Assembly (NCBI RefSeq): GCF_014174255.1
Contig: NZ_JABEQJ010000003.1
Coordinates: forward strand, 124,001-188,000
From: Gluconacetobacter sacchari
GTDB lineage: Bacteria > Pseudomonadota > Alphaproteobacteria > Acetobacterales > Acetobacteraceae
Direction of reading: 5' to 3'
DNA length: 64,000 nucleotides
Below, piece by piece: positions 1-64,000 of this stretch. Both the position numbers and the translations under genes were made by a program. How positions within the stretch are numbered: position 1 is the first letter of the stretch; the number at the start of each line of letters is the position of its first letter. The notes under the pieces were generated by a model that was not told the origin of the DNA, did no database searches, and saw nothing but the letters and a program-made list of their open reading frames with translations.

Positions 1-2063
1 TGGATGTCGATCGGGGCCGGGGCGCCGAAATTGAGGATCTGGCTGGTGATGTCCGACGGCAGGAAGGCGAAGCCGGCCTGCGGGAACAGGCGGGGCAGGT
101 CGGCGCGCAGGCGGCGGATATAGCGCGCGGTGGGGTGATGGTTCTGCTTCAGCGCGACCAGGATATCGCCGTCCTCCGGCCCGATGGTGCCGGAGGCGCT
201 GTAGGAGACGTTGATGGCGCTGTTCGGCAGGCCGATCATGTCGGCGATGGACAGCACTTCATCCGCCGGGATGCGGGCGCGGATCTGTTTTTCGATATCC
301 AGGAAGAGCGCGGCGGTTTCCTCGATCCGCATGCCGACCGGGCCGCGCACGTGCAGCGTCATCGCCCCCGCATCGACCTGGGGGAAGAAATTGCGCCCGA
401 GGAAGGGGAGGAAGGCCAGGCTGAGGAAGGCGAAGCCGAGGAAGAGGCCGACGAAGCGGCCGCGATGCGCCAGCACGGCCTCCAGCAGGGTTGCGTAGCG
501 GTCGCGCAGGGCCGCGAAGCGGCGTTCGAAACGCTGCTGGAAGCGGGTGAGCGGGCCGCCGGCCTGTCGGCCCGCAGGGTCGTGGCGGCGCAGCAGGACC
601 ATCGCCATGGTGGGGACCAGCGTGCGCGAGAGCAGGAAGGACATCGCCATCGCGAACATCACCGACAGCGCCATCGGCACGAAGAGGAAGCCCGAGACGC
701 CGGGCAGGTAGAACATCGGCACGAAGACGATGCAGATGCACAGCAGCGACAGGAAGGCGGGCACGATGATCTCGCCCGAGCCGTCGATGATGGCCGCATG
801 CACGTCCTGGCCCATTTCCAGATGGCGCTCGATATTCTCGATCGTCACCGTCGCCTCGTCGACCAGGATGCCGACGGCCAGCGCCAGGCCGCCCAATGTC
901 ATGACGTTCAACGTCTGGCCGCAGGCCGAGAGGATGGCGATGGCGCCCAGGATCGACAGCGGGATCGAGGTGGCGACGATCAGGGTCGAGCGCCACGAGC
1001 CCAGGAAGAGCAGGATCATCAGGCTGGTCAGCCCGGCCGCGATCATGCCCTCGCGCAGCACGCCGCCGACGGCGGCCTTGACGAACAGGGACTGGTCGTT
1101 GACCGGCGTGATCGCAAGCTGCTTCGGCAGGCCGCGCCGTGCGTCGGGGATGGTGTCGCGGATGCCCTGGACGATGGCGATGGTGGAGGTCGCCCCCGAT
1201 TTCAGCACCGTCAGCAGGGCCGAGCGCTGGCCGTCGACATGGACGATGTTCTGCTGCGGCAGCGCGCCGTCGCGCACATGGGCCACGTCGCGGACCCGCA
1301 CCACCGCGCCGTTCACCGTCCGGATCGGCAGCATGTTGAGCTGCCCGACCGAGAGGGGGGCGTTGTTGAGGCGGAAATTATACTGGTATTCGCCGATCTT
1401 CACGAAGCCGGCCGGGGTGATCTGGGTCTGGGTGGCCAGGGCGTCGGCCACGTCCCGCCCCGAGACGCCGCGGGCCTGCAACTGGCTGGGTTCGAGGTCC
1501 ATCTGGATCTGCCGCACCCGGCCGCCGGTGGGGAAGGGGATGGCGGCGCCGGGGACCATCACCAGGCGGGTGCGGATGAAATTGAAGCCGAAATCATAGA
1601 GCTGCTGCTCGGTCAGGCCGGCGCCCGACAGGCCGAGCTGGAGGATCGGCACGGTGGAGGCGCTGTAGTTGAGGATCAGCGGCGGGGTGGTGCCCTGCGG
1701 AAGCTGGCGCAGCAGCGTCTGGGCGATGGCCGTGACCTGGGCGTTGGCGAGGCGGATGTCGGCGCCGGGCTGGAAGAAGATCTTGGTGATGCCGATCCCG
1801 GTCAGGGCCTGGCCCTCGATATGTTCGATATCGTTGACCGTCGTCGTCAGCGCGCGCTGGAACGGCAACTGGATGCGCCCGGACATGTCCTGCGGCGAGA
1901 GGTTGGTGTAGGTCCAGGCGACCGCGACCACCGGGATGCCGATGGTGGGGAAGATGTCCTTGGGCGCGCGGACGGCCGACAGCACGCCCGCGATCACGAT
2001 CAGGATCGCCATGACGACGAACGTGTAGGGCCGCGCGAGTGCCAGCCGGACGATCGCGTTCAT
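1..2063 (-). CDS. RND family efflux transporter permease (3' part beyond window)
   Basis: Inner-membrane proton-driven pump of the AcrB/MdtB class, which exports drugs or toxic solutes through a periplasmic adaptor and an outer-membrane channel. About 687 residues are visible of the roughly 1030 usual for the family; the gene runs off the left edge. The start MNAIVRLALARPYTF begins with the typical N-terminal TM1. The periplasmic porter domain follows, then TM4 with LVDEATVTIENIERH, where the proton-relay pair usual in this family is Asp-Asp and here reads Asp-Glu. No membrane-fusion gene lies upstream (that side holds the end of the adh operon), so the adaptor must lie downstream outside the window or elsewhere. 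No strong ribosome site is visible. Family certain, substrate unknown. Confidence 0.9.
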   Translation of the reverse strand, partial: MNAIVRLALARPYTFVVMAILIVIAGVLSAVRAPKDIFPTIGIPVVAVAWTYTNLSPQDMSGRIQLPFQRALTTTVNDIEHIEGQALTGIGITKIFFQPGADIRLANAQVTAIAQTLLRQLPQGTTPPLILNYSASTVPILQLGLSGAGLTEQQLYDFGFNFIRTRLVMVPGAAIPFPTGGRVRQIQMDLEPSQLQARGVSGRDVADALATQTQITPAGFVKIGEYQYNFRLNNAPLSVGQLNMLPIRTVNGAVVRVRDVAHVRDGALPQQNIVHVDGQRSALLTVLKSGATSTIAIVQGIRDTIPDARRGLPKQLAITPVNDQSLFVKAAVGGVLREGMIAAGLTSLMILLFLGSWRSTLIVATSIPLSILGAIAILSACGQTLNVMTLGGLALAVGILVDEATVTIENIERHLEMGQDVHAAIIDGSGEIIVPAFLSLLCICIVFVPMFYLPGVSGFLFVPMALSVMFAMAMSFLLSRTLVPTMAMVLLRRHDPAGRQAGGPLTRFQQRFERRFAALRDRYATLLEAVLAHRGRFVGLFLGFAFLSLAFLPFLGRNFFPQVDAGAMTLHVRGPVGMRIEETAALFLDIEKQIRARIPADEVLSIADMIGLPNSAINVSYSASGTIGPEDGDILVALKQNHHPTARYIRRLRADLPRLFPQAGFAFLPSDITSQILNFGAPAPIDI

Positions 2064-2368
2064 GGCCGGGCGGGTAGGGATGCCCCGGGAGGCGTCATTC
2101 GCGGCGCGTGCCCCGTCGTCGCGAGGCCGCGCCGTCCGTTCCTCTCCCCGTCATGCATCAGGCGGCATCTTTCTTCGGTCCGGCGTCCCGGCGCGGCCGG
2201 GTGGAGTGCGTCACCCCTTGCCTCTATAGACGCGGACCCGGGCGGGTGGTTTGTCACATCGCGGCGATCGGGACGAATTTTAGACTGCCGGCGCCGGCCG
2301 GGGGCCAGAGCATCATCCAACCGGATGGACTCATTCGGTCGGATAAAGATGCTCGATAAAACAATGAT
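2064..2368. other. intergenic region upstream of the RND gene
   Basis: About 300 bases between the RND start and the hairpin that closes the adh operon. I see no convincing coding sequence on either strand. Short open frames here lack ribosome sites and family resemblance. The region should hold the RND promoter, but I cannot identify a clear -35/-10 pair. Confidence 0.5.
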
Positions 2369-2412
2369 CTAGAGCCATATCCGTGAACCAGTGTGAACGG
2401 ATATGGCTCTAG
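2369..2412 (-). terminator. long perfect hairpin at the end of the porin-ALS-ADH operon
   Basis: Positions 2369-2384 and 2397-2412 are perfect reverse complements (16 base pairs) around a 12-base loop. The hairpin covers the TAG stop of the alcohol dehydrogenase. On the minus strand it is followed by a T-rich stretch (TTGTTTTA), which fits a rho-independent terminator. It could also protect the mRNA 3' end. Confidence 0.7.
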
Positions 2413-3542
2413 TGCGGGAAATCGATGACCTGGCGGACCGCCTGTGCCGTGCGCAGCCTGTCGAAGCCTTCGTTGATGGCGTCGAGGCCCAGCCGGCCCG
2501 TCAGCAGCCGGTCGACCGGCAGGCGCCCGGCCTGGTACAGCGCGATGTAGCGGGGGATGTCGCGGCTCGGCACGCAGGTGCCCATGTAGCTGCCGCGCAG
2601 CGACCGTTCCTCGCCCACCAGGCGCGCGATATCGAGGGGCAGGCTGGCGCCGTGGGGCGGCAGGCCGGCGGTGACGGTCATGCCGCCCGCACGGCGCGTC
2701 ATGGCGACGGCGCTGTCCAGCGCCCGGATCGACCCCGCCATTTCGAACGCGTAATCGACGCCGCCCGCGCTGCGCCGGCGTACCTGGTCGACCGCGTCCG
2801 GCGCGCCGGCATTCACGCCCGCCGTGGCGCCGACCTGTTGCGCCAGTGCCAGTTTGGCATCCGACAGATCGACCGCGATCACCTCGCGCGCGCCGGCGGC
2901 CCGCGCGCCCATGATGGCCGCCAGCCCGACGCCGCCCAGCCCGACCACCGCGACGGTCGTCCCGGCTTCGATCCTGGCCGTGTTGACCACCGCGCCGACC
3001 CCCGTCATGACCGCGCATCCGAACAGGGCGGCTTCTGCGAAGGGGAGGTCGGCGGGGATCCTGACCAGGGAGTCCGGCGAGACGACGGCGTGATCGGCGA
3101 AGCCCGAGACGCCGAGGTGATGATGGACCGGCCGCCCGTCCAGGCTGAGCCGGGTGGCGCCGTCGATCAGCGTGCCGGCCGTGTTGGCGGCGCCCCCGGG
3201 CTCGCACATCGCCGGGCGGCCGCCGGCGCAGGTGGGGCAGCGGCCGCAGCTTGGCGTGAAGGTCATCACCACGTGATCGCCGACCGCGAAGCCCGTGACG
3301 CCGGCGCCGAGTTCCGCGACCATGCCGGCGGCCTCGTGCCCCAGTACCATCGGCATCGGGCGCGGGCGGCTGGCGTCGATCACCGACAGGTCGGAATGGC
3401 ACAGGCCCGCCGCCATGATGCGGACCAGCACCTCGCCCGGCCCGGGCGGGGCGAGATCGAGCGTTTCGATCGATAGCGGCCTGCTTCGGGCATAGGGCGC
3501 CGGCTTGCCCATCTCGCGCAGGAGGGCGGCCCGGATCTTCAT
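2409..3542 (-). CDS. zinc-dependent alcohol dehydrogenase (MDR family)
   Basis: NAD(P)-dependent oxidation of an alcohol or reduction of an aldehyde or ketone in the cytoplasm; 377 residues, normal length. Catalytic zinc ligands are visible as Cys48 in GLCHSD and His69-Glu70 in GHE. The structural zinc lobe has Cys at about 99, 102, 105 and 113. The Rossmann motif VVGLGGVGLAA lies in the second half. It is the last gene of a minus-strand operon, 25 bases after the acetolactate-synthase-type enzyme, which suggests it handles that enzyme's hydroxyketone or aldehyde product or substrate (inference). The start MKIRAALL follows GAAAGGACGACGCG, an acceptable ribosome site. Class assignment is firm; the substrate is not. 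Confidence 0.92.
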   Translation of the reverse strand: MKIRAALLREMGKPAPYARSRPLSIETLDLAPPGPGEVLVRIMAAGLCHSDLSVIDASRPRPMPMVLGHEAAGMVAELGAGVTGFAVGDHVVMTFTPSCGRCPTCAGGRPAMCEPGGAANTAGTLIDGATRLSLDGRPVHHHLGVSGFADHAVVSPDSLVRIPADLPFAEAALFGCAVMTGVGAVVNTARIEAGTTVAVVGLGGVGLAAIMGARAAGAREVIAVDLSDAKLALAQQVGATAGVNAGAPDAVDQVRRRSAGGVDYAFEMAGSIRALDSAVAMTRRAGGMTVTAGLPPHGASLPLDIARLVGEERSLRGSYMGTCVPSRDIPRYIALYQAGRLPVDRLLTGRLGLDAINEGFDRLRTAQAVRQVIDFPH

Positions 3543-3567
3543 CGCGTCGTCCTTTCGTGTCGAGGGA

Positions 3568-5229
3568 TCACAGCGAGAGCGTCAGCTCGCCCAGGCGGTC
3601 GGTCAGCCTGATGTTCTCGGCGTAATCCACCGGGCAGGCGATGATCGAGACGCCATCGTCGGCCAGCGCGCGCTTCAGGGTCGGCAGCAGGTCGGCGGCG
3701 CGTTCGATCGCGTAGCCGGCGGCGCCGAAGCTTTCGGCATATCTGACGAAATCGGGATTGCCGAAATCGACGTCGCGGTGATGTTTCAGCTCCAGGTCCA
3801 TCTTCCATTTGATCAGGCCGTAGGCGTTGTCGACCCAGACCAGCACCACCAGGGGGATCTTCTCCCGCACGGCGGTTTCGATTTCCTGCGAGTTCATCAG
3901 GAACGATCCGTCGCCCATCGCCGCCAGGACCTTGCGCCCGGGGCAGGCGAGCCGGGCGGCGATGGCGCCCGGGAGCGAGAAGGCCATCGTCGACAGGCCG
4001 TTGGAGATCAGGCAGGTCAGGGGCTTCTGCGCCGGGTAGAGCCGCGCCATCCACATCTTGATGGCGCCGGTATCGGCGAGGACGATGTCGTCGTCGTCCA
4101 GCGCCGCGCGGATGTCCGAGACGATCCTTTGCGGCGCCAGCGGAAAGCGATCGTCGCGCGCCCCGGCGGCCAGTTCGGCCTCGCACAGGCCGCGGATCTT
4201 CGCGTCCTTCGGGAACGGGCCGGCGGGTTGTGCCGCGAACGCGGCGATCAGGGCGTCGAGCGCCAGCGCCACGTCGGCTTCCACCGCCACCGTCACCGGA
4301 TAGGACGCGTCGATATCCTCGGCGAAGCGATGCACGTGGATGATGGTCTTGTCCCGGTCCGGATTGATGCGGGCGGGGGCGAATTCCTGCAATTCGTAGC
4401 CCACCGACAGGATGACGTCGGCTTCGTCGAAGGCGAAATTCTCGTAATCATGGCGCATGAAGCCGATGACGCCCAGCGTGTTGGGGTGGCGTGCCGGCAT
4501 GACGCCCTTGGCCATGAAGGTGGTGGCCACGGGAATGCCGAGCATCTCGGACAATTCTTGCAGTTTTTCGGACGCGTGCGCCCGCGCCACGCCGTGGCCG
4601 GCGAGCAGGACGGGACGCTTCGCGCGGCGCAGGATCGCGACCGCCGCCGCCACCTGGGCGGGATCGGGCGCCGTGATGTGCGAGGGGCGCGCCGTCAGCG
4701 GGACGAGATCGGCCGGGGCGGCCTGGGCTTCCAGGTCTTCCGGCACGGCGAGATAGACCGCGCCCGGCCGCTCGCGCTGGGCCAGGTCGAACGCCTTGCG
4801 CAGCATCTCGGGCACCGAGGCGACGGTGCCGATGGTCGCGGCCCATTTGGTGACCGGCCGGAACATGCTTTCCAGGTCGATATACTGATGGGATTCCTTG
4901 TAGATCCGGTCGAGGCCGACCTGGGCCGAGATCGCGACCAGCGGCGTGCTGTCGGTATGGGCATCGGCCACCCCCAGCAGCAGGTTGATCGCCCCCGGGC
5001 CCAGGGTCGCGGCGCAGACGGCCGCCTTGCCGGTCAGCCGGCCGTAGATGTCGGCCATGAACGAGGCCGCCTGCTCGTGCCGGACCAGGATGAAGCGGAT
5101 CGACGACCCGGCCGTCGCGTCGACCAGGCGGATATTCTCCTCGCCCGGGATGCCGAACATGTAGCGGACGCCTTCGGCCTCCAGGCAGCGCACGATCAAC
5201 TGGGCGACGGTGGTCGGGGAATCGGACAT
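3568..5229 (-). CDS. thiamine diphosphate-dependent enzyme, acetolactate synthase type
   Basis: Condenses two pyruvate units, or related 2-keto acids, to acetolactate-like products using ThDP and Mg2+; 553 residues. N-terminal PYR domain with MFGIPGEEN and the activating Glu52 in RHEQAA. The central domain is TPP_enzyme_M. The C-terminal PP domain has GDGS at 439-442 and the Mg-binding Asn of VDNAYG near 468. The start MSDSPTTV is chosen because AGGAAGGA lies 8 bases before it; a longer in-frame reading has no such site. No regulatory small subunit is adjacent, which fits a catabolic, single-subunit enzyme rather than the biosynthetic IlvB/IlvN type. Other ThDP decarboxylases or carboligases cannot be excluded. 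It sits between the AEC transporter and the alcohol dehydrogenase. Confidence 0.85.
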   Translation of the reverse strand: MSDSPTTVAQLIVRCLEAEGVRYMFGIPGEENIRLVDATAGSSIRFILVRHEQAASFMADIYGRLTGKAAVCAATLGPGAINLLLGVADAHTDSTPLVAISAQVGLDRIYKESHQYIDLESMFRPVTKWAATIGTVASVPEMLRKAFDLAQRERPGAVYLAVPEDLEAQAAPADLVPLTARPSHITAPDPAQVAAAVAILRRAKRPVLLAGHGVARAHASEKLQELSEMLGIPVATTFMAKGVMPARHPNTLGVIGFMRHDYENFAFDEADVILSVGYELQEFAPARINPDRDKTIIHVHRFAEDIDASYPVTVAVEADVALALDALIAAFAAQPAGPFPKDAKIRGLCEAELAAGARDDRFPLAPQRIVSDIRAALDDDDIVLADTGAIKMWMARLYPAQKPLTCLISNGLSTMAFSLPGAIAARLACPGRKVLAAMGDGSFLMNSQEIETAVREKIPLVVLVWVDNAYGLIKWKMDLELKHHRDVDFGNPDFVRYAESFGAAGYAIERAADLLPTLKRALADDGVSIIACPVDYAENIRLTDRLGELTLSL

Positions 5230-5255
5230 GGTGGACGTTCCTTCCTGATGGTCGG

Positions 5256-6206
5256 TCAATGGCTGGTCAGCCAGATGAAGCCGCCCATGGTGAAAATGGA
5301 CAGGATGGTGGTGAAGAACAGCACGGATGCCATTTCGCGCTCCGCCGTGCGGTATTGTACCGCCAGCATGACGGCGATCGACGCGGTCGGAATCGCCATC
5401 GTCACCACGCTTTCCTGCGTCAGGGCGGAGGACAGGCCCAGAACCAGGGCCGTGCCCCAGGTCACGGCCGGCATGACGATGTTCTTCGCGATGACGGCGC
5501 GCATGACCTGCGCGGTGCAGGTCACCTGACGGGAGAAGAGGATGATGCCGGAGGCGAACAGCGCCACGCCGCCGGTCGACTGCCCGAGCAGGGTCAGGGA
5601 GCCCTGGAACGTCCGGGGCAGCGACAGGCCCGCGAGGACGAGCAGCAGGGCGGCCAGCGGTGCCCAGACCACCGGCTCCTTGCAGGCGCGCGAGACGTGG
5701 CCGAGGATGTTCGCGTCGGCGGGTTGCGCGGCGCCGGGCTGGCCGGCTTGCGCGTCGGCATTGAGCAGGACCAGCGTCAGCGGCACCTGGACCAGGTTCA
5801 TCAGCAGGCTGGCGATGGCGATCGGCACGGCGCTGGACGGCCCGAAGATATGCCCCAGGACCGGGACGCCGACGAAGGGAACCGCCGGGCCGCTGATGGC
5901 CAGGGCCTGCAAGGCCGCCACGCCGATCGTGCGATGGAAGAGATAGCGGGAGCATCCCAGCACGACGGCGTAGCTGCCGATCATGCCAAGGGAGATCACG
6001 AACAAGAGCGGACCCGCCGACAGGACCTGGTCGCGCGGGGTGGACAGGATGCCGGCGAACAGGTTGAGCGGCAGGGCGTAGAGCATGACCATGCGGTTGA
6101 GGATGGCCGCCTGGTCGCCGCTGAAATTGCGGTGCCAGCCGGCGACATATCCCAGGAGGAGCGTGACGATGATCGGCAGCAGGGCTTCTATGATGCTCGT
6201 GCTCAT
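5256..6206 (-). CDS. AEC family transporter
   Basis: Auxin efflux carrier family permease of the inner membrane, about 316 residues with roughly ten hydrophobic segments (for example residues 8-24, 38-55 and 65-83). Members move organic anions such as malonate or other carboxylates. N-terminal LPIIVTLLLGYVAGW and NRMVMLYALPLNLFAGI are typical. It ends 26 bases before the ThDP enzyme and follows the OprB porin, so it probably imports the substrate of the two downstream enzymes (inference). Confidence 0.88.
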   Translation of the reverse strand: MSTSIIEALLPIIVTLLLGYVAGWHRNFSGDQAAILNRMVMLYALPLNLFAGILSTPRDQVLSAGPLLFVISLGMIGSYAVVLGCSRYLFHRTIGVAALQALAISGPAVPFVGVPVLGHIFGPSSAVPIAIASLLMNLVQVPLTLVLLNADAQAGQPGAAQPADANILGHVSRACKEPVVWAPLAALLLVLAGLSLPRTFQGSLTLLGQSTGGVALFASGIILFSRQVTCTAQVMRAVIAKNIVMPAVTWGTALVLGLSSALTQESVVTMAIPTASIAVMLAVQYRTAEREMASVLFFTTILSIFTMGGFIWLTSH

Positions 6207-6267
6207 GACGCGCGGCGTCCTTTCCGTCGGGGTGCCGTCGAAAGAGGGGGGGTGGGATCGACGGGCA

Positions 6268-7860
6268 TCAGAGAAGTGCCGTCAGCTTGAAGCCGATGAC
6301 GTGGGCATTGCGGATGTGGGTCGTCCCGCCGGGATGGACGACATATTCATATTCCGGCTGGAAGAGGATCCCGCGCATGATCGCCGCGCCGTAATAGACT
6401 TCGAGCACGTTTTCGTCCGATTGCGGCCCCTTCAGGTTGGCGCCGGGGCGCATGCCCGCATCCTCACGCAGTTCCTCGCCCCGGCGGAGCGCGGGGCTGA
6501 AGGTGTAGTGCGACAGCAGGAGGCCGACACGATCGCCCGCGCGGGCCGGGACGAGGCCGGGCATCATGAGGCCGATGAATTCCTGTTCGTGAAAGACGCT
6601 GATCGAGGCGCTGTTATAGACGAATCCGCCGAACAGGATGCCGCCGCTGGTCTCGGTCCTGCCGGTGCGCCACAGCATCTGGTCGGCCATGTACCAGACC
6701 GTATGCCGATGGCCCGGGCGGGACCCGCGGATGCCCTGCCGGTCGGACGGCGGGAGCGTGCCGCGGGGGGCTGGGCCGAGGAGGTCGGGATAGTCCGAAC
6801 TGTTGTAGGCGTATCCGACCTTGTAGTGGCCGACCAGGCCGTGGCGTCCGAAATAGGGTCGCCATGTGTCCTCGATCGGGAGGAAGGCGCCGGTGGAGCC
6901 GCGATTGAACCAGCTCCATCCCGAAATGCCGCCGTAATTCGGATTGACCTGATAGGCGCCGAGCACCAGGAAATTGTCGAGCGCCGGGCGCAGGCGGATC
7001 CGCCCGCCCCAGGTGGAATTCGGCCAGACGCTGTTGCCCGGCGTGCCCTTGAAGGCCATCGGCGACGCGCAGATCGTCATGAAGGTGCAGTAGATCGGCG
7101 AGGAGGCGAAGCTGAGGGTGACGGGCATCCGCCCCATCGCGACGTTCAGGCGATTGTCGAGGACCTGTTTTTCGGCGTAGAAATAGACCATGTGCGCCAG
7201 CACGTTGCCGCCCGTGCCATAGGCTTCGGCCAGGTTGACGGCGCGTTCGCCGACCCTGTCGTGGGTCACGCTCCGCCCCGCGCGCTGGATGATGGCCAGG
7301 TGGGTCGTCCAGCCGGACAGGGGGGCCATGTGCGTCAGTCTGCCGAGGTCGGTATCGACCTGGAGCGCGACCTCGTGCGCGTAGTCGCCGCCGCGTTCGA
7401 TGCCGCCCGCCACGTTCCATAATGTCTCGGTCTTGTATGAAAGCTGGATGTTGACCCCATGTCGCAGCAGGAACATCCTGACCGGCGCGGCCTGGTCGCG
7501 CAGCAGATGCCGGGGCGGGGCCGGGGTGGCGCCGAATTCCTGCTCGATGATCGCACTGCGATCGCCGCCCCAGTCGCCGGGCAGGCCGGAATCGCCGGCG
7601 GGGAAATGGTGCAGGAATGCGTCGTAATACAGCGCCGTGAGGCCATGGCTCGCGGGGGAATAGACCGTCTGGCCGGTCGTCGGCCTGAGGGGGGGCGGGT
7701 CTTGCCGGACGGGTGCTGCGGTGGCCTGTCCGGCATGCCCTGCCGGGCGCGGCGCTGTTTTTCGGGCGTGCGCGAAGGATCTTTCGGCGATGGGCATGTT
7801 CGCGATCAGGACGATCGCGGATATCGTGCCCGACAGGCGGCAGATGTCGGACATCGACAT
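6268..7860 (-). CDS. OprB family carbohydrate-selective porin
   Basis: Outer-membrane beta-barrel of the OprB family that admits sugars and polyols; about 530 residues. A hydrophobic N-terminal segment (SGTISAIVLIANM) acts as signal peptide, followed by a proline-rich stretch and the barrel with GDWGGDRS and the family's LADNFL-like repeats, ending in FKLTALL. I use the ATG at 7860 because GGAGAG lies 6 bases upstream. An ATG four codons earlier (7872) has no ribosome site and would overlap the better one. First gene of the operon with the AEC transporter, ThDP enzyme and alcohol dehydrogenase. Confidence 0.85.
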   Translation of the reverse strand: MSMSDICRLSGTISAIVLIANMPIAERSFAHARKTAPRPAGHAGQATAAPVRQDPPPLRPTTGQTVYSPASHGLTALYYDAFLHHFPAGDSGLPGDWGGDRSAIIEQEFGATPAPPRHLLRDQAAPVRMFLLRHGVNIQLSYKTETLWNVAGGIERGGDYAHEVALQVDTDLGRLTHMAPLSGWTTHLAIIQRAGRSVTHDRVGERAVNLAEAYGTGGNVLAHMVYFYAEKQVLDNRLNVAMGRMPVTLSFASSPIYCTFMTICASPMAFKGTPGNSVWPNSTWGGRIRLRPALDNFLVLGAYQVNPNYGGISGWSWFNRGSTGAFLPIEDTWRPYFGRHGLVGHYKVGYAYNSSDYPDLLGPAPRGTLPPSDRQGIRGSRPGHRHTVWYMADQMLWRTGRTETSGGILFGGFVYNSASISVFHEQEFIGLMMPGLVPARAGDRVGLLLSHYTFSPALRRGEELREDAGMRPGANLKGPQSDENVLEVYYGAAIMRGILFQPEYEYVVHPGGTTHIRNAHVIGFKLTALL

Positions 7861-8076
7861 GAGACTCTCCATCGCGCCCGCGGTGGAAGATTGGAAACGG
7901 TCGGGAAAGTGCGCCTGGTGGATCGATCGTCGCGTTCCGCGTCGCGTGGGCTGCGGCGGAACGCCTGCGGGCTCTGTTGCTTCGCTGTGTGTATCAAAGT
8001 ATGGCGCGGCGTGGATTGACGCAGATCAAGCCCGACAGGAAAGAATTGAGACGGGGCGCGCGGATCGGGTGGCCGG

Positions 8077-8434
8077 TCACCCCGCCGTTCGCTCCGTCGC
8101 GAAGCGGATGCCCGGCGCCATGAAGGCCAGGCCCGAGGCGCGGTCGATCCATTGGCGCAGCCGCAGGAACCTGCGCGAGACGTGGCGCCGACGCACGTGA
8201 GGCCGAGGCCGATGGAGACGTGGTGCGGCAGGGCGGCGGCGAACAGGCTGGAGACGAAGATCGGGGCCTTGGGATTGGCCAAATTGTTCAGCAGCCCCAT
8301 GCGGAAGGCGTAGGTCGTCCGGGAAGCCGGGCATGGCGCCTGGTCCGTGGGGCCTTCCAGCTTCCGGCGATCATGGCGACCAGCCAGAAGGCCGAAATGG
8401 CGCCGATGACCGAGAGATCCTGCGTGAGGCTCAT
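8077..8434 (-). pseudogene. decayed LysE family exporter
   Basis: Pieces of a LysE/RhtB amino-acid exporter lie in two frames. A start MSLTQDLSVIGAISAF at 8434 has an AAGGA ribosome site. A second frame then carries GLLNNLANPKAPIFVSSLF (family signature with NPK), and the first frame resumes with WIDRASGLAFMAPGIR, the usual C-terminal helix. The total is far short of the normal ~205 residues and the parts are joined by frameshift and deletions. No function is expected. Confidence 0.72.
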
Positions 8435-8493
8435 GATATGTCCTTACCTGGTTTTCCGGGGGAGGCGTCGCCGGGTCAGGCGACCAGGCCGGG

Positions 8494-9501
8494 TCAGGAG
8501 ACCAGGTTGATCGGGTGGCCGTCCACGAACGCCCTGATGTTGGCGGCGGTGGTCGCGGTGATCCGGCGGAAGGCTTCGACGGTGTTGTAGGCGTTATGGG
8601 GCGTGACGATCACGTTGGGCATGCCGGCCAGCACGCGCGCGGCCAGGATGTCGCGCAGCATGGCGGGGGTGGCCGGCGTGTCGGCGGCGAAGAGGGTGGC
8701 GGGGTGGCGCAGCAGGGTTTCGTCGGGCAGCACGTCCAGCCCGGCCGCCGCCAGGTGCCCGCTTTCGAGCGCGCGGACCAGGGCGGCGTTGTCGACGACC
8801 TGGCCCCGCGCGGTGTTGATCAGGACCGCGCCGCGCTTCATGAGGGCGAATTGCCGCGCGCCGATCATGTCGTCGGTCTCGGGGGTGGCGGGGACGTGCA
8901 GGCTGACGATGTCGGCCTGGGCCAGCAGCTCGTCCAGGGGCGCGTAGCGGACGTTCGGGGTGTTTTGCAGCGCGGGCGACGGGCGGGCATCATAGGCGAT
9001 GACCGCCATGCCGAAGCCATGCGCCATCTCGATCGCCCGGCGGCCGATATGGCCGGTGCCGACGACGCCGAAGACCTTGCCGCGCAGTTCGAAGCCACGG
9101 GCGGGCGTGTAGGCGAAATCGCCGCGCCGTGTGGCCTCGGCGCAGGGGACCGTCGCGCGCGACAGGGCCAGCAGCAGGCCGATGGCGTGTTCGGCCACCG
9201 TGCTGTCGCCGTAGACCGGCACGTTGGAGACGCGGATTCCGTGGGCGCGGCAGTAATCGAGATCGACCGAATCGAAGCCGGTGGCGCGAATGGCGATGAA
9301 GCGCAGCTTCGGCAGCCGCGACAGGATTGCGGCGCCGAAATCGCAGCCGGCGAAGCCGCTGACGATGTCGGCATCGGCATAGGCGTCCACGATGCCGGCA
9401 TCGATCGGCCGGGCGACCGAGGTGACCGTGAAGGCGGGATCGAGCGCCGAGACGGCGCTGGCGGTTTCGGCCTCGTCGGCGGAAAACAGGACGATCTTCA
9501 T
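8494..9501 (-). CDS. D-isomer-specific 2-hydroxyacid dehydrogenase
   Basis: NAD-dependent reduction of a 2-keto acid to the D-hydroxy acid, resembling fermentative D-lactate dehydrogenase; 335 residues, normal length. The Rossmann motif GVVGTGHIGRRA is visible near 150. Catalytic Arg lies in INTARGQVVD, Glu in GLDVLPDE and His in VTPHNAYNT. The start MKIVLFSADEAE is chosen because this is the conserved N-terminus and GGAGAG precedes it; 30 extra residues upstream show no homology. The penicillin acylase gene lies upstream on the same strand. Confidence 0.92.
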   Translation of the reverse strand: MKIVLFSADEAETASAVSALDPAFTVTSVARPIDAGIVDAYADADIVSGFAGCDFGAAILSRLPKLRFIAIRATGFDSVDLDYCRAHGIRVSNVPVYGDSTVAEHAIGLLLALSRATVPCAEATRRGDFAYTPARGFELRGKVFGVVGTGHIGRRAIEMAHGFGMAVIAYDARPSPALQNTPNVRYAPLDELLAQADIVSLHVPATPETDDMIGARQFALMKRGAVLINTARGQVVDNAALVRALESGHLAAAGLDVLPDETLLRHPATLFAADTPATPAMLRDILAARVLAGMPNVIVTPHNAYNTVEAFRRITATTAANIRAFVDGHPINLVS

Positions 9502-9587
9502 GGCGGGGTCTCTCCGGAACGCTTTTCTGGATAGGCGTTTCGCTGGCGTCTGTCTTTGATTTCCGTCCTTGATGTCCCTCGGCGGGC

Positions 9588-11987
9588 TCATGGCGCCAGG
9601 GTCAGGGTCCAGCGGGCCGGGCCGGGCAGCAGGGGGCGGGCCGTGCCGTCGACCCAGGCCTCCTGCCCCGCGCCGTAATAGGGGGAGAGCGGGTTGGCGG
9701 ACTGGCCCATCGGCATGTCGAACAGGGCCGTGTCCTCGTGCCCCGGGCTGACCACCAGCCGCTCCGACGCGCCGAAGCCCGGTACCGCGACGCGGGGGAC
9801 GAGGGTGTCGCCGGCTTCGGGGAGGTCGGGCGGGTCGGTCAGCCGGCCCAGCAGCGGCACCGCGCGGGACAGCGGGTGATGGATGCCGACATGGTTGGCC
9901 GCGCCCCAGCGGAACGACGCGACGCCGCCCGCCGCGCGGACATCCGCGGCCAGCGCGTCGAGGATGCTGTCGTCGATCGCCGTCCAGTCGCGCCGGCCGG
10001 GCGGGAGCAGGGCCGGGGGGCGCTCGGTCAGCAGGCGCTGCACCGCCCAGGCGGCGCGGGGCGGCACGCGCGGCGTCCCGGGCAGGCCGGGCAGGGCGTG
10101 GGCGTAGGCGCCGAAGACGATCGCCAGCGCGTGGGCGCGATATTGCCGTACCAGCCGGTAGCCGATCGATTCCGGCCGCGCCCGTTCGCCCCAGGCCGCG
10201 ACATGGGGGGCCATGGCGGCGAGGTCCGCCCGGCCGGGGCGGGCGGCGATGGCGGCGGCCAGCATCGCCTGCCAGGGGCGCAGCACGGTGGCGTGGTCGT
10301 CGGTCTGGATCGCCAGCAGGTCGGCTTCGGCGAAATGGTCGCGCGTATGCAGGTCGTCGCGGAGGCGGCCGGCGCGCAGCCCGTCGGCGTAGCCGCCGTC
10401 GCCGAGGACGGCCAGCGCCGGGCCGCCGACCACCCGGCCGTTGGCGGTCCAGAGCCGGCCGCCGGGCGGGTCCACGATCTCGGGGATGTCGGCGGGGGGC
10501 AGCATGCCGTCCCAGCGGTGGCTGCCGTCGGCCCAGGAATGGGGCAGCCGGTCGTCCAGCCCGACGCGGCGCGGCACCTGGCCGATGATGGTCCAGCCGA
10601 TATGGCCGTCGCGGTCGCCGGCCAGCAGGTTTTCCTGCGGCAGGGCGGCGCGGTGCGCGGCATCGAGCGCCGCGCGCACGCTGACGGCGGATTCCAGAGC
10701 GCGGACGCCGCGATAGTCGATGGCGCCCTCATCCTCCGCGCTCCAGTGCCAGACCAGCGGGCGGCCCCGGGCGTCCTGCCCGTTCACCGGGCCCCAGATC
10801 GTGGTGCGGATGGTCAGCGGATGGCAGGTCTCGTGGGCGGCGCAGAGGGTTTCCCGCGCCATGCCGAACGGTTTCGGCCCGTCCGGGGTCTGGTACCGGC
10901 CGGGATCGCCGGGCGGGATGTCCAGTGCGATCAGGTCGCCGGATTCGATGTAGCCGTCGGTGAAGGCCCAGGCGACGCGGGTGTTGGTGCCGACGATCTG
11001 GTAGGGCTCGCCGGGCAGGGTGACGCCGGTGAGGTCCAGCGTCGGGGCGGCGGCGGGGGCGGGGCGCAGGACCTGGCGGGCGCGGTACCAGATGTTGGGC
11101 ACCATCAGGCCCAGATGCATGTCGTCGGCCACCATGGCGCTGCCGGTCGCGGTCAGGCGGCCGGAGACCGCGAAATTGTTCGATCCGCGTTCCGGCGCCG
11201 GGGGCGCGGCGTTGCCCGTATCGCTGGACGGCCGGGCGGGCAGGGCGGCGGGCATGGCGGGCGGCGTGGCGGTGGACCCGTCGGCCGGGGCGTCGAGCGG
11301 CGTCAGCTCGGGGTCGAGGAACGCCGCCATCTCCGGCCCCCAGGCCTGGCGCAGGGCGGCGCGCAGGCGCTGGCCCGTGCCGTCGGCGTCCTGGAGGTCG
11401 AAATACATCGCATAGACGACCAGCAGCGAGTCCTCGTCGCGCCAGGGGGCGGGGGGGATCCGCAGCAGGGTATATTCGAAAGAATCATGTGCCAGGGCGG
11501 TGCGTCCGGCATTCACGCCCGCCGTGTAGGCCGCCAGCAGGGCGCGGTCGGCCGGGTCCTGCCGGGCCAGGACGGCGCGGGCCCGGGTGCGGAAGCGGTG
11601 CAGGCGGTGCGTGCGGTCCAGGTCAAGCGCGGCGGGGCCGACCAGTTCGGCCAGTTCGCCCGCCGCCAGGCGGCGCAGCAGGTCCATCTGGAAAAATCGT
11701 TCCTGGCCATGAAGGAACCCCAGGGCACGGGCCAGGTCGGGGCGGGTGCGGGCGACCAGGGTCGGGACGCCGGCGGCGTCGCGGGTGATGGTGACGGGGG
11801 CCTCCAGGCCGGGCAGGCGACGCATGCCCTCCAGCGCCGGGCGGCTGGCGCGCAGTACCCAGACGCCATAGCCGGCGGCGGCGCCGGCGAGGACGATGGC
11901 CGCGCATGCCATGGCCGCCGCGACGCGCCGGGCCAGGCGGGCGCGGCGGCGGGGAGGCGCGGTGTCGGGACGGGAAGGGGGGATCAT
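9588..11987 (-). CDS. penicillin acylase family N-terminal nucleophile hydrolase
   Basis: Periplasmic or membrane-anchored amidase that hydrolyses N-acyl bonds; 799 residues. Residues about 22-46 form one hydrophobic signal or anchor segment. The alpha part runs to the GSNNFAV motif, where Ser269 should become the N-terminal nucleophile after autocatalytic processing. The beta part includes the usual WRWGxxH-type region, seen as FRWGAANHVGIHHPLS. Homologues include penicillin G acylase and N-acyl-homoserine-lactone acylases; the sequence alone does not decide. It is divergent from the TonB receptor at 12291. Confidence 0.88.
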   Translation of the reverse strand: MIPPSRPDTAPPRRRARLARRVAAAMACAAIVLAGAAAGYGVWVLRASRPALEGMRRLPGLEAPVTITRDAAGVPTLVARTRPDLARALGFLHGQERFFQMDLLRRLAAGELAELVGPAALDLDRTHRLHRFRTRARAVLARQDPADRALLAAYTAGVNAGRTALAHDSFEYTLLRIPPAPWRDEDSLLVVYAMYFDLQDADGTGQRLRAALRQAWGPEMAAFLDPELTPLDAPADGSTATPPAMPAALPARPSSDTGNAAPPAPERGSNNFAVSGRLTATGSAMVADDMHLGLMVPNIWYRARQVLRPAPAAAPTLDLTGVTLPGEPYQIVGTNTRVAWAFTDGYIESGDLIALDIPPGDPGRYQTPDGPKPFGMARETLCAAHETCHPLTIRTTIWGPVNGQDARGRPLVWHWSAEDEGAIDYRGVRALESAVSVRAALDAAHRAALPQENLLAGDRDGHIGWTIIGQVPRRVGLDDRLPHSWADGSHRWDGMLPPADIPEIVDPPGGRLWTANGRVVGGPALAVLGDGGYADGLRAGRLRDDLHTRDHFAEADLLAIQTDDHATVLRPWQAMLAAAIAARPGRADLAAMAPHVAAWGERARPESIGYRLVRQYRAHALAIVFGAYAHALPGLPGTPRVPPRAAWAVQRLLTERPPALLPPGRRDWTAIDDSILDALAADVRAAGGVASFRWGAANHVGIHHPLSRAVPLLGRLTDPPDLPEAGDTLVPRVAVPGFGASERLVVSPGHEDTALFDMPMGQSANPLSPYYGAGQEAWVDGTARPLLPGPARWTLTLAP

Positions 11988-12290
11988 GCGCGTGCCCTGG
12001 AGTGTCCATGTTGAAGCCGGAACGGGTCGGCGGCCGGGGAAATTTTTATGGGACCGGAACGAAGCCCGCGCAGCGTAACCCTGCGGAATGTGTCCTGTCG
12101 CCCACTATTTTATTGTTTAATTTCATATTTTTGAATGAAGGGGGCACACTTGATGCGGGGGAACTGTGACAAAAAAGTCATATATTAAGGTTTCGTGATG
12201 ACTGGTTGCAGTTCTGCATTGATATCGGACCGCGTTCCATCGCTTGATGATACCGTCATGTAACGATATTCGCGGGAGCACGTTAACTCT
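11988..12290. other. AT-rich divergent promoter region
   Basis: About 300 bases between the penicillin acylase and the TonB receptor. The centre (about 12100-12200) is much richer in A and T than its surroundings and should carry both promoters. An imperfect TGTGAC-N6-GTCATA element lies near 12166. I find no gene in it. Confidence 0.45.
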
Positions 12291-14912
12291 ATGACCCTGA
12301 GGCGAAGCCTTATAGCGGCCACGATTCTTGCCGTTCAGTTCGATGTCTTCGGTGCGATGGCGCAGACTGCCACGATGTCCGGAACGTCCGCATCGAGCCA
12401 TCGCCATGTCGCGAAGGCCAAGAAAGGCGCTAGCGCTTCCGCCCATTCCACCGCGACCGCGAAAAACGCGGCGGTGGCTCCGATGGCTCCGGCCAGCCTT
12501 GCCGCGCCGGTCGCGGCGCCCGTCTATCGCGCGCCCGCCGATTCCGGCGAGGCCGTGATCGTGACCGGCACCCATGCCTTCAATCGGCATGCGCGCGATT
12601 CCACGGCGCCCGTCAGCGTCATTTCCGCCGCCACCCTGATGCGGACCGGCGCGGTGAACATCGCCGACGCGCTGACGCGCATGGACCCGTCGATCACGGA
12701 ACAGACGATGGGTGCCGACGCGGGGGCGCTGACGTCTTCCATCCGCATGCGCGGCCTGAACCCGAACGAAGTGCTGGTTCTGGTGGACGGCAAGCGCCGC
12801 CACACCACCGCCAACATCTATGCCGACCAGGGGCCGCAGCAGGGATCGACGCCCGTCGACCTGAACATGCTGCCGGCGAATGCGATCGACCATATCGAAA
12901 TCCTGCGGGACGGCGCCGCGGCCATGTATGGATCGGACGCCATCGCGGGCGTGGTCAACATCATCACCAAGAAGACGGCCCATGGGCTGAACCTGACCGG
13001 GCAGACCGGCGCCAATGCCTATAACGGCGACGGCTGGCAGTACCAGACCGGCATCGATGGCGGGTTCAGCTTCCTCGGCGACGGCTATGTGCATATCGCC
13101 GGCCAGGTGATGCATGCCGACCATATGGTGCCGAAGGGCGCGTACGACCTGCGTTCGGACCCGAACAACGAGGATTACGCGGGTGTGAACTTCCCCGGCA
13201 ATTCGAACAAGATCATGAGCACGCCGGAGGAGACCCGCGAGAACCTGCTGATCAATTTCGGCAAGACGCTGACCCCGGGGGTCGATTTCTTCGGCCAGAT
13301 CACCTACGCGCATCGTCACAGCGAGGCGTACGAGAACTATCGCACGCCGACCAAGGCGCCGCAGATCTATCCGGCCGGCTTCTCGCCGCTGGAGACGATC
13401 GACGAGAACGACTTTGCCGCGACGCTGGGCCTGAAGGGCAACAATTTCCTGGGCTTCGACTGGGATGTCAGCACGACCTACGGCCAGGACGACGATTCGA
13501 TCGGCAACAAGAACACCGCCAACCCGAACATGCTGAGCACCGACCCCACGGTGTGCGGAACCGACCCGACGAACGCGGCCACCTATTCGGCGAACGGGTG
13601 CGGCTGGTCGCCGACCACGGTGCTGGCCGAGCGGTATTCGCTGGCGCAATGGACGAACAATGCCGATTTCCGCCGCCGCCTGAAGATCGCCAATGTCGTG
13701 CCGGTGACGGTGGCGTTCGGTGCCGAGCATCGTCTGGAACAATACCAGATCTGGCCGGGCAATCCGCCTTCGTACCAGATCGGCGGCGCGCAGGGCTATG
13801 CCGGCCTGATGCCGGAGAACGCGGGCAAGTGGGGCCGCGACATCTGGGCCGGCTACCTGGACGGCGACTTCCATCCGCTGCCGCACTGGGACCTGGATTT
13901 CGCGGGCCGGTTCGAGCACTACACCGATTTCGGCAACACCGAGAACGGCAAGGTCTCGACCCGCTATGACTTCACGAAGCGCATCGCCATCCGTGGCACG
14001 GTCAGCAACGGCTTCCGCGCCCCGACGCTGCCGGAAGAACATTTCAGCGCCCTGAACGTGTCGCCCACCGGCGCCACGGGCCTGCTGTCGACCACCAGCG
14101 CCGCGGGCCGGTCGGTCGGCGCGCTGCCGCTGAAGCCGGAGCGCTCGTTCAGCGCCGAGGCCGGCGTGGTGCTGGAGCCGGTCGATGGCTGGCACGTTTC
14201 GGCCGATGTCTACATGATCGATATCCGTGACCGGATCTTCGGCAGCGCCACCTTCAGCGACAGCGACGCGCTGGACGCGATCGCCATGACCGGCGCCTCG
14301 CTGCCGGCCGGCATCACCAATTCCGACGTGTTCGTGAACTATTTCGCCAATGTCGGCAGCACGCGGACGCAGGGCCTGGACATCATGTCCGACTATCTGC
14401 TGCGCCTGCATCAATACGGCAACGTCGACCTGAGCCTCGGGGTCAACCTGAACCGCACCAAGGTCACCCGCACCAACAGCCTGGCCAACGGCCTGTCGGC
14501 GCTGAACGCGCAGACCGCGTCGTACCTGACCAACGGCGCGCCGAAGAGCAAGATCGTGCTCCAGGCGCACTGGACGATCGGCCAGTGGGACGTGAACGTG
14601 CGCCAGACGCGCTATGGCTCGACCAACATCCTGCAGACCTATGAGGACCAGGCGCCGGAGGCGTTGCAATATTCGAACACCGAATGGCAGTCGTTCCGGA
14701 ACACCGCGGCGTGGCTGACCGACCTGGAGGTGGGCTATCGCGTGAACCGGGTGTGGCATTTCGCGGTGGGTGCGAACGACATCTTCAACGTGCGCCCGCG
14801 CCGCCTGCCGCTTGTCCTGAACTATCTGGGGGCCAACCAGTTCGACCAGAACTCGTCCGGCATTCCGTTCACCGGCGGCTATTACTACGGCCGGATCAAC
14901 GCCACCTTCTGA
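12291..14912 (+). CDS. TonB-dependent outer-membrane receptor
   Basis: Energised import across the outer membrane; 873 residues. The signal peptide ends near residue 25 (FGAMAQ). An Ala-rich linker follows, then a TonB box (EAVIVTG), a plug domain with LRRMDPS-like and RMRGLNPNEVLVLVDGKRR motifs, and a long beta-barrel ending in YGRINATF with terminal Phe. The ligand is unknown; the plug resembles receptors for organic compounds more than classic siderophore receptors. Monocistronic, followed directly by a hairpin. Confidence 0.9.
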   Translation: MTLRRSLIAATILAVQFDVFGAMAQTATMSGTSASSHRHVAKAKKGASASAHSTATAKNAAVAPMAPASLAAPVAAPVYRAPADSGEAVIVTGTHAFNRHARDSTAPVSVISAATLMRTGAVNIADALTRMDPSITEQTMGADAGALTSSIRMRGLNPNEVLVLVDGKRRHTTANIYADQGPQQGSTPVDLNMLPANAIDHIEILRDGAAAMYGSDAIAGVVNIITKKTAHGLNLTGQTGANAYNGDGWQYQTGIDGGFSFLGDGYVHIAGQVMHADHMVPKGAYDLRSDPNNEDYAGVNFPGNSNKIMSTPEETRENLLINFGKTLTPGVDFFGQITYAHRHSEAYENYRTPTKAPQIYPAGFSPLETIDENDFAATLGLKGNNFLGFDWDVSTTYGQDDDSIGNKNTANPNMLSTDPTVCGTDPTNAATYSANGCGWSPTTVLAERYSLAQWTNNADFRRRLKIANVVPVTVAFGAEHRLEQYQIWPGNPPSYQIGGAQGYAGLMPENAGKWGRDIWAGYLDGDFHPLPHWDLDFAGRFEHYTDFGNTENGKVSTRYDFTKRIAIRGTVSNGFRAPTLPEEHFSALNVSPTGATGLLSTTSAAGRSVGALPLKPERSFSAEAGVVLEPVDGWHVSADVYMIDIRDRIFGSATFSDSDALDAIAMTGASLPAGITNSDVFVNYFANVGSTRTQGLDIMSDYLLRLHQYGNVDLSLGVNLNRTKVTRTNSLANGLSALNAQTASYLTNGAPKSKIVLQAHWTIGQWDVNVRQTRYGSTNILQTYEDQAPEALQYSNTEWQSFRNTAAWLTDLEVGYRVNRVWHFAVGANDIFNVRPRRLPLVLNYLGANQFDQNSSGIPFTGGYYYGRINATF

Positions 14913-14939
14913 TCCTGGCTTTCGCCTGAGCCTGTCGGG

Positions 14940-14966
14940 ACCCGCGATCGCCTGGCGATCGCGGGT
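14940..14966 (+). terminator. hairpin terminator after the TonB receptor
   Basis: Arms 14940-14950 and 14956-14966 (ACCCGCGATCG and its complement) pair perfectly around a 5-base loop, followed by a short T run. It sits between convergent genes and probably serves both. Confidence 0.75.
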
Positions 14967-14999
14967 TTCGTCGTCTGCGGGCCGTGCCGCCGGGGGCCT

Positions 15000-16151
15000 T
15001 CAATCCGCTCGGGCGTGGTGCGTCACGCGGATCGCCACCACGCCGTCCGGGGCGGCCTGCGCGGCACGGCCGGAGCCGAGGCGCCAGAGCAGGTGGGCCA
15101 CCGCCATGACGGCCGGGCCGATGAACAGGCCGGACAGGCCGCAGCTTTCCAGCCCGCCCAGGATGCCCAGCAGCACCCACATGAAGGGCAGTTTGATCGA
15201 GCCGCCGATCAGCGCGGGGCGGATGAAATGGTCGGCCAAGAACAGCACGATCGCGCCGAACACGCCGACGCCGATGGCGGCGGCGAGCGTGGCGCCCTTG
15301 ACCAGGATCAGGGCCACGCACAGGGCGAGGGCGATGCCGCCGACCATCGGGATCATGCAGGCCAGCGCGGTGAACATGCCCAGCAGCAGCGGCTGCGGCG
15401 CGCCTGCGATGACATAGGACAGGCCGATCAGCACGCCTTCGCCGAGCCCGACCAGGACCAGGCCGGCCAGCGCCCCGCGCACGGCGCCCACGACATGGTG
15501 CTGGACCATGACCCCCCGGGCGCCCAGCAGGCGCCAGACCAGCCGGTCGATCCGGGCGACCAGCGGCGTGCCGGCGCGCAAGAAGAAGAAGAGGATGAGC
15601 AGCGCGAAGCCCATGATGACCAGCCCGTTGGCCGCGCCGTGGCCCAGTTGTTCCACCATCGCGAGGCTGCGTTCGGGCTTGAGGCGCGTCATCAGCTCGT
15701 GGACGCTGTCGGCGGTGGCGAGGTTGGCCTGCCACCAATGCTGGACCTGTGCCCGGCCCCAGGGCAGGCGGTCGAGCCAGGCGGGGGCGGGGATGCCCTG
15801 TTCGGCGGCCTGCCTGACCCATTGCGCGCCTTCGCGCGCTTCGCCGGCGGCGGCGGAGACCAGCAGGCCGAAGGGAATGATGAAGACCAGCGCGATGCCG
15901 GCGACGATGGCGGCCGGGGCCAGGGCCACCGCGCGCGGGGACGGCCATTTCCGCCGCAGCCATGTCAGCAGCGGCCAGCAGACGATGGCGAGGACGCCAC
16001 CCCAGAACAGGGCGGAGCGGAAGCGGCCGAGGATGAACAGGGCGAGCAGGGCCACGCCCAGCGCGAGCACGCCCTGGGCCCAGGACTGAAATCGCGTGCG
16101 GGACCGGACGGAGACGGCGTGGGGGGTGGACGAATGCGGGAACTGGGACAT
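15000..16151 (-). CDS. AI-2E family transporter
   Basis: Inner-membrane permease of the AI-2E/PerM family; 383 residues with about eight TM segments in the usual pattern: two N-terminal pairs, a long hydrophilic stretch at about 100-185, then the C-terminal bundle with HHVVGAVRGALAGLVLVGLG and ADHFIRPALIGG. Despite the name, most members are uncharacterised, and some act in Na+(Li+)/H+ antiport. The start MSQFPHSST avoids a long low-complexity extension without ribosome site. Confidence 0.85.
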   Translation of the reverse strand: MSQFPHSSTPHAVSVRSRTRFQSWAQGVLALGVALLALFILGRFRSALFWGGVLAIVCWPLLTWLRRKWPSPRAVALAPAAIVAGIALVFIIPFGLLVSAAAGEAREGAQWVRQAAEQGIPAPAWLDRLPWGRAQVQHWWQANLATADSVHELMTRLKPERSLAMVEQLGHGAANGLVIMGFALLILFFFLRAGTPLVARIDRLVWRLLGARGVMVQHHVVGAVRGALAGLVLVGLGEGVLIGLSYVIAGAPQPLLLGMFTALACMIPMVGGIALALCVALILVKGATLAAAIGVGVFGAIVLFLADHFIRPALIGGSIKLPFMWVLLGILGGLESCGLSGLFIGPAVMAVAHLLWRLGSGRAAQAAPDGVVAIRVTHHARAD

Positions 16152-16249
16152 GCGGGCTCGATTCAGGAATGGCGGATCACGGGCCTGGCCGGAGCGTGGC
16201 GACGGTCGTGATAACGGATGCCGGGCGGGCGGCGTTGCAGACTGGTGGA

Positions 16250-16288
16250 CCAGACTGGCAGGCCAGACTGGCAGGCCAGACTGGCAGG
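16250..16288. repeat. three tandem copies of a 13-base unit
   Basis: The unit CCAGACTGGCAGG occurs perfectly at 16250-16262, 16263-16275 and 16276-16288, with a fourth degenerate copy just before. It lies upstream of the AI-2E gene, in a stretch where I see no gene until the small frame at 16462. Confidence 0.85.
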
Positions 16289-16461
16289 AGGGCCTTGGGA
16301 ATGCGATTCGAATCCGGCCGGAGGCCTGTCCGTCGCGCAAGGCAGCCATGTCGTGCGGCGCTTTCGGGCGGGCCGCCCTTAAATTGCCGCAACGATTTCC
16401 CCATCTATGGGAGGCAGGACGTTTCGGCCTTCGCCGGGACACCTTGACCAGGGAGATCGTG

Positions 16462-16674
16462 ATGTCGGTTTCATCCGTCGAGGAAAAAACAGCCGTGGTT
16501 CGGCCCATGGCGGGCGGGTCTCGGGTGCGGGGCGTCGCCATGACGCCCGCGCAGATCCATGCCGCCCATCGCAGCGCGTTGCGTCAGGCGGGCCGGCGCC
16601 TGCGCGGCCGGTCGCGGCCGGACGAGGCGGATGCGATGGCACGGCCCGGAACGCCTTCGCCCTGCCCGGTGTAA
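16462..16674 (+). CDS. small hypothetical protein
   Basis: Seventy residues starting MSVSSVEEKTAVV, with an AGGGAG ribosome site 6 bases upstream. The protein is rich in Arg and Ala and has no membrane segment or recognised domain; the middle (AQIHAAHRSALRQAGRRLRG) could form a basic helix. No operon partner: the next gene is convergent. Supported only by the ribosome site and the open frame. Confidence 0.4.
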   Translation: MSVSSVEEKTAVVRPMAGGSRVRGVAMTPAQIHAAHRSALRQAGRRLRGRSRPDEADAMARPGTPSPCPV

Positions 16675-16705
16675 CCGGGCCGGGCGCCGGGTTCGGCCGC
16701 CGGGG

Positions 16706-17824
16706 TCAGCTATCGACCGCGCGGCGGCCGAGGGCGGGGTCATCGGTGAAGAAGCCGTCCAGCCCCATGTCGAGATAGCGCCTGATTTCGGCGACCGAGC
16801 CTTCGGGATTGCGGGCGTCGTCGCCCGCATTGTTGCGGAGCTGGCGGGGCAGGAAGCGGTTTTCCGGCCGGCAGGTGTAGGAATGGACCAGCAGGCCGGC
16901 GCGGTGCGCATCGTCGATCAGGGTGGTCGGTGCCTGCCACGCGCCGGAGGCGTCGCGCGGGATCAGGTCGGTGTTGGACGGGCCGATGATTTCGGCGTAG
17001 GCGCGGACCTGCTTCAGCCCGTCCGGGGTCATCAGGTCGCCGAACGTGGTGGGGGCGCCGGCGGCCATGAGGTCGGGGACGCGGTCGGTCCGCTCGCCCA
17101 GCAGGAACATCAGGCGGGCCTGCGGGTTGATGGCCTGGACGCGCCCGCGCAGCATTTTCAGATTGCCGGTTTCGAAGGACTGGACCTCCAGCGGGGCGTA
17201 GCGCGTGTAGTCGTGCGCCGCGATCGCGCGCAGGAAGGTTTCCTCCGGCGTGTGGCCCAAAGCGTGGAAATGGGTCGAATTCTTGATCTCGGGGATCAGG
17301 CCGATCACGCGGCCCCGGGCCGCGGATTCGGCGGCGACGAAATCGATCACTTCCTCGAAGGTCGGGATGTCGAAATGCCCGTCATAGCGGGTGTTGTGCG
17401 GGCGGATGGCGGGCAGGCGCTCGCGCGCGCGCAGGGTCTTGAGTTCCGCCAGGGTGAAATCGGTGGTGAACCAGCCGGTCTCGGCCGTGCCGTCGATGGT
17501 GAGCGTGCGGCGGCGGGCGGCGAATTCGGGCCGGGTCGCGACGTCGGTCGTGCCGGCGATGTTGCTTTCGTGCCGGGCGACCAGCACGCCGTCGCGGGTG
17601 GGGACCAGGTCGGGCTCGATATAATCCGCGCCGTCGGCGATCGCCTTGGCATAGGAGGCCAGCGTGTGTTCGGGCCGCAGGGCCGAGGCGCCGCGATGGG
17701 CGAAGACCAGCGGCCGGGGGGCCAGCGACGCCGCCGCCAGGGCGCGCGGCGCGGCGCCGAGGCCTGCGGTGCCCAGGCAGGCGGCGCCCGTCATCAGGGG
17801 GAAGATGTCTCGGCGTGTCAGCAC
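16706..17824 (-). CDS. glycerophosphodiester phosphodiesterase
   Basis: Hydrolyses glycerophosphodiesters to glycerol 3-phosphate and an alcohol, probably in the periplasm (GlpQ type); about 372 residues. A twin-arginine-like signal (TRRDIFPLMTG then an Ala-rich core) precedes the domain. Catalytic motifs: FAHRGASALRPEHT with the catalytic His, DYIEPDLVPTRDG, and HESNIAGTTDV. The C-terminal segment DGFFTDDPALGRRAV is typical. The GTG at 17824 is used because it starts just before the signal; readings further upstream run through the MarR operator. Divergent from marR. Confidence 0.88.
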   Translation of the reverse strand: MLTRRDIFPLMTGAACLGTAGLGAAPRALAAASLAPRPLVFAHRGASALRPEHTLASYAKAIADGADYIEPDLVPTRDGVLVARHESNIAGTTDVATRPEFAARRRTLTIDGTAETGWFTTDFTLAELKTLRARERLPAIRPHNTRYDGHFDIPTFEEVIDFVAAESAARGRVIGLIPEIKNSTHFHALGHTPEETFLRAIAAHDYTRYAPLEVQSFETGNLKMLRGRVQAINPQARLMFLLGERTDRVPDLMAAGAPTTFGDLMTPDGLKQVRAYAEIIGPSNTDLIPRDASGAWQAPTTLIDDAHRAGLLVHSYTCRPENRFLPRQLRNNAGDDARNPEGSVAEIRRYLDMGLDGFFTDDPALGRRAVDS

Positions 17825-17926
17825 GGGCGGAGCCTTGGCATGAAGTGTCGGGGCGGCGGCATAATGGACAGAACATGCGCCGATGCTCAAGCGCCCGGCG
17901 ATCGGGTCTGGACAGGCCGTTTTCAT

Positions 17927-17953
17927 GCAATTAATGGGCATGACCATTATTGC
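17927..17953. promoter_or_regulatory. palindromic operator of the MarR regulator
   Basis: GCAATTAATGG (17927-17937) and CCATTATTGC (17944-17953) form an imperfect inverted repeat with AT-rich arms, the usual size and composition of a MarR dimer site. It lies directly before the chosen marR start, between it and the divergent phosphodiesterase. Confidence 0.65.
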
Positions 17954-17975
17954 GATGGAAATGGTGGGGGCGGGC

Positions 17976-18491
17976 ATGGACGAGGGAGCCGGGCGGCGGG
18001 CGACGGACCCGCGGGCGTCGCTGGATATCGACGAGACGCCGTTTCCGGGCATGGCGATCACCTTGCGCGTCATGCGGCTGGGGGCGGTGTGGCGGACGCG
18101 GCTGGAGCGGGACCTGAAGCCGGAGGGGATGACCGTCGCCGGGGTCCGGCCGATGGTCTATCTGATGATGATGCCCGGCGGCGCGTCGCAGCGGGACCTG
18201 GCGATGGCGCTGGATACCGACGGTTCGGCGCTGGTGCGGGTGCTGGACCTGCTGGAAAAGGCGGGGCTGGTGGAGCGCCGGCCCGACGCGGATGACCGGC
18301 GGGCCAACAGCCTGTTCCTGACCGGGGAGGGGCGGCGCGCCTGCCGCCGCTTTCACGAGATCGCGGCGCGGCTGGAGGCCGAGCTGACGGCGGGCCTGTC
18401 GCCCGCCGACGGCGCGGTGCTGGCGGGGCGGCTGGACGACATCCTGCGCGTGGCCCGGCGGGCGTCCGCGCGCGACGGCGGTGCGGCGTGA
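17976..18491 (+). CDS. MarR family transcriptional regulator
   Basis: Winged-helix repressor of about 171 residues. The core runs from ITLRVMRLGAVWRTRL through the recognition helix region SQRDLAMALDTDGSALVRVLDLLEKAGLVERRPDADDRR, which contains the classic wing DxRR motif. Start codons at 17955, 17961 and 17976 are all possible; 17976 is used because it lies beyond the palindrome. Its stop overlaps the GTG of the FUSC exporter (GTGA), so it very probably controls that pump. Confidence 0.88.
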   Translation: MDEGAGRRATDPRASLDIDETPFPGMAITLRVMRLGAVWRTRLERDLKPEGMTVAGVRPMVYLMMMPGGASQRDLAMALDTDGSALVRVLDLLEKAGLVERRPDADDRRANSLFLTGEGRRACRRFHEIAARLEAELTAGLSPADGAVLAGRLDDILRVARRASARDGGAA

Positions 18492-20692
18492 GCCTGGCCC
18501 GTGCCGTGCGGATCCTGCCGGGGGTGCTGAGCGACGACGCGCGCTGGCGCGAGATGGTGGGGCGCGCGGCCTTCTGCGCGCGGACCTTCGCCGCGATCGG
18601 GCTGGCATTGTCCTGCTCGTTCTTCTTCCAGCTCGAATCGCCGATGTCGTCGGTGACGACCGTGATGATCGTGGCCAACCCCACCGTCGGCGCGCTGATG
18701 GCCAAGAGCATGTGGCGGATCATCGGCACGCTGCTGGGGGCGGCGATCAGCATCGCGCTGATGGCGGTGGTGGCGCAGTCGCCGGTGCTGTACACCATGA
18801 TGCTGGCGGTGGTGGTGGGGTTCGCCTGCCTGGTCGCGACCTTCCTGCGGCTGTTCCGGGCCTATGCCGCCGTGCTGACGGGCTATACGATCGTCATCGT
18901 CGCCGCCCCGTCCTATGCCGATCCGGACGGCATCTTCCTGAGCGCCATGGCGCGGCTGTCGGCGGTGACGGTGGGCATCGTCGCGACGGCGGTGGTGTTC
19001 ATGGCCAGTTCGGTCCGCCAGCCCGACCGGATCATGGCGCAGGTCGGCCAGATGGTGCGGGATGTGATCGCCCATGCCATGGCGTTCCATCGGTTCCAGT
19101 CCGGGGACGGGCGTCTGCCGGAGGGGTCGGCGGCGGCGGGGATGCCGGGCGGCTTCCGCACCCTGAGACTGCCGCCGGGCGATGCCCGGGGAACCCTGCT
19201 GGCGCGGGTGGCGGGGCTGATCGCGTCGGTGGAATATGCGGCGGCCGATACGTACGAGATCGCCCGGCGGGTGAATGCGCTGCGCGTGGGGCTGAGTGGC
19301 CTGGCGGGGGTGGTCGCGACCTATCATCCGCTATGGCACGACCTGGACGAGGACGGGGCGCCGATGCGCCGCCTGCATGGACGGGTCGCCGCGCTGATGA
19401 CCGAGTTGCTGGAACTGACGGGACAGCCGGACTGGATCGGCCAGCCGCAGCCGGTGCTGTCGGCGATCAGCGGCGCGCTGGCGGAGCTGGAGGCGGCCGA
19501 GCGGGCCGAGCCGGACGATGCCGTGCTGCTGGCGACGGACAATATCCGCGACGTGCTGACGCAGCTCGATGCCGTGATCCGCATGCTGGTGGCGCCCGCC
19601 CTGCCGCGCCGGGTGCGGCTGCGCTGGTTTCTGGACTGGCCGACCGCGCTGCGCAACGGCGCGCGCGGCGGGCTGATCGCGCTGCTGGCCGGGCTGCTGT
19701 GGTACGTGCTGCACTGGAGCGCCGGGCCGATGGTGATGCTGTATGTCGTCGCGGCCTCCAGCCTGGTCGCGACCACGCCGTCGGCCTCGCGCTCCAGCGT
19801 GCTGATGGCGGCGGGTACCGCGCTGTCGGTTCCGGCGGGGATCGCGTGCCATATGCTGGTGCTGCCGCGGATCGACGGGTTTCCGCTGCTGTGGTTTTTC
19901 CTGTGCGCGTTCCTGGCGCCGGGGGTCTGGTTGCAGTTCAGCCCGCGCTACGGGATCGGGGCGTTCGGCTATGGCGTGTTCCTGGCCGCCATCCTCGATG
20001 TGTCCAACCCCATCCGTTACGACGATATCGGGCTGACCAATACCTGGATGGCCTTTCTGGTGGCCAGCGCGCTGCTGGTGCTGGGGTTTCGCGTCGTTCT
20101 GCCGCCGGACGACCGGCTGGACGCGGCGCGGCTGGTGGGCTCGCTGTCGCGGGCGGTGCGGCGGCTGGCGCTGGTGCTGCCGGTCGCGCCCGAGAACTGG
20201 ATCGTATGGGAAGGCTTGCAGATCCAGAAGATCTGGCGGCTGGCGATGCGTCTTTCGGTGGGGGTGGGCCCGGCCGAGCGGCAGGCCTGTACCGATGCCG
20301 CGCTGGGGGTGGTGTCGCTGGGGCGGCTGGTGGTGCGGGCGCGGCGGATCGCGCAACTGCCGGCGCTGGACGCGGCGGATGCCGCGTCGATGCGCGCGGG
20401 GTTGCGCGGATTCGACAGCCTGCTGCTGGACCCGGAGGCGACGGCGCGCGGGCTGGTCGCGGCGGCGCGGGAGATGCTGGAGCGTGGCGGCGCGGGCGGC
20501 TTGCAGGCGCGGCAGGGGGCGGCGTGCCTGCGGCAGATGGCGGCGATCCTGCGCGCGGCGCCCGGCTTCTTTCATCGCCATGGGCCGCTGCAACTGGCGC
20601 CGGACATGCCCGGCGCGCGGCGCCCGCTGACGGCGCCGGTGCCGGCCTATACGCCCCTGCTGGGCCGGGTGCGGCGGAGGGAGGCGCGCTGA
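18488..20692 (+). CDS. FUSC family efflux protein (AaeB-like aromatic acid exporter)
   Basis: Inner-membrane pump of 734 residues with two blocks of TM helices (about 35-175 and 380-535), each followed by a cytoplasmic helical domain, as in AaeB and fusaric acid resistance proteins. The motif of the first block, VTTVMIVANPTVGALMAKSMWRI, is characteristic. It starts with GTG overlapping the marR stop. MarR-controlled FUSC pumps usually export aromatic carboxylic acids; here that is inference. No AaeA-type fusion gene is next to it. Confidence 0.88.
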   Translation: MSLARAVRILPGVLSDDARWREMVGRAAFCARTFAAIGLALSCSFFFQLESPMSSVTTVMIVANPTVGALMAKSMWRIIGTLLGAAISIALMAVVAQSPVLYTMMLAVVVGFACLVATFLRLFRAYAAVLTGYTIVIVAAPSYADPDGIFLSAMARLSAVTVGIVATAVVFMASSVRQPDRIMAQVGQMVRDVIAHAMAFHRFQSGDGRLPEGSAAAGMPGGFRTLRLPPGDARGTLLARVAGLIASVEYAAADTYEIARRVNALRVGLSGLAGVVATYHPLWHDLDEDGAPMRRLHGRVAALMTELLELTGQPDWIGQPQPVLSAISGALAELEAAERAEPDDAVLLATDNIRDVLTQLDAVIRMLVAPALPRRVRLRWFLDWPTALRNGARGGLIALLAGLLWYVLHWSAGPMVMLYVVAASSLVATTPSASRSSVLMAAGTALSVPAGIACHMLVLPRIDGFPLLWFFLCAFLAPGVWLQFSPRYGIGAFGYGVFLAAILDVSNPIRYDDIGLTNTWMAFLVASALLVLGFRVVLPPDDRLDAARLVGSLSRAVRRLALVLPVAPENWIVWEGLQIQKIWRLAMRLSVGVGPAERQACTDAALGVVSLGRLVVRARRIAQLPALDAADAASMRAGLRGFDSLLLDPEATARGLVAAAREMLERGGAGGLQARQGAACLRQMAAILRAAPGFFHRHGPLQLAPDMPGARRPLTAPVPAYTPLLGRVRRREAR

Positions 20693-20755
20693 CGGGGCAC
20701 TGACCGCGCCCCGCGAGCCGGGGCGCGCGTGCAGGGAGCCCGCGGCTGCTTCCGG

Positions 20756-20794
20756 TTCGCCCATCCTGTTCGCCCGTCCTGTTTGCCCGTCGAA
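20756..20794. repeat. three near-identical 13-base tandem units
   Basis: TTCGCCCATCCTG, TTCGCCCGTCCTG and TTTGCCCGTCGAA follow head to tail. The period equals that of the array at 16250. It lies between the FUSC gene and the Fur box. Confidence 0.7.
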
Positions 20795-20846
20795 CCACGC
20801 ATGGCGCCGCATCGCCCCTTCCTAACGTCACGCTGGCGTGATATGC

Positions 20847-20865
20847 GAATGATTATCATTTACAT
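20847..20865. promoter_or_regulatory. Fur box
   Basis: Contains AATGATTATCATT, a palindrome of 6-base arms around one base that matches the core of the Fur consensus (NATWATNATNATW repeats). It lies 11 bases before the TonB receptor start and implies iron repression. Its position also shows that translation cannot begin further upstream. Confidence 0.8.
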
Positions 20866-20875
20866 AATCAGAAGC

Positions 20876-23203
20876 ATGGATGCGATGACGAACGGGCGAG
20901 CGTGGAGGCTGGGACCTTCTGGTGGAGCAAGACGGATACTGTATCGCTCCAGTGTCGTGCTGTGGAGCGTGGGTGCGGCGCTGCCCGCCGCGCCCGCCCC
21001 GGCGGCCGAGGCGGACGGCGCGGCGGAACCGAAATCCGCGCGGCACCATCCGTCCGACCATCGTCATGACCGTGACGGCGGAAAGACCCGCCATCAGGAG
21101 CGGAAGGACTCGCCTGAAGGCGATATGCCCGGGAGCGTGGAAAGCCTGGTCGTCTGGGGAGAGGGGAGGCGGAACGCGACGACCGACGGCACCGGCAGCT
21201 ATGTCGTCAAGGCCGTTTCCATGGGTAAAATGCTCATGCGCCCGAATGAGATCCCGCAATCCGTTTCCGTGCTCGGCAGGCAGCAGATGCGTGACCAGAA
21301 CCTCAACACGGTGGATGATGCGCTCAAGCAGGTGCCGGGTGTGAATGTCAATTTCTATGGCGACGGCACGGCCGGCATGACGGCGCGCGGGTATGCGCTG
21401 ACGCCCCAGTTCGACGGGGTGCCGTCGACCGGCGGGCTACAGATGGCCCAGCAGTTCGATCTCGCCATTTATGACCGGCTTGAAGTGCTGCGTGGACCCA
21501 ACGGCACTTTCCAGGGCTCCGCCCCGCCTGGGGGGAGCGTCAATTTCGTCCGGAAACGCCCCCTGGATCACTTCAGGGCGCAGGGGTCGTTCAGCGGCGG
21601 CTCGTGGGATCATTTTCATGCGGATGCCGACGTTACCGGGCCGCTGACGGCGTCGAGGCGTGTGACAGGGAGGCTCGTCCTTGCGGGAACGGACCGCGAT
21701 TTCTTCTATCGCGACGCCTATGACCGACGTTGGACAGCCTATGCCGATATCGATATCCACCTGACCGACCATACGACGCTTTCGATGAGCGCGACGGGGC
21801 AGAAGAACGATACCACACGCTTCATGGGCTTGCCCCGGGCCGCCGATGGAAGCGACCTGCATCCGGGCCGGGACAGTTTCGTCGGCGCGGACTGGGGGCA
21901 TACGGCGTCTCCCATGTATGAGCTGGGCGGCGAACTTGAGCATCGGTTCGGCGGGGGGTGGCGTGCGCGCCTGACCGGCCGGCATCGTGTAACGGACACG
22001 CGCATGCACTACACCTATGTCAACAGTGCGGTCACGACGCGCAAAACGGCCAATTTCGTCGTCGCCCATTCCCTGATTCAGGACCGGTACGACGGAGCGG
22101 ACCTGTATTTCACCGGCCCCATCCATGCGTTTCATCGCAGGCATGATCTGGTGATCGGGGGAAATTATGATTCGGACGTGATGACGGACGGGGGCGCGAC
22201 GCAGAACTCCCGTGTGAACAGGGGGCTGGCGGGACTGGATATCTTTTCGCCGGGTATTTCGAGCGCCATCGAGCCCGATATCACCACGATGTATCGGGAG
22301 CCGACGCGGCAGAAAGGCGTGTATGGGTCGCTGCGGATCGAACTGCTGACGTCCCTGCATCTGCTCATGGGAGGGCGGATCAGTTTTTACGAATATAAAT
22401 ACAGGAATGTTTCCACAAATGCGCCGTATGTCGTCAGTCTGAAAAACAATGCGGTGCCGACCCCCTACCTGGCCCTGGTGTGGAATATCGTGCCCGATAT
22501 CGCGGCTTATGTGAGTTTTACGGATAGCTTTACACCGCAATCCGGCTACACGCCGGCCGGCCGCCTGAAGCCGGACCTGGGGCAGCAGGTGGAAGGAGGG
22601 CTGAAGGGAGACTTCTTCGATCACGCTCTGAACGTCACGCTGGCCGGCTATCGGGTCGTCGAACGGAACAAGGCCATGGTCGACGGCGACCTGGGACCCG
22701 TTTGTGGACGGACCGGAACGAGCGACTGTTATCGCGCGGCCGGCAAGGTGCGAAGCCAGGGCGCGGAGGTGGAAGCGATCGGGCGTATCCTGCCCGGCTG
22801 GGACATCAATGCCAGCTATACGTTCAATGACAATGTCATTCTGAAGGACAGCAACGCGGCGCTGGAGGGACGGGCCTATGCACCCAATTCACCCCGGCAT
22901 CTGTTCAAACTCTGGAGCCGCTACCGGTTTGCCGCGCCGGAGCAGACCAGGAATGTGTGGAGTGTGGGAGGCGGCCTGACGGCGCAGGGCAGCACGTTCG
23001 GCACGACGCGGACGGTCAGGCAGGGAGCCTATGTCGTGGCCAATGCGCAGGTCGGGTACCAGTTCGACCCCGCGCTGAACGTTTCGTTCAATATGAACAA
23101 CATTTCAAATACACGCTATTATCAGCGTCTCGGGAATATTTACTATTACAATTATTATGGGGAGCCTCGGAACGTCATGGCGACAGTGCAGGGCGTGTTC
23201 TGA
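20876..23203 (+). CDS. TonB-dependent siderophore receptor
   Basis: Outer-membrane ferric-siderophore importer; 775 residues. The start MDAMTNGRAW lies downstream of the Fur box (a second ATG is three codons later). Signal peptide near residues 18-45, then a His/Asp-rich linker, plug with IPQSVSVLGRQQM, LEVLRGPNG and PGGSVNFVRKRP (hallmarks of the siderophore subfamily), and a barrel ending YGEPRNVMATVQGVF. Iron control is inferred from the Fur box. The ligand is unknown. Confidence 0.92.
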   Translation: MDAMTNGRAWRLGPSGGARRILYRSSVVLWSVGAALPAAPAPAAEADGAAEPKSARHHPSDHRHDRDGGKTRHQERKDSPEGDMPGSVESLVVWGEGRRNATTDGTGSYVVKAVSMGKMLMRPNEIPQSVSVLGRQQMRDQNLNTVDDALKQVPGVNVNFYGDGTAGMTARGYALTPQFDGVPSTGGLQMAQQFDLAIYDRLEVLRGPNGTFQGSAPPGGSVNFVRKRPLDHFRAQGSFSGGSWDHFHADADVTGPLTASRRVTGRLVLAGTDRDFFYRDAYDRRWTAYADIDIHLTDHTTLSMSATGQKNDTTRFMGLPRAADGSDLHPGRDSFVGADWGHTASPMYELGGELEHRFGGGWRARLTGRHRVTDTRMHYTYVNSAVTTRKTANFVVAHSLIQDRYDGADLYFTGPIHAFHRRHDLVIGGNYDSDVMTDGGATQNSRVNRGLAGLDIFSPGISSAIEPDITTMYREPTRQKGVYGSLRIELLTSLHLLMGGRISFYEYKYRNVSTNAPYVVSLKNNAVPTPYLALVWNIVPDIAAYVSFTDSFTPQSGYTPAGRLKPDLGQQVEGGLKGDFFDHALNVTLAGYRVVERNKAMVDGDLGPVCGRTGTSDCYRAAGKVRSQGAEVEAIGRILPGWDINASYTFNDNVILKDSNAALEGRAYAPNSPRHLFKLWSRYRFAAPEQTRNVWSVGGGLTAQGSTFGTTRTVRQGAYVVANAQVGYQFDPALNVSFNMNNISNTRYYQRLGNIYYYNYYGEPRNVMATVQGVF

Positions 23204-23376
23204 GCGCAATGGCGGCATTGGTCCTTGTGGCGCGTCATGCCGACAGTCCGTTCCTCGATCTCGGACTGTTCGGTAACCGCCTCTTCGCGGCGGCGACCGG
23301 ACACTACGGGATCGTGGCGGCCCTCCTGATCCGTGACGACGATGCGCGCGACATTATGCGGCCCCGCCGTCCGTGA
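23204..23376 (+). pseudogene. remnant resembling a DHA2-type MFS exporter
   Basis: The frame directly after the receptor reads ALVLVARHADSPFLDLGLFGNRLFAAATG, close to the central loop and following helix of drug-exporter MFS proteins (pattern PLLDLxLFRNRxF), and stops after about 55 residues. No start region or other helices are present. Probably what is left of an exporter once paired with the receptor. Weak, short evidence. Confidence 0.35.
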
Positions 23377-23464
23377 CGGGGCCTCTCGGTGACGTGGATC
23401 CGCGTCATGCCCGGGTGCCGGAACGGCCCGGTTCCCGGGGCCGAGCCCCTTTATGGCGCATGCG

Positions 23465-25972
23465 TCAGAAGTGGGCGCTGACCGTTCCGTAGAACGACCG
23501 GGGGGCGCCGACCTGGAGGGTGTTGTAATCCCCAGACAGGGGATTGCCGCCGCTGCCCATGTTGGTGATATATCGCTCGTCGGTGACGTTGTTGATCGAG
23601 AAATCGACTTTCAGGGTCTTCGCCACGCCGGCATTGCGGAATTCGTAGCTGACGCCGAGATTCTCCAGCCAGTAGGAGGGGACGCGGGTGTCGTTGACGT
23701 AGCTGAGATACCGCTTGCCCATGTAGAGCGTGTCGAAGTGGAGGTTGAAGCCGGAGACGAGATAGTTGATGGAGTTCTTGTACATCAGCTTGGCGTAGTT
23801 GGGTTCCTGCTTGCCCTTGAGATGGTAGAAGACGCCGCCCGATGTCAGGTTGTTCTCGAATTTCGAGCTGTTGTAGCTGATGCTGTTATAGATCGACAGG
23901 TGACGGACCGGCGTGAGGGTGACGCTGGCATCGACGCCGTTCATGGCGACCGAACCGACATTTTCGAACAGGGAGCGTGCCTCGGCCAGCGGGCCCACGG
24001 AAATCGATTGCTGCCGGTTGGAGAAATCGACATGGTAGAGGTTGATCAGTCCCTTGACCATCGGCGTATTCAGCCGGTAGCCGATTTCATAGACCCAGTC
24101 GGTTTCCGGAGCGAGCGTCTTTTGCAGGGTCCTGAAATCCTGGGTGGTTGCCGCGCCCCAGGGGGAGGCCGTGCCGAAGCCGCTTTGCGGATAGGCCTGC
24201 ATGTTCTTGGAAATATCGAAATAAAATTCGTTATGCGGGGCGAAGCGCCAGTTTCCGCTGAACTGCGGCAGGGCGGCGGCGGTGGCATCGAGCGAGCCGC
24301 TGGGCGGGTTGGTCGTGCCCGTATAGGCGGGATCGTTGTACAGAACCCGGTTGCCCGCATCGACCACCATGGTGCGGAAGCCGGCATGCAGGGTCAGGTG
24401 CGGCAGGACCCTGTAGGTATCCTGCAGGTGGAAGACATAGGTGTTCGTGTTGAAGCCATAGGCCCAGTGCGTCAGGAACGGCGTGCCGCGATGCGCGACT
24501 TCGTCATAGGGGGTCGCGTCGGCGCTGTTGGGCTCGTTATAATATTCCATCGCCGGATTGTAGACCATGTTCTCGTACCAGAACCCGCCGTTGAACGTGT
24601 GGTTCCGGAAATGATAGGTCAGGTCGGTCTGAAATCCGAGGCGGCGGGTGCTCATCGCCTGGTCCTGCGCTGAAAGCGGGGCGCCGCTCGGCGAGGCGAC
24701 ATAGGGGCTGGTCCACCAGGCATCGTAGCGTTTGCCGACCCCGTAGAAGGTGGTCTTGGATTCCAGATCGTCCGTCAACTGGCTGTCCAGGCTCATGCCG
24801 CCGACATAATAGCTGCTGGTCTCGATGCCACGGTAATAGGCTGCGTCCTTCGGGTCGGACAGGCCCTGGTACTGGGGCAGATAAATGCCGTTGGCGGCAT
24901 TCAGGGCCGCGCCGTAATTCGGATAATAGTAATCGATCCCGTAACCGACCGTGCGGATCTCTTCCAGGCTGTTGTCGATATAGGATGCCGCGGCCTCCTG
25001 CGACCAGTCGAAATAGGTCTTGAATGTCGTGCGCTCGCCGATCGGCTGGACGATCTTCGCATTCACCATCTGCTGGAACTGCGAATCGCCGCCCAGCCAT
25101 TTCTTTTCGTCCTTGCGGTCGTACGAGACGTAGAATTTCGTCCCGCTCGGGTTCAGTGTCCCGCTGTCGAAGCGCGCGAACGTCCGGAAGGCGCTGTAGC
25201 TGCCGAAGGTCTGCGAGACGGTGCCGCCCATCCTGTCCGCCGGGTCGTTGCCGTAGAAGCGCACGGTGCCGCCCAGGTTGCTGGTGGACGGCGTGTCGAG
25301 GCTGCCCGCGCCCTGCGAGACGTCGGTGCGGCCGATATTCTCGTTGCTGATCGCGCGGCTGACCGGGACGCCGTTATAGGATTCGTAGCCCTGGCCGCCG
25401 AGGGGAATGCCGTCGACCGTGAAACCCAACTGGTCGCTGGTAAAGCCGTGCATGTAGAAACTTTGCGACCACAGATCGATTCCCAGCGGGTCCGACGTGC
25501 TGAACTGGATGCCCGGCAGATTTCCCACCGCCTTGAGCGGCGTCATGCCGGGGACCATGAACTGGAGGTCGCGGCTGGACACGGATTGCATCTGGCGGGT
25601 CGAACCGCTGCCGACCACGCTGACGGCCTCGGGGGCGGCCCCTGGGGCGGCCCCGGGGGACTGCATTGCCCTGCGGGGACGCACGCCGGAATTCGCCGCG
25701 CCGGATCTGGCGGGCGGGACCCTGTGCGGATGCGCGCTGGTCGCCGGGGTGACGCCGGCGGCGGACTGCGCCCGGGCGCCATGGGCATGCGCCACGGCGA
25801 AGAGGGAGATGCCGAGCATGAGGGCGCGGCGCGCGATCGTTCGGACCGGGCTTTTGGCCACCGGGCTTCTGGCCAGCGTCGAAAAAAGGCGCGGCGTCGT
25901 CGTCCCGGCGGTTGCTCCGGGAACAGGCGGGGGGGTGGCTGTGCTGTCATGGCGGCAAGTCTTCGCGCTCAT
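23465..25972 (-). CDS. TonB-dependent outer-membrane receptor next to the nic cluster
   Basis: 835 residues. ATG at 25972 preceded by GAGGAGA, 5 bases away. An unusually long N-terminus with a hydrophobic signal at about 53-68 (ALMLGISLFAVAHAHG) is followed by a Pro/Ala linker, TonB box region (EAVSVVG), plug with LKAVGNLPGIQFSTSDPLG, MHGFTSDQLGFTVDGIPLGG and SNLGGTVRFYG, and barrel ending APRSFYGTVSAHF. No Fur box was found in its promoter. It is divergent from the tetR-nic operon and shares that 490-base promoter region, so it may import a pyridine compound or a metal complex of one (inference). Confidence 0.9.
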   Translation of the reverse strand: MSAKTCRHDSTATPPPVPGATAGTTTPRLFSTLARSPVAKSPVRTIARRALMLGISLFAVAHAHGARAQSAAGVTPATSAHPHRVPPARSGAANSGVRPRRAMQSPGAAPGAAPEAVSVVGSGSTRQMQSVSSRDLQFMVPGMTPLKAVGNLPGIQFSTSDPLGIDLWSQSFYMHGFTSDQLGFTVDGIPLGGQGYESYNGVPVSRAISNENIGRTDVSQGAGSLDTPSTSNLGGTVRFYGNDPADRMGGTVSQTFGSYSAFRTFARFDSGTLNPSGTKFYVSYDRKDEKKWLGGDSQFQQMVNAKIVQPIGERTTFKTYFDWSQEAAASYIDNSLEEIRTVGYGIDYYYPNYGAALNAANGIYLPQYQGLSDPKDAAYYRGIETSSYYVGGMSLDSQLTDDLESKTTFYGVGKRYDAWWTSPYVASPSGAPLSAQDQAMSTRRLGFQTDLTYHFRNHTFNGGFWYENMVYNPAMEYYNEPNSADATPYDEVAHRGTPFLTHWAYGFNTNTYVFHLQDTYRVLPHLTLHAGFRTMVVDAGNRVLYNDPAYTGTTNPPSGSLDATAAALPQFSGNWRFAPHNEFYFDISKNMQAYPQSGFGTASPWGAATTQDFRTLQKTLAPETDWVYEIGYRLNTPMVKGLINLYHVDFSNRQQSISVGPLAEARSLFENVGSVAMNGVDASVTLTPVRHLSIYNSISYNSSKFENNLTSGGVFYHLKGKQEPNYAKLMYKNSINYLVSGFNLHFDTLYMGKRYLSYVNDTRVPSYWLENLGVSYEFRNAGVAKTLKVDFSINNVTDERYITNMGSGGNPLSGDYNTLQVGAPRSFYGTVSAHF

Positions 25973-26463
25973 GAAAATCTCCTCTCTCCGGGAATTCACC
26001 ACGCATTCCGTCTAAGTCTCTTCGGTTCGACGTTGCGAAGAGAGATCATTCGATAGTCGTAACGTCATGCCGCATTTAATTAATCGTTTGCCGAGTTTGT
26101 CAAGGGATGCTTTCATGGAAAAAACGATCCGTGCGCGGATGGCGTGGCGGCGGCGACGCTATTGAGAAAAGCCGTTTATATGGAATCATGTTGCGCGGTA
26201 TGGCGTGCGCGCGAGTTATCCTTCGGGCATTCGTGATGGGAGGGACGGGTTTGGCGGGCAGAAAGGGGGCGCCGGGCATGGCGGACGGGATCGGGGGGGC
26301 TGGCGGGTCGCCGCGGCGGATGCTGGAGAATTCGAACGATAATGACGCCGGTGGAAACGCGGGCGGTTCTGTCGGGGCCCGTCTCGACACGGGGGAAATT
26401 AAACGATACCATAATATCTGTTTCCAGCCTGGCGGCGATCCCTGTGGGAGTGAGATCTTGAGT
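25973..26463. other. divergent promoter region between TonB receptor and tetR-nic operon
   Basis: About 490 bases with no supported gene. AT-rich islands lie near 26070-26095 (containing TTAATTAA) and 26395-26425. ATCGTTT occurs on the plus strand near 26083 (TTAATCGTTTGCC) and on the minus strand near 26405 (GGTATCGTTTAAT), which makes both candidate TetR half-sites. An open frame through this interval has no ribosome site. Confidence 0.45.
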
Positions 26464-27195
26464 ATGAACCGAGCAGCCCGCAGCCCCGGCCGTCCGCTCG
26501 ACAACCAGTCACTCCCGGATGAAATCATGAGCGCCGCGGAATCGCTTTTCGCGCGGTCGGGGTATTTCGGGACCTCGGTGCGGGAAATCGCCAACAAGGC
26601 CTCGGTCAATTCCGCGCTCATCAGCTATTATTTCGGTGGCAAGGAAAATCTGTTCAGGACCATCTTCCGCAAGCAGGGGATGGAAATCGTCGGCAAGCGG
26701 ATGGAACTGCTCGACGCGCTGCGCGCGCGCTTCAAGGGGCCGATCCCGGTCGACCAGATCGTTCGCGCGTATCTCAGCCCGCAATGCGAGTTGAAGAAAA
26801 GCGGACCGCGCGGACTCGCCTTCATTCGGATACAGGCGCAGGTTCATAACGAATTCAACGAAATGTATTTCTCGCTGCGGCGGGAGATCTATGACGAATC
26901 GACCAAGCAATATATCGGCGAACTCGAACGTTCCCTGCCTGGAATATCGCTGAGCGACATCACCTGGCGCATGATGTTCCTGATCGGTGCCTATCTTTAC
27001 ATGCTCGCCGACCTCGATCGGATGTCGGACCTTTCCGATCATCGGTTCGAGCAGGGGGATGATACGGATGAACTTCTGGAACGGCTGACGATCTTCGTAT
27101 CGAGCGGCATGAGCGCGCCCACGGTCCAGTGGCCGCCCGTGCTTTCCACAACGGTGACGCCGGCGCGGCGCCGGCGCGCCGTGCGGACGAAATGA
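26464..27195 (+). CDS. TetR/AcrR family regulator heading the nic operon
   Basis: 243 residues. N-terminal TetR helix-turn-helix: EIMSAAESLFARSGYFGTSVREIANKASVNSALISYYFGGKENLF, with the recognition helix near residues 45-60. The C-terminal ligand domain resembles TetR_C_33/CerR-like domains. The ATG at 26464 is used, but TTG at 26458 is 7 bases after GGAG and could be the true start. It ends 7 bases before the permease, so it is the first gene of the nic operon and probably an autoregulated, ligand-responsive repressor. In Pseudomonas putida the nic genes use NicR (MarR) and NicS (TetR); this is not clearly either. Confidence 0.88.
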   Translation: MNRAARSPGRPLDNQSLPDEIMSAAESLFARSGYFGTSVREIANKASVNSALISYYFGGKENLFRTIFRKQGMEIVGKRMELLDALRARFKGPIPVDQIVRAYLSPQCELKKSGPRGLAFIRIQAQVHNEFNEMYFSLRREIYDESTKQYIGELERSLPGISLSDITWRMMFLIGAYLYMLADLDRMSDLSDHRFEQGDDTDELLERLTIFVSSGMSAPTVQWPPVLSTTVTPARRRRAVRTK

Positions 27196-27202
27196 GCGCG
27201 CC

Positions 27203-28543
27203 ATGGACGATATGGCCGGACGGGGCGAAGGGCGGGCGGGGATGACGGCCGGGGGCTGGTTTCCGGCGTGGCGGCGTACGGCGAATGCGTACAGCGTCGC
27301 GCCCGACGAATATCCGGGCTGGTGGCAGAGCATGGCCCTGGGTGGGCAGCATCTGCTGGCGATGACGGGGTCGAACGTGCTGGGGCCGCTGCTGATGGGG
27401 TTCGACCCCAATGTCGCGATCCTGTGCTCGGGCCTGGGCACGTTGCTGTTCTTTCTCGTCACCGGCGGGCGGGTGCCGAGCTATCTTGGATCCAGCTTCT
27501 CGTTCATCGCGCTCACGGTCGCGATCACGGGCTATGTCGGGCATGGTCCGAACCCCGATATCGGGCTGGCGTGCGGCGGCGTTTTCGCGGCCGGGGTCGT
27601 GTACGCGCTGATCGGTGCGATCGTGATGGCCGTCGGCCATGGATGGATCGAGCGGTTGATGCCGCCTTCCGTCACCGGAGCGATCGGGGCGGCGATCGGG
27701 CTCAATCTGGCGCCCGTCGCCACGCATGGCCTTGGGCAGGGCGATGCCGGCACCGCCTGCGGCCTGTTCGCGCTGCTGTGCATGGTCGGCTTCGCCGTCT
27801 ATGGCGGCGCCCTGGCGCGGCGCCTGTCGATCCTGCTGGCACTCGTGACATCGAGCCTGGTCTATGTCGTCGTCGCCAACGGATTGGGGCTGGCGCCGCC
27901 GGTCGATTTCGCGGGGATCGCCCGCACGCCGCCGTTCGGCGTGCCGCATTTCGCGGCGCCGCGCTTTTCCTCGCAGGCCATGATGATCTTCGCGCCGGTC
28001 GCGATCGTGCTCGTCGCCGAGAATCTGGGCCATCTCAAGGCGATCGGCGCGATGACGGGCACGTCGCTCTCGCCCCTTACGGGGCGGGCCTTTCTTGGCG
28101 ACGGGTTGGCGACGATGCTCGCGTCCCTCCTGGGTGGCACCGGGGTGACGACATATGTCGAGAATATCGGTGTCATGGCGATTTCGCGCGTCTATTCGAC
28201 GCTGGTCTTCGCCATTGCCGGGCTGTTCGCGATCCTGCTCGGGTTTTCCCCGCTGTTCGGAGCCCTGTTGCATGCCGTTCCCGAAGCCGTGCTGAGCGGG
28301 CTGGCGCTGGGTCTGTTCGGACTGATCGCCGCCACGATGGTGCGGATCTGGATCGATCACCGCGTCGATTTCTCCCAGCCCTCCACCCTGTTTCCCGTCG
28401 GGGTCGCGCTGGTCGCCGGGGCGGGCAACTTCACGCTGCATCTGGGCGGCATCACGCTGGGCGGGATCGTCACGGCAAGCCTCGCCGCCATCATCCTCCA
28501 TCAGATCCTGCACCCGCGTGCCGGCAAGGACGTGACCTCATGA
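27203..28543 (+). CDS. NCS2 family nucleobase-type permease
   Basis: Inner-membrane symporter of the uracil/xanthine (NCS2) family, about 446 residues with some 12-14 hydrophobic segments. Family signatures: WWQSMALGGQHLLAMTGSNVLGPLLMGF near 33-60, LGSSFSFIA, and GGTGVTTYVENIGVMAISRVYST near 312-334. The closest familiar relative is the pyrimidine permease RutG. It is translationally coupled to nicX (ATGA overlap), so I infer import of a hydroxypyridine or related N-heterocycle. A second start at 27242, preceded by a G-rich stretch, is possible. Confidence 0.9.
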   Translation: MDDMAGRGEGRAGMTAGGWFPAWRRTANAYSVAPDEYPGWWQSMALGGQHLLAMTGSNVLGPLLMGFDPNVAILCSGLGTLLFFLVTGGRVPSYLGSSFSFIALTVAITGYVGHGPNPDIGLACGGVFAAGVVYALIGAIVMAVGHGWIERLMPPSVTGAIGAAIGLNLAPVATHGLGQGDAGTACGLFALLCMVGFAVYGGALARRLSILLALVTSSLVYVVVANGLGLAPPVDFAGIARTPPFGVPHFAAPRFSSQAMMIFAPVAIVLVAENLGHLKAIGAMTGTSLSPLTGRAFLGDGLATMLASLLGGTGVTTYVENIGVMAISRVYSTLVFAIAGLFAILLGFSPLFGALLHAVPEAVLSGLALGLFGLIAATMVRIWIDHRVDFSQPSTLFPVGVALVAGAGNFTLHLGGITLGGIVTASLAAIILHQILHPRAGKDVTS

Positions 28544-29574
28544 GCGTAAGCGATTTCGAACTCTTTCAATCATGGCGGAAGGTTCTGGACCTGTGCGCGC
28601 TGCGGCCGGGGCAGGCGGTGACGGTGCTGACTTCGGCGGACACGAACGAGCAGACGCTGCGCTGCGCCATTCTCGCGGTGCGCGACAAGGGGGCGATCGC
28701 CAATCGGCTCGACCTGCAACCGGTCAATGGCGGCACGTCGCTGTCGCGCGATCCGCTGGCCTATGTGGGCACGACGCCGCTGACGGGAAACCGGCCGGCG
28801 TTGGAAATGCTCAAGGCCAGCGACCTGGTGCTGGACCTGATGACGCTTTTGTTCTCGGCGGAGCAGCATGAGATCCTGGCGGCGGGCGGCCGCATCCTGC
28901 TGGCGGTCGAACCGCCCGAGGTCCTCGTGCGCCTGACGCCGACGCTGGAGGACCGCGCGCGCGTGCTGGCGGCGTCGGCCACGCTGCGGGCCGCGCGCGG
29001 CATGCGCGTGACCTCGGCCGCCGGGACGGATGCGACTTTCGCGCTCGGGGATTATCCGATGCTGGAGGAATACGGTTTCGTGGATCGGCCCGGGCGGTGG
29101 GACCATTGGCCCAGCGGCTTCCTGGCCACCTGGTCCAACGAAGGGTCGGCCGAGGGCACGATCGTGCTGGCGCCGGGCGATATCCTGCTGCCGCAGAAGG
29201 CCTATGTGACCGCGCCGGTCACGCTGCGTCTGGAACGCGGCTATGTCCGCGCGATCGAGGGCGGGTACGAGGCCGGGCATCTGAAGGATTATATGGACAG
29301 TTTCGGCGATCCGGAGGTGTATGCGGTCTCGCATATCGGGTGGGGGTTGCAGAAGAAGGCGCATTGGTCGGTCATGGGTTTCTATGATCGCGAGGCGAGC
29401 ATCGGGATGGATTCGCGCGCCTGCGCCGGCAATTTCCTGTGGTCCACGGGGCCGAACAACGAGGCGGGGGGCACCCGTGATACCGCCTGCCATATCGATA
29501 TCCCCATGCGCGGCTGCACGGTGACGCTGGACGGCGAGGCGGTGGTGGTCGATGGCGTGCTGGTGGAGGATTGA
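28540..29574 (+). CDS. nicX: 2,5-dihydroxypyridine 5,6-dioxygenase
   Basis: Fe(II)-dependent ring opening of 2,5-dihydroxypyridine to N-formylmaleamate in the cytoplasm; 344 residues, as NicX of Pseudomonas putida. Recognised by long stretches shared with NicX: ILLAVEPPEVL near 122-132, EYGFVDRPGRWDHWPSGF near 175-193, YVRAIEGGYEAGHLKDYMD, SHIGWGLQKKAHWSVMG, and NFLWSTGPNNEAGGTR. The His and Glu residues in the WDHWPSG, SHIGWG and EYG segments are candidate iron ligands. ATG overlaps the permease stop. Confidence 0.95.
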   Translation: MSVSDFELFQSWRKVLDLCALRPGQAVTVLTSADTNEQTLRCAILAVRDKGAIANRLDLQPVNGGTSLSRDPLAYVGTTPLTGNRPALEMLKASDLVLDLMTLLFSAEQHEILAAGGRILLAVEPPEVLVRLTPTLEDRARVLAASATLRAARGMRVTSAAGTDATFALGDYPMLEEYGFVDRPGRWDHWPSGFLATWSNEGSAEGTIVLAPGDILLPQKAYVTAPVTLRLERGYVRAIEGGYEAGHLKDYMDSFGDPEVYAVSHIGWGLQKKAHWSVMGFYDREASIGMDSRACAGNFLWSTGPNNEAGGTRDTACHIDIPMRGCTVTLDGEAVVVDGVLVED

Positions 29575-29577
29575 GCC

Positions 29578-30213
29578 GTGAGCAACGACCTGCAACGTGA
29601 CGAAGCGCGCTACAAGGCGCAGGGTTTCGGCAACGAAATGGGGATTGCCGGCCGGGTCGGCCTGCTGATCGTCGATTTCGTCAACGGGTTCGCCGATCCG
29701 GCCGCGTTCGGCGGCGGCAATATTCCGCAGGCGATCGCGCGCACGACGACGCTGCTGGCCGCCGCGCGGCGGCTGGGCTGGAAGATCGCCCATACGCGGA
29801 TCGTCTTCGCCGATGACGGGGCGGATGCGAATATCTTCTCGCTGAAGGTGCCGACGATGCTGGGCCTGACCGAGGGCAATCCGGCCTCGGCGATCGTGCC
29901 GGAACTGGCGCCCGCGCCGGGAGAATATGTGGTGCGCAAGACCGTGCCGTCGGCTTTTTCCGGCACGCCGCTGGCGGCCTGGTATGTCGCGCACGGGGTG
30001 CAGACCGTGGTCGTCGCCGGGTGCGTGACCTCGGGCTGCGTGCGCGCGAGCGTGCTGGACGCCATGCAGGCCGGCTTTCGCCCCATCGTGGTGTCCGACT
30101 GCGTGGGCGATCGCGCGATCGGGCCGCATGAGGCCAACCTGTTCGACATGGCGCAGAAATGCGGCGACGTGCTGGAACTCGACACGCTGCTTTCGCGCAT
30201 CCCCAATCAGTGA
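29578..30213 (+). CDS. nicF: maleamate amidohydrolase
   Basis: Isochorismatase-fold enzyme that deamidates maleamate to maleate and ammonia; 211 residues. The catalytic triad is visible as Asp33 (IVDFVNGF), Lys121 (VVRKTVPSAF) and Cys154 (AGCVTSGCVRAS). Starts with GTG 3 bases after the nicX stop (GGAGGATTGAGCC upstream). In the pathway it acts third, after NicD. Confidence 0.93.
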   Translation: MSNDLQRDEARYKAQGFGNEMGIAGRVGLLIVDFVNGFADPAAFGGGNIPQAIARTTTLLAAARRLGWKIAHTRIVFADDGADANIFSLKVPTMLGLTEGNPASAIVPELAPAPGEYVVRKTVPSAFSGTPLAAWYVAHGVQTVVVAGCVTSGCVRASVLDAMQAGFRPIVVSDCVGDRAIGPHEANLFDMAQKCGDVLELDTLLSRIPNQ

Positions 30214-30230
30214 CGTTCGGAGTTTATGGC

Positions 30231-30986
30231 GTGAACAAGAGCTTTTACCGGATCGGGCAGATCGTCCCGAGTTCCAACGTGACCATGGAAACCGAAATTC
30301 CCGCCCTGCTGGCGGCCCGGCAACTGATCCGGCCCGAGCGGTTTCTGTTCCATTCGAGCCGCATGCGGATGAAGACGGTCAGCAAGGACGAATTGTCGGC
30401 GATGGACGCGCAGTCCGACCGCTGCGCGCTGGAACTCAGCGACGCGCGCGTCGATGTGCTGGGCTATGCCTGTCTGGTGGCGACCATGTCGATGGGCGTG
30501 GGGTATCACCGCGTGTCGGAGGCGCGGCTGCATGGCCGCACGGTGGAAAACGGTGCCCCGGCGCCGGTGGTGACCAGTGCCGGGGCGCTGGTCGACGGGC
30601 TGGCGACGCTGGGCGCGCGCCGGATCGTGGTCGTCGCCCCGTACATGAAGCCGCTGACGCGGCTGGTGATCGACTATCTGGCCAGCGAGGGGTACGAGGT
30701 GATCGATCATGTGGCGCTGGAAATTCCGGACAATCTGGACGTGGCGGCGCATGATCCGCGGCGCCTGCCGGGGATCGTCGCCGGCCTGACCTACAAGAAT
30801 GCCGATGCGATCGTGCTGTCGGCGTGCGTGCAGATGCCGTCGCTGCCCGTGGTGGCGACGGTCGAGGCCATGACCGGCAAGCCGGTGCTGTCGGCGGCGA
30901 TCGCCACCACCCATGCCATGCTGCGCGCGCTGGGGCTGGAACGCATCGCACCCGGGGGCGGGGCGCTGCTGTCGGGGGCGTACTGA
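30231..30986 (+). CDS. nicE: maleate cis-trans isomerase
   Basis: Isomerises maleate to fumarate, which enters the TCA cycle; 251 residues of the Asp/Glu racemase-like fold. Both catalytic cysteines are visible: Cys81 in GYACLVATMSMG and Cys199 in LSACVQMPSLP. Other matches to NicE are IGQIVPSSNVTMETEIPA at the N-terminus and the C-terminal GGGALLSGAY. GTG start at 30231 with GGAG 9 bases upstream; an extended reading into nicF is not needed. Confidence 0.95.
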   Translation: MNKSFYRIGQIVPSSNVTMETEIPALLAARQLIRPERFLFHSSRMRMKTVSKDELSAMDAQSDRCALELSDARVDVLGYACLVATMSMGVGYHRVSEARLHGRTVENGAPAPVVTSAGALVDGLATLGARRIVVVAPYMKPLTRLVIDYLASEGYEVIDHVALEIPDNLDVAAHDPRRLPGIVAGLTYKNADAIVLSACVQMPSLPVVATVEAMTGKPVLSAAIATTHAMLRALGLERIAPGGGALLSGAY

Positions 30987-31066
30987 GTTTTTTCGGGTTT
31001 CTGTCCTTTCGCTTTGGAAAAGGCGGAGCCTTGTCATTTTCGTCGATGGAATAAGGAAAGCCTGTG

Positions 31067-31873
31067 ATGACCGGCAGTCGCTTCCTCTATGGCGCGCAGG
31101 TGCGTGCCAACGGAATCCGCCAGCATTACCTGCGTTATGGCGGGCAGGGGGCGCCGCTGGTGCTGGTGCCGGGTATTACCAGCCCCGCCGTTACCTGGGG
31201 ATTCGTCGCGGAACGGCTGGCGGCGACGCATGACGTGCATGTGCTGGATGTGCGCGGGCGCGGCCTGTCGGAGACCGGGCCGGACCTTGGATACGACCTG
31301 GACAGCTATGCCGACGATGTGCGCGGGCTGATCGACGCGCTGGGCCTGGATGGCTGCGTGGTGCTGGGCCATTCGATGGGCGCGCGGATCGCCATTCGGC
31401 TGGCGCGGCGCGGGGCGGCGGCCATCGCGTCGCTGGTGCTGGTCGATCCCCCGGTCAGCGGGCCGGGGCGGCGGGCGTATCCGGCGAAGCTCGACTGGTA
31501 TGTCGACTCGATCCGTGCCGCGCGCCGGGGCATGGATGCCGATGCGATGCGTCGGTTCTGCCCCACCTGGACCGAGGAGCAACTGCGTCTGCGCGCCGAA
31601 TGGCTGCATACCTGTGACGAACTGGCGACGCGCGTGACGTTCGAGAAATTCCACACCGAGGACATCCACCAGGACCTGCCGCATCTGACGCCGCCGGTGC
31701 TGCTGATGATCGCGACCCGCGGCGGCGTGATCCTGCCCGAGGACGAGGCGGAGATCCGGACCTTGCTGCCGACGGTCCGTCTGGCCCATGTGCCCGATGC
31801 GGGGCATATGATCCCGTGGGACAATTTGGACGGGTTCTGCACGGCGGTGGAGGGGTTTCTGGCCGCGCCGTGA
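31067..31873 (+). CDS. nicD: N-formylmaleamate deformylase
   Basis: Alpha/beta hydrolase that splits N-formylmaleamate to maleamate and formate; 268 residues. Triad: Ser103 in GHSMGAR, Asp127 in LVLVDPPVSGPGRR, His247 in AGHMIPWD. ANGIRQHYLRYGGQG and LVPGITSPAVTWGFVAERL match NicD closely. The ATG at 31067 is used with AAGGAAAG upstream; GTG one codon earlier is possible. An 80-base gap separates it from nicE, the only sizeable gap in the operon. Confidence 0.94.
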   Translation: MTGSRFLYGAQVRANGIRQHYLRYGGQGAPLVLVPGITSPAVTWGFVAERLAATHDVHVLDVRGRGLSETGPDLGYDLDSYADDVRGLIDALGLDGCVVLGHSMGARIAIRLARRGAAAIASLVLVDPPVSGPGRRAYPAKLDWYVDSIRAARRGMDADAMRRFCPTWTEEQLRLRAEWLHTCDELATRVTFEKFHTEDIHQDLPHLTPPVLLMIATRGGVILPEDEAEIRTLLPTVRLAHVPDAGHMIPWDNLDGFCTAVEGFLAAP

Positions 31874-31890
31874 GCGTGGCCGACATTGAA

Positions 31891-31931
31891 GCCCCTGGAG
31901 GCGCGCGAGCGGATCGCGGCCATCCAGGGGC
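31891..31931. terminator. hairpin between convergent nicD and aqpZ
   Basis: GCCCCTGGA at 31891-31899 pairs with TCCAGGGGC at 31923-31931 across a GC-rich loop. No T run follows on either strand, so termination is plausible but not certain. Confidence 0.45.
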
Positions 31932-31958
31932 CCGGGATTATGGCCGGTGCCGGCCCGG

Positions 31959-32651
31959 TTAGGAGTCCGGCGTCGCGATCAGGGAGGTCCAGATGACGGC
32001 GCCGAGCAGGGCGCCGACGAGCGGGGCGGTCCAGAACAGCCAGAGCTGGCTGAGGGCGGCCGTCTGCGCGAAGAAGGCGACCGCCGTGGAGCGGGCGGGA
32101 TTGACCGACGTGTTCGTGACCGGAAGCGCGACCAGATGGATCAGGGTCAGCGCCAGCCCGATGGCCAGCGGGCCGAAGCCCGGGGGGGCGGTGCGGGAGG
32201 TGGCGCCCAGGATGACCACCAGGAAGCCCGCCGTCAGGGTCGTTTCGATCAGCGCGGCGGAGAGAAGCCCGTAATGGCCCGGGGACAGGGCGCCGTAGCC
32301 GTTGGAGGCGAAGCCGCCCGCCACGAAGTCCGGCCTGCCGGAGGCGATGAGGTGCAGCAGGCTGGCCGCCAGCAATCCGCCCAGCACCTGGGCGGCCCAG
32401 TAGGGCACCAGCGCGTTCCAGGGCAGCCGGCCGGCGGCGGCGGCGCCCAGTGAGACCGCCGGGTTGAAATGGCCGCCGGAGATGCCGCCCACCGCGTAGG
32501 CCATGGTGAGGACGGTCAGGCCGAAGGCGAGGGCCACGCCCGCGAAGCCGATCCCCAACTGGGGAAAGGCCGCGTCGAGGACGGCGGCGCCGCAGCCGCC
32601 GAAGACGAGCCAGAATGTGCCGAAGAATTCGGCGCCGAGTTTTTTTATCAT
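31959..32651 (-). CDS. aqpZ: aquaporin Z
   Basis: Water channel of the inner membrane; 230 residues, six TM helices and two half-helices. Both NPA boxes are intact: HFNPAVS (63-65) and SVNPARST (184-186) with the selectivity-filter Arg187; His172 is in the place of the AqpZ filter His. This favours a water channel over a glycerol facilitator. Convergent with the nic operon, apparently unrelated. Confidence 0.94.
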
Positions 32652-33350
32652 TTTTCGAGCGTCCTCTTTCGAGCGTCCTTCGGCCGCCGCGCAGCCCCGC
32701 CGCGCGGGCGACCCGGTGTCGCGGCGGAAACTATCGCCGGATCGGGCGGCGAAAGAGTGTGAAATCGTCGGTATATCGCCGTCATCCGCCCCGGATCGCG
32801 GGTCAAAACATATGTTGCGGATGAGATATCGTAACGATACGATCGTTTCGTGACCGACAGAAAGCCGACCGACATCGTCAGGCTGGCCCTGCCGATGTCG
32901 ATTTCGGTGCGTTCCGGGCGCGGGATGGCGTGATCCCGATCGCCTTCTCGCCCTGTTCGCGCATCATGCAGGAGACGGTCGGGGCCGCCCGCACGGCGGG
33001 GTGTACGATCGTCCGTCGCCATCATCGATTCCGAAACGGCACCGGTCGGCGAGGGCGCCGCGTCGACCCAGCGGCGCACTGAGCTTCAGCGATCGAGACC
33101 GGCGCGTCATGTTGCGCAGGACGCTGGATTTCGCGGGGCCGGTCGGCATCGCCCATGACAGCCGGCCGGGTGCGCCGGGTGCGGTCGTCTATCGCTATTG
33201 CGAAGGTATCCGTGTAGAACCGGTCCGGTCACCCATATGAAAGTTCCATATGATACCCGTTCGCCGGAATATCGCCGTTTCACCAGGGGTGGATCGGCCC
33301 GTCCGCCTGCGTGCCGCCGCCAGCCGGACAGCGCGGCGCGGGGGCGGGGC
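32652..33350. other. 700-base stretch without a supported gene
   Basis: Between the divergent aqpZ and radical SAM genes. Several open frames exist on both strands but none has a ribosome site with recognisable protein features. A cluster of inverted repeats lies at 32827-32847. A decayed regulator gene is possible but I could not identify one. Confidence 0.5.
32827..32847. promoter_or_regulatory. overlapping inverted repeats, likely operator
   Basis: TATCGT-A-ACGATA (32827-32839) is a perfect inverted repeat, and AACGAT-ACG-ATCGTT (32833-32847) overlaps it. Such nested dyads are usual for TetR-type operators. It lies about 180 bases upstream of aqpZ and 500 upstream of the radical SAM gene. 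Confidence 0.5.
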
Positions 33351-34952
33351 ATGATGACCGACAACTGCAAGGTTCTGATGGTCTTTCCGCGGTTCAATGC
33401 GAGTTCGTTCTGGAATTACCAGGAAACATGCGATCTGGCCGGCGCGCGCTATCCGGCGGCGCCGCTCGGGCTGATTACCGTCGCGGCCCTCCTTCCGAAA
33501 AGCTGGGAGGTCAGGCTGGTCAATCGAAACACCGAAATCCTGTCCGACGCCGATGTGGCGTGGGCCGATCTGGTGATGACCGGCGGAATGTTGCCGCAGA
33601 GAAATGATGCCCTGCATCTTATCGATATGTGCCGGGCGCGCGGCAAGCCGGTGGTGGTCGGCGGCCCCGATGTCACGTCCAGCCCGTCTCTCTACGGCGC
33701 GGCGCATTTCCAGGTTCTCGGGGAGGCCGAGGAAATCATGGACGATTTCGTCGCGTCCTGGCGCGGCGGGGCCACGGAGGGCGTCTTCGAGGCGCCGATG
33801 GGAAAGACCGACGTTACAAAGAGCCCGCTGCCGCGCTTCGATCTTTTGAACCTGGACCATTATCTGCATGTCGGGGTGCAGTTCTCGCGCGGGTGTCCGT
33901 TCAGTTGCGCGTTCTGCGACATCATCGAGCTGTATGGCCGGGTGCCGCGCACCAAGACGAATGAGCAGGTGCTGGCCGAACTGGATGCGCTGCATGCGCT
34001 CGGCTATCGCGGGCATGTGGATTTCGTCGATGACAATCTGATCGGCAATAAAAAGGCGCTGAAGAAATTTCTGCCCGACCTGATGCGCTGGCAGAGCGAG
34101 CGGGATTTCCCGTTCGAATTTTCAACCGAGGCGTCGATCAACCTCGCCGACGATGCCGAGCTGCTGCGTAGCCTGGCGGAGACGAATTTCTTCGCGGTGT
34201 TCGTCGGAATCGAGAGTCCGGATACCGACTCGCTGGTTCTGATGCAGAAGAAGCAGAATACCCGGCGCAGCCTGCAGGAGAGCATCGCCAGGATCCATGG
34301 GGCCGGGATTTTCGTGAATGCCGGCTTTATCGTCGGGTTCGATAGCGAAAAAGGCAGCATTGCCCCCGGGATGATCGCGTGTATCGAGGATACGGCGATC
34401 CCGGTCTGCATGGTCGGCCTGCTTTATGCCCTGCCGACCACGCAATTGACGCGGCGCCTGCTGGCCGAGGGGCGTCTCTTTTCCGGTGGGGAGCAGACGC
34501 AATCGGGGGATCAATGCACCGCCGGATTGAATTTCGAGACGAAGCGGCCGCGTCGCGACGTGTTGCACGATTATCGGACGGTGCTTGAGGCGATCTATGC
34601 GCCGGTCGCGTATTTCGGCCGGGTCCGCCGGATGAGCCGGATGCTCAGGCGCAGCCGGGGCCATCGGATGGTGCGCGGGGATCTGCGCAGTTTCCTGCGG
34701 CTGCTGCTGCGTATTCGTCGGGCCGGGCCGGGAACGGCCGGGCAATTCTGGCGCATGATGCTGGATTGTGCCCTGCATAATCCGAAAGCATTGCCCTATG
34801 CGGTCATGACCAGCGCGCTTTATCTGCATCTTGGCCCGTTCGCGCGCCGGGTCGTCGGCGAGATCGACCGGGAGATCGAGGCTGTCGATCTGGGGCGGTG
34901 GCGGGCCCCGCCGCCGGTGCTGCCGGCCGAGGCGGTGCTGGTGCCGGCCTGA
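33351..34952 (+). CDS. B12-binding radical SAM protein (DUF4070 type)
   Basis: 533 residues. N-terminal cobalamin-binding-like domain (CKVLMVFPRF, APLGLITVAALLP, VVVGGPDVTS), then the radical SAM core with Cys182-x3-Cys186-x2-Cys189 (SRGCPFSCAFCDI) binding a 4Fe-4S cluster, and a C-terminal helical region like DUF4070. Such enzymes include methylases acting on unactivated carbons; hopanoid C-2 methylase HpnP has this architecture, and acetic acid bacteria are rich in hopanoids. That function is a possibility, not shown. The tandem ATGs at 33351 and 33354 follow GGGGCGGGGC. Confidence 0.85.
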   Translation: MMTDNCKVLMVFPRFNASSFWNYQETCDLAGARYPAAPLGLITVAALLPKSWEVRLVNRNTEILSDADVAWADLVMTGGMLPQRNDALHLIDMCRARGKPVVVGGPDVTSSPSLYGAAHFQVLGEAEEIMDDFVASWRGGATEGVFEAPMGKTDVTKSPLPRFDLLNLDHYLHVGVQFSRGCPFSCAFCDIIELYGRVPRTKTNEQVLAELDALHALGYRGHVDFVDDNLIGNKKALKKFLPDLMRWQSERDFPFEFSTEASINLADDAELLRSLAETNFFAVFVGIESPDTDSLVLMQKKQNTRRSLQESIARIHGAGIFVNAGFIVGFDSEKGSIAPGMIACIEDTAIPVCMVGLLYALPTTQLTRRLLAEGRLFSGGEQTQSGDQCTAGLNFETKRPRRDVLHDYRTVLEAIYAPVAYFGRVRRMSRMLRRSRGHRMVRGDLRSFLRLLLRIRRAGPGTAGQFWRMMLDCALHNPKALPYAVMTSALYLHLGPFARRVVGEIDREIEAVDLGRWRAPPPVLPAEAVLVPA

Positions 34953-34986
34953 CCGGCGCGCCGCCGTTCGGGTCGCGGACGGATGC

Positions 34987-35748
34987 CTACCAGTCCGCGC
35001 TGTGGCCGAGCTGGACCAGGATGTCCTTTCGCAGGTGCAGCAGGCGCGGGTCGTCGCGGTGGCGGTGCGGCGGGAGGTCGATCGTCAGGTCGCCGATGAT
35101 GCGGGCGGGGCGGGGGCTGAAGACGACGACCCTGGTGGCCAGCAGCAGGGCTTCCTCGACATCGTGGGTGACCATGAGGGCGGTGAAGCCGCGATCGCGC
35201 CACAGGCGGTGCAGTTCGGTCTGCATCGTCAGCCGCGTCAGGCTGTCCAGCTTGCCCAGCGGTTCGTCCAGGATCAGCACGCGCGGGTCGTTGACCAGGG
35301 CGCGGGCCAGGGCGGCGCGCTGGGCCATGCCGCCGGAGAGCTGGTGCGGCCAGGCGCGCTCGAAGCCTTTCAGCCCCACCAGTTCGATCGCGGCATCGAC
35401 CGATTCCGGGTCCTTGCGGCCGGCGATGTCGTGGCCCAGCGCCACGTTGCCGCGCACCGTCCGCCACGGATAGAGGGTCGGGTCCTGGAACATCACGATC
35501 CGGTCGGGGCCCGGGCCGGTGATCGGCGCGCCCTCGGCGCGGATCGTGCCCGCGCGTGGGGGCTCCAGCCCCGCGACCAGGCGCAGCAGGGTGGATTTGC
35601 CGCAGCCCGAGGGGCCGAGCAGGGCGACGAATTCGCCCGGCGCGATGGTCAGGCTGATGTCGTCGAGGACCGGGGTGAACGTGCCGCCGATCGTGTAGCC
35701 GTGGTCGATATGGTCGAGTGCGAGCCCCAGCGGGCGGTGGGTCACCAT
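34987..35748 (-). CDS. ABC transporter ATP-binding protein (taurine/sulfonate type)
   Basis: Cytoplasmic ATPase of a TauABC/SsuABC-type importer; 253 residues. Walker [10 protein letters not shown] at 45-53, Q-loop Gln88, signature LSGGMAQR from 137, Walker B VLILDEP from 157, and the switch His in MVTHD. The start overlaps the permease stop by 7 bases. Last gene of the three-gene operon. Confidence 0.92.
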
Positions 35749-36680
35749 TTCAGCCCGTCCTTCTGCCATGCGAGGACGCGGTCGCGGATCTTGAACAGCA
35801 AGGTCACCAGCCCGGTACACATCAGCGACATCACCAGCAGCGCCGCATACATGTTGGGATAGGCCGCCCAGCCCTGGGCCCATTGCATGTAGAAGCCGAG
35901 GCCGGATTTCACGCCCAGCATCTCGGCCACCACCAGGGTGGCGAAGGAGACGCCCAGCCCCATGAACAGGCCGACGAAGATCTGCGGCATCGCGGCGGGC
36001 AGGGCGACGCGCAGCACCAGGAAGCGGGTGCGCGCGCCCATGGTGCGGGCGACGTCGTAAAAGGCCGGATCGACGGCGGCGACGCCGGACCAGGTGAGGA
36101 TGGTGGTGGGGAAGCCCGCCGCCAGTGCCAGCAGGGCCTCGCTGGCCAGCCGACCGGAGGGGACGAGCACGAAGGCCAGCGGCAGCAGCGCGACGGGGGG
36201 CAGCGGGCCGACCAGGCGGATCAGCGGCCGGACCCAGTAGCGGAAGTGCGGCGAGCGCCCCAGCCCGACGCCGATGGCCACGCCCAACCCCGCGCCGATG
36301 CCGTAGCCCACCGCCAGCAGGCCGAGCGAGTGCAGCAGGCTGTCGCCCAGCTTCTTCCAGTCGGTCAGGAAGACGTCCAGCAGGTCCTGCGGGGTGCCGA
36401 AGAACGGGCGGGGCAGCCAGAGCAGCTTGGCCTGCGCGATTTCCCATGCCGTGAAGCCCAGGCCGAGCGCGATGGCCCAGGGCGCGCGCGCCGAGAGGCG
36501 GCGCAGCGCGGCGGCGGCCAGCAGCGCCAGCCCGACGGCCAGGAACAGCGCCGCGAGCGGGTTGGTGGCCGGGAAATCGTCCGCGTCGGGCCAGCGCCAG
36601 GTGACCAGCGCCGCCAGGAACCAGGCCGGCCCGGCCGCCCAGGGCAGCAGACGGCGGCCGGTCGCGTCCGGTGCCGTCAT
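35742..36680 (-). CDS. ABC transporter permease (taurine/sulfonate type)
   Basis: 312-residue inner-membrane subunit with an extra N-terminal hydrophobic pair (about 10-60) before the usual six-helix BPD_transp_1 domain. The cytoplasmic coupling motif is seen in ARTMGARTRFLVLRVALPAAMPQIFVG. It overlaps the binding-protein stop by 4 bases (ATGA) and the ATPase start by 7. Confidence 0.9.
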   Translation of the reverse strand: MTAPDATGRRLLPWAAGPAWFLAALVTWRWPDADDFPATNPLAALFLAVGLALLAAAALRRLSARAPWAIALGLGFTAWEIAQAKLLWLPRPFFGTPQDLLDVFLTDWKKLGDSLLHSLGLLAVGYGIGAGLGVAIGVGLGRSPHFRYWVRPLIRLVGPLPPVALLPLAFVLVPSGRLASEALLALAAGFPTTILTWSGVAAVDPAFYDVARTMGARTRFLVLRVALPAAMPQIFVGLFMGLGVSFATLVVAEMLGVKSGLGFYMQWAQGWAAYPNMYAALLVMSLMCTGLVTLLFKIRDRVLAWQKDGLKW

Positions 36681-37765
36681 GTGGCGAACAGGTCCTGCGT
36701 CACCTTGTCGGCGTAGCGCGCGGGATCGAGCGAGGGGCGGAAGACGCCGATCTGCTTCAGCGCGTCGGCGTAGCGCACGACCTCGTCATGCAGCGGCGGG
36801 CCGAGCACCTGGTGATGATGGCCCTGGAGGCGCAGCATGGCCGCGATGTCCTCGGCGCTGGCGCGGGCGGCGAAGGGTTTGAAGATGCGCCCGGCCTCGT
36901 CCGGGTTGCAGGCCACCCAGGCGCCGGCGTCGAGGATCGCGCGCGTGACCGCCGCCGCGACCGCGGGCTCGTTGCGGATCAGGCTGCCGCGCAGGCCGAT
37001 GACGCAGCAGGCGGTCTGTGCCCAACTGCCGTTCATGTTGCTGTCGATCTCGACGAGGTCGAACTGGCGCTTGTGGAGGTAGGAGACGGGATCGCTGCCG
37101 CTGATGGCCTGGACCTCGCCCCGTTGCAGGGCCAGCGGCAGCAGGTCGGCCGGATATTGCCGCCATTGCATGTCGGATTCCGGGTCGATACCCGCTTCCT
37201 TCAGGCGGATGGAGAAGAAATTCTTGTCCGGGCCGCCGATATCGGTCACGCCGATGGTCTTGCCATGCAGGGCGTCCAGCGTCGTCGGGCCGCCCCTGGG
37301 AGCCAGAAGATGCATGCAGCCCGCGTGCAGGCCGGCGACCAGCTTGACGTCGAACCCCTGCTGGAGCGGCTTGAGCCAGCGCAGCGCCATGCCGGGGGCG
37401 CCGTCGGCCTTGCCGGTGGCCAATGCCTCCAGCAACTGGTCGGTGGCGCCGGCGAAATTGACGTAATCGACGTCGAGATCATAGCGCGCGAAGAACCCCT
37501 TTTCCTTCGCGACCGGGATCGCGGCGGTGCAGGTGGAATTCTGGTTCCACGCGATGGTCAGCTTGCGGGCCGGGCCGGGGACCGGAGGGACGGCCGCCGT
37601 GCCGGCGGCGTGGCAGTGGGCGGCGTCATCGGCCAGTGCGGCGGGTGCCAGGGCGAGCGACGCGGCGCCGGCCAGGGTGGCGCCCAGCAGTGCGCGGCGG
37701 GTCGGGTCGACGGGGATGTCCCGGGCGGTTCTGTGTCGCGGCAGGGCCGCGAGGGGGTGGGACAT
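36677..37765 (-). CDS. ABC transporter substrate-binding protein (NMT1/SsuA-like)
   Basis: Periplasmic binding protein of 362 residues. The N-terminus has a Tat-like signal (TRRALLGATLAG then an Ala-rich core), then a two-lobe NMT1-like fold beginning LTIAWNQNSTCTAAIPVAKEKGFFARYDLDV. Relatives bind sulfonates, taurine, nitrate or thiamine precursors. No sulfonate monooxygenase gene is nearby, so the ligand is open. Confidence 0.87.
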   Translation of the reverse strand: MSHPLAALPRHRTARDIPVDPTRRALLGATLAGAASLALAPAALADDAAHCHAAGTAAVPPVPGPARKLTIAWNQNSTCTAAIPVAKEKGFFARYDLDVDYVNFAGATDQLLEALATGKADGAPGMALRWLKPLQQGFDVKLVAGLHAGCMHLLAPRGGPTTLDALHGKTIGVTDIGGPDKNFFSIRLKEAGIDPESDMQWRQYPADLLPLALQRGEVQAISGSDPVSYLHKRQFDLVEIDSNMNGSWAQTACCVIGLRGSLIRNEPAVAAAVTRAILDAGAWVACNPDEAGRIFKPFAARASAEDIAAMLRLQGHHHQVLGPPLHDEVVRYADALKQIGVFRPSLDPARYADKVTQDLFAT

Positions 37766-37799
37766 GGCGGGACTCGGCGCTCCGACGGGATCTTGTATT

Positions 37800-37816
37800 A
37801 ACGATAGGAAATCGTT
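37800..37816. promoter_or_regulatory. inverted repeat upstream of the ABC operon
   Basis: AACGAT (37800-37805) and ATCGTT (37811-37816) form a dyad around 5 bases, 35 bases before the binding-protein start, next to a possible -10 (GATATC). The half-sites equal those at 32833-32847. Confidence 0.4.
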
Positions 37817-38043
37817 GTTGGATATCCTTGTAACACGATCGGAGAGAGTGCAAGCGCAAAAATGGATAAACCACGCTTCTTTGTGCGTGAATTGCGTGTG
37901 GGAGGAAAAACCGAAAAACGTCCGATCTGTTCGGGGTGTTTGTGGTTGGGACGGGCGATGCCCCTGAACAGATCAGAAAATCATCGGAGCCTGCTTGGAA
38001 ACGCGCGTCGGATCGCCGCCAGCGTGCATTTCCGGACGCGCTC

Positions 38044-38301
38044 TCAGGCGTACAGGTTCAGGACCGTCGAGCCGTCGGCCGAGGCGTTCTGGCCGCCGGT
38101 GGTGGTTTCGGAGATGACGTCGCCCTGCGAATCCTTGGTGATCGTGGTGATCGAGCCGTCGCTGTTGGTGATCTGGCTTGTGGTCGTGGTGGATGACGAT
38201 GACGAGGACGAGGATGAGGACGATGAGGAGGACGTGTCGGCGGTGCCGCCGTACAGGCTGCCCGGCATGGTGCTGCCGAGGCTGGTGATGGAGGATGACA
38301 T
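38044..38301 (-). CDS. small serine-homopolymer protein
   Basis: 85 residues starting MSSSITSLGSTMPGSLYGG, with GGGAGAA upstream. The middle is a run of 14 serines followed by four threonines, then ITNSDGSITTITKDSQGDVISETTTGG and LNLYA. No signal peptide or membrane segment. The second half resembles short secreted or surface low-complexity proteins with NSDGS-type repeats; function unknown. The Ser run is coded by mixed codons, not by a simple DNA repeat throughout. Confidence 0.65.
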   Translation of the reverse strand: MSSSITSLGSTMPGSLYGGTADTSSSSSSSSSSSSSSTTTTSQITNSDGSITTITKDSQGDVISETTTGGQNASADGSTVLNLYA

Positions 38302-38452
38302 GGAGCGTTCTCCCGTGACTGGGTTGCCGGAAGGCAGGAAGACCGGCCGTGGGTTTGCGACCGCATCGCCGCCAGCGTAGGTCCGCGACTGGTTTGCGGA
38401 AAGGCTGGTTTTTCTTTCGGTTTGCAACGGAGTGTTGCGTCGGGGAGGGGGG

Positions 38453-39316
38453 TTACCGCGTTCCGGCGCGCAGGTGGGGGCGGCGGCGGTCCCACAGGCG
38501 CATGCCGCGCAGGGCGAGGTCGGCCATCGCGGGGAGCAGGCGGGGCTGCATCAGGTCGGGGTCGAATTCCTGCATCCGCCGTGCGTTCTCGCGGTAGCAA
38601 TCCTCGACGAACTGGCGGAACGAGAAACTGTCGAGGAACACATTGGCCTGGGTGACCGCGAAATCGCGCCCGTCATTGGGCTGCTGCCCGCGCCGGACCA
38701 TCGCCAGCAGCCGGGCCAGGGCGCGGCCGTAATAGCGGGTGGATTTCAGGGCGCGGCGGACCGGGCCCAGCCCGCGCCGGCGCTCGCGCCAGGCCATGTA
38801 ATTGATGAAGAAGACGATGTGCCGGGTTTCCTCGAACATCAGCACGTCGAAGATCTCGAACAGTTTTTCCGGCAGGAACTGTGACTGGCGGGCGTTCTTG
38901 AACGCCCCGAAACCCAGGAAGGCGTCGAGGCATTCGCCGAAGCCGAAATCGATGAAGGCGGTTTCCAGATCGGCGGGAAAGCGTTCCATCTCCTGCTCTG
39001 TGGCGTCGATGCCGTAGCGGTCGATCATGGTACGGATCAGCTTCGCGTGACGCGCTTCCTCCAGGCCCTGGAGGGCGACGGCCTCGCGCACCACCGGGTC
39101 GGTGATCTGCGGGGTGAAGGCGTCGACGATCGCGCCCGCCCGGCGTTCGGTATGGTACACCTCCTGCCAGAACGGGATGGTGCGCAGGCGGGCCAGTTCC
39201 GCCTCCGTCAGGTCGGGCCAGGGCAGGGTCTCGGGGTCGAAGACCTGGTGCGTGGCGATGAACTGGCGGCAGAACAGGTCCTTGTGGGTCTCCGATCCGG
39301 CTTCGATGCGGCTCAA
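38453..39316 (-). CDS. diiron ferritin-like protein, second of a tandem pair
   Basis: 287 residues, all-helical. The four-helix diiron ligand set is visible: Glu in YHTERRAGAI, EExRH in LEEARHAKLI (near 88-92), Glu in FGECLDAF, and EExRH in FEETRHIVFF. This pattern is that of ferritin-like oxidases or hydroxylases rather than iron-storage ferritin. It is paralogous to the upstream gene and overlaps it by 4 bases (ATGA). Substrate unknown. Confidence 0.78.
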   Translation of the reverse strand: MSRIEAGSETHKDLFCRQFIATHQVFDPETLPWPDLTEAELARLRTIPFWQEVYHTERRAGAIVDAFTPQITDPVVREAVALQGLEEARHAKLIRTMIDRYGIDATEQEMERFPADLETAFIDFGFGECLDAFLGFGAFKNARQSQFLPEKLFEIFDVLMFEETRHIVFFINYMAWRERRRGLGPVRRALKSTRYYGRALARLLAMVRRGQQPNDGRDFAVTQANVFLDSFSFRQFVEDCYRENARRMQEFDPDLMQPRLLPAMADLALRGMRLWDRRRPHLRAGTR

Positions 39317-40305
39317 GCGGCGTGCTCCACCGCGCGGGCGCCGGAGGGCCGGCGCAGGAACAGGCGCAGGAAGCGCGCCAGGTTCGGGGCCAGTTTCGGC
39401 CGCAGCAGGCGCGGGTCGTAGCCGGAGAAGCGGCGTTCGTTCTCCTCCAGGCAGAGATCGATCATCTCGCGCAGGCTGATATCGATGTTCGCCACGTCCT
39501 TCGCGCCGCTGACGGTGAAATTATTGTCCTGTTCCTGGACATTGCCGTTGGCGTCGATGCTGGTGGCCAGGCCGATCCGCTCGTAGACCAGGAACACCCA
39601 GACCGCCAGAACCCGCAGTTCGAACCACGGGCGCTGCCACAGCGGCATGGTCGCGCGGTGCCACGCCAGCCAGTTGGCGAACAGCAGGATATGGCGGCAT
39701 TCCTCCTGCATCACCGGCTCGAACGTTTCGATCAGCTCGGCGGGGAAGAAGCCGGAGCGCTGGGCCAGGGCGAACAGGCCGAAGGCGAAGAAACTGTCCA
39801 CGCATTCCGAAAAGCCGGTGACCAGATAGGCCCATTCGGTGTCGCGCGGTTCGATGTAGGGGGGCTCGGGCGCCATCTTGATGTCGTAGGCTTCGACCAG
39901 CTTGGACAGGACCTCCTTGTGGCGGTTTTCCTCCCACGCGTTGCGCGACAGGGCGTCCTTCATGTCCGGGTCGTCGATCATGCGGGCGTAGGCGGCCATG
40001 CGCAGGCGGGCCTTGCCCTCGGTCTGGACCGCGATGTCCCAGATCGGCAGCGAGGTGACGCGCTTCAGCGTCTCGGGGTCCAGCTTCGGCCAGGCGATGA
40101 CCGAGGGCTTGTACGGGTTGAACGTGTCGCGGAACATCTCCGCCACCGCGCGTTTATGCTCCGCCGAGCCGGGCTTGAGGGGGCCGGGCACCGGGCTGGA
40201 CCAGTGGCGGGCGTTGAAATCGGCCTCGGCCACCGTCTTCGTGTCGGCGCCCTTGGGGTCGATCGCCTCGGGGAGGGAGGAATAGATATCGGAAAGGGAG
40301 GTCAT
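39313..40305 (-). CDS. diiron ferritin-like protein, first of a tandem pair
   Basis: About 330 residues. Same ligand pattern as its neighbour: Glu in VQTEGKARLRM, WEENRHKEVL, FSECVDSFFAFG and QEECRHILLF. Differs by a longer N-terminus and an insertion before the last helices (VQEQDNNFTVSGAKD). ATG at 40305 is used; an in-frame TTG three codons earlier is possible. It lies 113 bases after the ClpP-like gene on the same strand. Confidence 0.78.
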   Translation of the reverse strand: MTSLSDIYSSLPEAIDPKGADTKTVAEADFNARHWSSPVPGPLKPGSAEHKRAVAEMFRDTFNPYKPSVIAWPKLDPETLKRVTSLPIWDIAVQTEGKARLRMAAYARMIDDPDMKDALSRNAWEENRHKEVLSKLVEAYDIKMAPEPPYIEPRDTEWAYLVTGFSECVDSFFAFGLFALAQRSGFFPAELIETFEPVMQEECRHILLFANWLAWHRATMPLWQRPWFELRVLAVWVFLVYERIGLATSIDANGNVQEQDNNFTVSGAKDVANIDISLREMIDLCLEENERRFSGYDPRLLRPKLAPNLARFLRLFLRRPSGARAVEHAA

Positions 40306-40418
40306 GCTTCGCAAGCTCGCACAATGAGTACAGACGCCGGACCAGCCTGGATCGGGCCGGGCCGGGCGTCACATTGCGGCCCCCCCTGCGATGGGGGGGA
40401 GGAGGAGGGGGCCAGCGG

Positions 40419-41096
40419 TCAGTGGATGTCGGACAGGGTGGAAATGATCCGTGTCACCAGGCCGTAGGCGATCGCCTCTTCGGCCGACATCCAGTAGTTC
40501 CGGTCGGTGTCGCGGCAGATCTTTTCATACGACTGGCCGGTTTCGCGGGCGAACAGGCGGTTCAGCCGCTCGCGCATCTTCACGATTTCCCGCGCCTCGA
40601 TATCGATATCGGTGGCGGGGCCGCGCACGCCGCCCATCGGCTGGTGCAGCAGGAAGCGCGTGTTGGGCAGGCAGTAGCGGCGCTGCGGGTTGCCGGCGGC
40701 GAAGATCAGCGCGCCGGCCGAGGCCACCCAGCCGGTGCCGATCACGTTCACCGGGGCGACCGAATCGACGAAGCGGATCATGTCGTGAATCGTGTCGCCG
40801 CTTTCGACATGGCCGCCGGGCGAGTTGACATAGACGTCGATCGGCCGGTCGGACGCGCCGGCCAGCGCCAGCAGGCGGCCGGTGACGTCGCGCGCCAGCT
40901 TGTCGTTGATCGCGCCGAAGACCAGCACCTTGCGCTGGTCGAACAGGCGGCTCTCAAGCTCGTTGATCGGCGAGGACAGGGTCTTGTTGTCGCCGGGTTC
41001 CGCCGGTTCGGGGCCCTGGGGCTCGGGGATGTCGGGGCCGTTCGGGTCCTCGTCATCCATCCGGATACGGTGGTTCGGCCGCATGCCGTTCAGCAT
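40419..41096 (-). CDS. ClpP-like serine protease paralogue
   Basis: Proteolytic subunit of ClpP type, about 225 residues from the third of three consecutive ATGs, which has GGGAG 6 bases upstream (alternative starts: 41099, 41102, 41132). Nucleophile Ser126 in TGWVASAGAL and His151 in LLHQPMGG are present. The triad Asp of E. coli ClpP (TERDRF) aligns with Asn200 in DTDRNYW. The acidic, Pro-rich N-terminal tail (DDEDPNGPDIPEPQGPEPAEP) is unusual. No clpX or clpA is adjacent, so this is probably a second ClpP rather than the housekeeping one. Confidence 0.85.
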   Translation of the reverse strand: MLNGMRPNHRIRMDDEDPNGPDIPEPQGPEPAEPGDNKTLSSPINELESRLFDQRKVLVFGAINDKLARDVTGRLLALAGASDRPIDVYVNSPGGHVESGDTIHDMIRFVDSVAPVNVIGTGWVASAGALIFAAGNPQRRYCLPNTRFLLHQPMGGVRGPATDIDIEAREIVKMRERLNRLFARETGQSYEKICRDTDRNYWMSAEEAIAYGLVTRIISTLSDIH

Positions 41097-41290
41097 CATC
41101 ATCTCCCTGTATCCAGGACTGGTCCTATTCATCCACTCTATCCTGCGCCGCCTTCGGGCCGGTGCCAAGACCCGACCTGCCGCCCGCCGTGCCGCTCTCT
41201 AGCTCAAAAGCCCGGGGGCGGGTTAGTAAGGGAGGGCAGGCGGCCCTCCCCGGTGGGAAGCGGCCGCCGGACGCTGGTCACGGAGTGAAG

Positions 41291-42256
41291 ATGGGTATGA
41301 AAGCGCCGCTGCCAAGAGACCGTTCGGCTCTGGCCCGTCCGGCGGGATTGCTGGCGGCCCTGGTGGCCCTGAGCGGCTGCGCCCATCGCGATGCCTTCGA
41401 CGCCACGCTGGACTGGTACCACCAGCATCAGGGCGGCGTCATTGCCGAGCAGCGGCCGCCGCCGCCCGGCGCGCATGATCCCTATCCCGCCGTGGGCCTG
41501 ACCCCGACCACGGTGCCGGTCCTGCCCTCGGCCGATCGCCGGCAGGACGTGACCGAGACCCTGGTCGAACAGCGCAACCTGGCCCACCGGATGGCGGCGG
41601 AGGTCGGGCCGCTGACGAATACGGCCCCGGTCGTGCCGAAGGTGCCCGCGCGCCCGGCCCCGGCCCCGGCCCCGGAGTCGGCCTCCACCGCGCCTTCCGG
41701 GGGGGCGTCTTCGGCGACGCTGGATGCGGCGGAGGCGCCGCCGCCCGCGCCTGCGCCGGCGCGGGCTGCCGCGGGGGACGCGGCGCTGGTGGCGATGCCG
41801 GAGGTCGGCGCGGATGTCGGCGGCGTGGGCGGCACCTCGGCGGCCGCGTCGGGGCCGCTGCCCGAGATTCCCGCCGGGCCGCCGGTGGCGCCGCAATTCC
41901 CGGGCTTCGCGGTGCCGAGCGACGCGGCGGTGGCGACGATCCGGCCGGATTATGTGCTGGCCGACCCGGTGGGGACGCGGATTCTCTTTCCCGTCGGCAA
42001 CGATCGGCCGGTGGCGGGGCAGGAGAAGGCGATCGACGGGGTGGCGCGCCATAGCCCCGGCGGCCCGCTGTTCGTCCATGGCTATGGCGAGGCCGCGTCG
42101 ACCGATTCGGCGGAGCAGGCGCGGGCGATGGCGCTGGCCCTGCTGCGCGCGCGCACGGTGGCCGAGCGGCTGGCGGCCGACGGCGTGCCGGCGAAGGCGA
42201 TTCATCTGCGGGCGCATCCGTTCGGCGACGGAGTACGGATCAGTACCGCGCAGTAG
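41291..42256 (+). CDS. OmpA-like lipoprotein
   Basis: 321 residues. Lipobox LVALSGC with Cys30 as lipidation site. A long Pro/Ala-rich linker at about 120-215 leads to a C-terminal domain with an OmpA/MotB-like beta-alpha pattern (TRILFPVGNDRPVAGQEKAI, then FVHGYGEAA and ARTVAERLAADGVPAKAI). This suggests outer-membrane anchoring with a weak peptidoglycan-binding domain. GGAGTGAAG precedes the ATG. Divergent from the ClpP-like gene. Confidence 0.75.
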   Translation: MGMKAPLPRDRSALARPAGLLAALVALSGCAHRDAFDATLDWYHQHQGGVIAEQRPPPPGAHDPYPAVGLTPTTVPVLPSADRRQDVTETLVEQRNLAHRMAAEVGPLTNTAPVVPKVPARPAPAPAPESASTAPSGGASSATLDAAEAPPPAPAPARAAAGDAALVAMPEVGADVGGVGGTSAAASGPLPEIPAGPPVAPQFPGFAVPSDAAVATIRPDYVLADPVGTRILFPVGNDRPVAGQEKAIDGVARHSPGGPLFVHGYGEAASTDSAEQARAMALALLRARTVAERLAADGVPAKAIHLRAHPFGDGVRISTAQ

Positions 42257-42434
42257 TGCGATGCGATGGCGCGCGGCGCGGTTGCCTGCGGGGCGCGGGC
42301 GTCGTTAATATCCGCGATTGGCGGGGAATGCTCCGCCAGTCGCGACATGCCGCCGGAAGAGCGGCGCGAAACGGCCATCCTGAACCTTGTCCGGGGCGTT
42401 GGGTCCCGGGCAAACAGTCTCAACGAGCCAACCC

Positions 42435-43697
42435 ATGACAGAAGAATTCCATCGCATCCGTCGCCTGCCGCCCTATGTGTTCGCCGAGGTGAACAAGGCC
42501 AAGGCCGCGGCCCGAGCCAGGGGCGAGGACATCATCGATCTGGGCATGGGCAATCCCGACAGTCCCACCCCGCCGCATATCGTGCAGAAGCTGGTGGAAA
42601 CCGTGGCCGATCCGCGTGCCCACGGCTATTCGGTCAGCAAGGGGATTCCGGGCCTGCGCCGGGCGCTGGCGGCCTATTACGGCCGCCGTTTCGGCGTGGC
42701 GCTGGACCCGGAGACCGAGGTGATCGCGACCCTGGGATCGAAGGAAGGGCTGGCCAATCTGGCCGCCGCCATCACCAGTCCGGGCGACACCATCCTGGTG
42801 CCCAATCCGTCCTATCCGATCCATCAGTTCGGCTTCATCATCGCCGGGGCCTCGGTGCGGTCGATTCCCGCGACGCCGGACGAGGAGATGCTGCGGGCGC
42901 TGGATCGCGCGGTGCGCCATTCAGTGCCGAAACCGACGGCGCTGATCGTCAATTTTCCCTCCAACCCCACGGCCTATGTCGCGGACCTGGATTTCTATCG
43001 CGAACTGGTGGCCTTCGCCCGCCGGCACGAGATCTGGATCATGTCCGACCTCGCTTATGCCGAGATCTATTTCGGCGACCGGGTGCCGCCCTCGATCTTG
43101 CAGGTGCCGGGGGCGAAGGACATCGCGGTCGAGTTTACCTCGCTGTCCAAGACCTATTCCATGGCTGGCTGGCGCATGGGGTTCGCTGCCGGCAATCCGC
43201 GCCTGATCAACGCGCTGACGCGGATCAAATCCTATCTGGATTATGGCGCCTTCACCCCGATCCAGGTGGCGGCGGTGGCGGCGCTGAGCGGCCCGCAGGA
43301 TTGCGTGGCCGAGATGCGCGCGCTGTATCGCGACCGGCGCGACGTGCTGATCCGCGGCCTGCACGCGGCGGGATGGGACGTGCCGTCGCCCGAGGGGTCG
43401 ATGTTCGCCTGGGCGCCGTTGCCGGCGGCTTTCCGCGACATGGGCAGCGTCGATTTCTCCAAGCTTCTGCTGAAGGAGGCCGGGGTGGCGGTGGCGCCGG
43501 GGTTGGGCTTCGGCGAATATGGCGAGGGTTTCGTGCGGATCGGGCTGGTCGAGAACACGCAGCGCCTGCGTCAGGCGACGCGGGCGATCCGCCAGTTCAT
43601 GGGGCGCCATGGCGTCAACCTGCCCGACACGGCCGGGGTGGGGCGTCGCGCGGCGAAGGATACGGAGCAGGCCGCGGACCCCGTGCCGGTGGGTTGA
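42435..43697 (+). CDS. alaC: alanine-synthesising aminotransferase AlaC
   Basis: PLP-dependent class I/II transaminase, 420 residues, transferring the amino group of glutamate to pyruvate. Closely resembles E. coli AlaC: RRLPPYVFAEVNKAKAAAR, IIDLGMGNPDSPTPPHIV, VPNPSYPIHQFGFIIAGA, and the PLP lysine Lys239 in SLSKTYSMAGWRMGF. Sometimes annotated as LL-diaminopimelate aminotransferase. It precedes hom by about 100 bases, a common alphaproteobacterial arrangement. Confidence 0.9.
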   Translation: MTEEFHRIRRLPPYVFAEVNKAKAAARARGEDIIDLGMGNPDSPTPPHIVQKLVETVADPRAHGYSVSKGIPGLRRALAAYYGRRFGVALDPETEVIATLGSKEGLANLAAAITSPGDTILVPNPSYPIHQFGFIIAGASVRSIPATPDEEMLRALDRAVRHSVPKPTALIVNFPSNPTAYVADLDFYRELVAFARRHEIWIMSDLAYAEIYFGDRVPPSILQVPGAKDIAVEFTSLSKTYSMAGWRMGFAAGNPRLINALTRIKSYLDYGAFTPIQVAAVAALSGPQDCVAEMRALYRDRRDVLIRGLHAAGWDVPSPEGSMFAWAPLPAAFRDMGSVDFSKLLLKEAGVAVAPGLGFGEYGEGFVRIGLVENTQRLRQATRAIRQFMGRHGVNLPDTAGVGRRAAKDTEQAADPVPVG

Positions 43698-43800
43698 CCG
43701 CCCGGCGGGTTTTCGACCCGGAGGCGGCGCTGTGGGCGCTGCCTCCGGCACTAGGCGGCATTCAGGAACGACGACAGGATATCAGGTGACCGGACGGAAT

Positions 43801-45144
43801 ATGGCGACGGGTGGACAGGGAGGCGGCGCGGGATCGGGGCCATTGCGGATCGGCATTGCCGGGCTGGGGACGGTGGGGGCCGGGCTGGTCAAGCTGTTGC
43901 GGGCCAATGCGGGCATCGTCGGCGCGCGGGCCGGGCGGCAGGTGATCGTGACCGCCGTGGCCGCGCGCGACCGTGCCCGCGACCGGGGCATCGATCTGGA
44001 CGGCGTGACCTGGCATGACGACGCCCTGGCGCTGGCGCGCGACCCGGATGTGGATGTGGTCGTCGAACTGATTGGCGGGGCGGACGGCATTGCCCGGCGG
44101 CTGGTGACCGAGGCGCTGCGCGCCGGGCGGCCGGTGGTGACCGCCAACAAGGCGCTGATCGCGGTGCATGGGGCCGAACTGGCGGCGCTGGCCGAGCAGG
44201 CGGGCCTGCCGCTGATGTTCGAGGCCGCGGTGGCGGGCGGAATCCCGGCTATCAAGACCGTGCGCGAGGGGTTGGCCGCCGACCGGCTGAACCGGGTGGG
44301 CGGCATTCTGAACGGCACCTGCAACTATATCATGACCGCGATGCGCGAGAGCGGCCGCCCCTTCGACGACGTTCTGGCCGAGGCGCAGGCCCTGGGCTAT
44401 GCCGAGGCCGACCCTTCGACCGACGTGGACGGCATCGACGCGGCGCACAAGCTGGCGATCCTGGCGGGGCTGGCGTTCGGCCGGCCGGTGGCGTTTTCCT
44501 CGGTCCATGTCGAGGGGATCCGGGGTATTCATGCGCTGGACCTGACCTTCGCCCGGGCGCTGGGGTATCGTATCAAGCTGCTGGGCCTGGCGCGCCGGCG
44601 CGAGGATGGGATCGAGGCCCGGGTCCATCCTTGCCTGGTGCCGGAAAAGATGCCGATCGCGCAGGTGGACGGCGTGTTCAATGCCGTGCTGGTGGAAGGC
44701 GCGTTCGTCGGGCGGCTGATGCTGGAGGGGCGCGGCGCGGGCGAGGGGCCGACGGCCACCGCCGTCGCCGCCGACCTGATCGATATCGCGCGCGGCAATG
44801 CCGTGCCGGTCTGGGGCCGCAGCACCGATGGGCTGACGCAGGTGGAAGCCTTGCCGCGCACCGCGTTCCATGAGGAATATTATCTGCGCCTGCATGTGCA
44901 GGACCGGCCAGGCGTGATCGCCGATGTGACGGCCGTTCTGCGCGATCATGGTGTGTCGCTGCGCAGCATGCTGCAACATGGGCGCGCGGCGGACGATCCC
45001 GTCGGGGGAGACGCGCCGTCCGTGCCGCTGGTGCTGGTCACGCATCGGACGCGGGAATCCGCCATGATGGCGGCGTTGGACCGGATCGCGGCGCTGCCGG
45101 CTGTGATCGGCGAGCCGGCGATGATTCGTATCGAGGCCGGCTGA
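43801..45144 (+). CDS. hom: homoserine dehydrogenase
   Basis: NAD(P)H-dependent reduction of aspartate semialdehyde to homoserine for Thr and Met synthesis; 447 residues. NAD motif GIAGLGTVGAGL near 18-29, VVTANKALIAVHG, FEAAVAGGIPAIKTVREGL, and ILNGTCNYIMT with the family signature. C-terminal ACT domain (LRLHVQDRPGVIADVTAVL) near 365-445 implies feedback by threonine. GTG at 43786 is an alternative start. Confidence 0.95.
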   Translation: MATGGQGGGAGSGPLRIGIAGLGTVGAGLVKLLRANAGIVGARAGRQVIVTAVAARDRARDRGIDLDGVTWHDDALALARDPDVDVVVELIGGADGIARRLVTEALRAGRPVVTANKALIAVHGAELAALAEQAGLPLMFEAAVAGGIPAIKTVREGLAADRLNRVGGILNGTCNYIMTAMRESGRPFDDVLAEAQALGYAEADPSTDVDGIDAAHKLAILAGLAFGRPVAFSSVHVEGIRGIHALDLTFARALGYRIKLLGLARRREDGIEARVHPCLVPEKMPIAQVDGVFNAVLVEGAFVGRLMLEGRGAGEGPTATAVAADLIDIARGNAVPVWGRSTDGLTQVEALPRTAFHEEYYLRLHVQDRPGVIADVTAVLRDHGVSLRSMLQHGRAADDPVGGDAPSVPLVLVTHRTRESAMMAALDRIAALPAVIGEPAMIRIEAG

Positions 45145-45206
45145 TCCGGCGGCCCCGTTCAACAGGCCGGCAGAGAATCGGCCCAGACAGCCAAGGAAAC
45201 AGAGTG

Positions 45207-46202
45207 ATGACGTCCAAACCGACTGCTGCCTATCAGGTTACCGATCGTAACCTGGCCCTGGAACTGGTCCGCGTGACGGAGGCTGCGGCGATGGCCGCGT
45301 CGCACTGGACCGGGCGCGGCCAGAAGAACGATGCCGATGGCGCCGCCGTCGAGGCGATGCGTCTGGCCTTCGATACCGTGGCCATCGACGGCACGGTGGT
45401 GATCGGCGAGGGGGAGATGGACGAGGCGCCGATGCTGTTCATCGGCGAGAAGGTGGGTTCGGGCGGCCCGGCGATGGATATTGCCGTGGACCCGCTGGAA
45501 GGCACCAACCTGTGCGCCAAGAACATGCCCAACGCCCTGACGGTGGTGGCGCTGGCCGAGGCGGGCAATTTCCTGCATGCGCCCGATGTCTACATGGAGA
45601 AGATCGTGGTTGGCCCCGACCTGCCCGAGGGCGTGGTGGACCTGGATGCCAGCATCGGTGCCAATCTGCGGGAGCTGGCGCGCGCCAAGCGCAAGGATAT
45701 CGGCGAGTTGACGCTGTGTGCGCTGGAACGCGAGCGGCATGAGGAACTGATCGCCAAGACGCGCGAGGCCGGGGCGCGGGTGATGCTGCTGAGCGACGGC
45801 GACGTGGCGGCCGCCATCGCGGCCTGCCTGCCGGATGGCGCGGTGGATATCTATGCCGGGTCGGGCGGCGCGCCCGAGGGGGTGCTGGCCGCCGCCGCCG
45901 TGCGGTGTGTGCGCGGCCAGATGCAGGCGCGCCTTTTGTTCGAGGATGACGAGCAGATCCGCCGGGCGCGGGAGATGGATCCGGGCAAGGACCCTTCGCG
46001 CAAGCTGGGTCTGTTCGACCTGGCCAGGGGCGATGTCCTGTTTTCGGCCACCGGGGTGACCGCCGGCCCGCTGCTGCGCGGCATTCGCCGCGATGGGCGC
46101 CATGCCGTCACCCATTCGATCGTCATGCGCTCGAAATCCGGCACCGTGCGTTTTGTCGAGGGGCATCACGATTTCGGCACCAAGATCTGGTCGACCTTCT
46201 GA
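45207..46202 (+). CDS. glpX: class II fructose-1,6-bisphosphatase
   Basis: Gluconeogenic phosphatase, 331 residues. Metal-binding motifs: VVIGEGEMDEAPML (64-77), DIAVDPLEGTNLCAKN (91-106) and GSGGAPEGVLAAAAVRC. The usual second T of EGTT is Asn here. AAGGAAA precedes the start; an in-frame GTG one codon earlier is possible. 62 bases after hom and 21 before recJ. Confidence 0.95.
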   Translation: MTSKPTAAYQVTDRNLALELVRVTEAAAMAASHWTGRGQKNDADGAAVEAMRLAFDTVAIDGTVVIGEGEMDEAPMLFIGEKVGSGGPAMDIAVDPLEGTNLCAKNMPNALTVVALAEAGNFLHAPDVYMEKIVVGPDLPEGVVDLDASIGANLRELARAKRKDIGELTLCALERERHEELIAKTREAGARVMLLSDGDVAAAIAACLPDGAVDIYAGSGGAPEGVLAAAAVRCVRGQMQARLLFEDDEQIRRAREMDPGKDPSRKLGLFDLARGDVLFSATGVTAGPLLRGIRRDGRHAVTHSIVMRSKSGTVRFVEGHHDFGTKIWSTF

Positions 46203-46223
46203 CGGACGGCATCGTTTCCGGTG

Positions 46224-48056
46224 ATGGCTGACGGGACCTTGATGGCGCGGCCCCCTGGTGCGGCCGAGGAGGCGCTGGTGCTGGGGGTGCGTTCCAGCCT
46301 GTCCGGCCGGCGCTGGCTGTGGCGGGATTCCCGTCTGGCCGTTGATGGCGGGCGGATCGGGCTGATGATCGCGCAGCAGGCGGGTGTGTCCGAACTGGTC
46401 GGGCAGATGCTGGCGGTGCGTGGGCTGGATGGCGGCACGGCCGCGACCTTCCTGGACCCGACCCTGCGGGCGCTGATGCCCGATCCGTCCATGTTGCGGG
46501 ACATGGATGCGGCGGCCGAGCGGCTGGCCGAGGCGGTTCGCCGGGGCGAGACGGTGGCCGTGTTCGGCGATTACGATGTGGATGGCGCCTGTGCCGCCGC
46601 CCTGATGACCGGGCTGCTGCGCGGGCTGGGTTGTCCGGTCATGACCCATGTGCCTGACCGGATCACCGAGGGCTATGGTCCCAACGCCCCGGCGCTGGAG
46701 GCGCTGGTGGCGCGGGGGGCGACGCTGGTGGTCTGTGTCGATTGCGGCACGGCGGCGGGGGATGTGCTGGCGACGCTGGCCGGGCGGGCCGAGATCGTGG
46801 TGCTGGATCATCACAAGGCGGAGGGGGCTCCGCCATCCGTGCTGGCCACCGTCAATCCCAACCGTCCGGACTGCGTGTCCGGCCAGCGGGGGTTGTGCGC
46901 GGCGGGGGTGGCGTTTCTGACGGCGGTGGCGCTGGTGCGGGCGTTGCGTCGGGCGGGCTGGTTTGCCGGGCGGCCGGAGCCGGACCTGATGGCGTTCCTC
47001 GATATCGTGGCGTTGGCGACGGTGTGCGACGTGATGCCGCTGACGGGGTTGAACCGCGCGCTGGTGACGCAGGGGCTGAAGGTCCTGGCGCGGCGGCAGC
47101 GCGTCGGGCTGGAGGCGCTGCTGGAGGTTGCGGGGGCGCGCGATCCGCTGTCGGCCTTTACCTGCGGCTTTGCGCTGGGCCCGCGGATCAATGCGGGCGG
47201 TCGCATTGCCGAGTCTGGTCTGGGGTTGGACCTGTTGCTGTGTGACGATGCCGCGGAGGCCAGGCGGCTGGCTGAGCGGCTGGACGCGGTGAACCGCCGC
47301 CGTCAGACGGTGGAAACCGCGATTCTGGACCGCGCGATGGAGGACGCGGCGGCCCAGCGCGCGGCCGGGCATGCGGTGCTGCTGCTGTCGGGTCGGGACT
47401 GGCATCCGGGTGTGGTGGGCATCGTGGCTGGCCGGATCAAGGAACGGTTCAATCGTCCGGTGCTGGTGGGGGCGGAACTGGAGGACGGGACGGTCAAGGG
47501 ATCGGGGCGCTCGGTCATGGATATCGATCTGGGGGCGGCGATTATCGCGGCGCGGCAGATGGGGCTGCTGACGACCGGCGGGGGCCATGCCATGGCGGCG
47601 GGATTCTCGTTGCCTCTGGCCGGGGTGCCGGCGCTGCATGATTTCCTGAATACGCGCCTGTGCGATGCGGCGGCGCTGCCGGATGCGGTGGATGTGCCGA
47701 TCGAGGGGGTGGTGCATGTGGCCGGTGCGACGGTGGCGCTAGCGAGCGATATCGGCCGGCTGGCTCCATTCGGCGCGGGCAATGACGAGCCGGTGCTGGC
47801 CATTCCGCGCGTGCGGGTGGTGCGGGCTGATCGGATCGGCCGTGAGGGGGGAACGCTGCGGGTACTGGTGGAAGGCGAAGGCGGCGGCCCCCGGTTGAAG
47901 GCGCTGCTGTTTCGTGCCGACGACCACCCGGCCGCGGCGACGCTGGAGGATCGCAATGCCCCCCCGCTGCATCTGGCGGGCTGGTTGCGCGCGGAAAACT
48001 GGAATGGCCGCACCGATGCCAGCTTCTTCATCCGCGATGCGGCGATTGCGAGCTGA
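46224..48056 (+). CDS. recJ: single-stranded-DNA exonuclease RecJ
   Basis: 5'-3' ssDNA exonuclease for recombination and mismatch repair; 610 residues. DHH motifs: AVFGDYDVDGACAAALM (Asp116, Asp118, Asp120), VVCVDCGTAAG and VVLDHHKAE (Asp195-His-His). DHHA1 motif GGGHAMAAGFSL near 454 and a C-terminal OB-like domain. Preceded by GTG-ATG; the ATG is used. Confidence 0.95.
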   Translation: MADGTLMARPPGAAEEALVLGVRSSLSGRRWLWRDSRLAVDGGRIGLMIAQQAGVSELVGQMLAVRGLDGGTAATFLDPTLRALMPDPSMLRDMDAAAERLAEAVRRGETVAVFGDYDVDGACAAALMTGLLRGLGCPVMTHVPDRITEGYGPNAPALEALVARGATLVVCVDCGTAAGDVLATLAGRAEIVVLDHHKAEGAPPSVLATVNPNRPDCVSGQRGLCAAGVAFLTAVALVRALRRAGWFAGRPEPDLMAFLDIVALATVCDVMPLTGLNRALVTQGLKVLARRQRVGLEALLEVAGARDPLSAFTCGFALGPRINAGGRIAESGLGLDLLLCDDAAEARRLAERLDAVNRRRQTVETAILDRAMEDAAAQRAAGHAVLLLSGRDWHPGVVGIVAGRIKERFNRPVLVGAELEDGTVKGSGRSVMDIDLGAAIIAARQMGLLTTGGGHAMAAGFSLPLAGVPALHDFLNTRLCDAAALPDAVDVPIEGVVHVAGATVALASDIGRLAPFGAGNDEPVLAIPRVRVVRADRIGREGGTLRVLVEGEGGGPRLKALLFRADDHPAAATLEDRNAPPLHLAGWLRAENWNGRTDASFFIRDAAIAS

Positions 48057-48143
48057 TGGTGGTTTGCCGAGAAAATGTCCTTATCCTTCGGGCGGGGCTT
48101 GACCATCGCGCTGCATCAGGATACGAAGCCGCCCAAGCCAGAT

Positions 48144-48219
48144 GTCCCATTCGTCTAGAGGCCTAGGACGCCGCCCTCTCACGGCGGCAACAGGGGTTCG
48201 AATCCCCTATGGGACGCCA
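48144..48219 (+). tRNA. tRNA-Glu (CTC)
   Basis: 76 bases including CCA. Acceptor stem GTCCCAT/ATGGGAC, D-loop TCGTCTAGAGGCCTAGGA, anticodon arm CGCCGCCCTCTCACGGCGG with anticodon CTC, T-loop GGGGTTCGAATCCCC. The prophage integrase gene starts its coding region 66 bases downstream, which makes this the integration site. Confidence 0.96.
48192..48219. other. probable attL of the prophage
   Basis: The T arm and acceptor stem of tRNA-Glu border the integrase gene directly. Tyrosine integrases of this kind recombine within the tRNA 3' end and restore it. The matching attR would be a copy of this sequence beyond the right edge. Exact crossover bases cannot be set from one copy. Confidence 0.6.
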
Positions 48220-48284
48220 AGCATTCCATAAAATCGCAGAATACTGCCAAAAACCGCGATAGGGTAGACACCTTCCGGATTTGG

Positions 48285-49313
48285 TTAGACGCAGCCGAGG
48301 CGGCGCATAGCTTCTTGCGCCATCCGGACCTGATCGGCTGCGCGCGTGTATCGCTCCACTTCTGCAAGCGTCTTGTGCCCCGTAATCGCCGCGATCTGAT
48401 GCGGAGTGCAGCCAGCCTCTGCAAGGCGCCGAGCTGCTGCCTTCCGCAACCCATGCGGGCTAAGGCCCGCCGGCAGGCCTGCTTCCTTCGCCCACTCCAC
48501 GAACCGATTGTAGAACCCATTCGGGCTGTACGGCCTTGGGTCGTCCTCGCGTGTGAGGAGAAACCGCGGAGCAGATCGGTCGCATTGTTCGATCTCGGCG
48601 ATGAGCGCCCCATGCAGGGGGATCAGAAGCGCGGCGCCTGTCTTGGCCTGGCGGACGCGGAGGAATCCGCTCTCGATGTCGTCCCAACCCATCCGCACCA
48701 CATCGCTACGCCTCTGCCCCGTGTAGAGCAGAAGGGCCAGTGCCAGCCTCTGTGGTGAGCCCGATAGCCACCGGGCCTCGTATTTCTCGATCTCGTCTTC
48801 TGACCAGCTTTTCGCGCCCTCTCCCTTTTCCTTGAGGCGCCGGACTCCAAGCGTCGGATCGGTCTTGATCCACCCATCCTCGACCGCGAAGCGGAACAAC
48901 AGGCGAAACAGCCGGAGCCGATGGTTCGCGGCAGCCGGCGTATCGGCAGCGCGCGCCACGAAGCGTCGAATGTATTGCGGCTCGAAATCCGTCACAGCAT
49001 GCGCGCCATAGTCCTCTTTCTGCATTCGGGAGAGGATGCGCCGGTAATTTGTCTGCGTGGCCGGACCAAGCTGGCGAAAGGCCGATGATTCATACCAGGC
49101 ATCGACTAGGGCGCAGAACGTGCCGACCCCAGCCTTGGGCTTCTCCTTCGGCTCTTCGGTCGAGGCCAGCGCGGCCTGGTAGGTGGTGAAGAACGACGGG
49201 TCGGACGGGTCTGGCAGAGGGATCTGCTTGAACCCCCTCCGCCTCAGATAATGTCGAACCTTTCCGTGCCGGTCTTTGTATTTCTTGATGAATTGCAGGC
49301 GAATAATTGTCAC
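48285..49313 (-). CDS. tyrosine integrase of the prophage
   Basis: 342 residues. N-terminal Arm/SAM-like domain (about 60-150) and catalytic domain with Arg in YTGQRRSDVVRMGW, Lys in RQAKTGAALL, HGLR (LSPHGLRKAAARRL), the second His in TGHKTLAEVERYTRA with the nucleophile Tyr. The GTG start at 49313 overlaps the excisionase stop (GTGA); longer readings cover that gene instead. Last gene of the leftward operon. Confidence 0.93.
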   Translation of the reverse strand: MTIIRLQFIKKYKDRHGKVRHYLRRRGFKQIPLPDPSDPSFFTTYQAALASTEEPKEKPKAGVGTFCALVDAWYESSAFRQLGPATQTNYRRILSRMQKEDYGAHAVTDFEPQYIRRFVARAADTPAAANHRLRLFRLLFRFAVEDGWIKTDPTLGVRRLKEKGEGAKSWSEDEIEKYEARWLSGSPQRLALALLLYTGQRRSDVVRMGWDDIESGFLRVRQAKTGAALLIPLHGALIAEIEQCDRSAPRFLLTREDDPRPYSPNGFYNRFVEWAKEAGLPAGLSPHGLRKAAARRLAEAGCTPHQIAAITGHKTLAEVERYTRAADQVRMAQEAMRRLGCV

Positions 49314-49543
49314 GGCAGCATGGACAGCGGATTGACCCGCTCCGCGTCGGCTCCAACTGGGGAAAGTCCCTGCTTCATGTCGACCCAGCGGTCGAGCAGA
49401 AGGCGGTCCCATCCGACCCGACGTTCTGTCAGGCGGATGGGTCGCACCACAGGCGCGACCTCCGACAGGAACGTGCTCTTGGACAGGCCGACGTATTCGG
49501 CTGCCTTCTCGACCGGCAGCACGCGGGCGCCGAAGTCACTCAT
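49310..49543 (-). CDS. AlpA/excisionase-like helix-turn-helix protein
   Basis: 77 residues, [22 protein letters not shown] onward: a MerR-like HTH_17 domain as in AlpA and excisionases, directing integrase to excision. Directly upstream of int with a 4-base overlap; its own start overlaps the stop of the zinc-finger gene. Confidence 0.8.
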
Positions 49544-49764
49544 CCCTCCACCTCCGGCTTTGACCTCTTGGCTCGCACCCACCAAATCATCTTGACGAAG
49601 GGTGCGGCGATCTTCTTGCCCGCCTCCTCTATCCTTGCTGTCGTGATGACATCGATGCAGACCGCGACGCATTCATCGCATATGAATGCTTTCGGACCGG
49701 CGATGATCTTCTTCACCTCATTCTGCGGTTTCCCGCAAAACGAGCAATAGAGCACGTCGTTCAT
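49540..49764 (-). CDS. standalone ClpX-type zinc-finger protein
   Basis: 74 residues. The N-terminal 40 match the C4 zinc-binding domain of Clp[21 protein letters not shown] and [10 protein letters not shown], with the four zinc cysteines. No AAA+ part follows, only a basic Lys-rich tail. In ClpX this domain binds substrates and adaptors, so the protein might modulate host ClpXP (inference). Overlaps both neighbours. Confidence 0.82.
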
Positions 49765-50042
49765 CGCGCCCTCTCGCCGCTCAATAGGTCCAGAACCTGG
49801 CCGGGATGGTCCATCGACCGGACGATTTCCATCGCCCTGCGGCGGGCGGCCTGCGCGATGGCGTCGCCGATGAAGGTGGTGCTCTCAACTTCAGGGCCAC
49901 CTTCGCGGGACACGCTGATGGCGAAGCCGGCGCCGCGCAGCATCAGGGTCATGGCCTCCAGGCCCTCTTCTTCATCCACCAGGACATGATCTGCGATGGC
50001 CCTGCCGATGACTTCGAGATCGACTTCGACGGTGATTTTCAT
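49761..50042 (-). CDS. hypothetical phage protein
   Basis: 93 residues, [20 protein letters not shown]; acidic, mixed alpha-beta, no TM. Not recognised. Overlaps its neighbours at both ends in the leftward operon. Confidence 0.7.
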
Positions 50043-50608
50043 GGCGTGGTCTTTCTCCTCGGATTGGCGACGTGGAGCATGAGCCAGCGATGGACGGCCG
50101 TTGCTCGCGTGGCCTGGATAGCCATGGTTACCCGCGCCGGGTCGACGCCCTCTGCTATGTCGCTTTGCTTAAAGATGCGCTCCAGTTCAGCCAGTTCGTG
50201 CATGAACTCGGCGTCTGTCGCGCCGTCGCGGAACAACTGGTCGGTTTCCGACCAGCCCGCGCCCCATTGGGGTTCCTGCTCGGGGATCTCCCGACCATGG
50301 TTTACCGGCAGCAGGTCGCGCACGCTGTAGAAAAAGCTCTCTTCCGCTAGGGATTCTGGCGCGGGCCGCGTCCAGTCTATCACCGGCTTGTCGTAGAGCG
50401 CGCCGAGGCGTGCGACGCATTGACGTGCGCTGGTGATGTCGGTGGTGAGGGCCAGATACTCCCACCTGTCGTCCATGAAGACGACACACGGGAAGAACAT
50501 CGTGGGCGCGTTGATCTCGTCAAGCGCGTCCTGGACCCACAGGTGTTTTACCTTGGCCCAGTCGATGGTTTCGGGCGGCGTTGCCCGGTGATGGGTCACC
50601 GTCTTCAT
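50039..50608 (-). CDS. hypothetical phage protein
   Basis: 189 residues from MKTVTHHRATPPETIDWAKV. Tryptophan-rich, acidic, no recognised domain. Earlier in-frame ATG at 50677 lies inside the upstream gene; the start at 50608 gives the 4-base overlap seen throughout this operon. Confidence 0.68.
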   Translation of the reverse strand: MKTVTHHRATPPETIDWAKVKHLWVQDALDEINAPTMFFPCVVFMDDRWEYLALTTDITSARQCVARLGALYDKPVIDWTRPAPESLAEESFFYSVRDLLPVNHGREIPEQEPQWGAGWSETDQLFRDGATDAEFMHELAELERIFKQSDIAEGVDPARVTMAIQATRATAVHRWLMLHVANPRRKTTP

Positions 50609-50880
50609 GCGTGTCCCACCACCTTGGGGGCCATGGCCAGATCGTAGAGCCGGGCCTTTGCGGAAAGGGTGAAGCATTCGATGTGTTTTCTGATAATGGG
50701 TTCCGGCAGGTTGAGGTCATGCTTCATGTTGATGCGCATGACTTCGATCCAGGCATCGAGGCTGGGCTTGATTGCAGAGAGTGGAGCGCCTTCGACGCCC
50801 CAAACTTCCTCGGCCCAGGTTCGACCGTCGACAAATGGATCGCGCAGGCCGAGGGCAGCCAATGCTTCCTCCCAGGTCAT
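50605..50880 (-). CDS. hypothetical phage protein
   Basis: 91 residues from MTWEEALAALGLRD; strong ribosome site AAGGAG 7 bases upstream decides the start over a longer reading. Predicted helical; not recognised. Confidence 0.7.
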   Translation of the reverse strand: MTWEEALAALGLRDPFVDGRTWAEEVWGVEGAPLSAIKPSLDAWIEVMRINMKHDLNLPEPIIRKHIECFTLSAKARLYDLAMAPKVVGHA

Positions 50881-51077
50881 GTGGTTGCTCCTTGGGGCCT
50901 GTTGCCCGGCCGGACGCGGGTTGCCGGATAGCCCAGCACCTCGATCCAGAACCGGCGGCAGGTGTTGCGCTGCTTGCCCAGCCGGTCGCCGATCTGCTTC
51001 CAGGTGTGGCCGGCGCGGCGCATGTGGACCAGAATGCCGATCTCGCGTTGCGGCCATTGCTTGCGGGGGCGCCCCAT
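50877..51077 (-). CDS. small HTH-like phage protein
   Basis: 66 residues, MGRPRKQWPQREIGILVHMRR. Contains a likely helix-turn-helix: GHTWKQIGDRLGKQRNTCRRFW, a SANT/GcrA-like pattern often found in phage DNA-binding proteins. Overlaps its neighbours. Confidence 0.68.
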   Translation of the reverse strand: MGRPRKQWPQREIGILVHMRRAGHTWKQIGDRLGKQRNTCRRFWIEVLGYPATRVRPGNRPQGATT

Positions 51078-51355
51078 TACGCGCGCCTCCCTTCCAACTG
51101 GCTCCAGGTCTGCCGGTCCTGCCGGATGGTCAGGCGGTGCATGATCGCGCCACCCTCGAACTGCTGGGCGAAGAGCCGGCACAGCGGCGAGGGGTAGCCG
51201 AGGGAGTCCCACAGCACGCACAGGTCGGTCAGTTCGGCGCGGAACCGGGTGAGGAAGACGGTATCGGGCTCCGACGCCGTTTCCTCGGCCACACGGACGC
51301 CCATGCCGCGCGGGGTGAGGCCGGATTCCCATCCGGCCGCCGCTGTTGCGCTCAT
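51077..51355 (-). CDS. hypothetical phage protein
   Basis: 92 residues from MSATAAAGWESGLTPRG. No recognised domain. The start overlaps the preceding stop (ATGA). Confidence 0.65.
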   Translation of the reverse strand: MSATAAAGWESGLTPRGMGVRVAEETASEPDTVFLTRFRAELTDLCVLWDSLGYPSPLCRLFAQQFEGGAIMHRLTIRQDRQTWSQLEGRRA

Positions 51356-52800
51356 GCTGTGGCTCCCTGATCGTCCTGCACGCCGGCGACATCGCGGACC
51401 AAGGCGCGGACAACCTGTTCCGGAAATTCCGGCAGTTTGACGAAGCGGCCATCTTTGACATTGCTGAACGTCAGAAGCTTGACGCGCGCAAGGTGCGCTT
51501 CCGTCGATGTGGCGCGGATTTGGCAGCACTGGTCGACCAATTCCCAATATTCCTTCACCAACTTGGTCGGAATGTCTTCATCGAGTGGGGATGTGTCCAT
51601 GGCGTAGAAGGCCAGGCCAGCTTGGTTGACGAGGCCCAGCAGGCGATAATTGTCCTCGGCGCGCTTCAGTTCTTCCTGATCCGGGATCACGCGCGGGCGG
51701 GCTTTCTCGCCGTCATCCATGGCGATCAGGTCGCGCAGCAGGGCGTTGTGCATCGTCTGCTCGATATCCGTCCCCTCGCAGGTAGTCGTGTCGTTTCCGT
51801 TCGCCAGGATCGCTTTTGCGCGGGCGATAACGCCGGCCGTCGTGACGGCGCGCATCTTGCTGGCGCGCTCGGCAAGTTCGTCCCGCTCGCCGCGCAGCCT
51901 GCGCCAGAGGGAGCCCTTCTCCTCTTCGACGGGATGGTCGTTGTAGATCCGCCGATGCTCGCTTTCGAGATCCTCAAGGCGCTTGCACGTCACGATCAGA
52001 TCGCGATCAGGCGAACTCGGGCCCCAGCCGGCGCTGATGCGGCGCAGGCTGTCGCGGGGGGTGTTGCGCATGTCGTCGCGCGTCAGCCACCAGGCCTGCC
52101 CCGCCAGATGGGCGGGATTGGTCGGAAGGGTGAGGGTTCCGCCTTTGTCGGCGATGAGACGCTTGACCTCTTCCGCGAGGTCTTCCTCGGGGATGCTGTC
52201 GAGCCGGGCAGTCGAGAGCGGGGCACCGTCCTGCCGGAAGATCTCCAGCTTGCCGCCCGGTGTCAGGCGGAACGCGATGCCTTTTTCCAGGCCCTGCATC
52301 ACGACGAAGCGTGCGTAATGCGATTCCGACTGGATGTTCTCGTCGATCGGCAGGCCGATGGCGCGCGCCCCGATTTCATCGGGATCGATCCCGAGGATTT
52401 CGGATGCGGGCCGGATGACGCGCCAGAGCCTTTCCAGCATCGTGAAAGATGCCGGCAGGTCGCATCCGTGCGTCCCGATTGATCCGGTCATGTAGTTGGT
52501 GACCGCCATCAGTTCGGACAGGATGTCCGCCGGCGTCTCGATGGGTAGAGGACCGGAGTCATATTCGACCCACAGGGCGTCCATTCGGTCATGGACCTTG
52601 TCCCGATGGGCTTCGACCTCCGGCGTCGTCCGTTCATCGTCGTCGGCTTCGCGGACGGTCGAGCAATAGGCGGCCATGGCGCGGCCCACGGCACTGGAAG
52701 TGCGGACGGCCGGCGCGAGGGCCGCGTCGATCTGGTCTTCGATCGTGACGGGCGCAGCCGTCTTCTGGGCGCATTTCGGGCGCGACTTGACTTTGACCAT
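51352..52800 (-). CDS. large hypothetical prophage protein
   Basis: 482 residues from MVKVKSRPKCAQKTAAPVT, the largest gene of the leftward operon. Mostly helical and charged, with no Walker motif, TM or catalytic signature that I recognise. The longer reading upstream overlaps the preceding gene and lacks a ribosome site. Confidence 0.7.
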   Translation of the reverse strand: MVKVKSRPKCAQKTAAPVTIEDQIDAALAPAVRTSSAVGRAMAAYCSTVREADDDERTTPEVEAHRDKVHDRMDALWVEYDSGPLPIETPADILSELMAVTNYMTGSIGTHGCDLPASFTMLERLWRVIRPASEILGIDPDEIGARAIGLPIDENIQSESHYARFVVMQGLEKGIAFRLTPGGKLEIFRQDGAPLSTARLDSIPEEDLAEEVKRLIADKGGTLTLPTNPAHLAGQAWWLTRDDMRNTPRDSLRRISAGWGPSSPDRDLIVTCKRLEDLESEHRRIYNDHPVEEEKGSLWRRLRGERDELAERASKMRAVTTAGVIARAKAILANGNDTTTCEGTDIEQTMHNALLRDLIAMDDGEKARPRVIPDQEELKRAEDNYRLLGLVNQAGLAFYAMDTSPLDEDIPTKLVKEYWELVDQCCQIRATSTEAHLARVKLLTFSNVKDGRFVKLPEFPEQVVRALVRDVAGVQDDQGATA

Positions 52801-52838
52801 TTTGATAGTTCCCAGCTTGGCCTTGCGGCCAGTGAATG

Positions 52839-53381
52839 TCAGTGGATGGTGGAGCGCACGCTGGCCGGTGGGCCGCCGTTGCCGCTGCCGGGATCGAAGA
52901 TCGTTCGTCCGGTCGCCCGCGTCATCTTCCTGAGTTCCGTTTCCATGATCGGCGGCATGGGCTGCTCGCCCTGGTCGCGCAGCCAGGCGTTGGTCAGCCA
53001 TGTGGCCCGGTCTTCCGGGTCGCGCATGTCGGCGGTCAGAAGGCCGACCGCTTCCGCCAGCGCGTCGCGGTATTCGCCGAAGCCGCTGGAAACGAGGGGC
53101 GCGCCGAGCGGCGCGGCGCTGAAGAACTCGCGTGCCAGCCGGTTGTCGCAGATCACGACCGGTCCCGGCGCGCCGGGGTCGATGCTCCACACGGCCAGCG
53201 GCGCGGCGTCGCTCGGCATGTCGGTGATGCGCTTCCAGCCGCCATCGTTCGGGAACTGCATGGCCGCGAGCAGATCGTCATGCGCGTGCCAGGGATACGA
53301 CGCCCCACCATGGGGCGCCTGATAGAACCGGACGGGTTGGCCGTTGACCAGGCCCGTGTGCAGCAGGGGAATGCAGCGCAT
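52839..53381 (-). CDS. hypothetical phage protein
   Basis: 180 residues from MRCIPLLHTGLVNGQPVRFY. Contains HGGASYPWHAHDDLLAAM, a His-rich stretch, but no known fold recognised. Shares one base with the KilA-N stop (TGATG). Confidence 0.66.
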   Translation of the reverse strand: MRCIPLLHTGLVNGQPVRFYQAPHGGASYPWHAHDDLLAAMQFPNDGGWKRITDMPSDAAPLAVWSIDPGAPGPVVICDNRLAREFFSAAPLGAPLVSSGFGEYRDALAEAVGLLTADMRDPEDRATWLTNAWLRDQGEQPMPPIMETELRKMTRATGRTIFDPGSGNGGPPASVRSTIH

Positions 53382-54265
53382 CACAGCAGCCCTCCCTGCG
53401 GCACCAGATCGGTATCGGCCGCCAGCGCGACGGCGGCGTAGGGCGAGGTTGCGCCGGCGAGATGGGCCTTGATCAGCGGGATGATCGACGCCTTCCACAG
53501 AAGTTCCTGCGAGAAGCCGGACGCATGCCTGCGAGGGGAATCGACCACGCGCGAATGCTGCTTGCCGAGCTCGGTTGCCTGGTAAGGGCAACGGCAGCCC
53601 TTTCCGCCTTTGGTCTGGTAACCCATCTCGATCAGGGCCGGGTTGATGCGCCGGTTGCTGATGCCGCCGATCGCCTCGGCAATGGCGGTGACGTTCATCA
53701 CCGGTTCCTGATCCGGCGCTTCCATGCGCACCGGCCCGGCTTCCTCGAACAGATTGATGCCCGTCTTCACCGTCGCGCGGTCGTTGGCGGAGATGAGCGC
53801 CGCGTTCCGGTCCAGCCCGCGCATCTCGTTGACGCGGGTGTAAAGCTCGATCAGCCCGAGCGTCTGGCGGCGCGGACCGATCAGCGCCGGCGCGCGGGGA
53901 GCCTTGGGCTTGGGTGTCGGGTCTTTGCCGCGCACCAGAGCATCGAACGCGCGGATGACGGTCAGGTGGAACGCGGGGCTGATCCACATCGCGTAGGCGT
54001 AGACCAGTTCCTTGACGGCATAGGTTCCGCCGTTGCGGCCAGGAACGGTAACTACGGGCTTCTCGGCAGTTTCTGAAACTGTGCATTCCTGCATAGTTTC
54101 CAGTTCGGCGATCAGCTTCTTGGCGGTCTCGGTGCGCAGCCACTGGGCGGGCGCATCTTTATCAAGAGCACCAGCAGCCCGGTGGCAATCATTCAGGCAG
54201 TAGCGGCCTCCGGCATCTTGCCGAACCGACGTGGAAAGAATGGTCAAAGGTGTGTTCTGGCTCAT
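53381..54265 (-). CDS. KilA-N domain phage protein
   Basis: 294 residues. N-terminal KilA-N DNA-binding domain (about 15-125) with CLNDCHRAAGA, WLRTETAKKLIAELE and GGTYAVKELVYAYAMWISPAFHLTVIRAFD. The C-terminal half contains a HTH-like segment (ITAIAEAIGG-type: NVTAIAEAIGGISNRRINPALIEMG). Probably a regulator or antirepressor of the prophage. Overlaps the small membrane protein gene (ATGA). Confidence 0.87.
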   Translation of the reverse strand: MSQNTPLTILSTSVRQDAGGRYCLNDCHRAAGALDKDAPAQWLRTETAKKLIAELETMQECTVSETAEKPVVTVPGRNGGTYAVKELVYAYAMWISPAFHLTVIRAFDALVRGKDPTPKPKAPRAPALIGPRRQTLGLIELYTRVNEMRGLDRNAALISANDRATVKTGINLFEEAGPVRMEAPDQEPVMNVTAIAEAIGGISNRRINPALIEMGYQTKGGKGCRCPYQATELGKQHSRVVDSPRRHASGFSQELLWKASIIPLIKAHLAGATSPYAAVALAADTDLVPQGGLL

Positions 54266-54393
54266 CGCACCGCCCCCAGCACATAGAGGGTGGTGACGAA
54301 CATCGACGCGCCGATCAGCAGCATCGAGCGGAGGGTGGGAATCACGGCATTTGCGGCGTTGACCGCGCGTATGATATGGATTGCGTCATCCAT
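54262..54393 (-). CDS. 43-residue membrane peptide
   Basis: MDDAIHIIRAVNAANAVIP then one hydrophobic segment (MLLIGASMFVTTLYVLGAV). AGGA lies upstream and it overlaps its neighbours, so translation is likely. Function unknown. Confidence 0.6.
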   Translation of the reverse strand: MDDAIHIIRAVNAANAVIPTLRSMLLIGASMFVTTLYVLGAVR

Positions 54394-54622
54394 TGGTGAG
54401 CGTTCCTGCTTTCTGATTGATGGAATGAGCAGCGGCGAGGGGAAGCTTGCCGGCGTTCCTCGCTGCTGTTTCCTGTTCCCGGGCCTCTTCAAGGAGGTCC
54501 GTGATGTGCGCGTTCAGGCTGCGCACACGACCTGCGGCTCTGGCTTCGAGCCATTCACGCAGGTCCGGAGGGATGCGGAGATAGACCCGCGACGCCTCCG
54601 GCATTCGATATCGATCTGACAT
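54386..54622 (-). CDS. Arc-like ribbon-helix-helix protein
   Basis: 78 residues, MSDRYRMPEASRVYLRIPPDLREWL: beta-strand then RSLNAHITDLLEEA helix, as in Arc/MetJ-type DNA-binding proteins of phages. First gene of the leftward operon, so probably its regulator. Confidence 0.78.
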   Translation of the reverse strand: MSDRYRMPEASRVYLRIPPDLREWLEARAAGRVRSLNAHITDLLEEAREQETAARNAGKLPLAAAHSINQKAGTLTNG

Positions 54623-54683
54623 CTTGGCCCCATGGCATTGTAAACTGGTCAGCCATGCCAGCGGAGGTCTGCGTCCTGAGACG

Positions 54684-54713
54684 AAAAACCCTCACCGGCC
54701 TAGCCGATGAGGG
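54684..54713 (-). terminator. terminator of the XRE-pentapeptide gene
   Basis: On the minus strand CCCTCA...TGAGGG arms (54689-54694 and 54708-54713, plus inner CGGC/GCCG) form a hairpin followed by TTTTT. It separates the repressor gene from the leftward operon. Confidence 0.75.
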
Positions 54714-54758
54714 ATAAATGTATGGGATTTCCTGCTGCGTCAATCAAAAAATGGGGGA

Positions 54759-55460
54759 TCATCCCCAATCTATCTTCGACATATCGACGCCTGTGAAATT
54801 AGCTTCCGCTAGATTGGCGCCTTTCATCTTTGTCCCGTTCATCTTGCAGCCGACGAAATCCGCCCCTTCAAGGTTGCAGTCTCGTAGATCCGCTGAAGTT
54901 AGGTCAGCGCCTACAAAGCTGGCTTCGGCCAAATTAGACCCCGATAAATCGGCCCCTACCAGTTTTGTGCCAGTGAAACTGGCCCCAGGAAGGGAAGAAT
55001 TCTGCATTAATGTTCCTGATAAATTCGCTCCTGTAAAATTTGTTGGGTAACTCTTCCTATTTTCATACCCTTTTCCAACAAAAACCTCAAAGAACTCTCT
55101 TTGTTCAGGTGATATGTTCTCTCCTAAAATAGATATTTTTCCGTCATCAGATTTTTCGACAATATTTTCCATTTCAATGTGAAGATCTTTCATTTTTCTT
55201 AATGCTGTATCGAAGTCTCCCTCGAACATGCTCATAAGAGTGTCTGTTTCCAGTAGATCTTCAGGCTTGCACCCCAATGCGGATGCTAGGCGGAGAATCG
55301 TATTGGGACGCGTCAGCTTTGATCTGCCGCTAAGAATGTCCCTCACCGCAGTCTCGTTCAGGCCGGCTTGGAGTGATAGTGCTCTAGCACTAAGTCCGCA
55401 CCTACCCATATGATATTCAAGCCTTTTTGTGGAAATTAGCTGCATTTTGGCCCTGAACAT
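54759..55460 (-). CDS. XRE repressor fused to pentapeptide repeats
   Basis: 233 residues. N-terminal XRE helix-turn-helix (about 6-65: LSARALSLQAGLNETAVRDI, RLASALGCKPEDLL), a helical linker, then from about 150 a run of A(D/N)LXX pentapeptides (ANLSG, ADLSG, SNLAE, ADLTS, CNLEG, ANLAE) giving a right-handed beta-helix. The usual CI has a LexA-type peptidase instead. Clearly lower GC than its neighbours. Start at 55460 or 55445; no strong ribosome site at either. Divergent from a Cro-like gene with repeated operators between, so it is the likely lysogeny repressor (inference). Confidence 0.8.
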   Translation of the reverse strand: MFRAKMQLISTKRLEYHMGRCGLSARALSLQAGLNETAVRDILSGRSKLTRPNTILRLASALGCKPEDLLETDTLMSMFEGDFDTALRKMKDLHIEMENIVEKSDDGKISILGENISPEQREFFEVFVGKGYENRKSYPTNFTGANLSGTLMQNSSLPGASFTGTKLVGADLSGSNLAEASFVGADLTSADLRDCNLEGADFVGCKMNGTKMKGANLAEANFTGVDMSKIDWG

Positions 55461-55472
55461 TTTGAGGTTTTG

Positions 55473-55483
55473 GGGACAATCCC
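55473..55483. promoter_or_regulatory. prophage operator copy 1
   Basis: GGGACAATCCC, a 4-base inverted repeat around CAA, lies 13 bases before the repressor start. It recurs at 55530. Confidence 0.6.
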
Positions 55484-55529
55484 ACAACGAGTAAGTAGGT
55501 TCACGAGGGAATTTTGTGTTGACTGGTGT

Positions 55530-55540
55530 GGGACAATCCC
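55530..55540. promoter_or_regulatory. prophage operator copy 2
   Basis: Second exact GGGACAATCCC, in the spacer of the divergent promoters, 15 bases before the Cro-like start. A related GGGGAT-C-ATCCCC dyad lies at the repressor gene's own 3' end near 54752-54764. Confidence 0.6.
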
Positions 55541-55554
55541 CCATTCGTTGGGGG

Positions 55555-55782
55555 ATGAGTATCCAGGGCGACATCCTCCGGGAGATAGAAGCGTTTACCG
55601 AAGCCTATGGGCTTGCGGAGACGTCCATAGGTAGCCTGGCCGTGAAAGACAGCCGATTTGTGGGGCGGCTTCGATCATCGGGACGAGTCTCAATTCAAAA
55701 TGTCGAGCGAATTCGCGATTGGATGCTCCGTGAGCAGGAGCGCCGGGCCCCAGCCCCCACCACCCCGGAGGCAGCGGGATGA
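55555..55782 (+). CDS. Cro-like small DNA-binding protein
   Basis: 75 residues, MSIQGDILREIEAFTEAYGL. The segment GLAETSIGSLAVKDSRFVGRLRSSGRVSIQNVERIRDWM is a lambda-repressor-like helix-turn-helix common in alphaproteobacterial prophages. First gene of the rightward early operon. Earlier ATG at 55516 would read through the operator, so it is not used. Confidence 0.72.
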   Translation: MSIQGDILREIEAFTEAYGLAETSIGSLAVKDSRFVGRLRSSGRVSIQNVERIRDWMLREQERRAPAPTTPEAAG

Positions 55783-55937
55783 TGGATCGTCTTCTTGATT
55801 GGTGCCTAGACCAGGGGGCGCGGGCGTTCGTCGTCCTATTTGCCGTCCTGGCTCTTGTGACCATGACCGCCGCTGCGCTCGGTGCCGTTCATGCCGTCCT
55901 TCACGAGTATGGAGTGGCTGGAGGATGCGTGGGATGA
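55779..55937 (+). CDS. 52-residue membrane peptide
   Basis: MMDRLLDWCLDQGARAF followed by one TM segment (VVLFAVLALVTMTAAALGAV). Overlaps both neighbours by 4 bases (ATGA), typical of this operon. Function unknown. Confidence 0.62.
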   Translation: MMDRLLDWCLDQGARAFVVLFAVLALVTMTAAALGAVHAVLHEYGVAGGCVG

Positions 55938-56245
55938 GCGAGCCGTGGTTCAATCCGCCCCTCTGGGTTGAGGCGTCGCGGATCTGGGTCGAGCCGTACG
56001 AGAACGGCTCCATCCTGATGGCGTCCTTCAACCGCCCGGCGCATCTGACCGGCGACTTCCGGACGTCATTGGACTTCGGCCTGGTGTCGCACGAGGTCAC
56101 CTTCAGCTTCGCCGGCATCATAGGTGACGAAGTGCTGTTTCGAGCCACGGCAATAGATCCGAAGCCGAGGACAGACCCCGCTTCACAAGTTCACCTGTTA
56201 GGGCTGTCAACGCGTTGGAAGGAAGGGAGCGGATTGCATGTTTGA
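55934..56245 (+). CDS. hypothetical phage protein
   Basis: 103 residues from MSEPWFNPPLWVEASRIW; beta-rich, no recognised domain. Its last 128 bases overlap the minus-strand gene at 56118, so its C-terminus may have been replaced by insertion of that cassette. Confidence 0.55.
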   Translation: MSEPWFNPPLWVEASRIWVEPYENGSILMASFNRPAHLTGDFRTSLDFGLVSHEVTFSFAGIIGDEVLFRATAIDPKPRTDPASQVHLLGLSTRWKEGSGLHV

Positions 56246-56621
56246 GCTTCCCCTTGTCTTCGTCGGGTGCGTCGGACTGATCGACTTTGTCGGCAATCAG
56301 GGCCTTGATGGTGTCGCCGTCGAGTTCGACGGTGATCGTGCGCAGTCGCTTGCTGAGGCCACCGTCGTTCTTGAGGAAGTCGATTCCTCGGGTGGTAATT
56401 TGCACCCCTCCAAAATAACGGAAGCTGCCCTGCGGTGTGGGTTCTATATTGGCTGTGCAAAGTTTGTTCTGTGCCAGATAATAAATATTCTGAAGCGCAA
56501 TGTTGCTATCAATGTCTGGCGCTATATCTTTAAGATATCTATGCGGACCAAAGGGGTTCTTGTTCAGAACTTCAAGAATCGGTCTCCAGATCGCCTCATC
56601 GATATGATTTCCTTCAACCAT
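56118..56621 (-). CDS. hypothetical protein, antisense cassette
   Basis: 167 residues from MVEGNHIDEAIWRPILEVLN. N-terminal part looks like a winged helix (ILEVLNKNPFGPHRYLKDI ... FRYFGGVQITTRGIDFL); C-terminal helical. GC is lower than the flanks. Encoded against the direction of the early operon. Confidence 0.62.
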   Translation of the reverse strand: MVEGNHIDEAIWRPILEVLNKNPFGPHRYLKDIAPDIDSNIALQNIYYLAQNKLCTANIEPTPQGSFRYFGGVQITTRGIDFLKNDGGLSKRLRTITVELDGDTIKALIADKVDQSDAPDEDKGKLKHAIRSLPSNALTALTGELVKRGLSSASDLLPWLETALRHL

Positions 56622-56728
56622 CTGGGTTCCTCCATGTCGTGTTGTGGTGACCGCATGGTGGCACGGGGAGGCGGCGGAGTCATTGGACGCTGCCGCCTCC
56701 GTCCGGTTGGTGCGCTGAGGGCCTGGCT

Positions 56729-57247
56729 ATGAGCTACGTCACTGAATCCCTCCACGAGATGGCGGATGCGGACCTGCGCGCCTGGGCGCTCGCTCAGGTC
56801 GGCCCCGGTTCGATCACCGACCGGATTGCCGAGGCCGAGACGCTTATTGCGTGGGTGCTGGGATCAATTGATCGGCTTTCCCTCAGCCTCCATCAGGGCA
56901 AGTGCCTTGGCGATGTTCTCCGCCAGCAGCCGGGCGGCATCAACAGTCAGGCGCAAGTGTGCGACGGGGACGGGAATCTGCCCGTCTCCTTTTGGCTTTC
57001 CGGCGGCAACGGTGGCGTAAACCACGCCGCCGTTATGGCCGAAGGATATGACGTTATCGACGAAAAGAGCGGGCGCATTGTCGGCTTCCAGGCGTCCAAT
57101 CCCTTGAGCTATCGCCTTGAGAAGCGCGTCGGGAGTTTCGCTCATACAGGTTCATCCTCTGTGACAGCAGATGGTGAAAGCGCGGGGGAGCTTCCGACTC
57201 CCTCGCGCACTCCGAGTGTCACCGAGAACGACCAGGACGGGCAATGA
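56729..57247 (+). CDS. uncertain early-operon protein
   Basis: Open frame of 172 residues. The first 45 (MSYVTESLHEMADADLRAWA through LIAWVLG) look like a real phage protein of the MSDxTERLxEM type; the rest runs antisense to the gene at 56864-57145 and looks like a shadow. Possibly a gene truncated by insertion of that cassette. Confidence 0.35.
   Translation: MSYVTESLHEMADADLRAWALAQVGPGSITDRIAEAETLIAWVLGSIDRLSLSLHQGKCLGDVLRQQPGGINSQAQVCDGDGNLPVSFWLSGGNGGVNHAAVMAEGYDVIDEKSGRIVGFQASNPLSYRLEKRVGSFAHTGSSSVTADGESAGELPTPSRTPSVTENDQDGQ
56864..57145 (-). CDS. DUF3467-like protein, antisense cassette
   Basis: 93 residues from MSETPDALLKAIAQGIG. FVDNVISFGHNGGVVYATVA and VAHLRLTVDAARLLAENIAKAL follow the pattern of small DUF3467-type proteins. 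AGAGGA lies upstream of the start. Function unknown. Confidence 0.6.
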   Translation of the reverse strand: MSETPDALLKAIAQGIGRLEADNAPALFVDNVISFGHNGGVVYATVAAGKPKGDGQIPVPVAHLRLTVDAARLLAENIAKALALMEAEGKPIN

Positions 57248-57261
57248 TGCCGGCCGGCGTA

Positions 57262-57552
57262 TCAGCCATCCGCTTCCGTGACGGCTCCGGCCCGGCGCAG
57301 GGACGCGTTCAGCGCCTCGATCTGCCGCGCCATGGTCGGCGGCATGGGAATGCCGGGCATGGGCGACAGGGTCGGCGAGAGGATCGCACGGCTGAGGTTG
57401 GTGCTGAGCCGGGCTGCCGGAATGTAGTCGTACACGCCGACGCGGGCGCGCATGTGCGCCAGCCCGATCAGCGCGGCGTCGATGCGGGCCAGGACGGATT
57501 GCCCGGCCGCATCGCCGTTCTGTTTTCCAGTTTTCTCCACGTCACCTCGCAT
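57262..57552 (-). CDS. hypothetical protein, antisense cassette
   Basis: 96 residues from MRGDVEKTGKQNGDAAGQSV; ends MARQIEALNASLRRAGAV. GGAG 11 bases upstream. 117 bases before the DUF3467-like gene on the same strand, so probably cotranscribed with it. Confidence 0.55.
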   Translation of the reverse strand: MRGDVEKTGKQNGDAAGQSVLARIDAALIGLAHMRARVGVYDYIPAARLSTNLSRAILSPTLSPMPGIPMPPTMARQIEALNASLRRAGAVTEADG

Positions 57553-57641
57553 TCTGTTTCGAACTCCACGGGCCTGAACACCCCGGAGTGTGATGCAGGA
57601 GCCGTCCAGTGGCGTGGAGTACTTTGTCCAAGGGCTCGGAA

Positions 57642-57935
57642 ATGACCGAAGCCGTTGTCGAGGAATTTTCGGACCTCGTGTCGCAGACCGTTGAAAGCCG
57701 GCGCAAGGGGCGCGGCATCAAGGTGGCGATCGTCGAGGCCGCGCGGTTCCTCGGCCTGACGGAACGTCGTGTTCGCGCCTGTCTTTATCGCGAAATCCGC
57801 AGCGTCACCGCCGCCGAGTGGCTGAGCGTGCGCGCGCGTTTCGCGGCCCACCTGGAAGCCGAGGCGCGCCGTCTGGACGCCGAGGCCGATTTGATGCGTG
57901 TCCGCCTGGATGCGCTCCGAAATGAGGCTGCATGA
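57642..57935 (+). CDS. phage HTH-type protein
   Basis: 97 residues, MTEAVVEEFSDLVSQTVESR. KVAIVEAARFLGLTERRVRACLY looks like a helix-turn-helix; a charged coiled-coil tail follows. Resumes the rightward operon after the antisense block. Confidence 0.66.
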   Translation: MTEAVVEEFSDLVSQTVESRRKGRGIKVAIVEAARFLGLTERRVRACLYREIRSVTAAEWLSVRARFAAHLEAEARRLDAEADLMRVRLDALRNEAA

Positions 57936-58057
57936 TCTGGAAATGGCTTTGTTTGCAGATGCAAGGATGGTGGCAGGACGTCGAGCGGTCCGCCATCGAG
58001 AAAGCTGAGCACGCGCGGGAGCGGGCGCGCGTCTGGCGCCGGAGGGCGCGGAGATGA
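57932..58057 (+). CDS. 41-residue phage peptide
   Basis: MIWKWLCLQMQGWWQDVERS then a basic Arg-rich end. Overlaps both neighbours by 4 bases, which supports translation. Function unknown. Confidence 0.55.
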   Translation: MIWKWLCLQMQGWWQDVERSAIEKAEHARERARVWRRRARR

Positions 58058-58458
58058 CGGGGCTGACCATCACCATCCCCGGCGCGGCGGTCGGCAAGGG
58101 ACGCCCGCGGTTCGGAAACGGCCGGACCTACACGGACAGGAAGACGTTGAACGCAGAGGCATGGATCCGGCAATGCGCGGTCGAGCAGGTCGGCCAGCCG
58201 ATGCTGGACGGCCCCCTGCGGGTGGATATGCGCATCGATGTGGCTGTGCCGGCAAGCTGGTCGCGGAAGAAGCGGCAGTCGGCGCTGGATGGCACGCTGC
58301 GCGCCACCGGTCGTCCGGACGTGGACAATGTCAGCAAGGGCTGCCTGGACGCGCTGAACGGCATTGTCTGGCGCGATGATGCCCAGGTGGACGAACTGCA
58401 TATCGTGCGGCGCTATGCCGACGTGCCGGGCATTTGCCTGAAGGTGGTGCCGGCATGA
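58054..58458 (+). CDS. RusA family Holliday junction resolvase
   Basis: 134 residues; cuts four-way DNA junctions. Catalytic acidic residues are visible in GRPDVDNVSKGCLDALNG (Asp89, Asp91) and WRDDAQVDELHIVR (near 109), with the N-terminal VGKGRPRF. Overlaps both neighbours. Confidence 0.92.
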   Translation: MTGLTITIPGAAVGKGRPRFGNGRTYTDRKTLNAEAWIRQCAVEQVGQPMLDGPLRVDMRIDVAVPASWSRKKRQSALDGTLRATGRPDVDNVSKGCLDALNGIVWRDDAQVDELHIVRRYADVPGICLKVVPA

Positions 58459-58736
58459 CGGAGAAAAGTCCGGAGAACTCCGGAGCCCTGTTTCTGAACA
58501 CCGGGCGCCGGGGCGTAAACGCGCCTGATTACGTCGGCACAATCACTGTGGATGGGAAGCGGCTGGAAGTTGCCGCGTGGGTCAGGGATGGCCGGGAGGG
58601 CGAGTTTCTGAGCTTGCATGTGCAGGCGCCCGCAAGCGGAAGGGCTGCGCCGGGCAAGAAGCCGCCCTATCGGCGCCGGGCCACGCCCGAGCAGGTCGCC
58701 CGGGCGGAAGCGCAGCGCGCGAGGATGATGCGATGA
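58455..58736 (+). CDS. small phage protein, DUF736-like
   Basis: 93 residues. GALFLNTGRRGVNAPDYVGTI and AAWVRDGREGEFLSLHVQ follow a pattern common in small phage proteins next to replication genes, possibly OB-like. Basic tail PPYRRRATPEQVARAEA. Function unknown. Confidence 0.65.
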   Translation: MTEKSPENSGALFLNTGRRGVNAPDYVGTITVDGKRLEVAAWVRDGREGEFLSLHVQAPASGRAAPGKKPPYRRRATPEQVARAEAQRARMMR

Positions 58737-59740
58737 GCCGGCGCCATTCACCGGGCGGCCGGGTGCCGGATGGTCTGCTGGAGGAAATCCGGGCCCGGAA
58801 TCCGCTGGCGGCGCTGATCGGCCGGACAGTGCAGTTGCGCCGGTCCGGGCGGTGTTTCCAGGGGCTGTGCCCGTTCCATGCCGAGCGGAACCCGTCCTTT
58901 GCGGTTTATGAGAGCGGGTATCACTGCTTCGGCTGCGGGGCGCATGGGGATGCGTTCTCGTGGCTGCAGCATTGCTGCGGGTGTTCGTTCCAGGAGGCGG
59001 TGAACACGCTGGCGCAGGAGGGCGGGATGGAACCGCCCTTCGGCAGCGTGGGAAGAGCCAGCCTGCCGACCGGGTTGCCGGTGCCCGAGGTCAGCCTGTC
59101 GCATGAGGCCAACGATGAAGTCGTCCGGCGGAACCAGCAATTCGCCCTTTCGATCTGGGGCGAGGGGCAGGACCCGGTCGGGACGCCGGTCGAGATCTAT
59201 CTGGGCACCCGGCGCCTGTCGCTGACCGAGGACACAGGATACCTGCGCTTTCATCCGGCCTGCCCGCGCGGGCGGAATGAGCGCCTGCCGACCATGATCG
59301 CCCTGATGATCGACCCGGTGACGTTCGAGCCCTGCGGGCTGCATCGGACGTTCCTTCGGCCGGACGGGAGCGGGAAGGCGGACGGACAGGACAAGATGAT
59401 GCTCGGCCGGGCTGGAATCATCTGCCTGGAGCGCCAGGCCGAGATTGCCGGCGCCCTGGGCATTGCCGAGGGAATTGAGACCGCGCTTTCGGTGCAGCAG
59501 CATCTGCGTAACGTCGCCATGTGGGCTTGTGCCACCGCTGGCGGCATCGAACGCCTGCCGCCGCATCCGGTGATCCAGAAGCTGTCGATCTATGCCGATC
59601 GGGACGAGAACGGGCATGGGCTGCGTGCCGCCCGTGCCTGTGCCGCGCGCTGGTCGAGGGCCGGCACCCATGTCGAGATCCTGACGCCGCGGTCGGAGAA
59701 GGACTGGAACGACGTCATCATGCGGAGGGCCATGCATTGA
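58733..59740 (+). CDS. CHC2 zinc-finger and Toprim primase-like protein
   Basis: 335 residues. Zinc ligands Cys46, His49, Cys65 and Cys68 (GLCPFHAERNPSFAVY, YHCFGCGAHGDAFSW) as in DnaG. C-terminal Toprim domain with GIAEGIETALSVQ and SIYADRDENGHG. No DnaB-interaction domain is seen. Makes primers or acts as helicase loader partner for phage replication with the next gene. Confidence 0.9.
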   Translation: MSRRHSPGGRVPDGLLEEIRARNPLAALIGRTVQLRRSGRCFQGLCPFHAERNPSFAVYESGYHCFGCGAHGDAFSWLQHCCGCSFQEAVNTLAQEGGMEPPFGSVGRASLPTGLPVPEVSLSHEANDEVVRRNQQFALSIWGEGQDPVGTPVEIYLGTRRLSLTEDTGYLRFHPACPRGRNERLPTMIALMIDPVTFEPCGLHRTFLRPDGSGKADGQDKMMLGRAGIICLERQAEIAGALGIAEGIETALSVQQHLRNVAMWACATAGGIERLPPHPVIQKLSIYADRDENGHGLRAARACAARWSRAGTHVEILTPRSEKDWNDVIMRRAMH

Positions 59741-61119
59741 ATGGCCCGCTCGATTTTGATCTCGATCTCGACCAGCTTGCGGATATCGAACGGTATGTGG
59801 CCGGTGCGCCCGATCCCGAGCCGCTCGACCCGGAGGGTATCCGACCGTTCTCCTATCCCACCGGGGGTGGGAAGGCCGCCGAGAGCCCGGCGCCGGGGTT
59901 CCAGGCGACCGCGCTGGCGTCGTTGGATCTCGACATCATCCCGCCGCGGCGATGGCTGTATGGACGTGAACTGCTGCGGGGGTTCGTGTCGGTGCTGGGC
60001 AGCCCCGGCGGCGTGGGCAAGACAGCCTTCACCATGGTTGTCGGGCTATCGGTCGCCACGGGGCGGTCGCTGCTGGCGGCGGACCCGTTGAATCCTGGCG
60101 TCTTCCAACGCGTCCACAAGACGGGAGCGGTGTGGTTCTACAATCTGGAGGACCCCGAGGACGAGATGCGTCGGCGCGTAAAGGCCGCGATCATGCATCA
60201 CAAGGTGGATTACGGGGTGATCAAGGATACGGTCTATGTCGATAGCGGGCGCGACCGGCCGCTGGTGATCGCCAGCCGCGACGCCTCCGGGAACCTGGTG
60301 GCCACGCCGATCGTGGATGAACTGGTGGACGAGCTGCTGCGCCGGAAGATCGCGCTGCTGGTGGTCGATCCGTTCGTGCAGTCGCATAGCGCGGAGGAGA
60401 ACCGGAACGATGAGATGAACCTCGTGATGGCGCTGTGGGGGCAGGTGGCGCATCGGGCCGGGTGCGCGGTGTGGTTGGTCCATCATTTCCGCAAGGGCGG
60501 CCAGGCGGGCGACAGTGAGTCTTTTCGTGGGGCTGGGGCGATCCAGGGGGCGGCGCGGGTCATGTCCACTCTGTCTGCCATGTCGAAGGACGAGGCGGCG
60601 AAGCTGAATATCCCCGACGACAAGCGCCGGTCTTTCGTGCGGCTGGATAATGCCAAGGCCAACATGGGGCCGCCGGCCGAAGCGGCGGAATGGTATCAGC
60701 TTGTCGGGATCAATATCGGCAACGCGACGGAGGAATATCCCGACGGAGACAGCGTGCAGTCGGTCGAGCCCTGGGCGCCCCCGACGACATGGGGGGACCT
60801 GCCGTTTGCGATGATCGTGCAGATTCTTGAGCAGATCGAGCGCGGGCCGTCGGCTGGTGAACGGTACGCCCTTGGGAAGCAGGCGAAGGCGCGCTGGGCT
60901 GGGAACGTCGTCATGGAGATGGCCGACAAGTCGGAATTCCAGGCGCTCAGCATTCTGAAGTCGTGGAAGGACAATGGGGTGATCGTCGAAGGGGAATATC
61001 GGTCGGCGGCACTTCAGCGCCGCAAGACTGGTTGCATCACCGTCTCGCCCGTGAAGCTGGCCGAGATGCGGCAGGCGGCGGCAAGTTATCCGTCTGATGA
61101 CGACGAAAGCGGGCGATAA
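59737..61119 (+). CDS. RepA/DnaB-like AAA ATPase
   Basis: 460 residues. RecA-type fold: Walker A LGSPGGVGKTA at about 87-97, Walker B IALLVVDPFVQSH near 205, sensor VWLVHHFRKGG and SFRGAGAIQGAARV. Starts with TTG at 59737: GGAGG lies 8 bases before it and the start overlaps the primase stop; the nearby ATG at 59741 is out of frame. Probably the replicative helicase of the prophage. Confidence 0.88.
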   Translation: MNGPLDFDLDLDQLADIERYVAGAPDPEPLDPEGIRPFSYPTGGGKAAESPAPGFQATALASLDLDIIPPRRWLYGRELLRGFVSVLGSPGGVGKTAFTMVVGLSVATGRSLLAADPLNPGVFQRVHKTGAVWFYNLEDPEDEMRRRVKAAIMHHKVDYGVIKDTVYVDSGRDRPLVIASRDASGNLVATPIVDELVDELLRRKIALLVVDPFVQSHSAEENRNDEMNLVMALWGQVAHRAGCAVWLVHHFRKGGQAGDSESFRGAGAIQGAARVMSTLSAMSKDEAAKLNIPDDKRRSFVRLDNAKANMGPPAEAAEWYQLVGINIGNATEEYPDGDSVQSVEPWAPPTTWGDLPFAMIVQILEQIERGPSAGERYALGKQAKARWAGNVVMEMADKSEFQALSILKSWKDNGVIVEGEYRSAALQRRKTGCITVSPVKLAEMRQAAASYPSDDDESGR

Positions 61120-61312
61120 GAGTGGCGGCCGTACACCCTCTCGCCCGCCATGTAATCTGCAGAAAACTGCCATTTTGTGGTGGCGGGCTGGGGGATTTCG
61201 TCCGGATCGTGCCCGCCCGGTACGGTAGCGTCTGGGCAAAGAAAACCCCGCCGGTTCAGCTTGGACGGAAATTTAGCCCCTCACAACCGCCGCGAGAGCC
61301 AGTCGACGCGGG

Positions 61313-61468
61313 TCACGCGTCATCTTGCGGTTTCTCCGGTTCAAATCGCTGCCTCCAGGAGATCCATCCCTTGACGCAGGCCGCAATGAACATGCCGCCG
61401 ACGAGAATTCCGACCAGGAACGTGATCCCGGTCGTCCAGTAATCGTTGTGTAGCAGGAGGTCGGCCAT
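61313..61468 (-). CDS. 51-residue membrane protein
   Basis: MADLLLHNDYWTTGITFLVG, with one TM segment (ITFLVGILVGGMFIAACV) and a charged tail ending RFEPEKPQDDA. AAGGAG 6 bases upstream. Convergent with the ATPase gene. Function unknown; the 190 bases between them show nothing else. Confidence 0.62.
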   Translation of the reverse strand: MADLLLHNDYWTTGITFLVGILVGGMFIAACVKGWISWRQRFEPEKPQDDA

Positions 61469-61621
61469 TGGTGGCTCCTTGGTCAAATGTCAGTGGCGGT
61501 AACTGCCCCAGCAAAGCTATCCTCGGGCTTGATCCAGCGCTAGCTCTACCGCCCGCGCCCCTCGGTCACGCACCGTGTTGCGGCTGAGGCAGAAGAGGTC
61601 GGAGGAGGCTTCGCTGGTCGG

Positions 61622-61957
61622 TCATGCCGCCTCCATCGCCCGCCGGACGGCATCCGGCTCCCGCCACAGCACACGCAATAGCGTCCGCACGGCGGGGTCG
61701 AGGCGCACGCGGCCCTGTTCCCAGTTGCGCCACGTCGCCACCGGCACGCCGATCAGGGTGGCGATGGAGGCCTGTGTCATGCCCATCTGCCGACGAACGG
61801 TCCCAGGGGTCGGGTAGGCCGCTCCAAGGTCGTCTGGGGCCTCGGTGCCGTCCTCACGCGCCTGACGGGCCATATCCTCATCAGAGGTCGTCCTGACCCG
61901 GTCCCAATCGATCGTGGACCGACGGGACATCGCTTCCTTCAACGTCATTCTCGCCAT
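61622..61957 (-). CDS. XRE-type antitoxin
   Basis: 111 residues. N-terminal MARMTLKEAMSRRSTIDWDR is an antitoxin-like extension; C-terminal helix-turn-helix VRRQMGMTQASIATLIGVPVATWRNWEQGR resembles HigA-type antitoxins. Overlaps the toxin gene by 13 bases. Should neutralise the toxin and repress the pair through the palindrome at 62230. Confidence 0.83.
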   Translation of the reverse strand: MARMTLKEAMSRRSTIDWDRVRTTSDEDMARQAREDGTEAPDDLGAAYPTPGTVRRQMGMTQASIATLIGVPVATWRNWEQGRVRLDPAVRTLLRVLWREPDAVRRAMEAA

Positions 61958-62220
61958 CTGCGCCACTCCTTGTCGTGCATGCGACGGGCCGAGATGATCC
62001 ATGTCACGTCATCTCGCTGCGTGTAGACGACCATAAACGGCACGTCCCCGATCAGGCCGGCCGCCCGGATCCGGACCTCGCCGTAGCCCTTTCGGTCATC
62101 CACCTTCTCGAACAGTTCGCCCGCGAAGATCGGAAGAACGTCGGCGAAACTGAACCCACGGTCCCGGAGGCACTGGTCGCTTTTTGCGTCGTGCCAGTCG
62201 AAGGCGCGGTCCGTCGTCAT
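61945..62220 (-). CDS. BrnT family toxin
   Basis: 91 residues from MTTDRAFDWHDAKSDQCLRD. Family signs: FDWHDAKSDQCLRDRGFSF, VDDRKGYGEVRIRAAGLIG, VVYTQRDDVTWIISARRM. BrnT is a ribonuclease. Its usual partner BrnA is a ribbon-helix-helix protein; here it is XRE-type. Toxin first, antitoxin second. Confidence 0.85.
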   Translation of the reverse strand: MTTDRAFDWHDAKSDQCLRDRGFSFADVLPIFAGELFEKVDDRKGYGEVRIRAAGLIGDVPFMVVYTQRDDVTWIISARRMHDKEWRRWRE

Positions 62221-62229
62221 GGTGTTTGT

Positions 62230-62246
62230 ATACGCTTGGAGCGTAT
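62230..62246. promoter_or_regulatory. operator palindrome of the toxin-antitoxin pair
   Basis: ATACGCT-TGG-AGCGTAT, perfect 7-base arms, 10 bases upstream of the toxin start. Expected binding site of the XRE antitoxin. Confidence 0.7.
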
Positions 62247-62293
62247 CTCTTCGCAAGGAAATTGTGCGCCGCTAGCGCAGATGGATTCCTTTA

Positions 62294-62402
62294 GCGAACT
62301 TCTGAACTTCTGCGAACTTGTAGAAGTCCGGAAGTTCGCAAATGTGCGAATTTCCTGCGCGAACTTCTCCGGGTCCCTATAGAGAAGTTCGCAAAGTTCG
62401 CG
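62294..62402. repeat. cluster of GCGAACTT repeats in both orientations
   Basis: Copies of GCGAACTTCT or its complement at 62294, 62304 (partial), 62312, 62322 (degenerate), 62331, 62346 (degenerate), 62359, 62383 and 62394. Two pairs form hairpins: 62312-62319 with 62332-62339, and GCGAACTTCTC 62359-62369 with 62382-62392. No gene lies in this stretch. Could be a regulator array, replication iterons or packaging site. Confidence 0.8.
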
Positions 62403-62610
62403 CCCCCTTTTCCTCGCGAAGAGCCCCCCTGTGCCAGTGCGGTGCCCGCACTTCTGGGCACCCGCTACGCTCGGCCCAGAAGCAGGCTGTCCCAGGGTGG
62501 CTCGGAGCGTTCCGCCGGGGTTCTGCTTCGGGAAGTTCGGAAGGGGTGCATGAACGAATGGTCATCGCAACCCTGTGTACAATCCTGTGGAAAACGGGTA
62601 CGATTGGGGA

Positions 62611-62834
62611 ATGCGCACCCATCGGAAATACGACTGCGGTGGTCACGTCCGGTTCGAAACCCGGTCGTGCGCCGTGTCGGCCGGAAAGCGCATGCGGCGC
62701 AATGGCCGCGCGTCGAGGTGTTCGGGTGTGCCGTGTGCAACGGCTGGCACATCGGCGGGACCGGGTGGCTGAGAGTGCCCGCGCGCAGGCCAGCGCCGCG
62801 CGTTGTGATGATCGGGGTTGGAGGGTTGGAGTGA
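62611..62834 (+). pseudogene. small CxxC/GWH phage protein with apparent frameshift
   Basis: One frame reads MRTHRKYDCGGHVRFETRS and GKRMRRNGRA, the basic N-terminus of small phage proteins; the continuation VEVFGCAVCNGWHIGG lies in the -1 frame. That frame ends in a GTGA overlap with terS, as intact operon genes do. An intact alternative is the second frame alone from ATG 62550 (94 residues, AAGGGG upstream). Confidence 0.4.
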
Positions 62835-63334
62835 CTTCGCTCAACGATAAACAGCGTCGGTTCGTTGAGGAATATCTTGTCGATTTGAACGCAACGCAGG
62901 CAGCGATTCGGGCTGGGTATAGCGAAAAGACTGCCCGTTCCCAGGGGCAGAGAATGTTGACAAATGTTGACATTCAAAAGTGTCTATCCGAAGGGCAAGC
63001 CGCCCGGGCTACGCGGACAAAGATCACGCAGGATCGGGTGGTCCAAGAGATTGCCCGGCTAGGCTTGAGCGACGTTCGTAAGCTGTTCGATGATTCTGGC
63101 CGATTGCTTCAGCCTCACGAATGGGACGACGACACGGCTGCGGCGGTAGCTGCGATTGAGGTCGATCAGCGCAAAGAGCCTGGCGAAGATGGTGAACGAT
63201 ATACGGTCACCAAGATCAAGGCGTGGGATAAGAACAGCGCGCTTGAGAAGCTCATGAAGCATCTCGGACTTTACGAGAGGGACAACGAACAGCGGCAGGT
63301 CATCGTTAACATTCGAGATGACCTGGATGATTGA
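62831..63334 (+). CDS. terminase small subunit
   Basis: 167 residues; binds the packaging site and recruits the large subunit. MTSLNDKQRRFVEEYLVDLN, NATQAAIRAGYSEKTARSQG and the end EKLMKHLGLYERDN are typical of Terminase_2. GTG start with GGAG nearby and a GTGA overlap with the preceding frame; readings further upstream have no homology. Confidence 0.92.
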   Translation: MTSLNDKQRRFVEEYLVDLNATQAAIRAGYSEKTARSQGQRMLTNVDIQKCLSEGQAARATRTKITQDRVVQEIARLGLSDVRKLFDDSGRLLQPHEWDDDTAAAVAAIEVDQRKEPGEDGERYTVTKIKAWDKNSALEKLMKHLGLYERDNEQRQVIVNIRDDLDD

Positions 63335-64000
63335 GGTTGACCTGCCGGCTAACGGCTGGAGAGCGCGCCCTTATCAGCGGCCTCTTTGGCGCTACCTCAG
63401 AGGTGGCGGCAAGAGAGCCTATGAGGTGGCACATCGCCGTTGGGGTAAAGACGACGTGGCCCTGAACTGGGCCGCCATCAGCGCCATGAAGAACGTGGGA
63501 AACTACTGGCACATGCTCCCCGAAGCTAGCCAGGCCCGCAAGGCGATCTGGGACGCGGTGAACCCCCACACGGGGCGACGGCGCATCGACGAGGCGTTCC
63601 CCGCCGAGATCCGGGCGACGACCAAAGACAACGAGATGTTCATCCGGTTCGTGAACGGTTCGACGTGGCAGGTTGTCGGGTCGGATAACTTCAACAGCCT
63701 GGTGGGCTCGACGCCACGCGGCGTCGTGTTCTCGGAATGGGCACTCTCGAACCCGAGCGCCTGGGCATTCCTTTCCCCCATCCTGCTGGAGAATGGGGGA
63801 TGGGCGATCTTCATCACGACCCCGCGCGGCCGAAACCACGCCAAGACGTTCTTCGACGCGATGCGCCATGAGCCGGGCTGGTTTTGCGAGGTGTCGAACG
63901 TCGAGAAGACGGGCCGCTTTACGCCAGAGCAACTTGCGGCAGAGCGGAGGCAGCTTGTGGCCCAATATGGCGAAGATGATGGCGCGGCGAAATACGAGCA
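63327..64000 (+). CDS. terminase large subunit (3' part beyond window)
   Basis: 224 residues visible from MIEVDLPANGWRARPYQR. ATPase motifs: Walker-A-like HRRWGKDDVAL near 36-46 and Walker B RGVVFSEWAL with Glu137; ITTPRGRNHAKTFF follows. Overlaps terS by 8 bases. The nuclease domain lies beyond the window. Confidence 0.93.
   Translation, partial: MIEVDLPANGWRARPYQRPLWRYLRGGGKRAYEVAHRRWGKDDVALNWAAISAMKNVGNYWHMLPEASQARKAIWDAVNPHTGRRRIDEAFPAEIRATTKDNEMFIRFVNGSTWQVVGSDNFNSLVGSTPRGVVFSEWALSNPSAWAFLSPILLENGGWAIFITTPRGRNHAKTFFDAMRHEPGWFCEVSNVEKTGRFTPEQLAAERRQLVAQYGEDDGAAKYE

Follow-up and report, generated by a model that had tools for sequence, protein, structure and literature searches.

The nic cluster of Pseudomonas putida KT2440, which converts nicotinate to fumarate, includes an MFS transporter, NicT, in its layout. 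In P. putida S16, the nic2 cluster for nicotine runs through 2,5-dihydroxypyridine. An excerpt of the S16 literature names NicR2 as the TetR regulator of that cluster and 6-hydroxy-3-succinoyl-pyridine as its effector (PMC6550519). Among the listings and abstract beginnings of the open-licence literature, no work dealt with how acetic acid bacteria break down nicotinate. Here, we describe a nic operon from the acetic acid bacterium Gluconacetobacter sacchari, located in a window of 64,000 nucleotides (the whole stretch of DNA analysed). We give a probability of roughly three in four to the reading that this operon supplies the lower half, probably together with uptake, of an aerobic nicotinate catabolism split over two loci. 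The nicotinate pathway itself is known, and the present arrangement is a variant of it.

Lower-pathway genes in the window

Six consecutive plus-strand genes, all full length, occupy window positions 26464-31873 in the order tetR, NCS2, nicX, nicF, nicE and nicD. The start codon given for tetR is a choice, as its frame is open upstream to 26107. No known RNA element reached gathering score between positions 22000 and 36000.

Table 1. Features of the nic locus and its flanks (window coordinates).
Feature	Position	Strand	Remark
TonB-dependent receptor	23465..25591	-	divergent from operon
AT-rich imperfect inverted repeat	26397..26422	+	42-67 bases upstream of tetR; weak candidate for an operator
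TetR-family regulator (TetR_N + TetR_C_30), NicR2-like	26464..27195	+	domain matches; best solved relative NicR
NCS2-family permease (Xan_ur_permease; RutG/UraA branch, under RutG cut-off)	27203..28543	+	
nicX, 2,5-dihydroxypyridine 5,6-dioxygenase	28540..29574	+	sole full-length copy found in genome
nicF, maleamate amidohydrolase (isochorismatase-fold cysteine hydrolase)	29578..30213	+	
nicE, maleate cis-trans isomerase	30231..30986	+	alternative start GTG at 30210
nicD, N-formylmaleamate deformylase (alpha/beta hydrolase)	31067..31873	+	
Aquaporin-like gene (by eye)	31959..32651	-	marks native Gluconacetobacter flank of locus

The first-pass annotation had assigned the four enzymes to the lower maleamate pathway, and their best solved relatives and residues agree. 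NicX matches 2,5-dihydroxypyridine 5,6-dioxygenase 7cn3 (374 bits, residues 1-342) and NicE matches maleate cis-trans isomerase 4fq7 (356 bits). The best solved relatives of NicF and NicD are 3ot4 (titled 'putative isochorismatase', 286 bits) and 4l0c (titled 'deformylase', 338 bits), which we take to be NicF and NicD themselves. By eye, in alignments with these structures, NicF retains its nucleophile (D33, K121 and C154, presumably the catalytic triad), NicE retains C81 and C199, and NicD retains the motifs GHSMG (S103) and GHM (H247). For NicX, an excerpt of the structural literature lists H265, S302, H318 and D320 as iron ligands and E177 and H189 as substrate contacts (PMC7910607). The window NicX keeps all six as well as R293 and E308, and these eight residues are kept in 82 of 82 aligned sequences, so that the loss of catalytic residues that would have told against the first-pass annotation is not seen. 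L104 is also kept. At position 105 the crystallised enzyme has His, whereas the window copy has Phe, as do 81 of 81 full-length sequences; the same excerpt states that H105F retains activity and that H105A abolishes it (PMC7910607). Catalytic-residue loss at position 105 was rejected, Phe being the rule among the 81 full-length sequences aligned.

Upper genes and a truncated nicX on a second contig

A tblastn search of the window with the NicA, NicB and NicC proteins of contig C28 in the same genome gave no match at a cut-off of at least 30% identity and E 1e-6. The reported absence of a ring hydroxylase thus holds for the window. It does not hold for the genome, as C28 encodes MarR and NicC, with nicA-nicB-nicX'-nicF-nicE-nicD running divergently from them. 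The C28 NicC matches 6-hydroxynicotinate 3-monooxygenase at 438 bits (8uiq) and 436 bits (5eow), against 170 for the next chain. NicB contains molybdopterin domains and a cytochrome c, and NicA is assigned only from its position and its similarity to sequences of relatives. Beyond these genes, the genome search yielded no second NicC ortholog (next matches 22% and 28%, below 50 bits) and no second NicB ortholog (next molybdopterin-part matches 28-31%). The NicA, NicB and NicC that a complete nicotinate pathway requires are therefore all present, on C28. A full nicC/nicAB set at another place, governed by the regulator of the window operon, would have told against the first-pass annotation; the set exists, but it lies with a MarR gene and the window operon with a TetR gene.

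Searching the genome with its own NicX located the window copy and one further match, at C28:33571-34263. The latter matches NicX residues 113-343 only (88%); it lacks the first 112 codons and contributes all eight of the residues above to the alignment. The other nic genes are open and full length at both loci. Compared with an Ameyamaea locus (L003), C28 is missing about 1.6 kb, from the start of NCS2 to nicX codon 113, whereas in genome G050 a cluster laid out like that of C28 retains NCS2 and a full nicX. The NCS2 permease is matched once in the genome, in the window. Truncated nicX was absent from the 13 other genus genomes searched (seven full length, six with no nicX match). Because C28 has lost the first 112 codons of nicX along with the adjoining NCS2 gene, the window NicX is probably the working dioxygenase, and the truncated product is presumably inactive. 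With nicB and nicC on C28, a full nicX and NCS2 in the window only, and all of these genes in one operon in several relatives, the feeder of the window operon is most likely nicotinate. Neither the 'self-contained' pathway nor the 'unknown feeder' of the first-pass annotation survives this comparison, as the genome itself carries the upper genes.

In the split pathway, C28 NicA-NicB would convert nicotinate to 6-hydroxynicotinate, and C28 NicC would convert the latter to 2,5-dihydroxypyridine. The window NicX would open this ring to N-formylmaleamate, from which NicD, NicF and NicE of both loci would yield formate, ammonia and fumarate. The window NCS2 probably brings nicotinate or a hydroxypyridine across the inner membrane, and the window TetR most likely represses locally until a pathway compound releases it. 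Both loci would be expressed jointly.

The C28 deletion rests on one assembly, a draft of 114 contigs, and two similar clusters can confuse assembly; C28 might truly hold NCS2 and a full nicX, making the window operon a redundant second copy. We find this very unlikely. The junction is internal to a 64 kb contig whose first 55 kb (the part read) contain no N, and a collapse of one cluster onto the other is improbable since C28 and window DNA are just about 84% identical there. Furthermore, the deletion ends share 12 bases (CTGGCGGCGGGC) in an intact relative (L178), as a true short-homology deletion needs; the match is imperfect in L003. Recent exchange between the clusters as the source of the window nicX was rejected as well, the identity of about 84% to C28 being about as far as that to the Ameyamaea locus.

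Least credible of all is that both loci are decaying leftovers in a strain that no longer degrades nicotinate. The truncated nicX' would fit such decay, as would the lack in the window of the nicC, nicA, nicB and MarR genes that L011-L013 carry at the same place, and the absence of a nicX match from 6 of the 13 other genus genomes. It is countered by the open, full-length state of the remaining nic genes at both loci and by the NicX residues kept in the window copy, with Phe 105 as in relatives.

Gene order in relatives, permease and regulator

The one-operon order nicC-A-B-NCS2-X-F-E-D occurs in L011-L013, L093 and L094, and in L178 with nicC divergent; L005, L008 and L095 have a like order with no nicE in the stretch. 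Among 22 mapped Acetobacteraceae loci with window-type nicX, 17 carry nicC, nicA and nicB in the same stretch, which favours the nicotinate reading (three others are cut by an end and two have nicC only). The Komagataeibacter-type loci L014 and L183 read nicC-X-F-E-D, with nicA, nicB and NCS2 absent from the stretch, and an Acidovorax locus (L082) reads TetR-E-D-X-F without nicC, nicA or nicB. Lower pathways without adjoining upper genes therefore exist.

These layouts bear on whether the window operon is an independent module, unconnected with C28 and fed by a different compound, either 2,5-dihydroxypyridine or some other hydroxypyridine, that NCS2 imports and TetR senses. Such a module would account for the missing nicC, nicA and nicB, has parallels in TetR-associated lower-pathway loci without nicA and nicB (e.g., Acidovorax NO-1, L082, and Paracoccus yeei, L191), and agrees with the retention in NCS2 of both glutamates aligned with those of UraA. 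However, the same NCS2-X run continues nicC-A-B in relatives, and the genome has nicC, nicA and nicB yet no second full-length nicX. TetR loci that lack nicAB commonly have a flavin monooxygenase (31-35% to NicC); this was not found either, the next NicC matches in the genome falling below 50 bits. We consider an independent module unlikely and retain the split nicotinate pathway.

By sequence comparison, the window operon is a mosaic, nicE-nicD being native to the genus and NCS2-nicX-nicF coming from another lineage. The aquaporin-like gene is 91-92% identical to its counterparts in L011-L013, which likewise adjoin the nic operon. TonB-dependent receptors lie near many nic loci. The window receptor is 78% identical to that adjoining the nic genes of Komagataeibacter L014 and might conceivably be an outer-membrane partner of the pathway. 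It was set aside as a lead: the 4.83 Mb genome holds 80 receptor-family matches, and its paralogue at C28 (44%) is not the closest, one at C1 reaching 46%.

The nucleobase type given for the transporter was borne out, the nearest solved relative being uracil permease 8omz (190 bits). The protein passes the Pfam Xan_ur_permease cut-off (249.9 against 27) and misses those of curated RutG (518.6 against 758.65) and the NCBIfam NCS2 superfamily (269.3 against 291.8). E273 and E320 correspond in alignment to UraA E241 and E290 and are invariant across five nic-linked NCS2 sequences, the window included. UraA uses these two glutamates for uracil, whose ring has a cis-amide like that of 2-pyridones. 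NCS2 sits between nicB and nicX in several relatives; of the 22 mapped loci, 11 have it immediately upstream of nicX, 10 do not, and in one it is cut. It is thus dispensable for the nicotinate pathway in general. Pyridines are not known as a substrate class of the NCS2 family, and the listings and abstract beginnings of the open-licence literature contained no paper on an NCS2 nicotinate permease.

The regulator is a TetR protein, as first annotated, with NicR 5fgl as its nearest solved relative (132 bits). Its presence is no departure: its five best matches in other family-sample genomes adjoin nic genes, and so do the three plasmid cases opened, so that the window regulator combines the TetR fold with nic-gene association. 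A shared TetR operator was rejected as evidence, the AT-rich half-site AATTAAAC, 67 bases upstream of the window tetR, occurring within about 260 bases of just 4 of 29 nic-linked TetR rows (window included; L135 and L147 are the same place). With three mismatches allowed, the palindrome core had two matches in L084 against 3.79 expected. No operator common to the window TetR locus and the C28 MarR locus was found.

Comparison with known systems

With the split pathway, no unknown pyridine feeder need be invoked, and the case illustrates how a pathway may look incomplete at one locus though the genome is complete. It offers a natural case of two clusters apparently complementing each other. Two features may be new: the import of pyridines by an NCS2 protein, and the division of one pathway between two loci whose regulators differ. 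If NCS2 does import nicotinate or a hydroxypyridine, a well-studied transporter family would gain a new substrate class, and the permease linked to nic genes in several acetic acid bacteria would gain a function. Tentatively, and with somewhat less than even confidence in the whole, we propose that the NCS2 branch linked to nic genes in acetic acid bacteria imports pyridines (nicotinate, 6-hydroxynicotinate or 2,5-dihydroxypyridine) and that, in this strain, two separately inherited, mutually dependent operons under different regulators, each lacking what the other retains, keep the pathway alive.

KT2440 has the same NicX, NicF, NicE and NicD; here, NicC, NicA and NicB lie elsewhere in the genome, the genes fall into two loci, NCS2 stands in place of NicT, and a TetR gene adjoins the lower genes. 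With the nic operon of acetic acid bacteria, the window shares genes and order from NCS2 to nicD; it differs in lacking nicC, nicA, nicB and MarR, in having TetR, and in the distinct ancestries of NCS2-X-F and E-D. The S16 nic2 cluster likewise places pyridine degradation under a TetR repressor, NicR being the nearest solved protein to the window TetR, but at only about 132 bits, and its upper pathway is that of nicotine. Finally, Roseobacteraceae and Paracoccus plasmid loci of the type TetR-nicE-nicD-nicX-nicF (L190-L192, with nicD assigned by position and annotation) place a homologous TetR (47-48%) beside the four lower genes, whereas they differ in gene order, in the kind of transporter (symporter or ABC) and in whether upper genes are present.

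Distribution of the nicotinate genes over two loci

The six adjacent plus-strand genes described by the first-pass annotation are borne out by their coordinates and by matches to sequences of solved structures, against which all six were compared (see table). From tetR to nicD they are separated by 7 bases, a 4-base overlap, 3, 17 and 80 bases. NCBIfam and Pfam support the identities at superfamily level; no model of either matched window NicX at the limits used. Elsewhere in the window, positions 38044-38301 encode a small protein that contains a long stretch of serine and threonine. From about 49300 to 64000 the sequence resembles a prophage or some other mobile element, with many short genes and, by eye, a primase-like protein at 58733-59740.

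Nicotinate genes of the window and of contig C28 in the G. sacchari genome
Gene	Position	Strand	Best solved relative or remark
TetR regulator	window 26464-27195	+	NicR, 132 bits
NCS2 permease	window 27203-28543	+	uracil permease, 190 bits
nicX	window 28540-29574	+	2,5-dihydroxypyridine dioxygenase, 374 bits
nicF	window 29578-30213	+	3ot4, 286 bits
nicE	window 30231-30986	+	maleate isomerase, 356 bits
nicD	window 31067-31873	+	a deformylase, 338 bits
nicD	C28 31349-32140	-	
nicE	C28 32152-32907	-	
nicF	C28 32925-33563	-	
nicX'	C28 33565-34299	-	without first 112 codons
nicB	C28 34286-37894	-	
nicA	C28 37891-38364	-	
MarR gene	C28 38587-39030	+	divergent from nicA-nicD run
nicC	C28 39205 (called start)-40287	+	divergent from nicA-nicD run

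When the genome (4.83 Mb in 114 contigs) was searched with NicX, a second match turned up on C28, confined to residues 113-343 at 88% identity; this is the only one of 14 genus genomes with NicX at two places. Genes nicC, nicA and nicB, correctly reported missing from the window, were located on C28. C28 NicC scores 438 bits against 6-hydroxynicotinate 3-monooxygenase and 170 against the next solved chain. If nicC is begun 39 bases before the called start, it includes GAGMGG, the motif expected of a flavin-binding fold. The part of NicB examined, residues 1-964 of 1202, carries molybdopterin domains together with cytochrome c. No second ortholog was found in this genome for NicC (next matches 22% and 28% identity, below 50 bits) or NicB (next molybdopterin-part matches 28-31%). 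Thus the only nicB and nicC found are on C28 with nicA alongside, the sole full-length nicX and the sole NCS2 match, at one place, are in the window, and nicF, nicE and nicD are present at both. On the best reading, the nicotinate pathway is split over the window and C28, and the loci appear to complement each other. An unknown feeder, as earlier proposed, is not needed, since nicC, nicA and nicB belong to the same genome. The enzymes are already known; the arrangement is new.

Truncation of nicX on C28 and residues of window NicX

The C28 layout occurs with its gap filled in another genome, G050 (locus L178), where nicA-nicB-NCS2-nicX-nicF-nicE-nicD lie on the strand opposite to that of MarR and nicC. 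C28 aligns to Ameyamaea chiangmaiensis DNA (L003) at 86% identity in two pieces, which leave 1575 L003 bases outside both and overlap by 35 bases in C28, so that about 1.6 kb was lost. Relative to L003, the missing stretch runs from the first NCS2 codons to nicX codon 113. Both deletion ends share the 12 bases CTGGCGGCGGGC in L178 (imperfectly in L003), as a short-repeat deletion would need. An excerpt of PMC7910607 places the NicX N-terminal domain at residues 2-151. Because the greater part of this domain, and with it the 104-105 pair, is missing from NicX', we infer that it is probably inactive.

Window NicX aligns without gaps to the crystallised enzyme and so shares its numbering. The iron ligands H265, S302, H318 and D320, and likewise E177, H189, R293 and E308, are kept in all 82 aligned sequences (window, C28 and the best 80 of at least 558 confirmed matches, a set biased to close relatives). 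Position 105, His in the solved enzyme, is Phe in 81/81 full-length sequences (the window and L003-L082, the same best 80 of at least 558). The H105F variant of the solved enzyme is active and H105A inactive, according to part of PMC7910607. Given this activity and the ligands present, the loss of catalytic residues that the first-pass annotation named as counting against its reading is not seen; the eight residues listed above are all present in window NicX.

Related loci, the permease and the mosaic operon

NicX was found in 21 of 299 sampled Acetobacteraceae genomes (E 1e-80) and in 8/14 genus genomes, this one counted. Our map of Acetobacteraceae nicX loci like that of the window comprises 22 (L003-L016, L093-L096, L178, L181-L183; near duplicates L011-L013, L093/L096 and L014/L183) and leaves out more distant family loci (L064, L131-L135, L148-L153, L180). 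The nicX stretch holds nicC, nicA and nicB in 17; three (L003, L004, L096) are cut by an end, and two (L014, L183) have nicC without nicA or nicB. NCS2 lies directly upstream of nicX in 11, not in 10, and L004 is cut. No nicE match was found in the stretches of L004, L005, L008 and L095. In L181 the nicD and nicE matches are partial (14% and 55% of query), and these genes may be broken. The Komagataeibacter locus L014 and L183 read nicC-nicX-nicF-nicE-nicD without nicA, nicB or NCS2, adjoined by a TonB-dependent receptor 78-79% identical to the window's; their hosts may live on 6-hydroxynicotinate.

NCS2 was matched in 25/299 sampled genomes (E 1e-100). The five proteins with at least 66% identity (window, G022, G050, G001, G002) all adjoin nicX by coordinates, and none of the remaining 20 (53-62%) abuts it: 16 are in genomes without such a nicX, four (G016, G212, G274, G298) on another contig. 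Matching coordinates link G001 and G002 to Gluconacetobacter aggeris L013 and G. asukensis L011, which makes theirs the genus counted here. Window NCS2 belongs to the RutG/UraA branch, at 518.6 bits below the RutG cut-off of 758.65. Its E273 and E320 do not vary among the five nic-linked sequences compared and align with E241 and E290, the glutamates that UraA uses for uracil. Such a pair would suit a cis-amide ligand, for instance uracil or one of the 2-pyridones (6-hydroxynicotinate, 2,5-dihydroxypyridine); nicotinate itself has no such group.

In 200-base steps, most of NCS2-nicX-nicF is nearer Ameyamaea, G050 or C28 than Gluconacetobacter L011. From the nicE start (about 30300) onward L011 is the nearest sequence, with 88-95% identity in 6/8 steps; the remaining two cross gene ends (72%, nearer L093, and 77%). 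In the NicX+NicF tree the window groups with C28, L003 and L178, separately from all other loci (support 97), and in the NicE+NicD tree with Gluconacetobacter L011-L013 (support 100). The aquaporin-like gene after window nicD is 91-92% identical in L011-L013 near the same place, where a MarR gene sits between it and nicD. Steps, trees and this neighbour together indicate, at the sequence level, that nicE-nicD and the aquaporin-like gene are the genus's native nic locus and that NCS2-nicX-nicF came from another lineage, with a breakpoint near the nicE start.

TetR regulators beside nic genes

No TetR homologue (at least 30% identity, E 1e-6) was found in the 22 loci. At E 1e-25, TetR matched 48 places in 40/299 sampled genomes, and surroundings were fetched for 30. 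The six best (window, four of genus g4, G015; at least 38%) adjoin nic genes, the g4 order being nicA-nicB-nicC then TetR. The other 24 (at most 35%) have no nic genes within about 1.5 kb, save a weak 30% alpha/beta-hydrolase match in L112. TetR homologues in loci retrieved with NicX are linked by construction and were kept out of the evidence. TetR was matched in 77 plasmid records; the three examined (Sagittula, Paracoccus yeei, Pseudosulfitobacter) all read TetR-nicE-nicD-nicX-nicF, nicD being assigned by position and annotation; upper nic genes are also present in two. The annotation of plasmids L190-L192 calls NicX a leucyl aminopeptidase and NicE an Asp/Glu racemase or a maleate isomerase. 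Acidovorax sp. NO-1 (L082) has TetR-nicE-nicD-nicX-nicF without nicC, nicA or nicB, flanked on either side by genes that by eye resemble transposases.

NicS of P. putida is of the TetR type. It represses nicAB, as stated in part of PMC10269826, and NicR2 of P. putida S16 is described in an excerpt of PMC6550519 as the TetR regulator of a nicotine cluster. With these and the nic-linked genes of relatives and plasmids, a TetR gene beside nic genes is not odd, though it occurs in none of the 22 nearest loci. NicR2 and the window regulator are both TetR proteins, but the cluster of NicR2 is one for nicotine.
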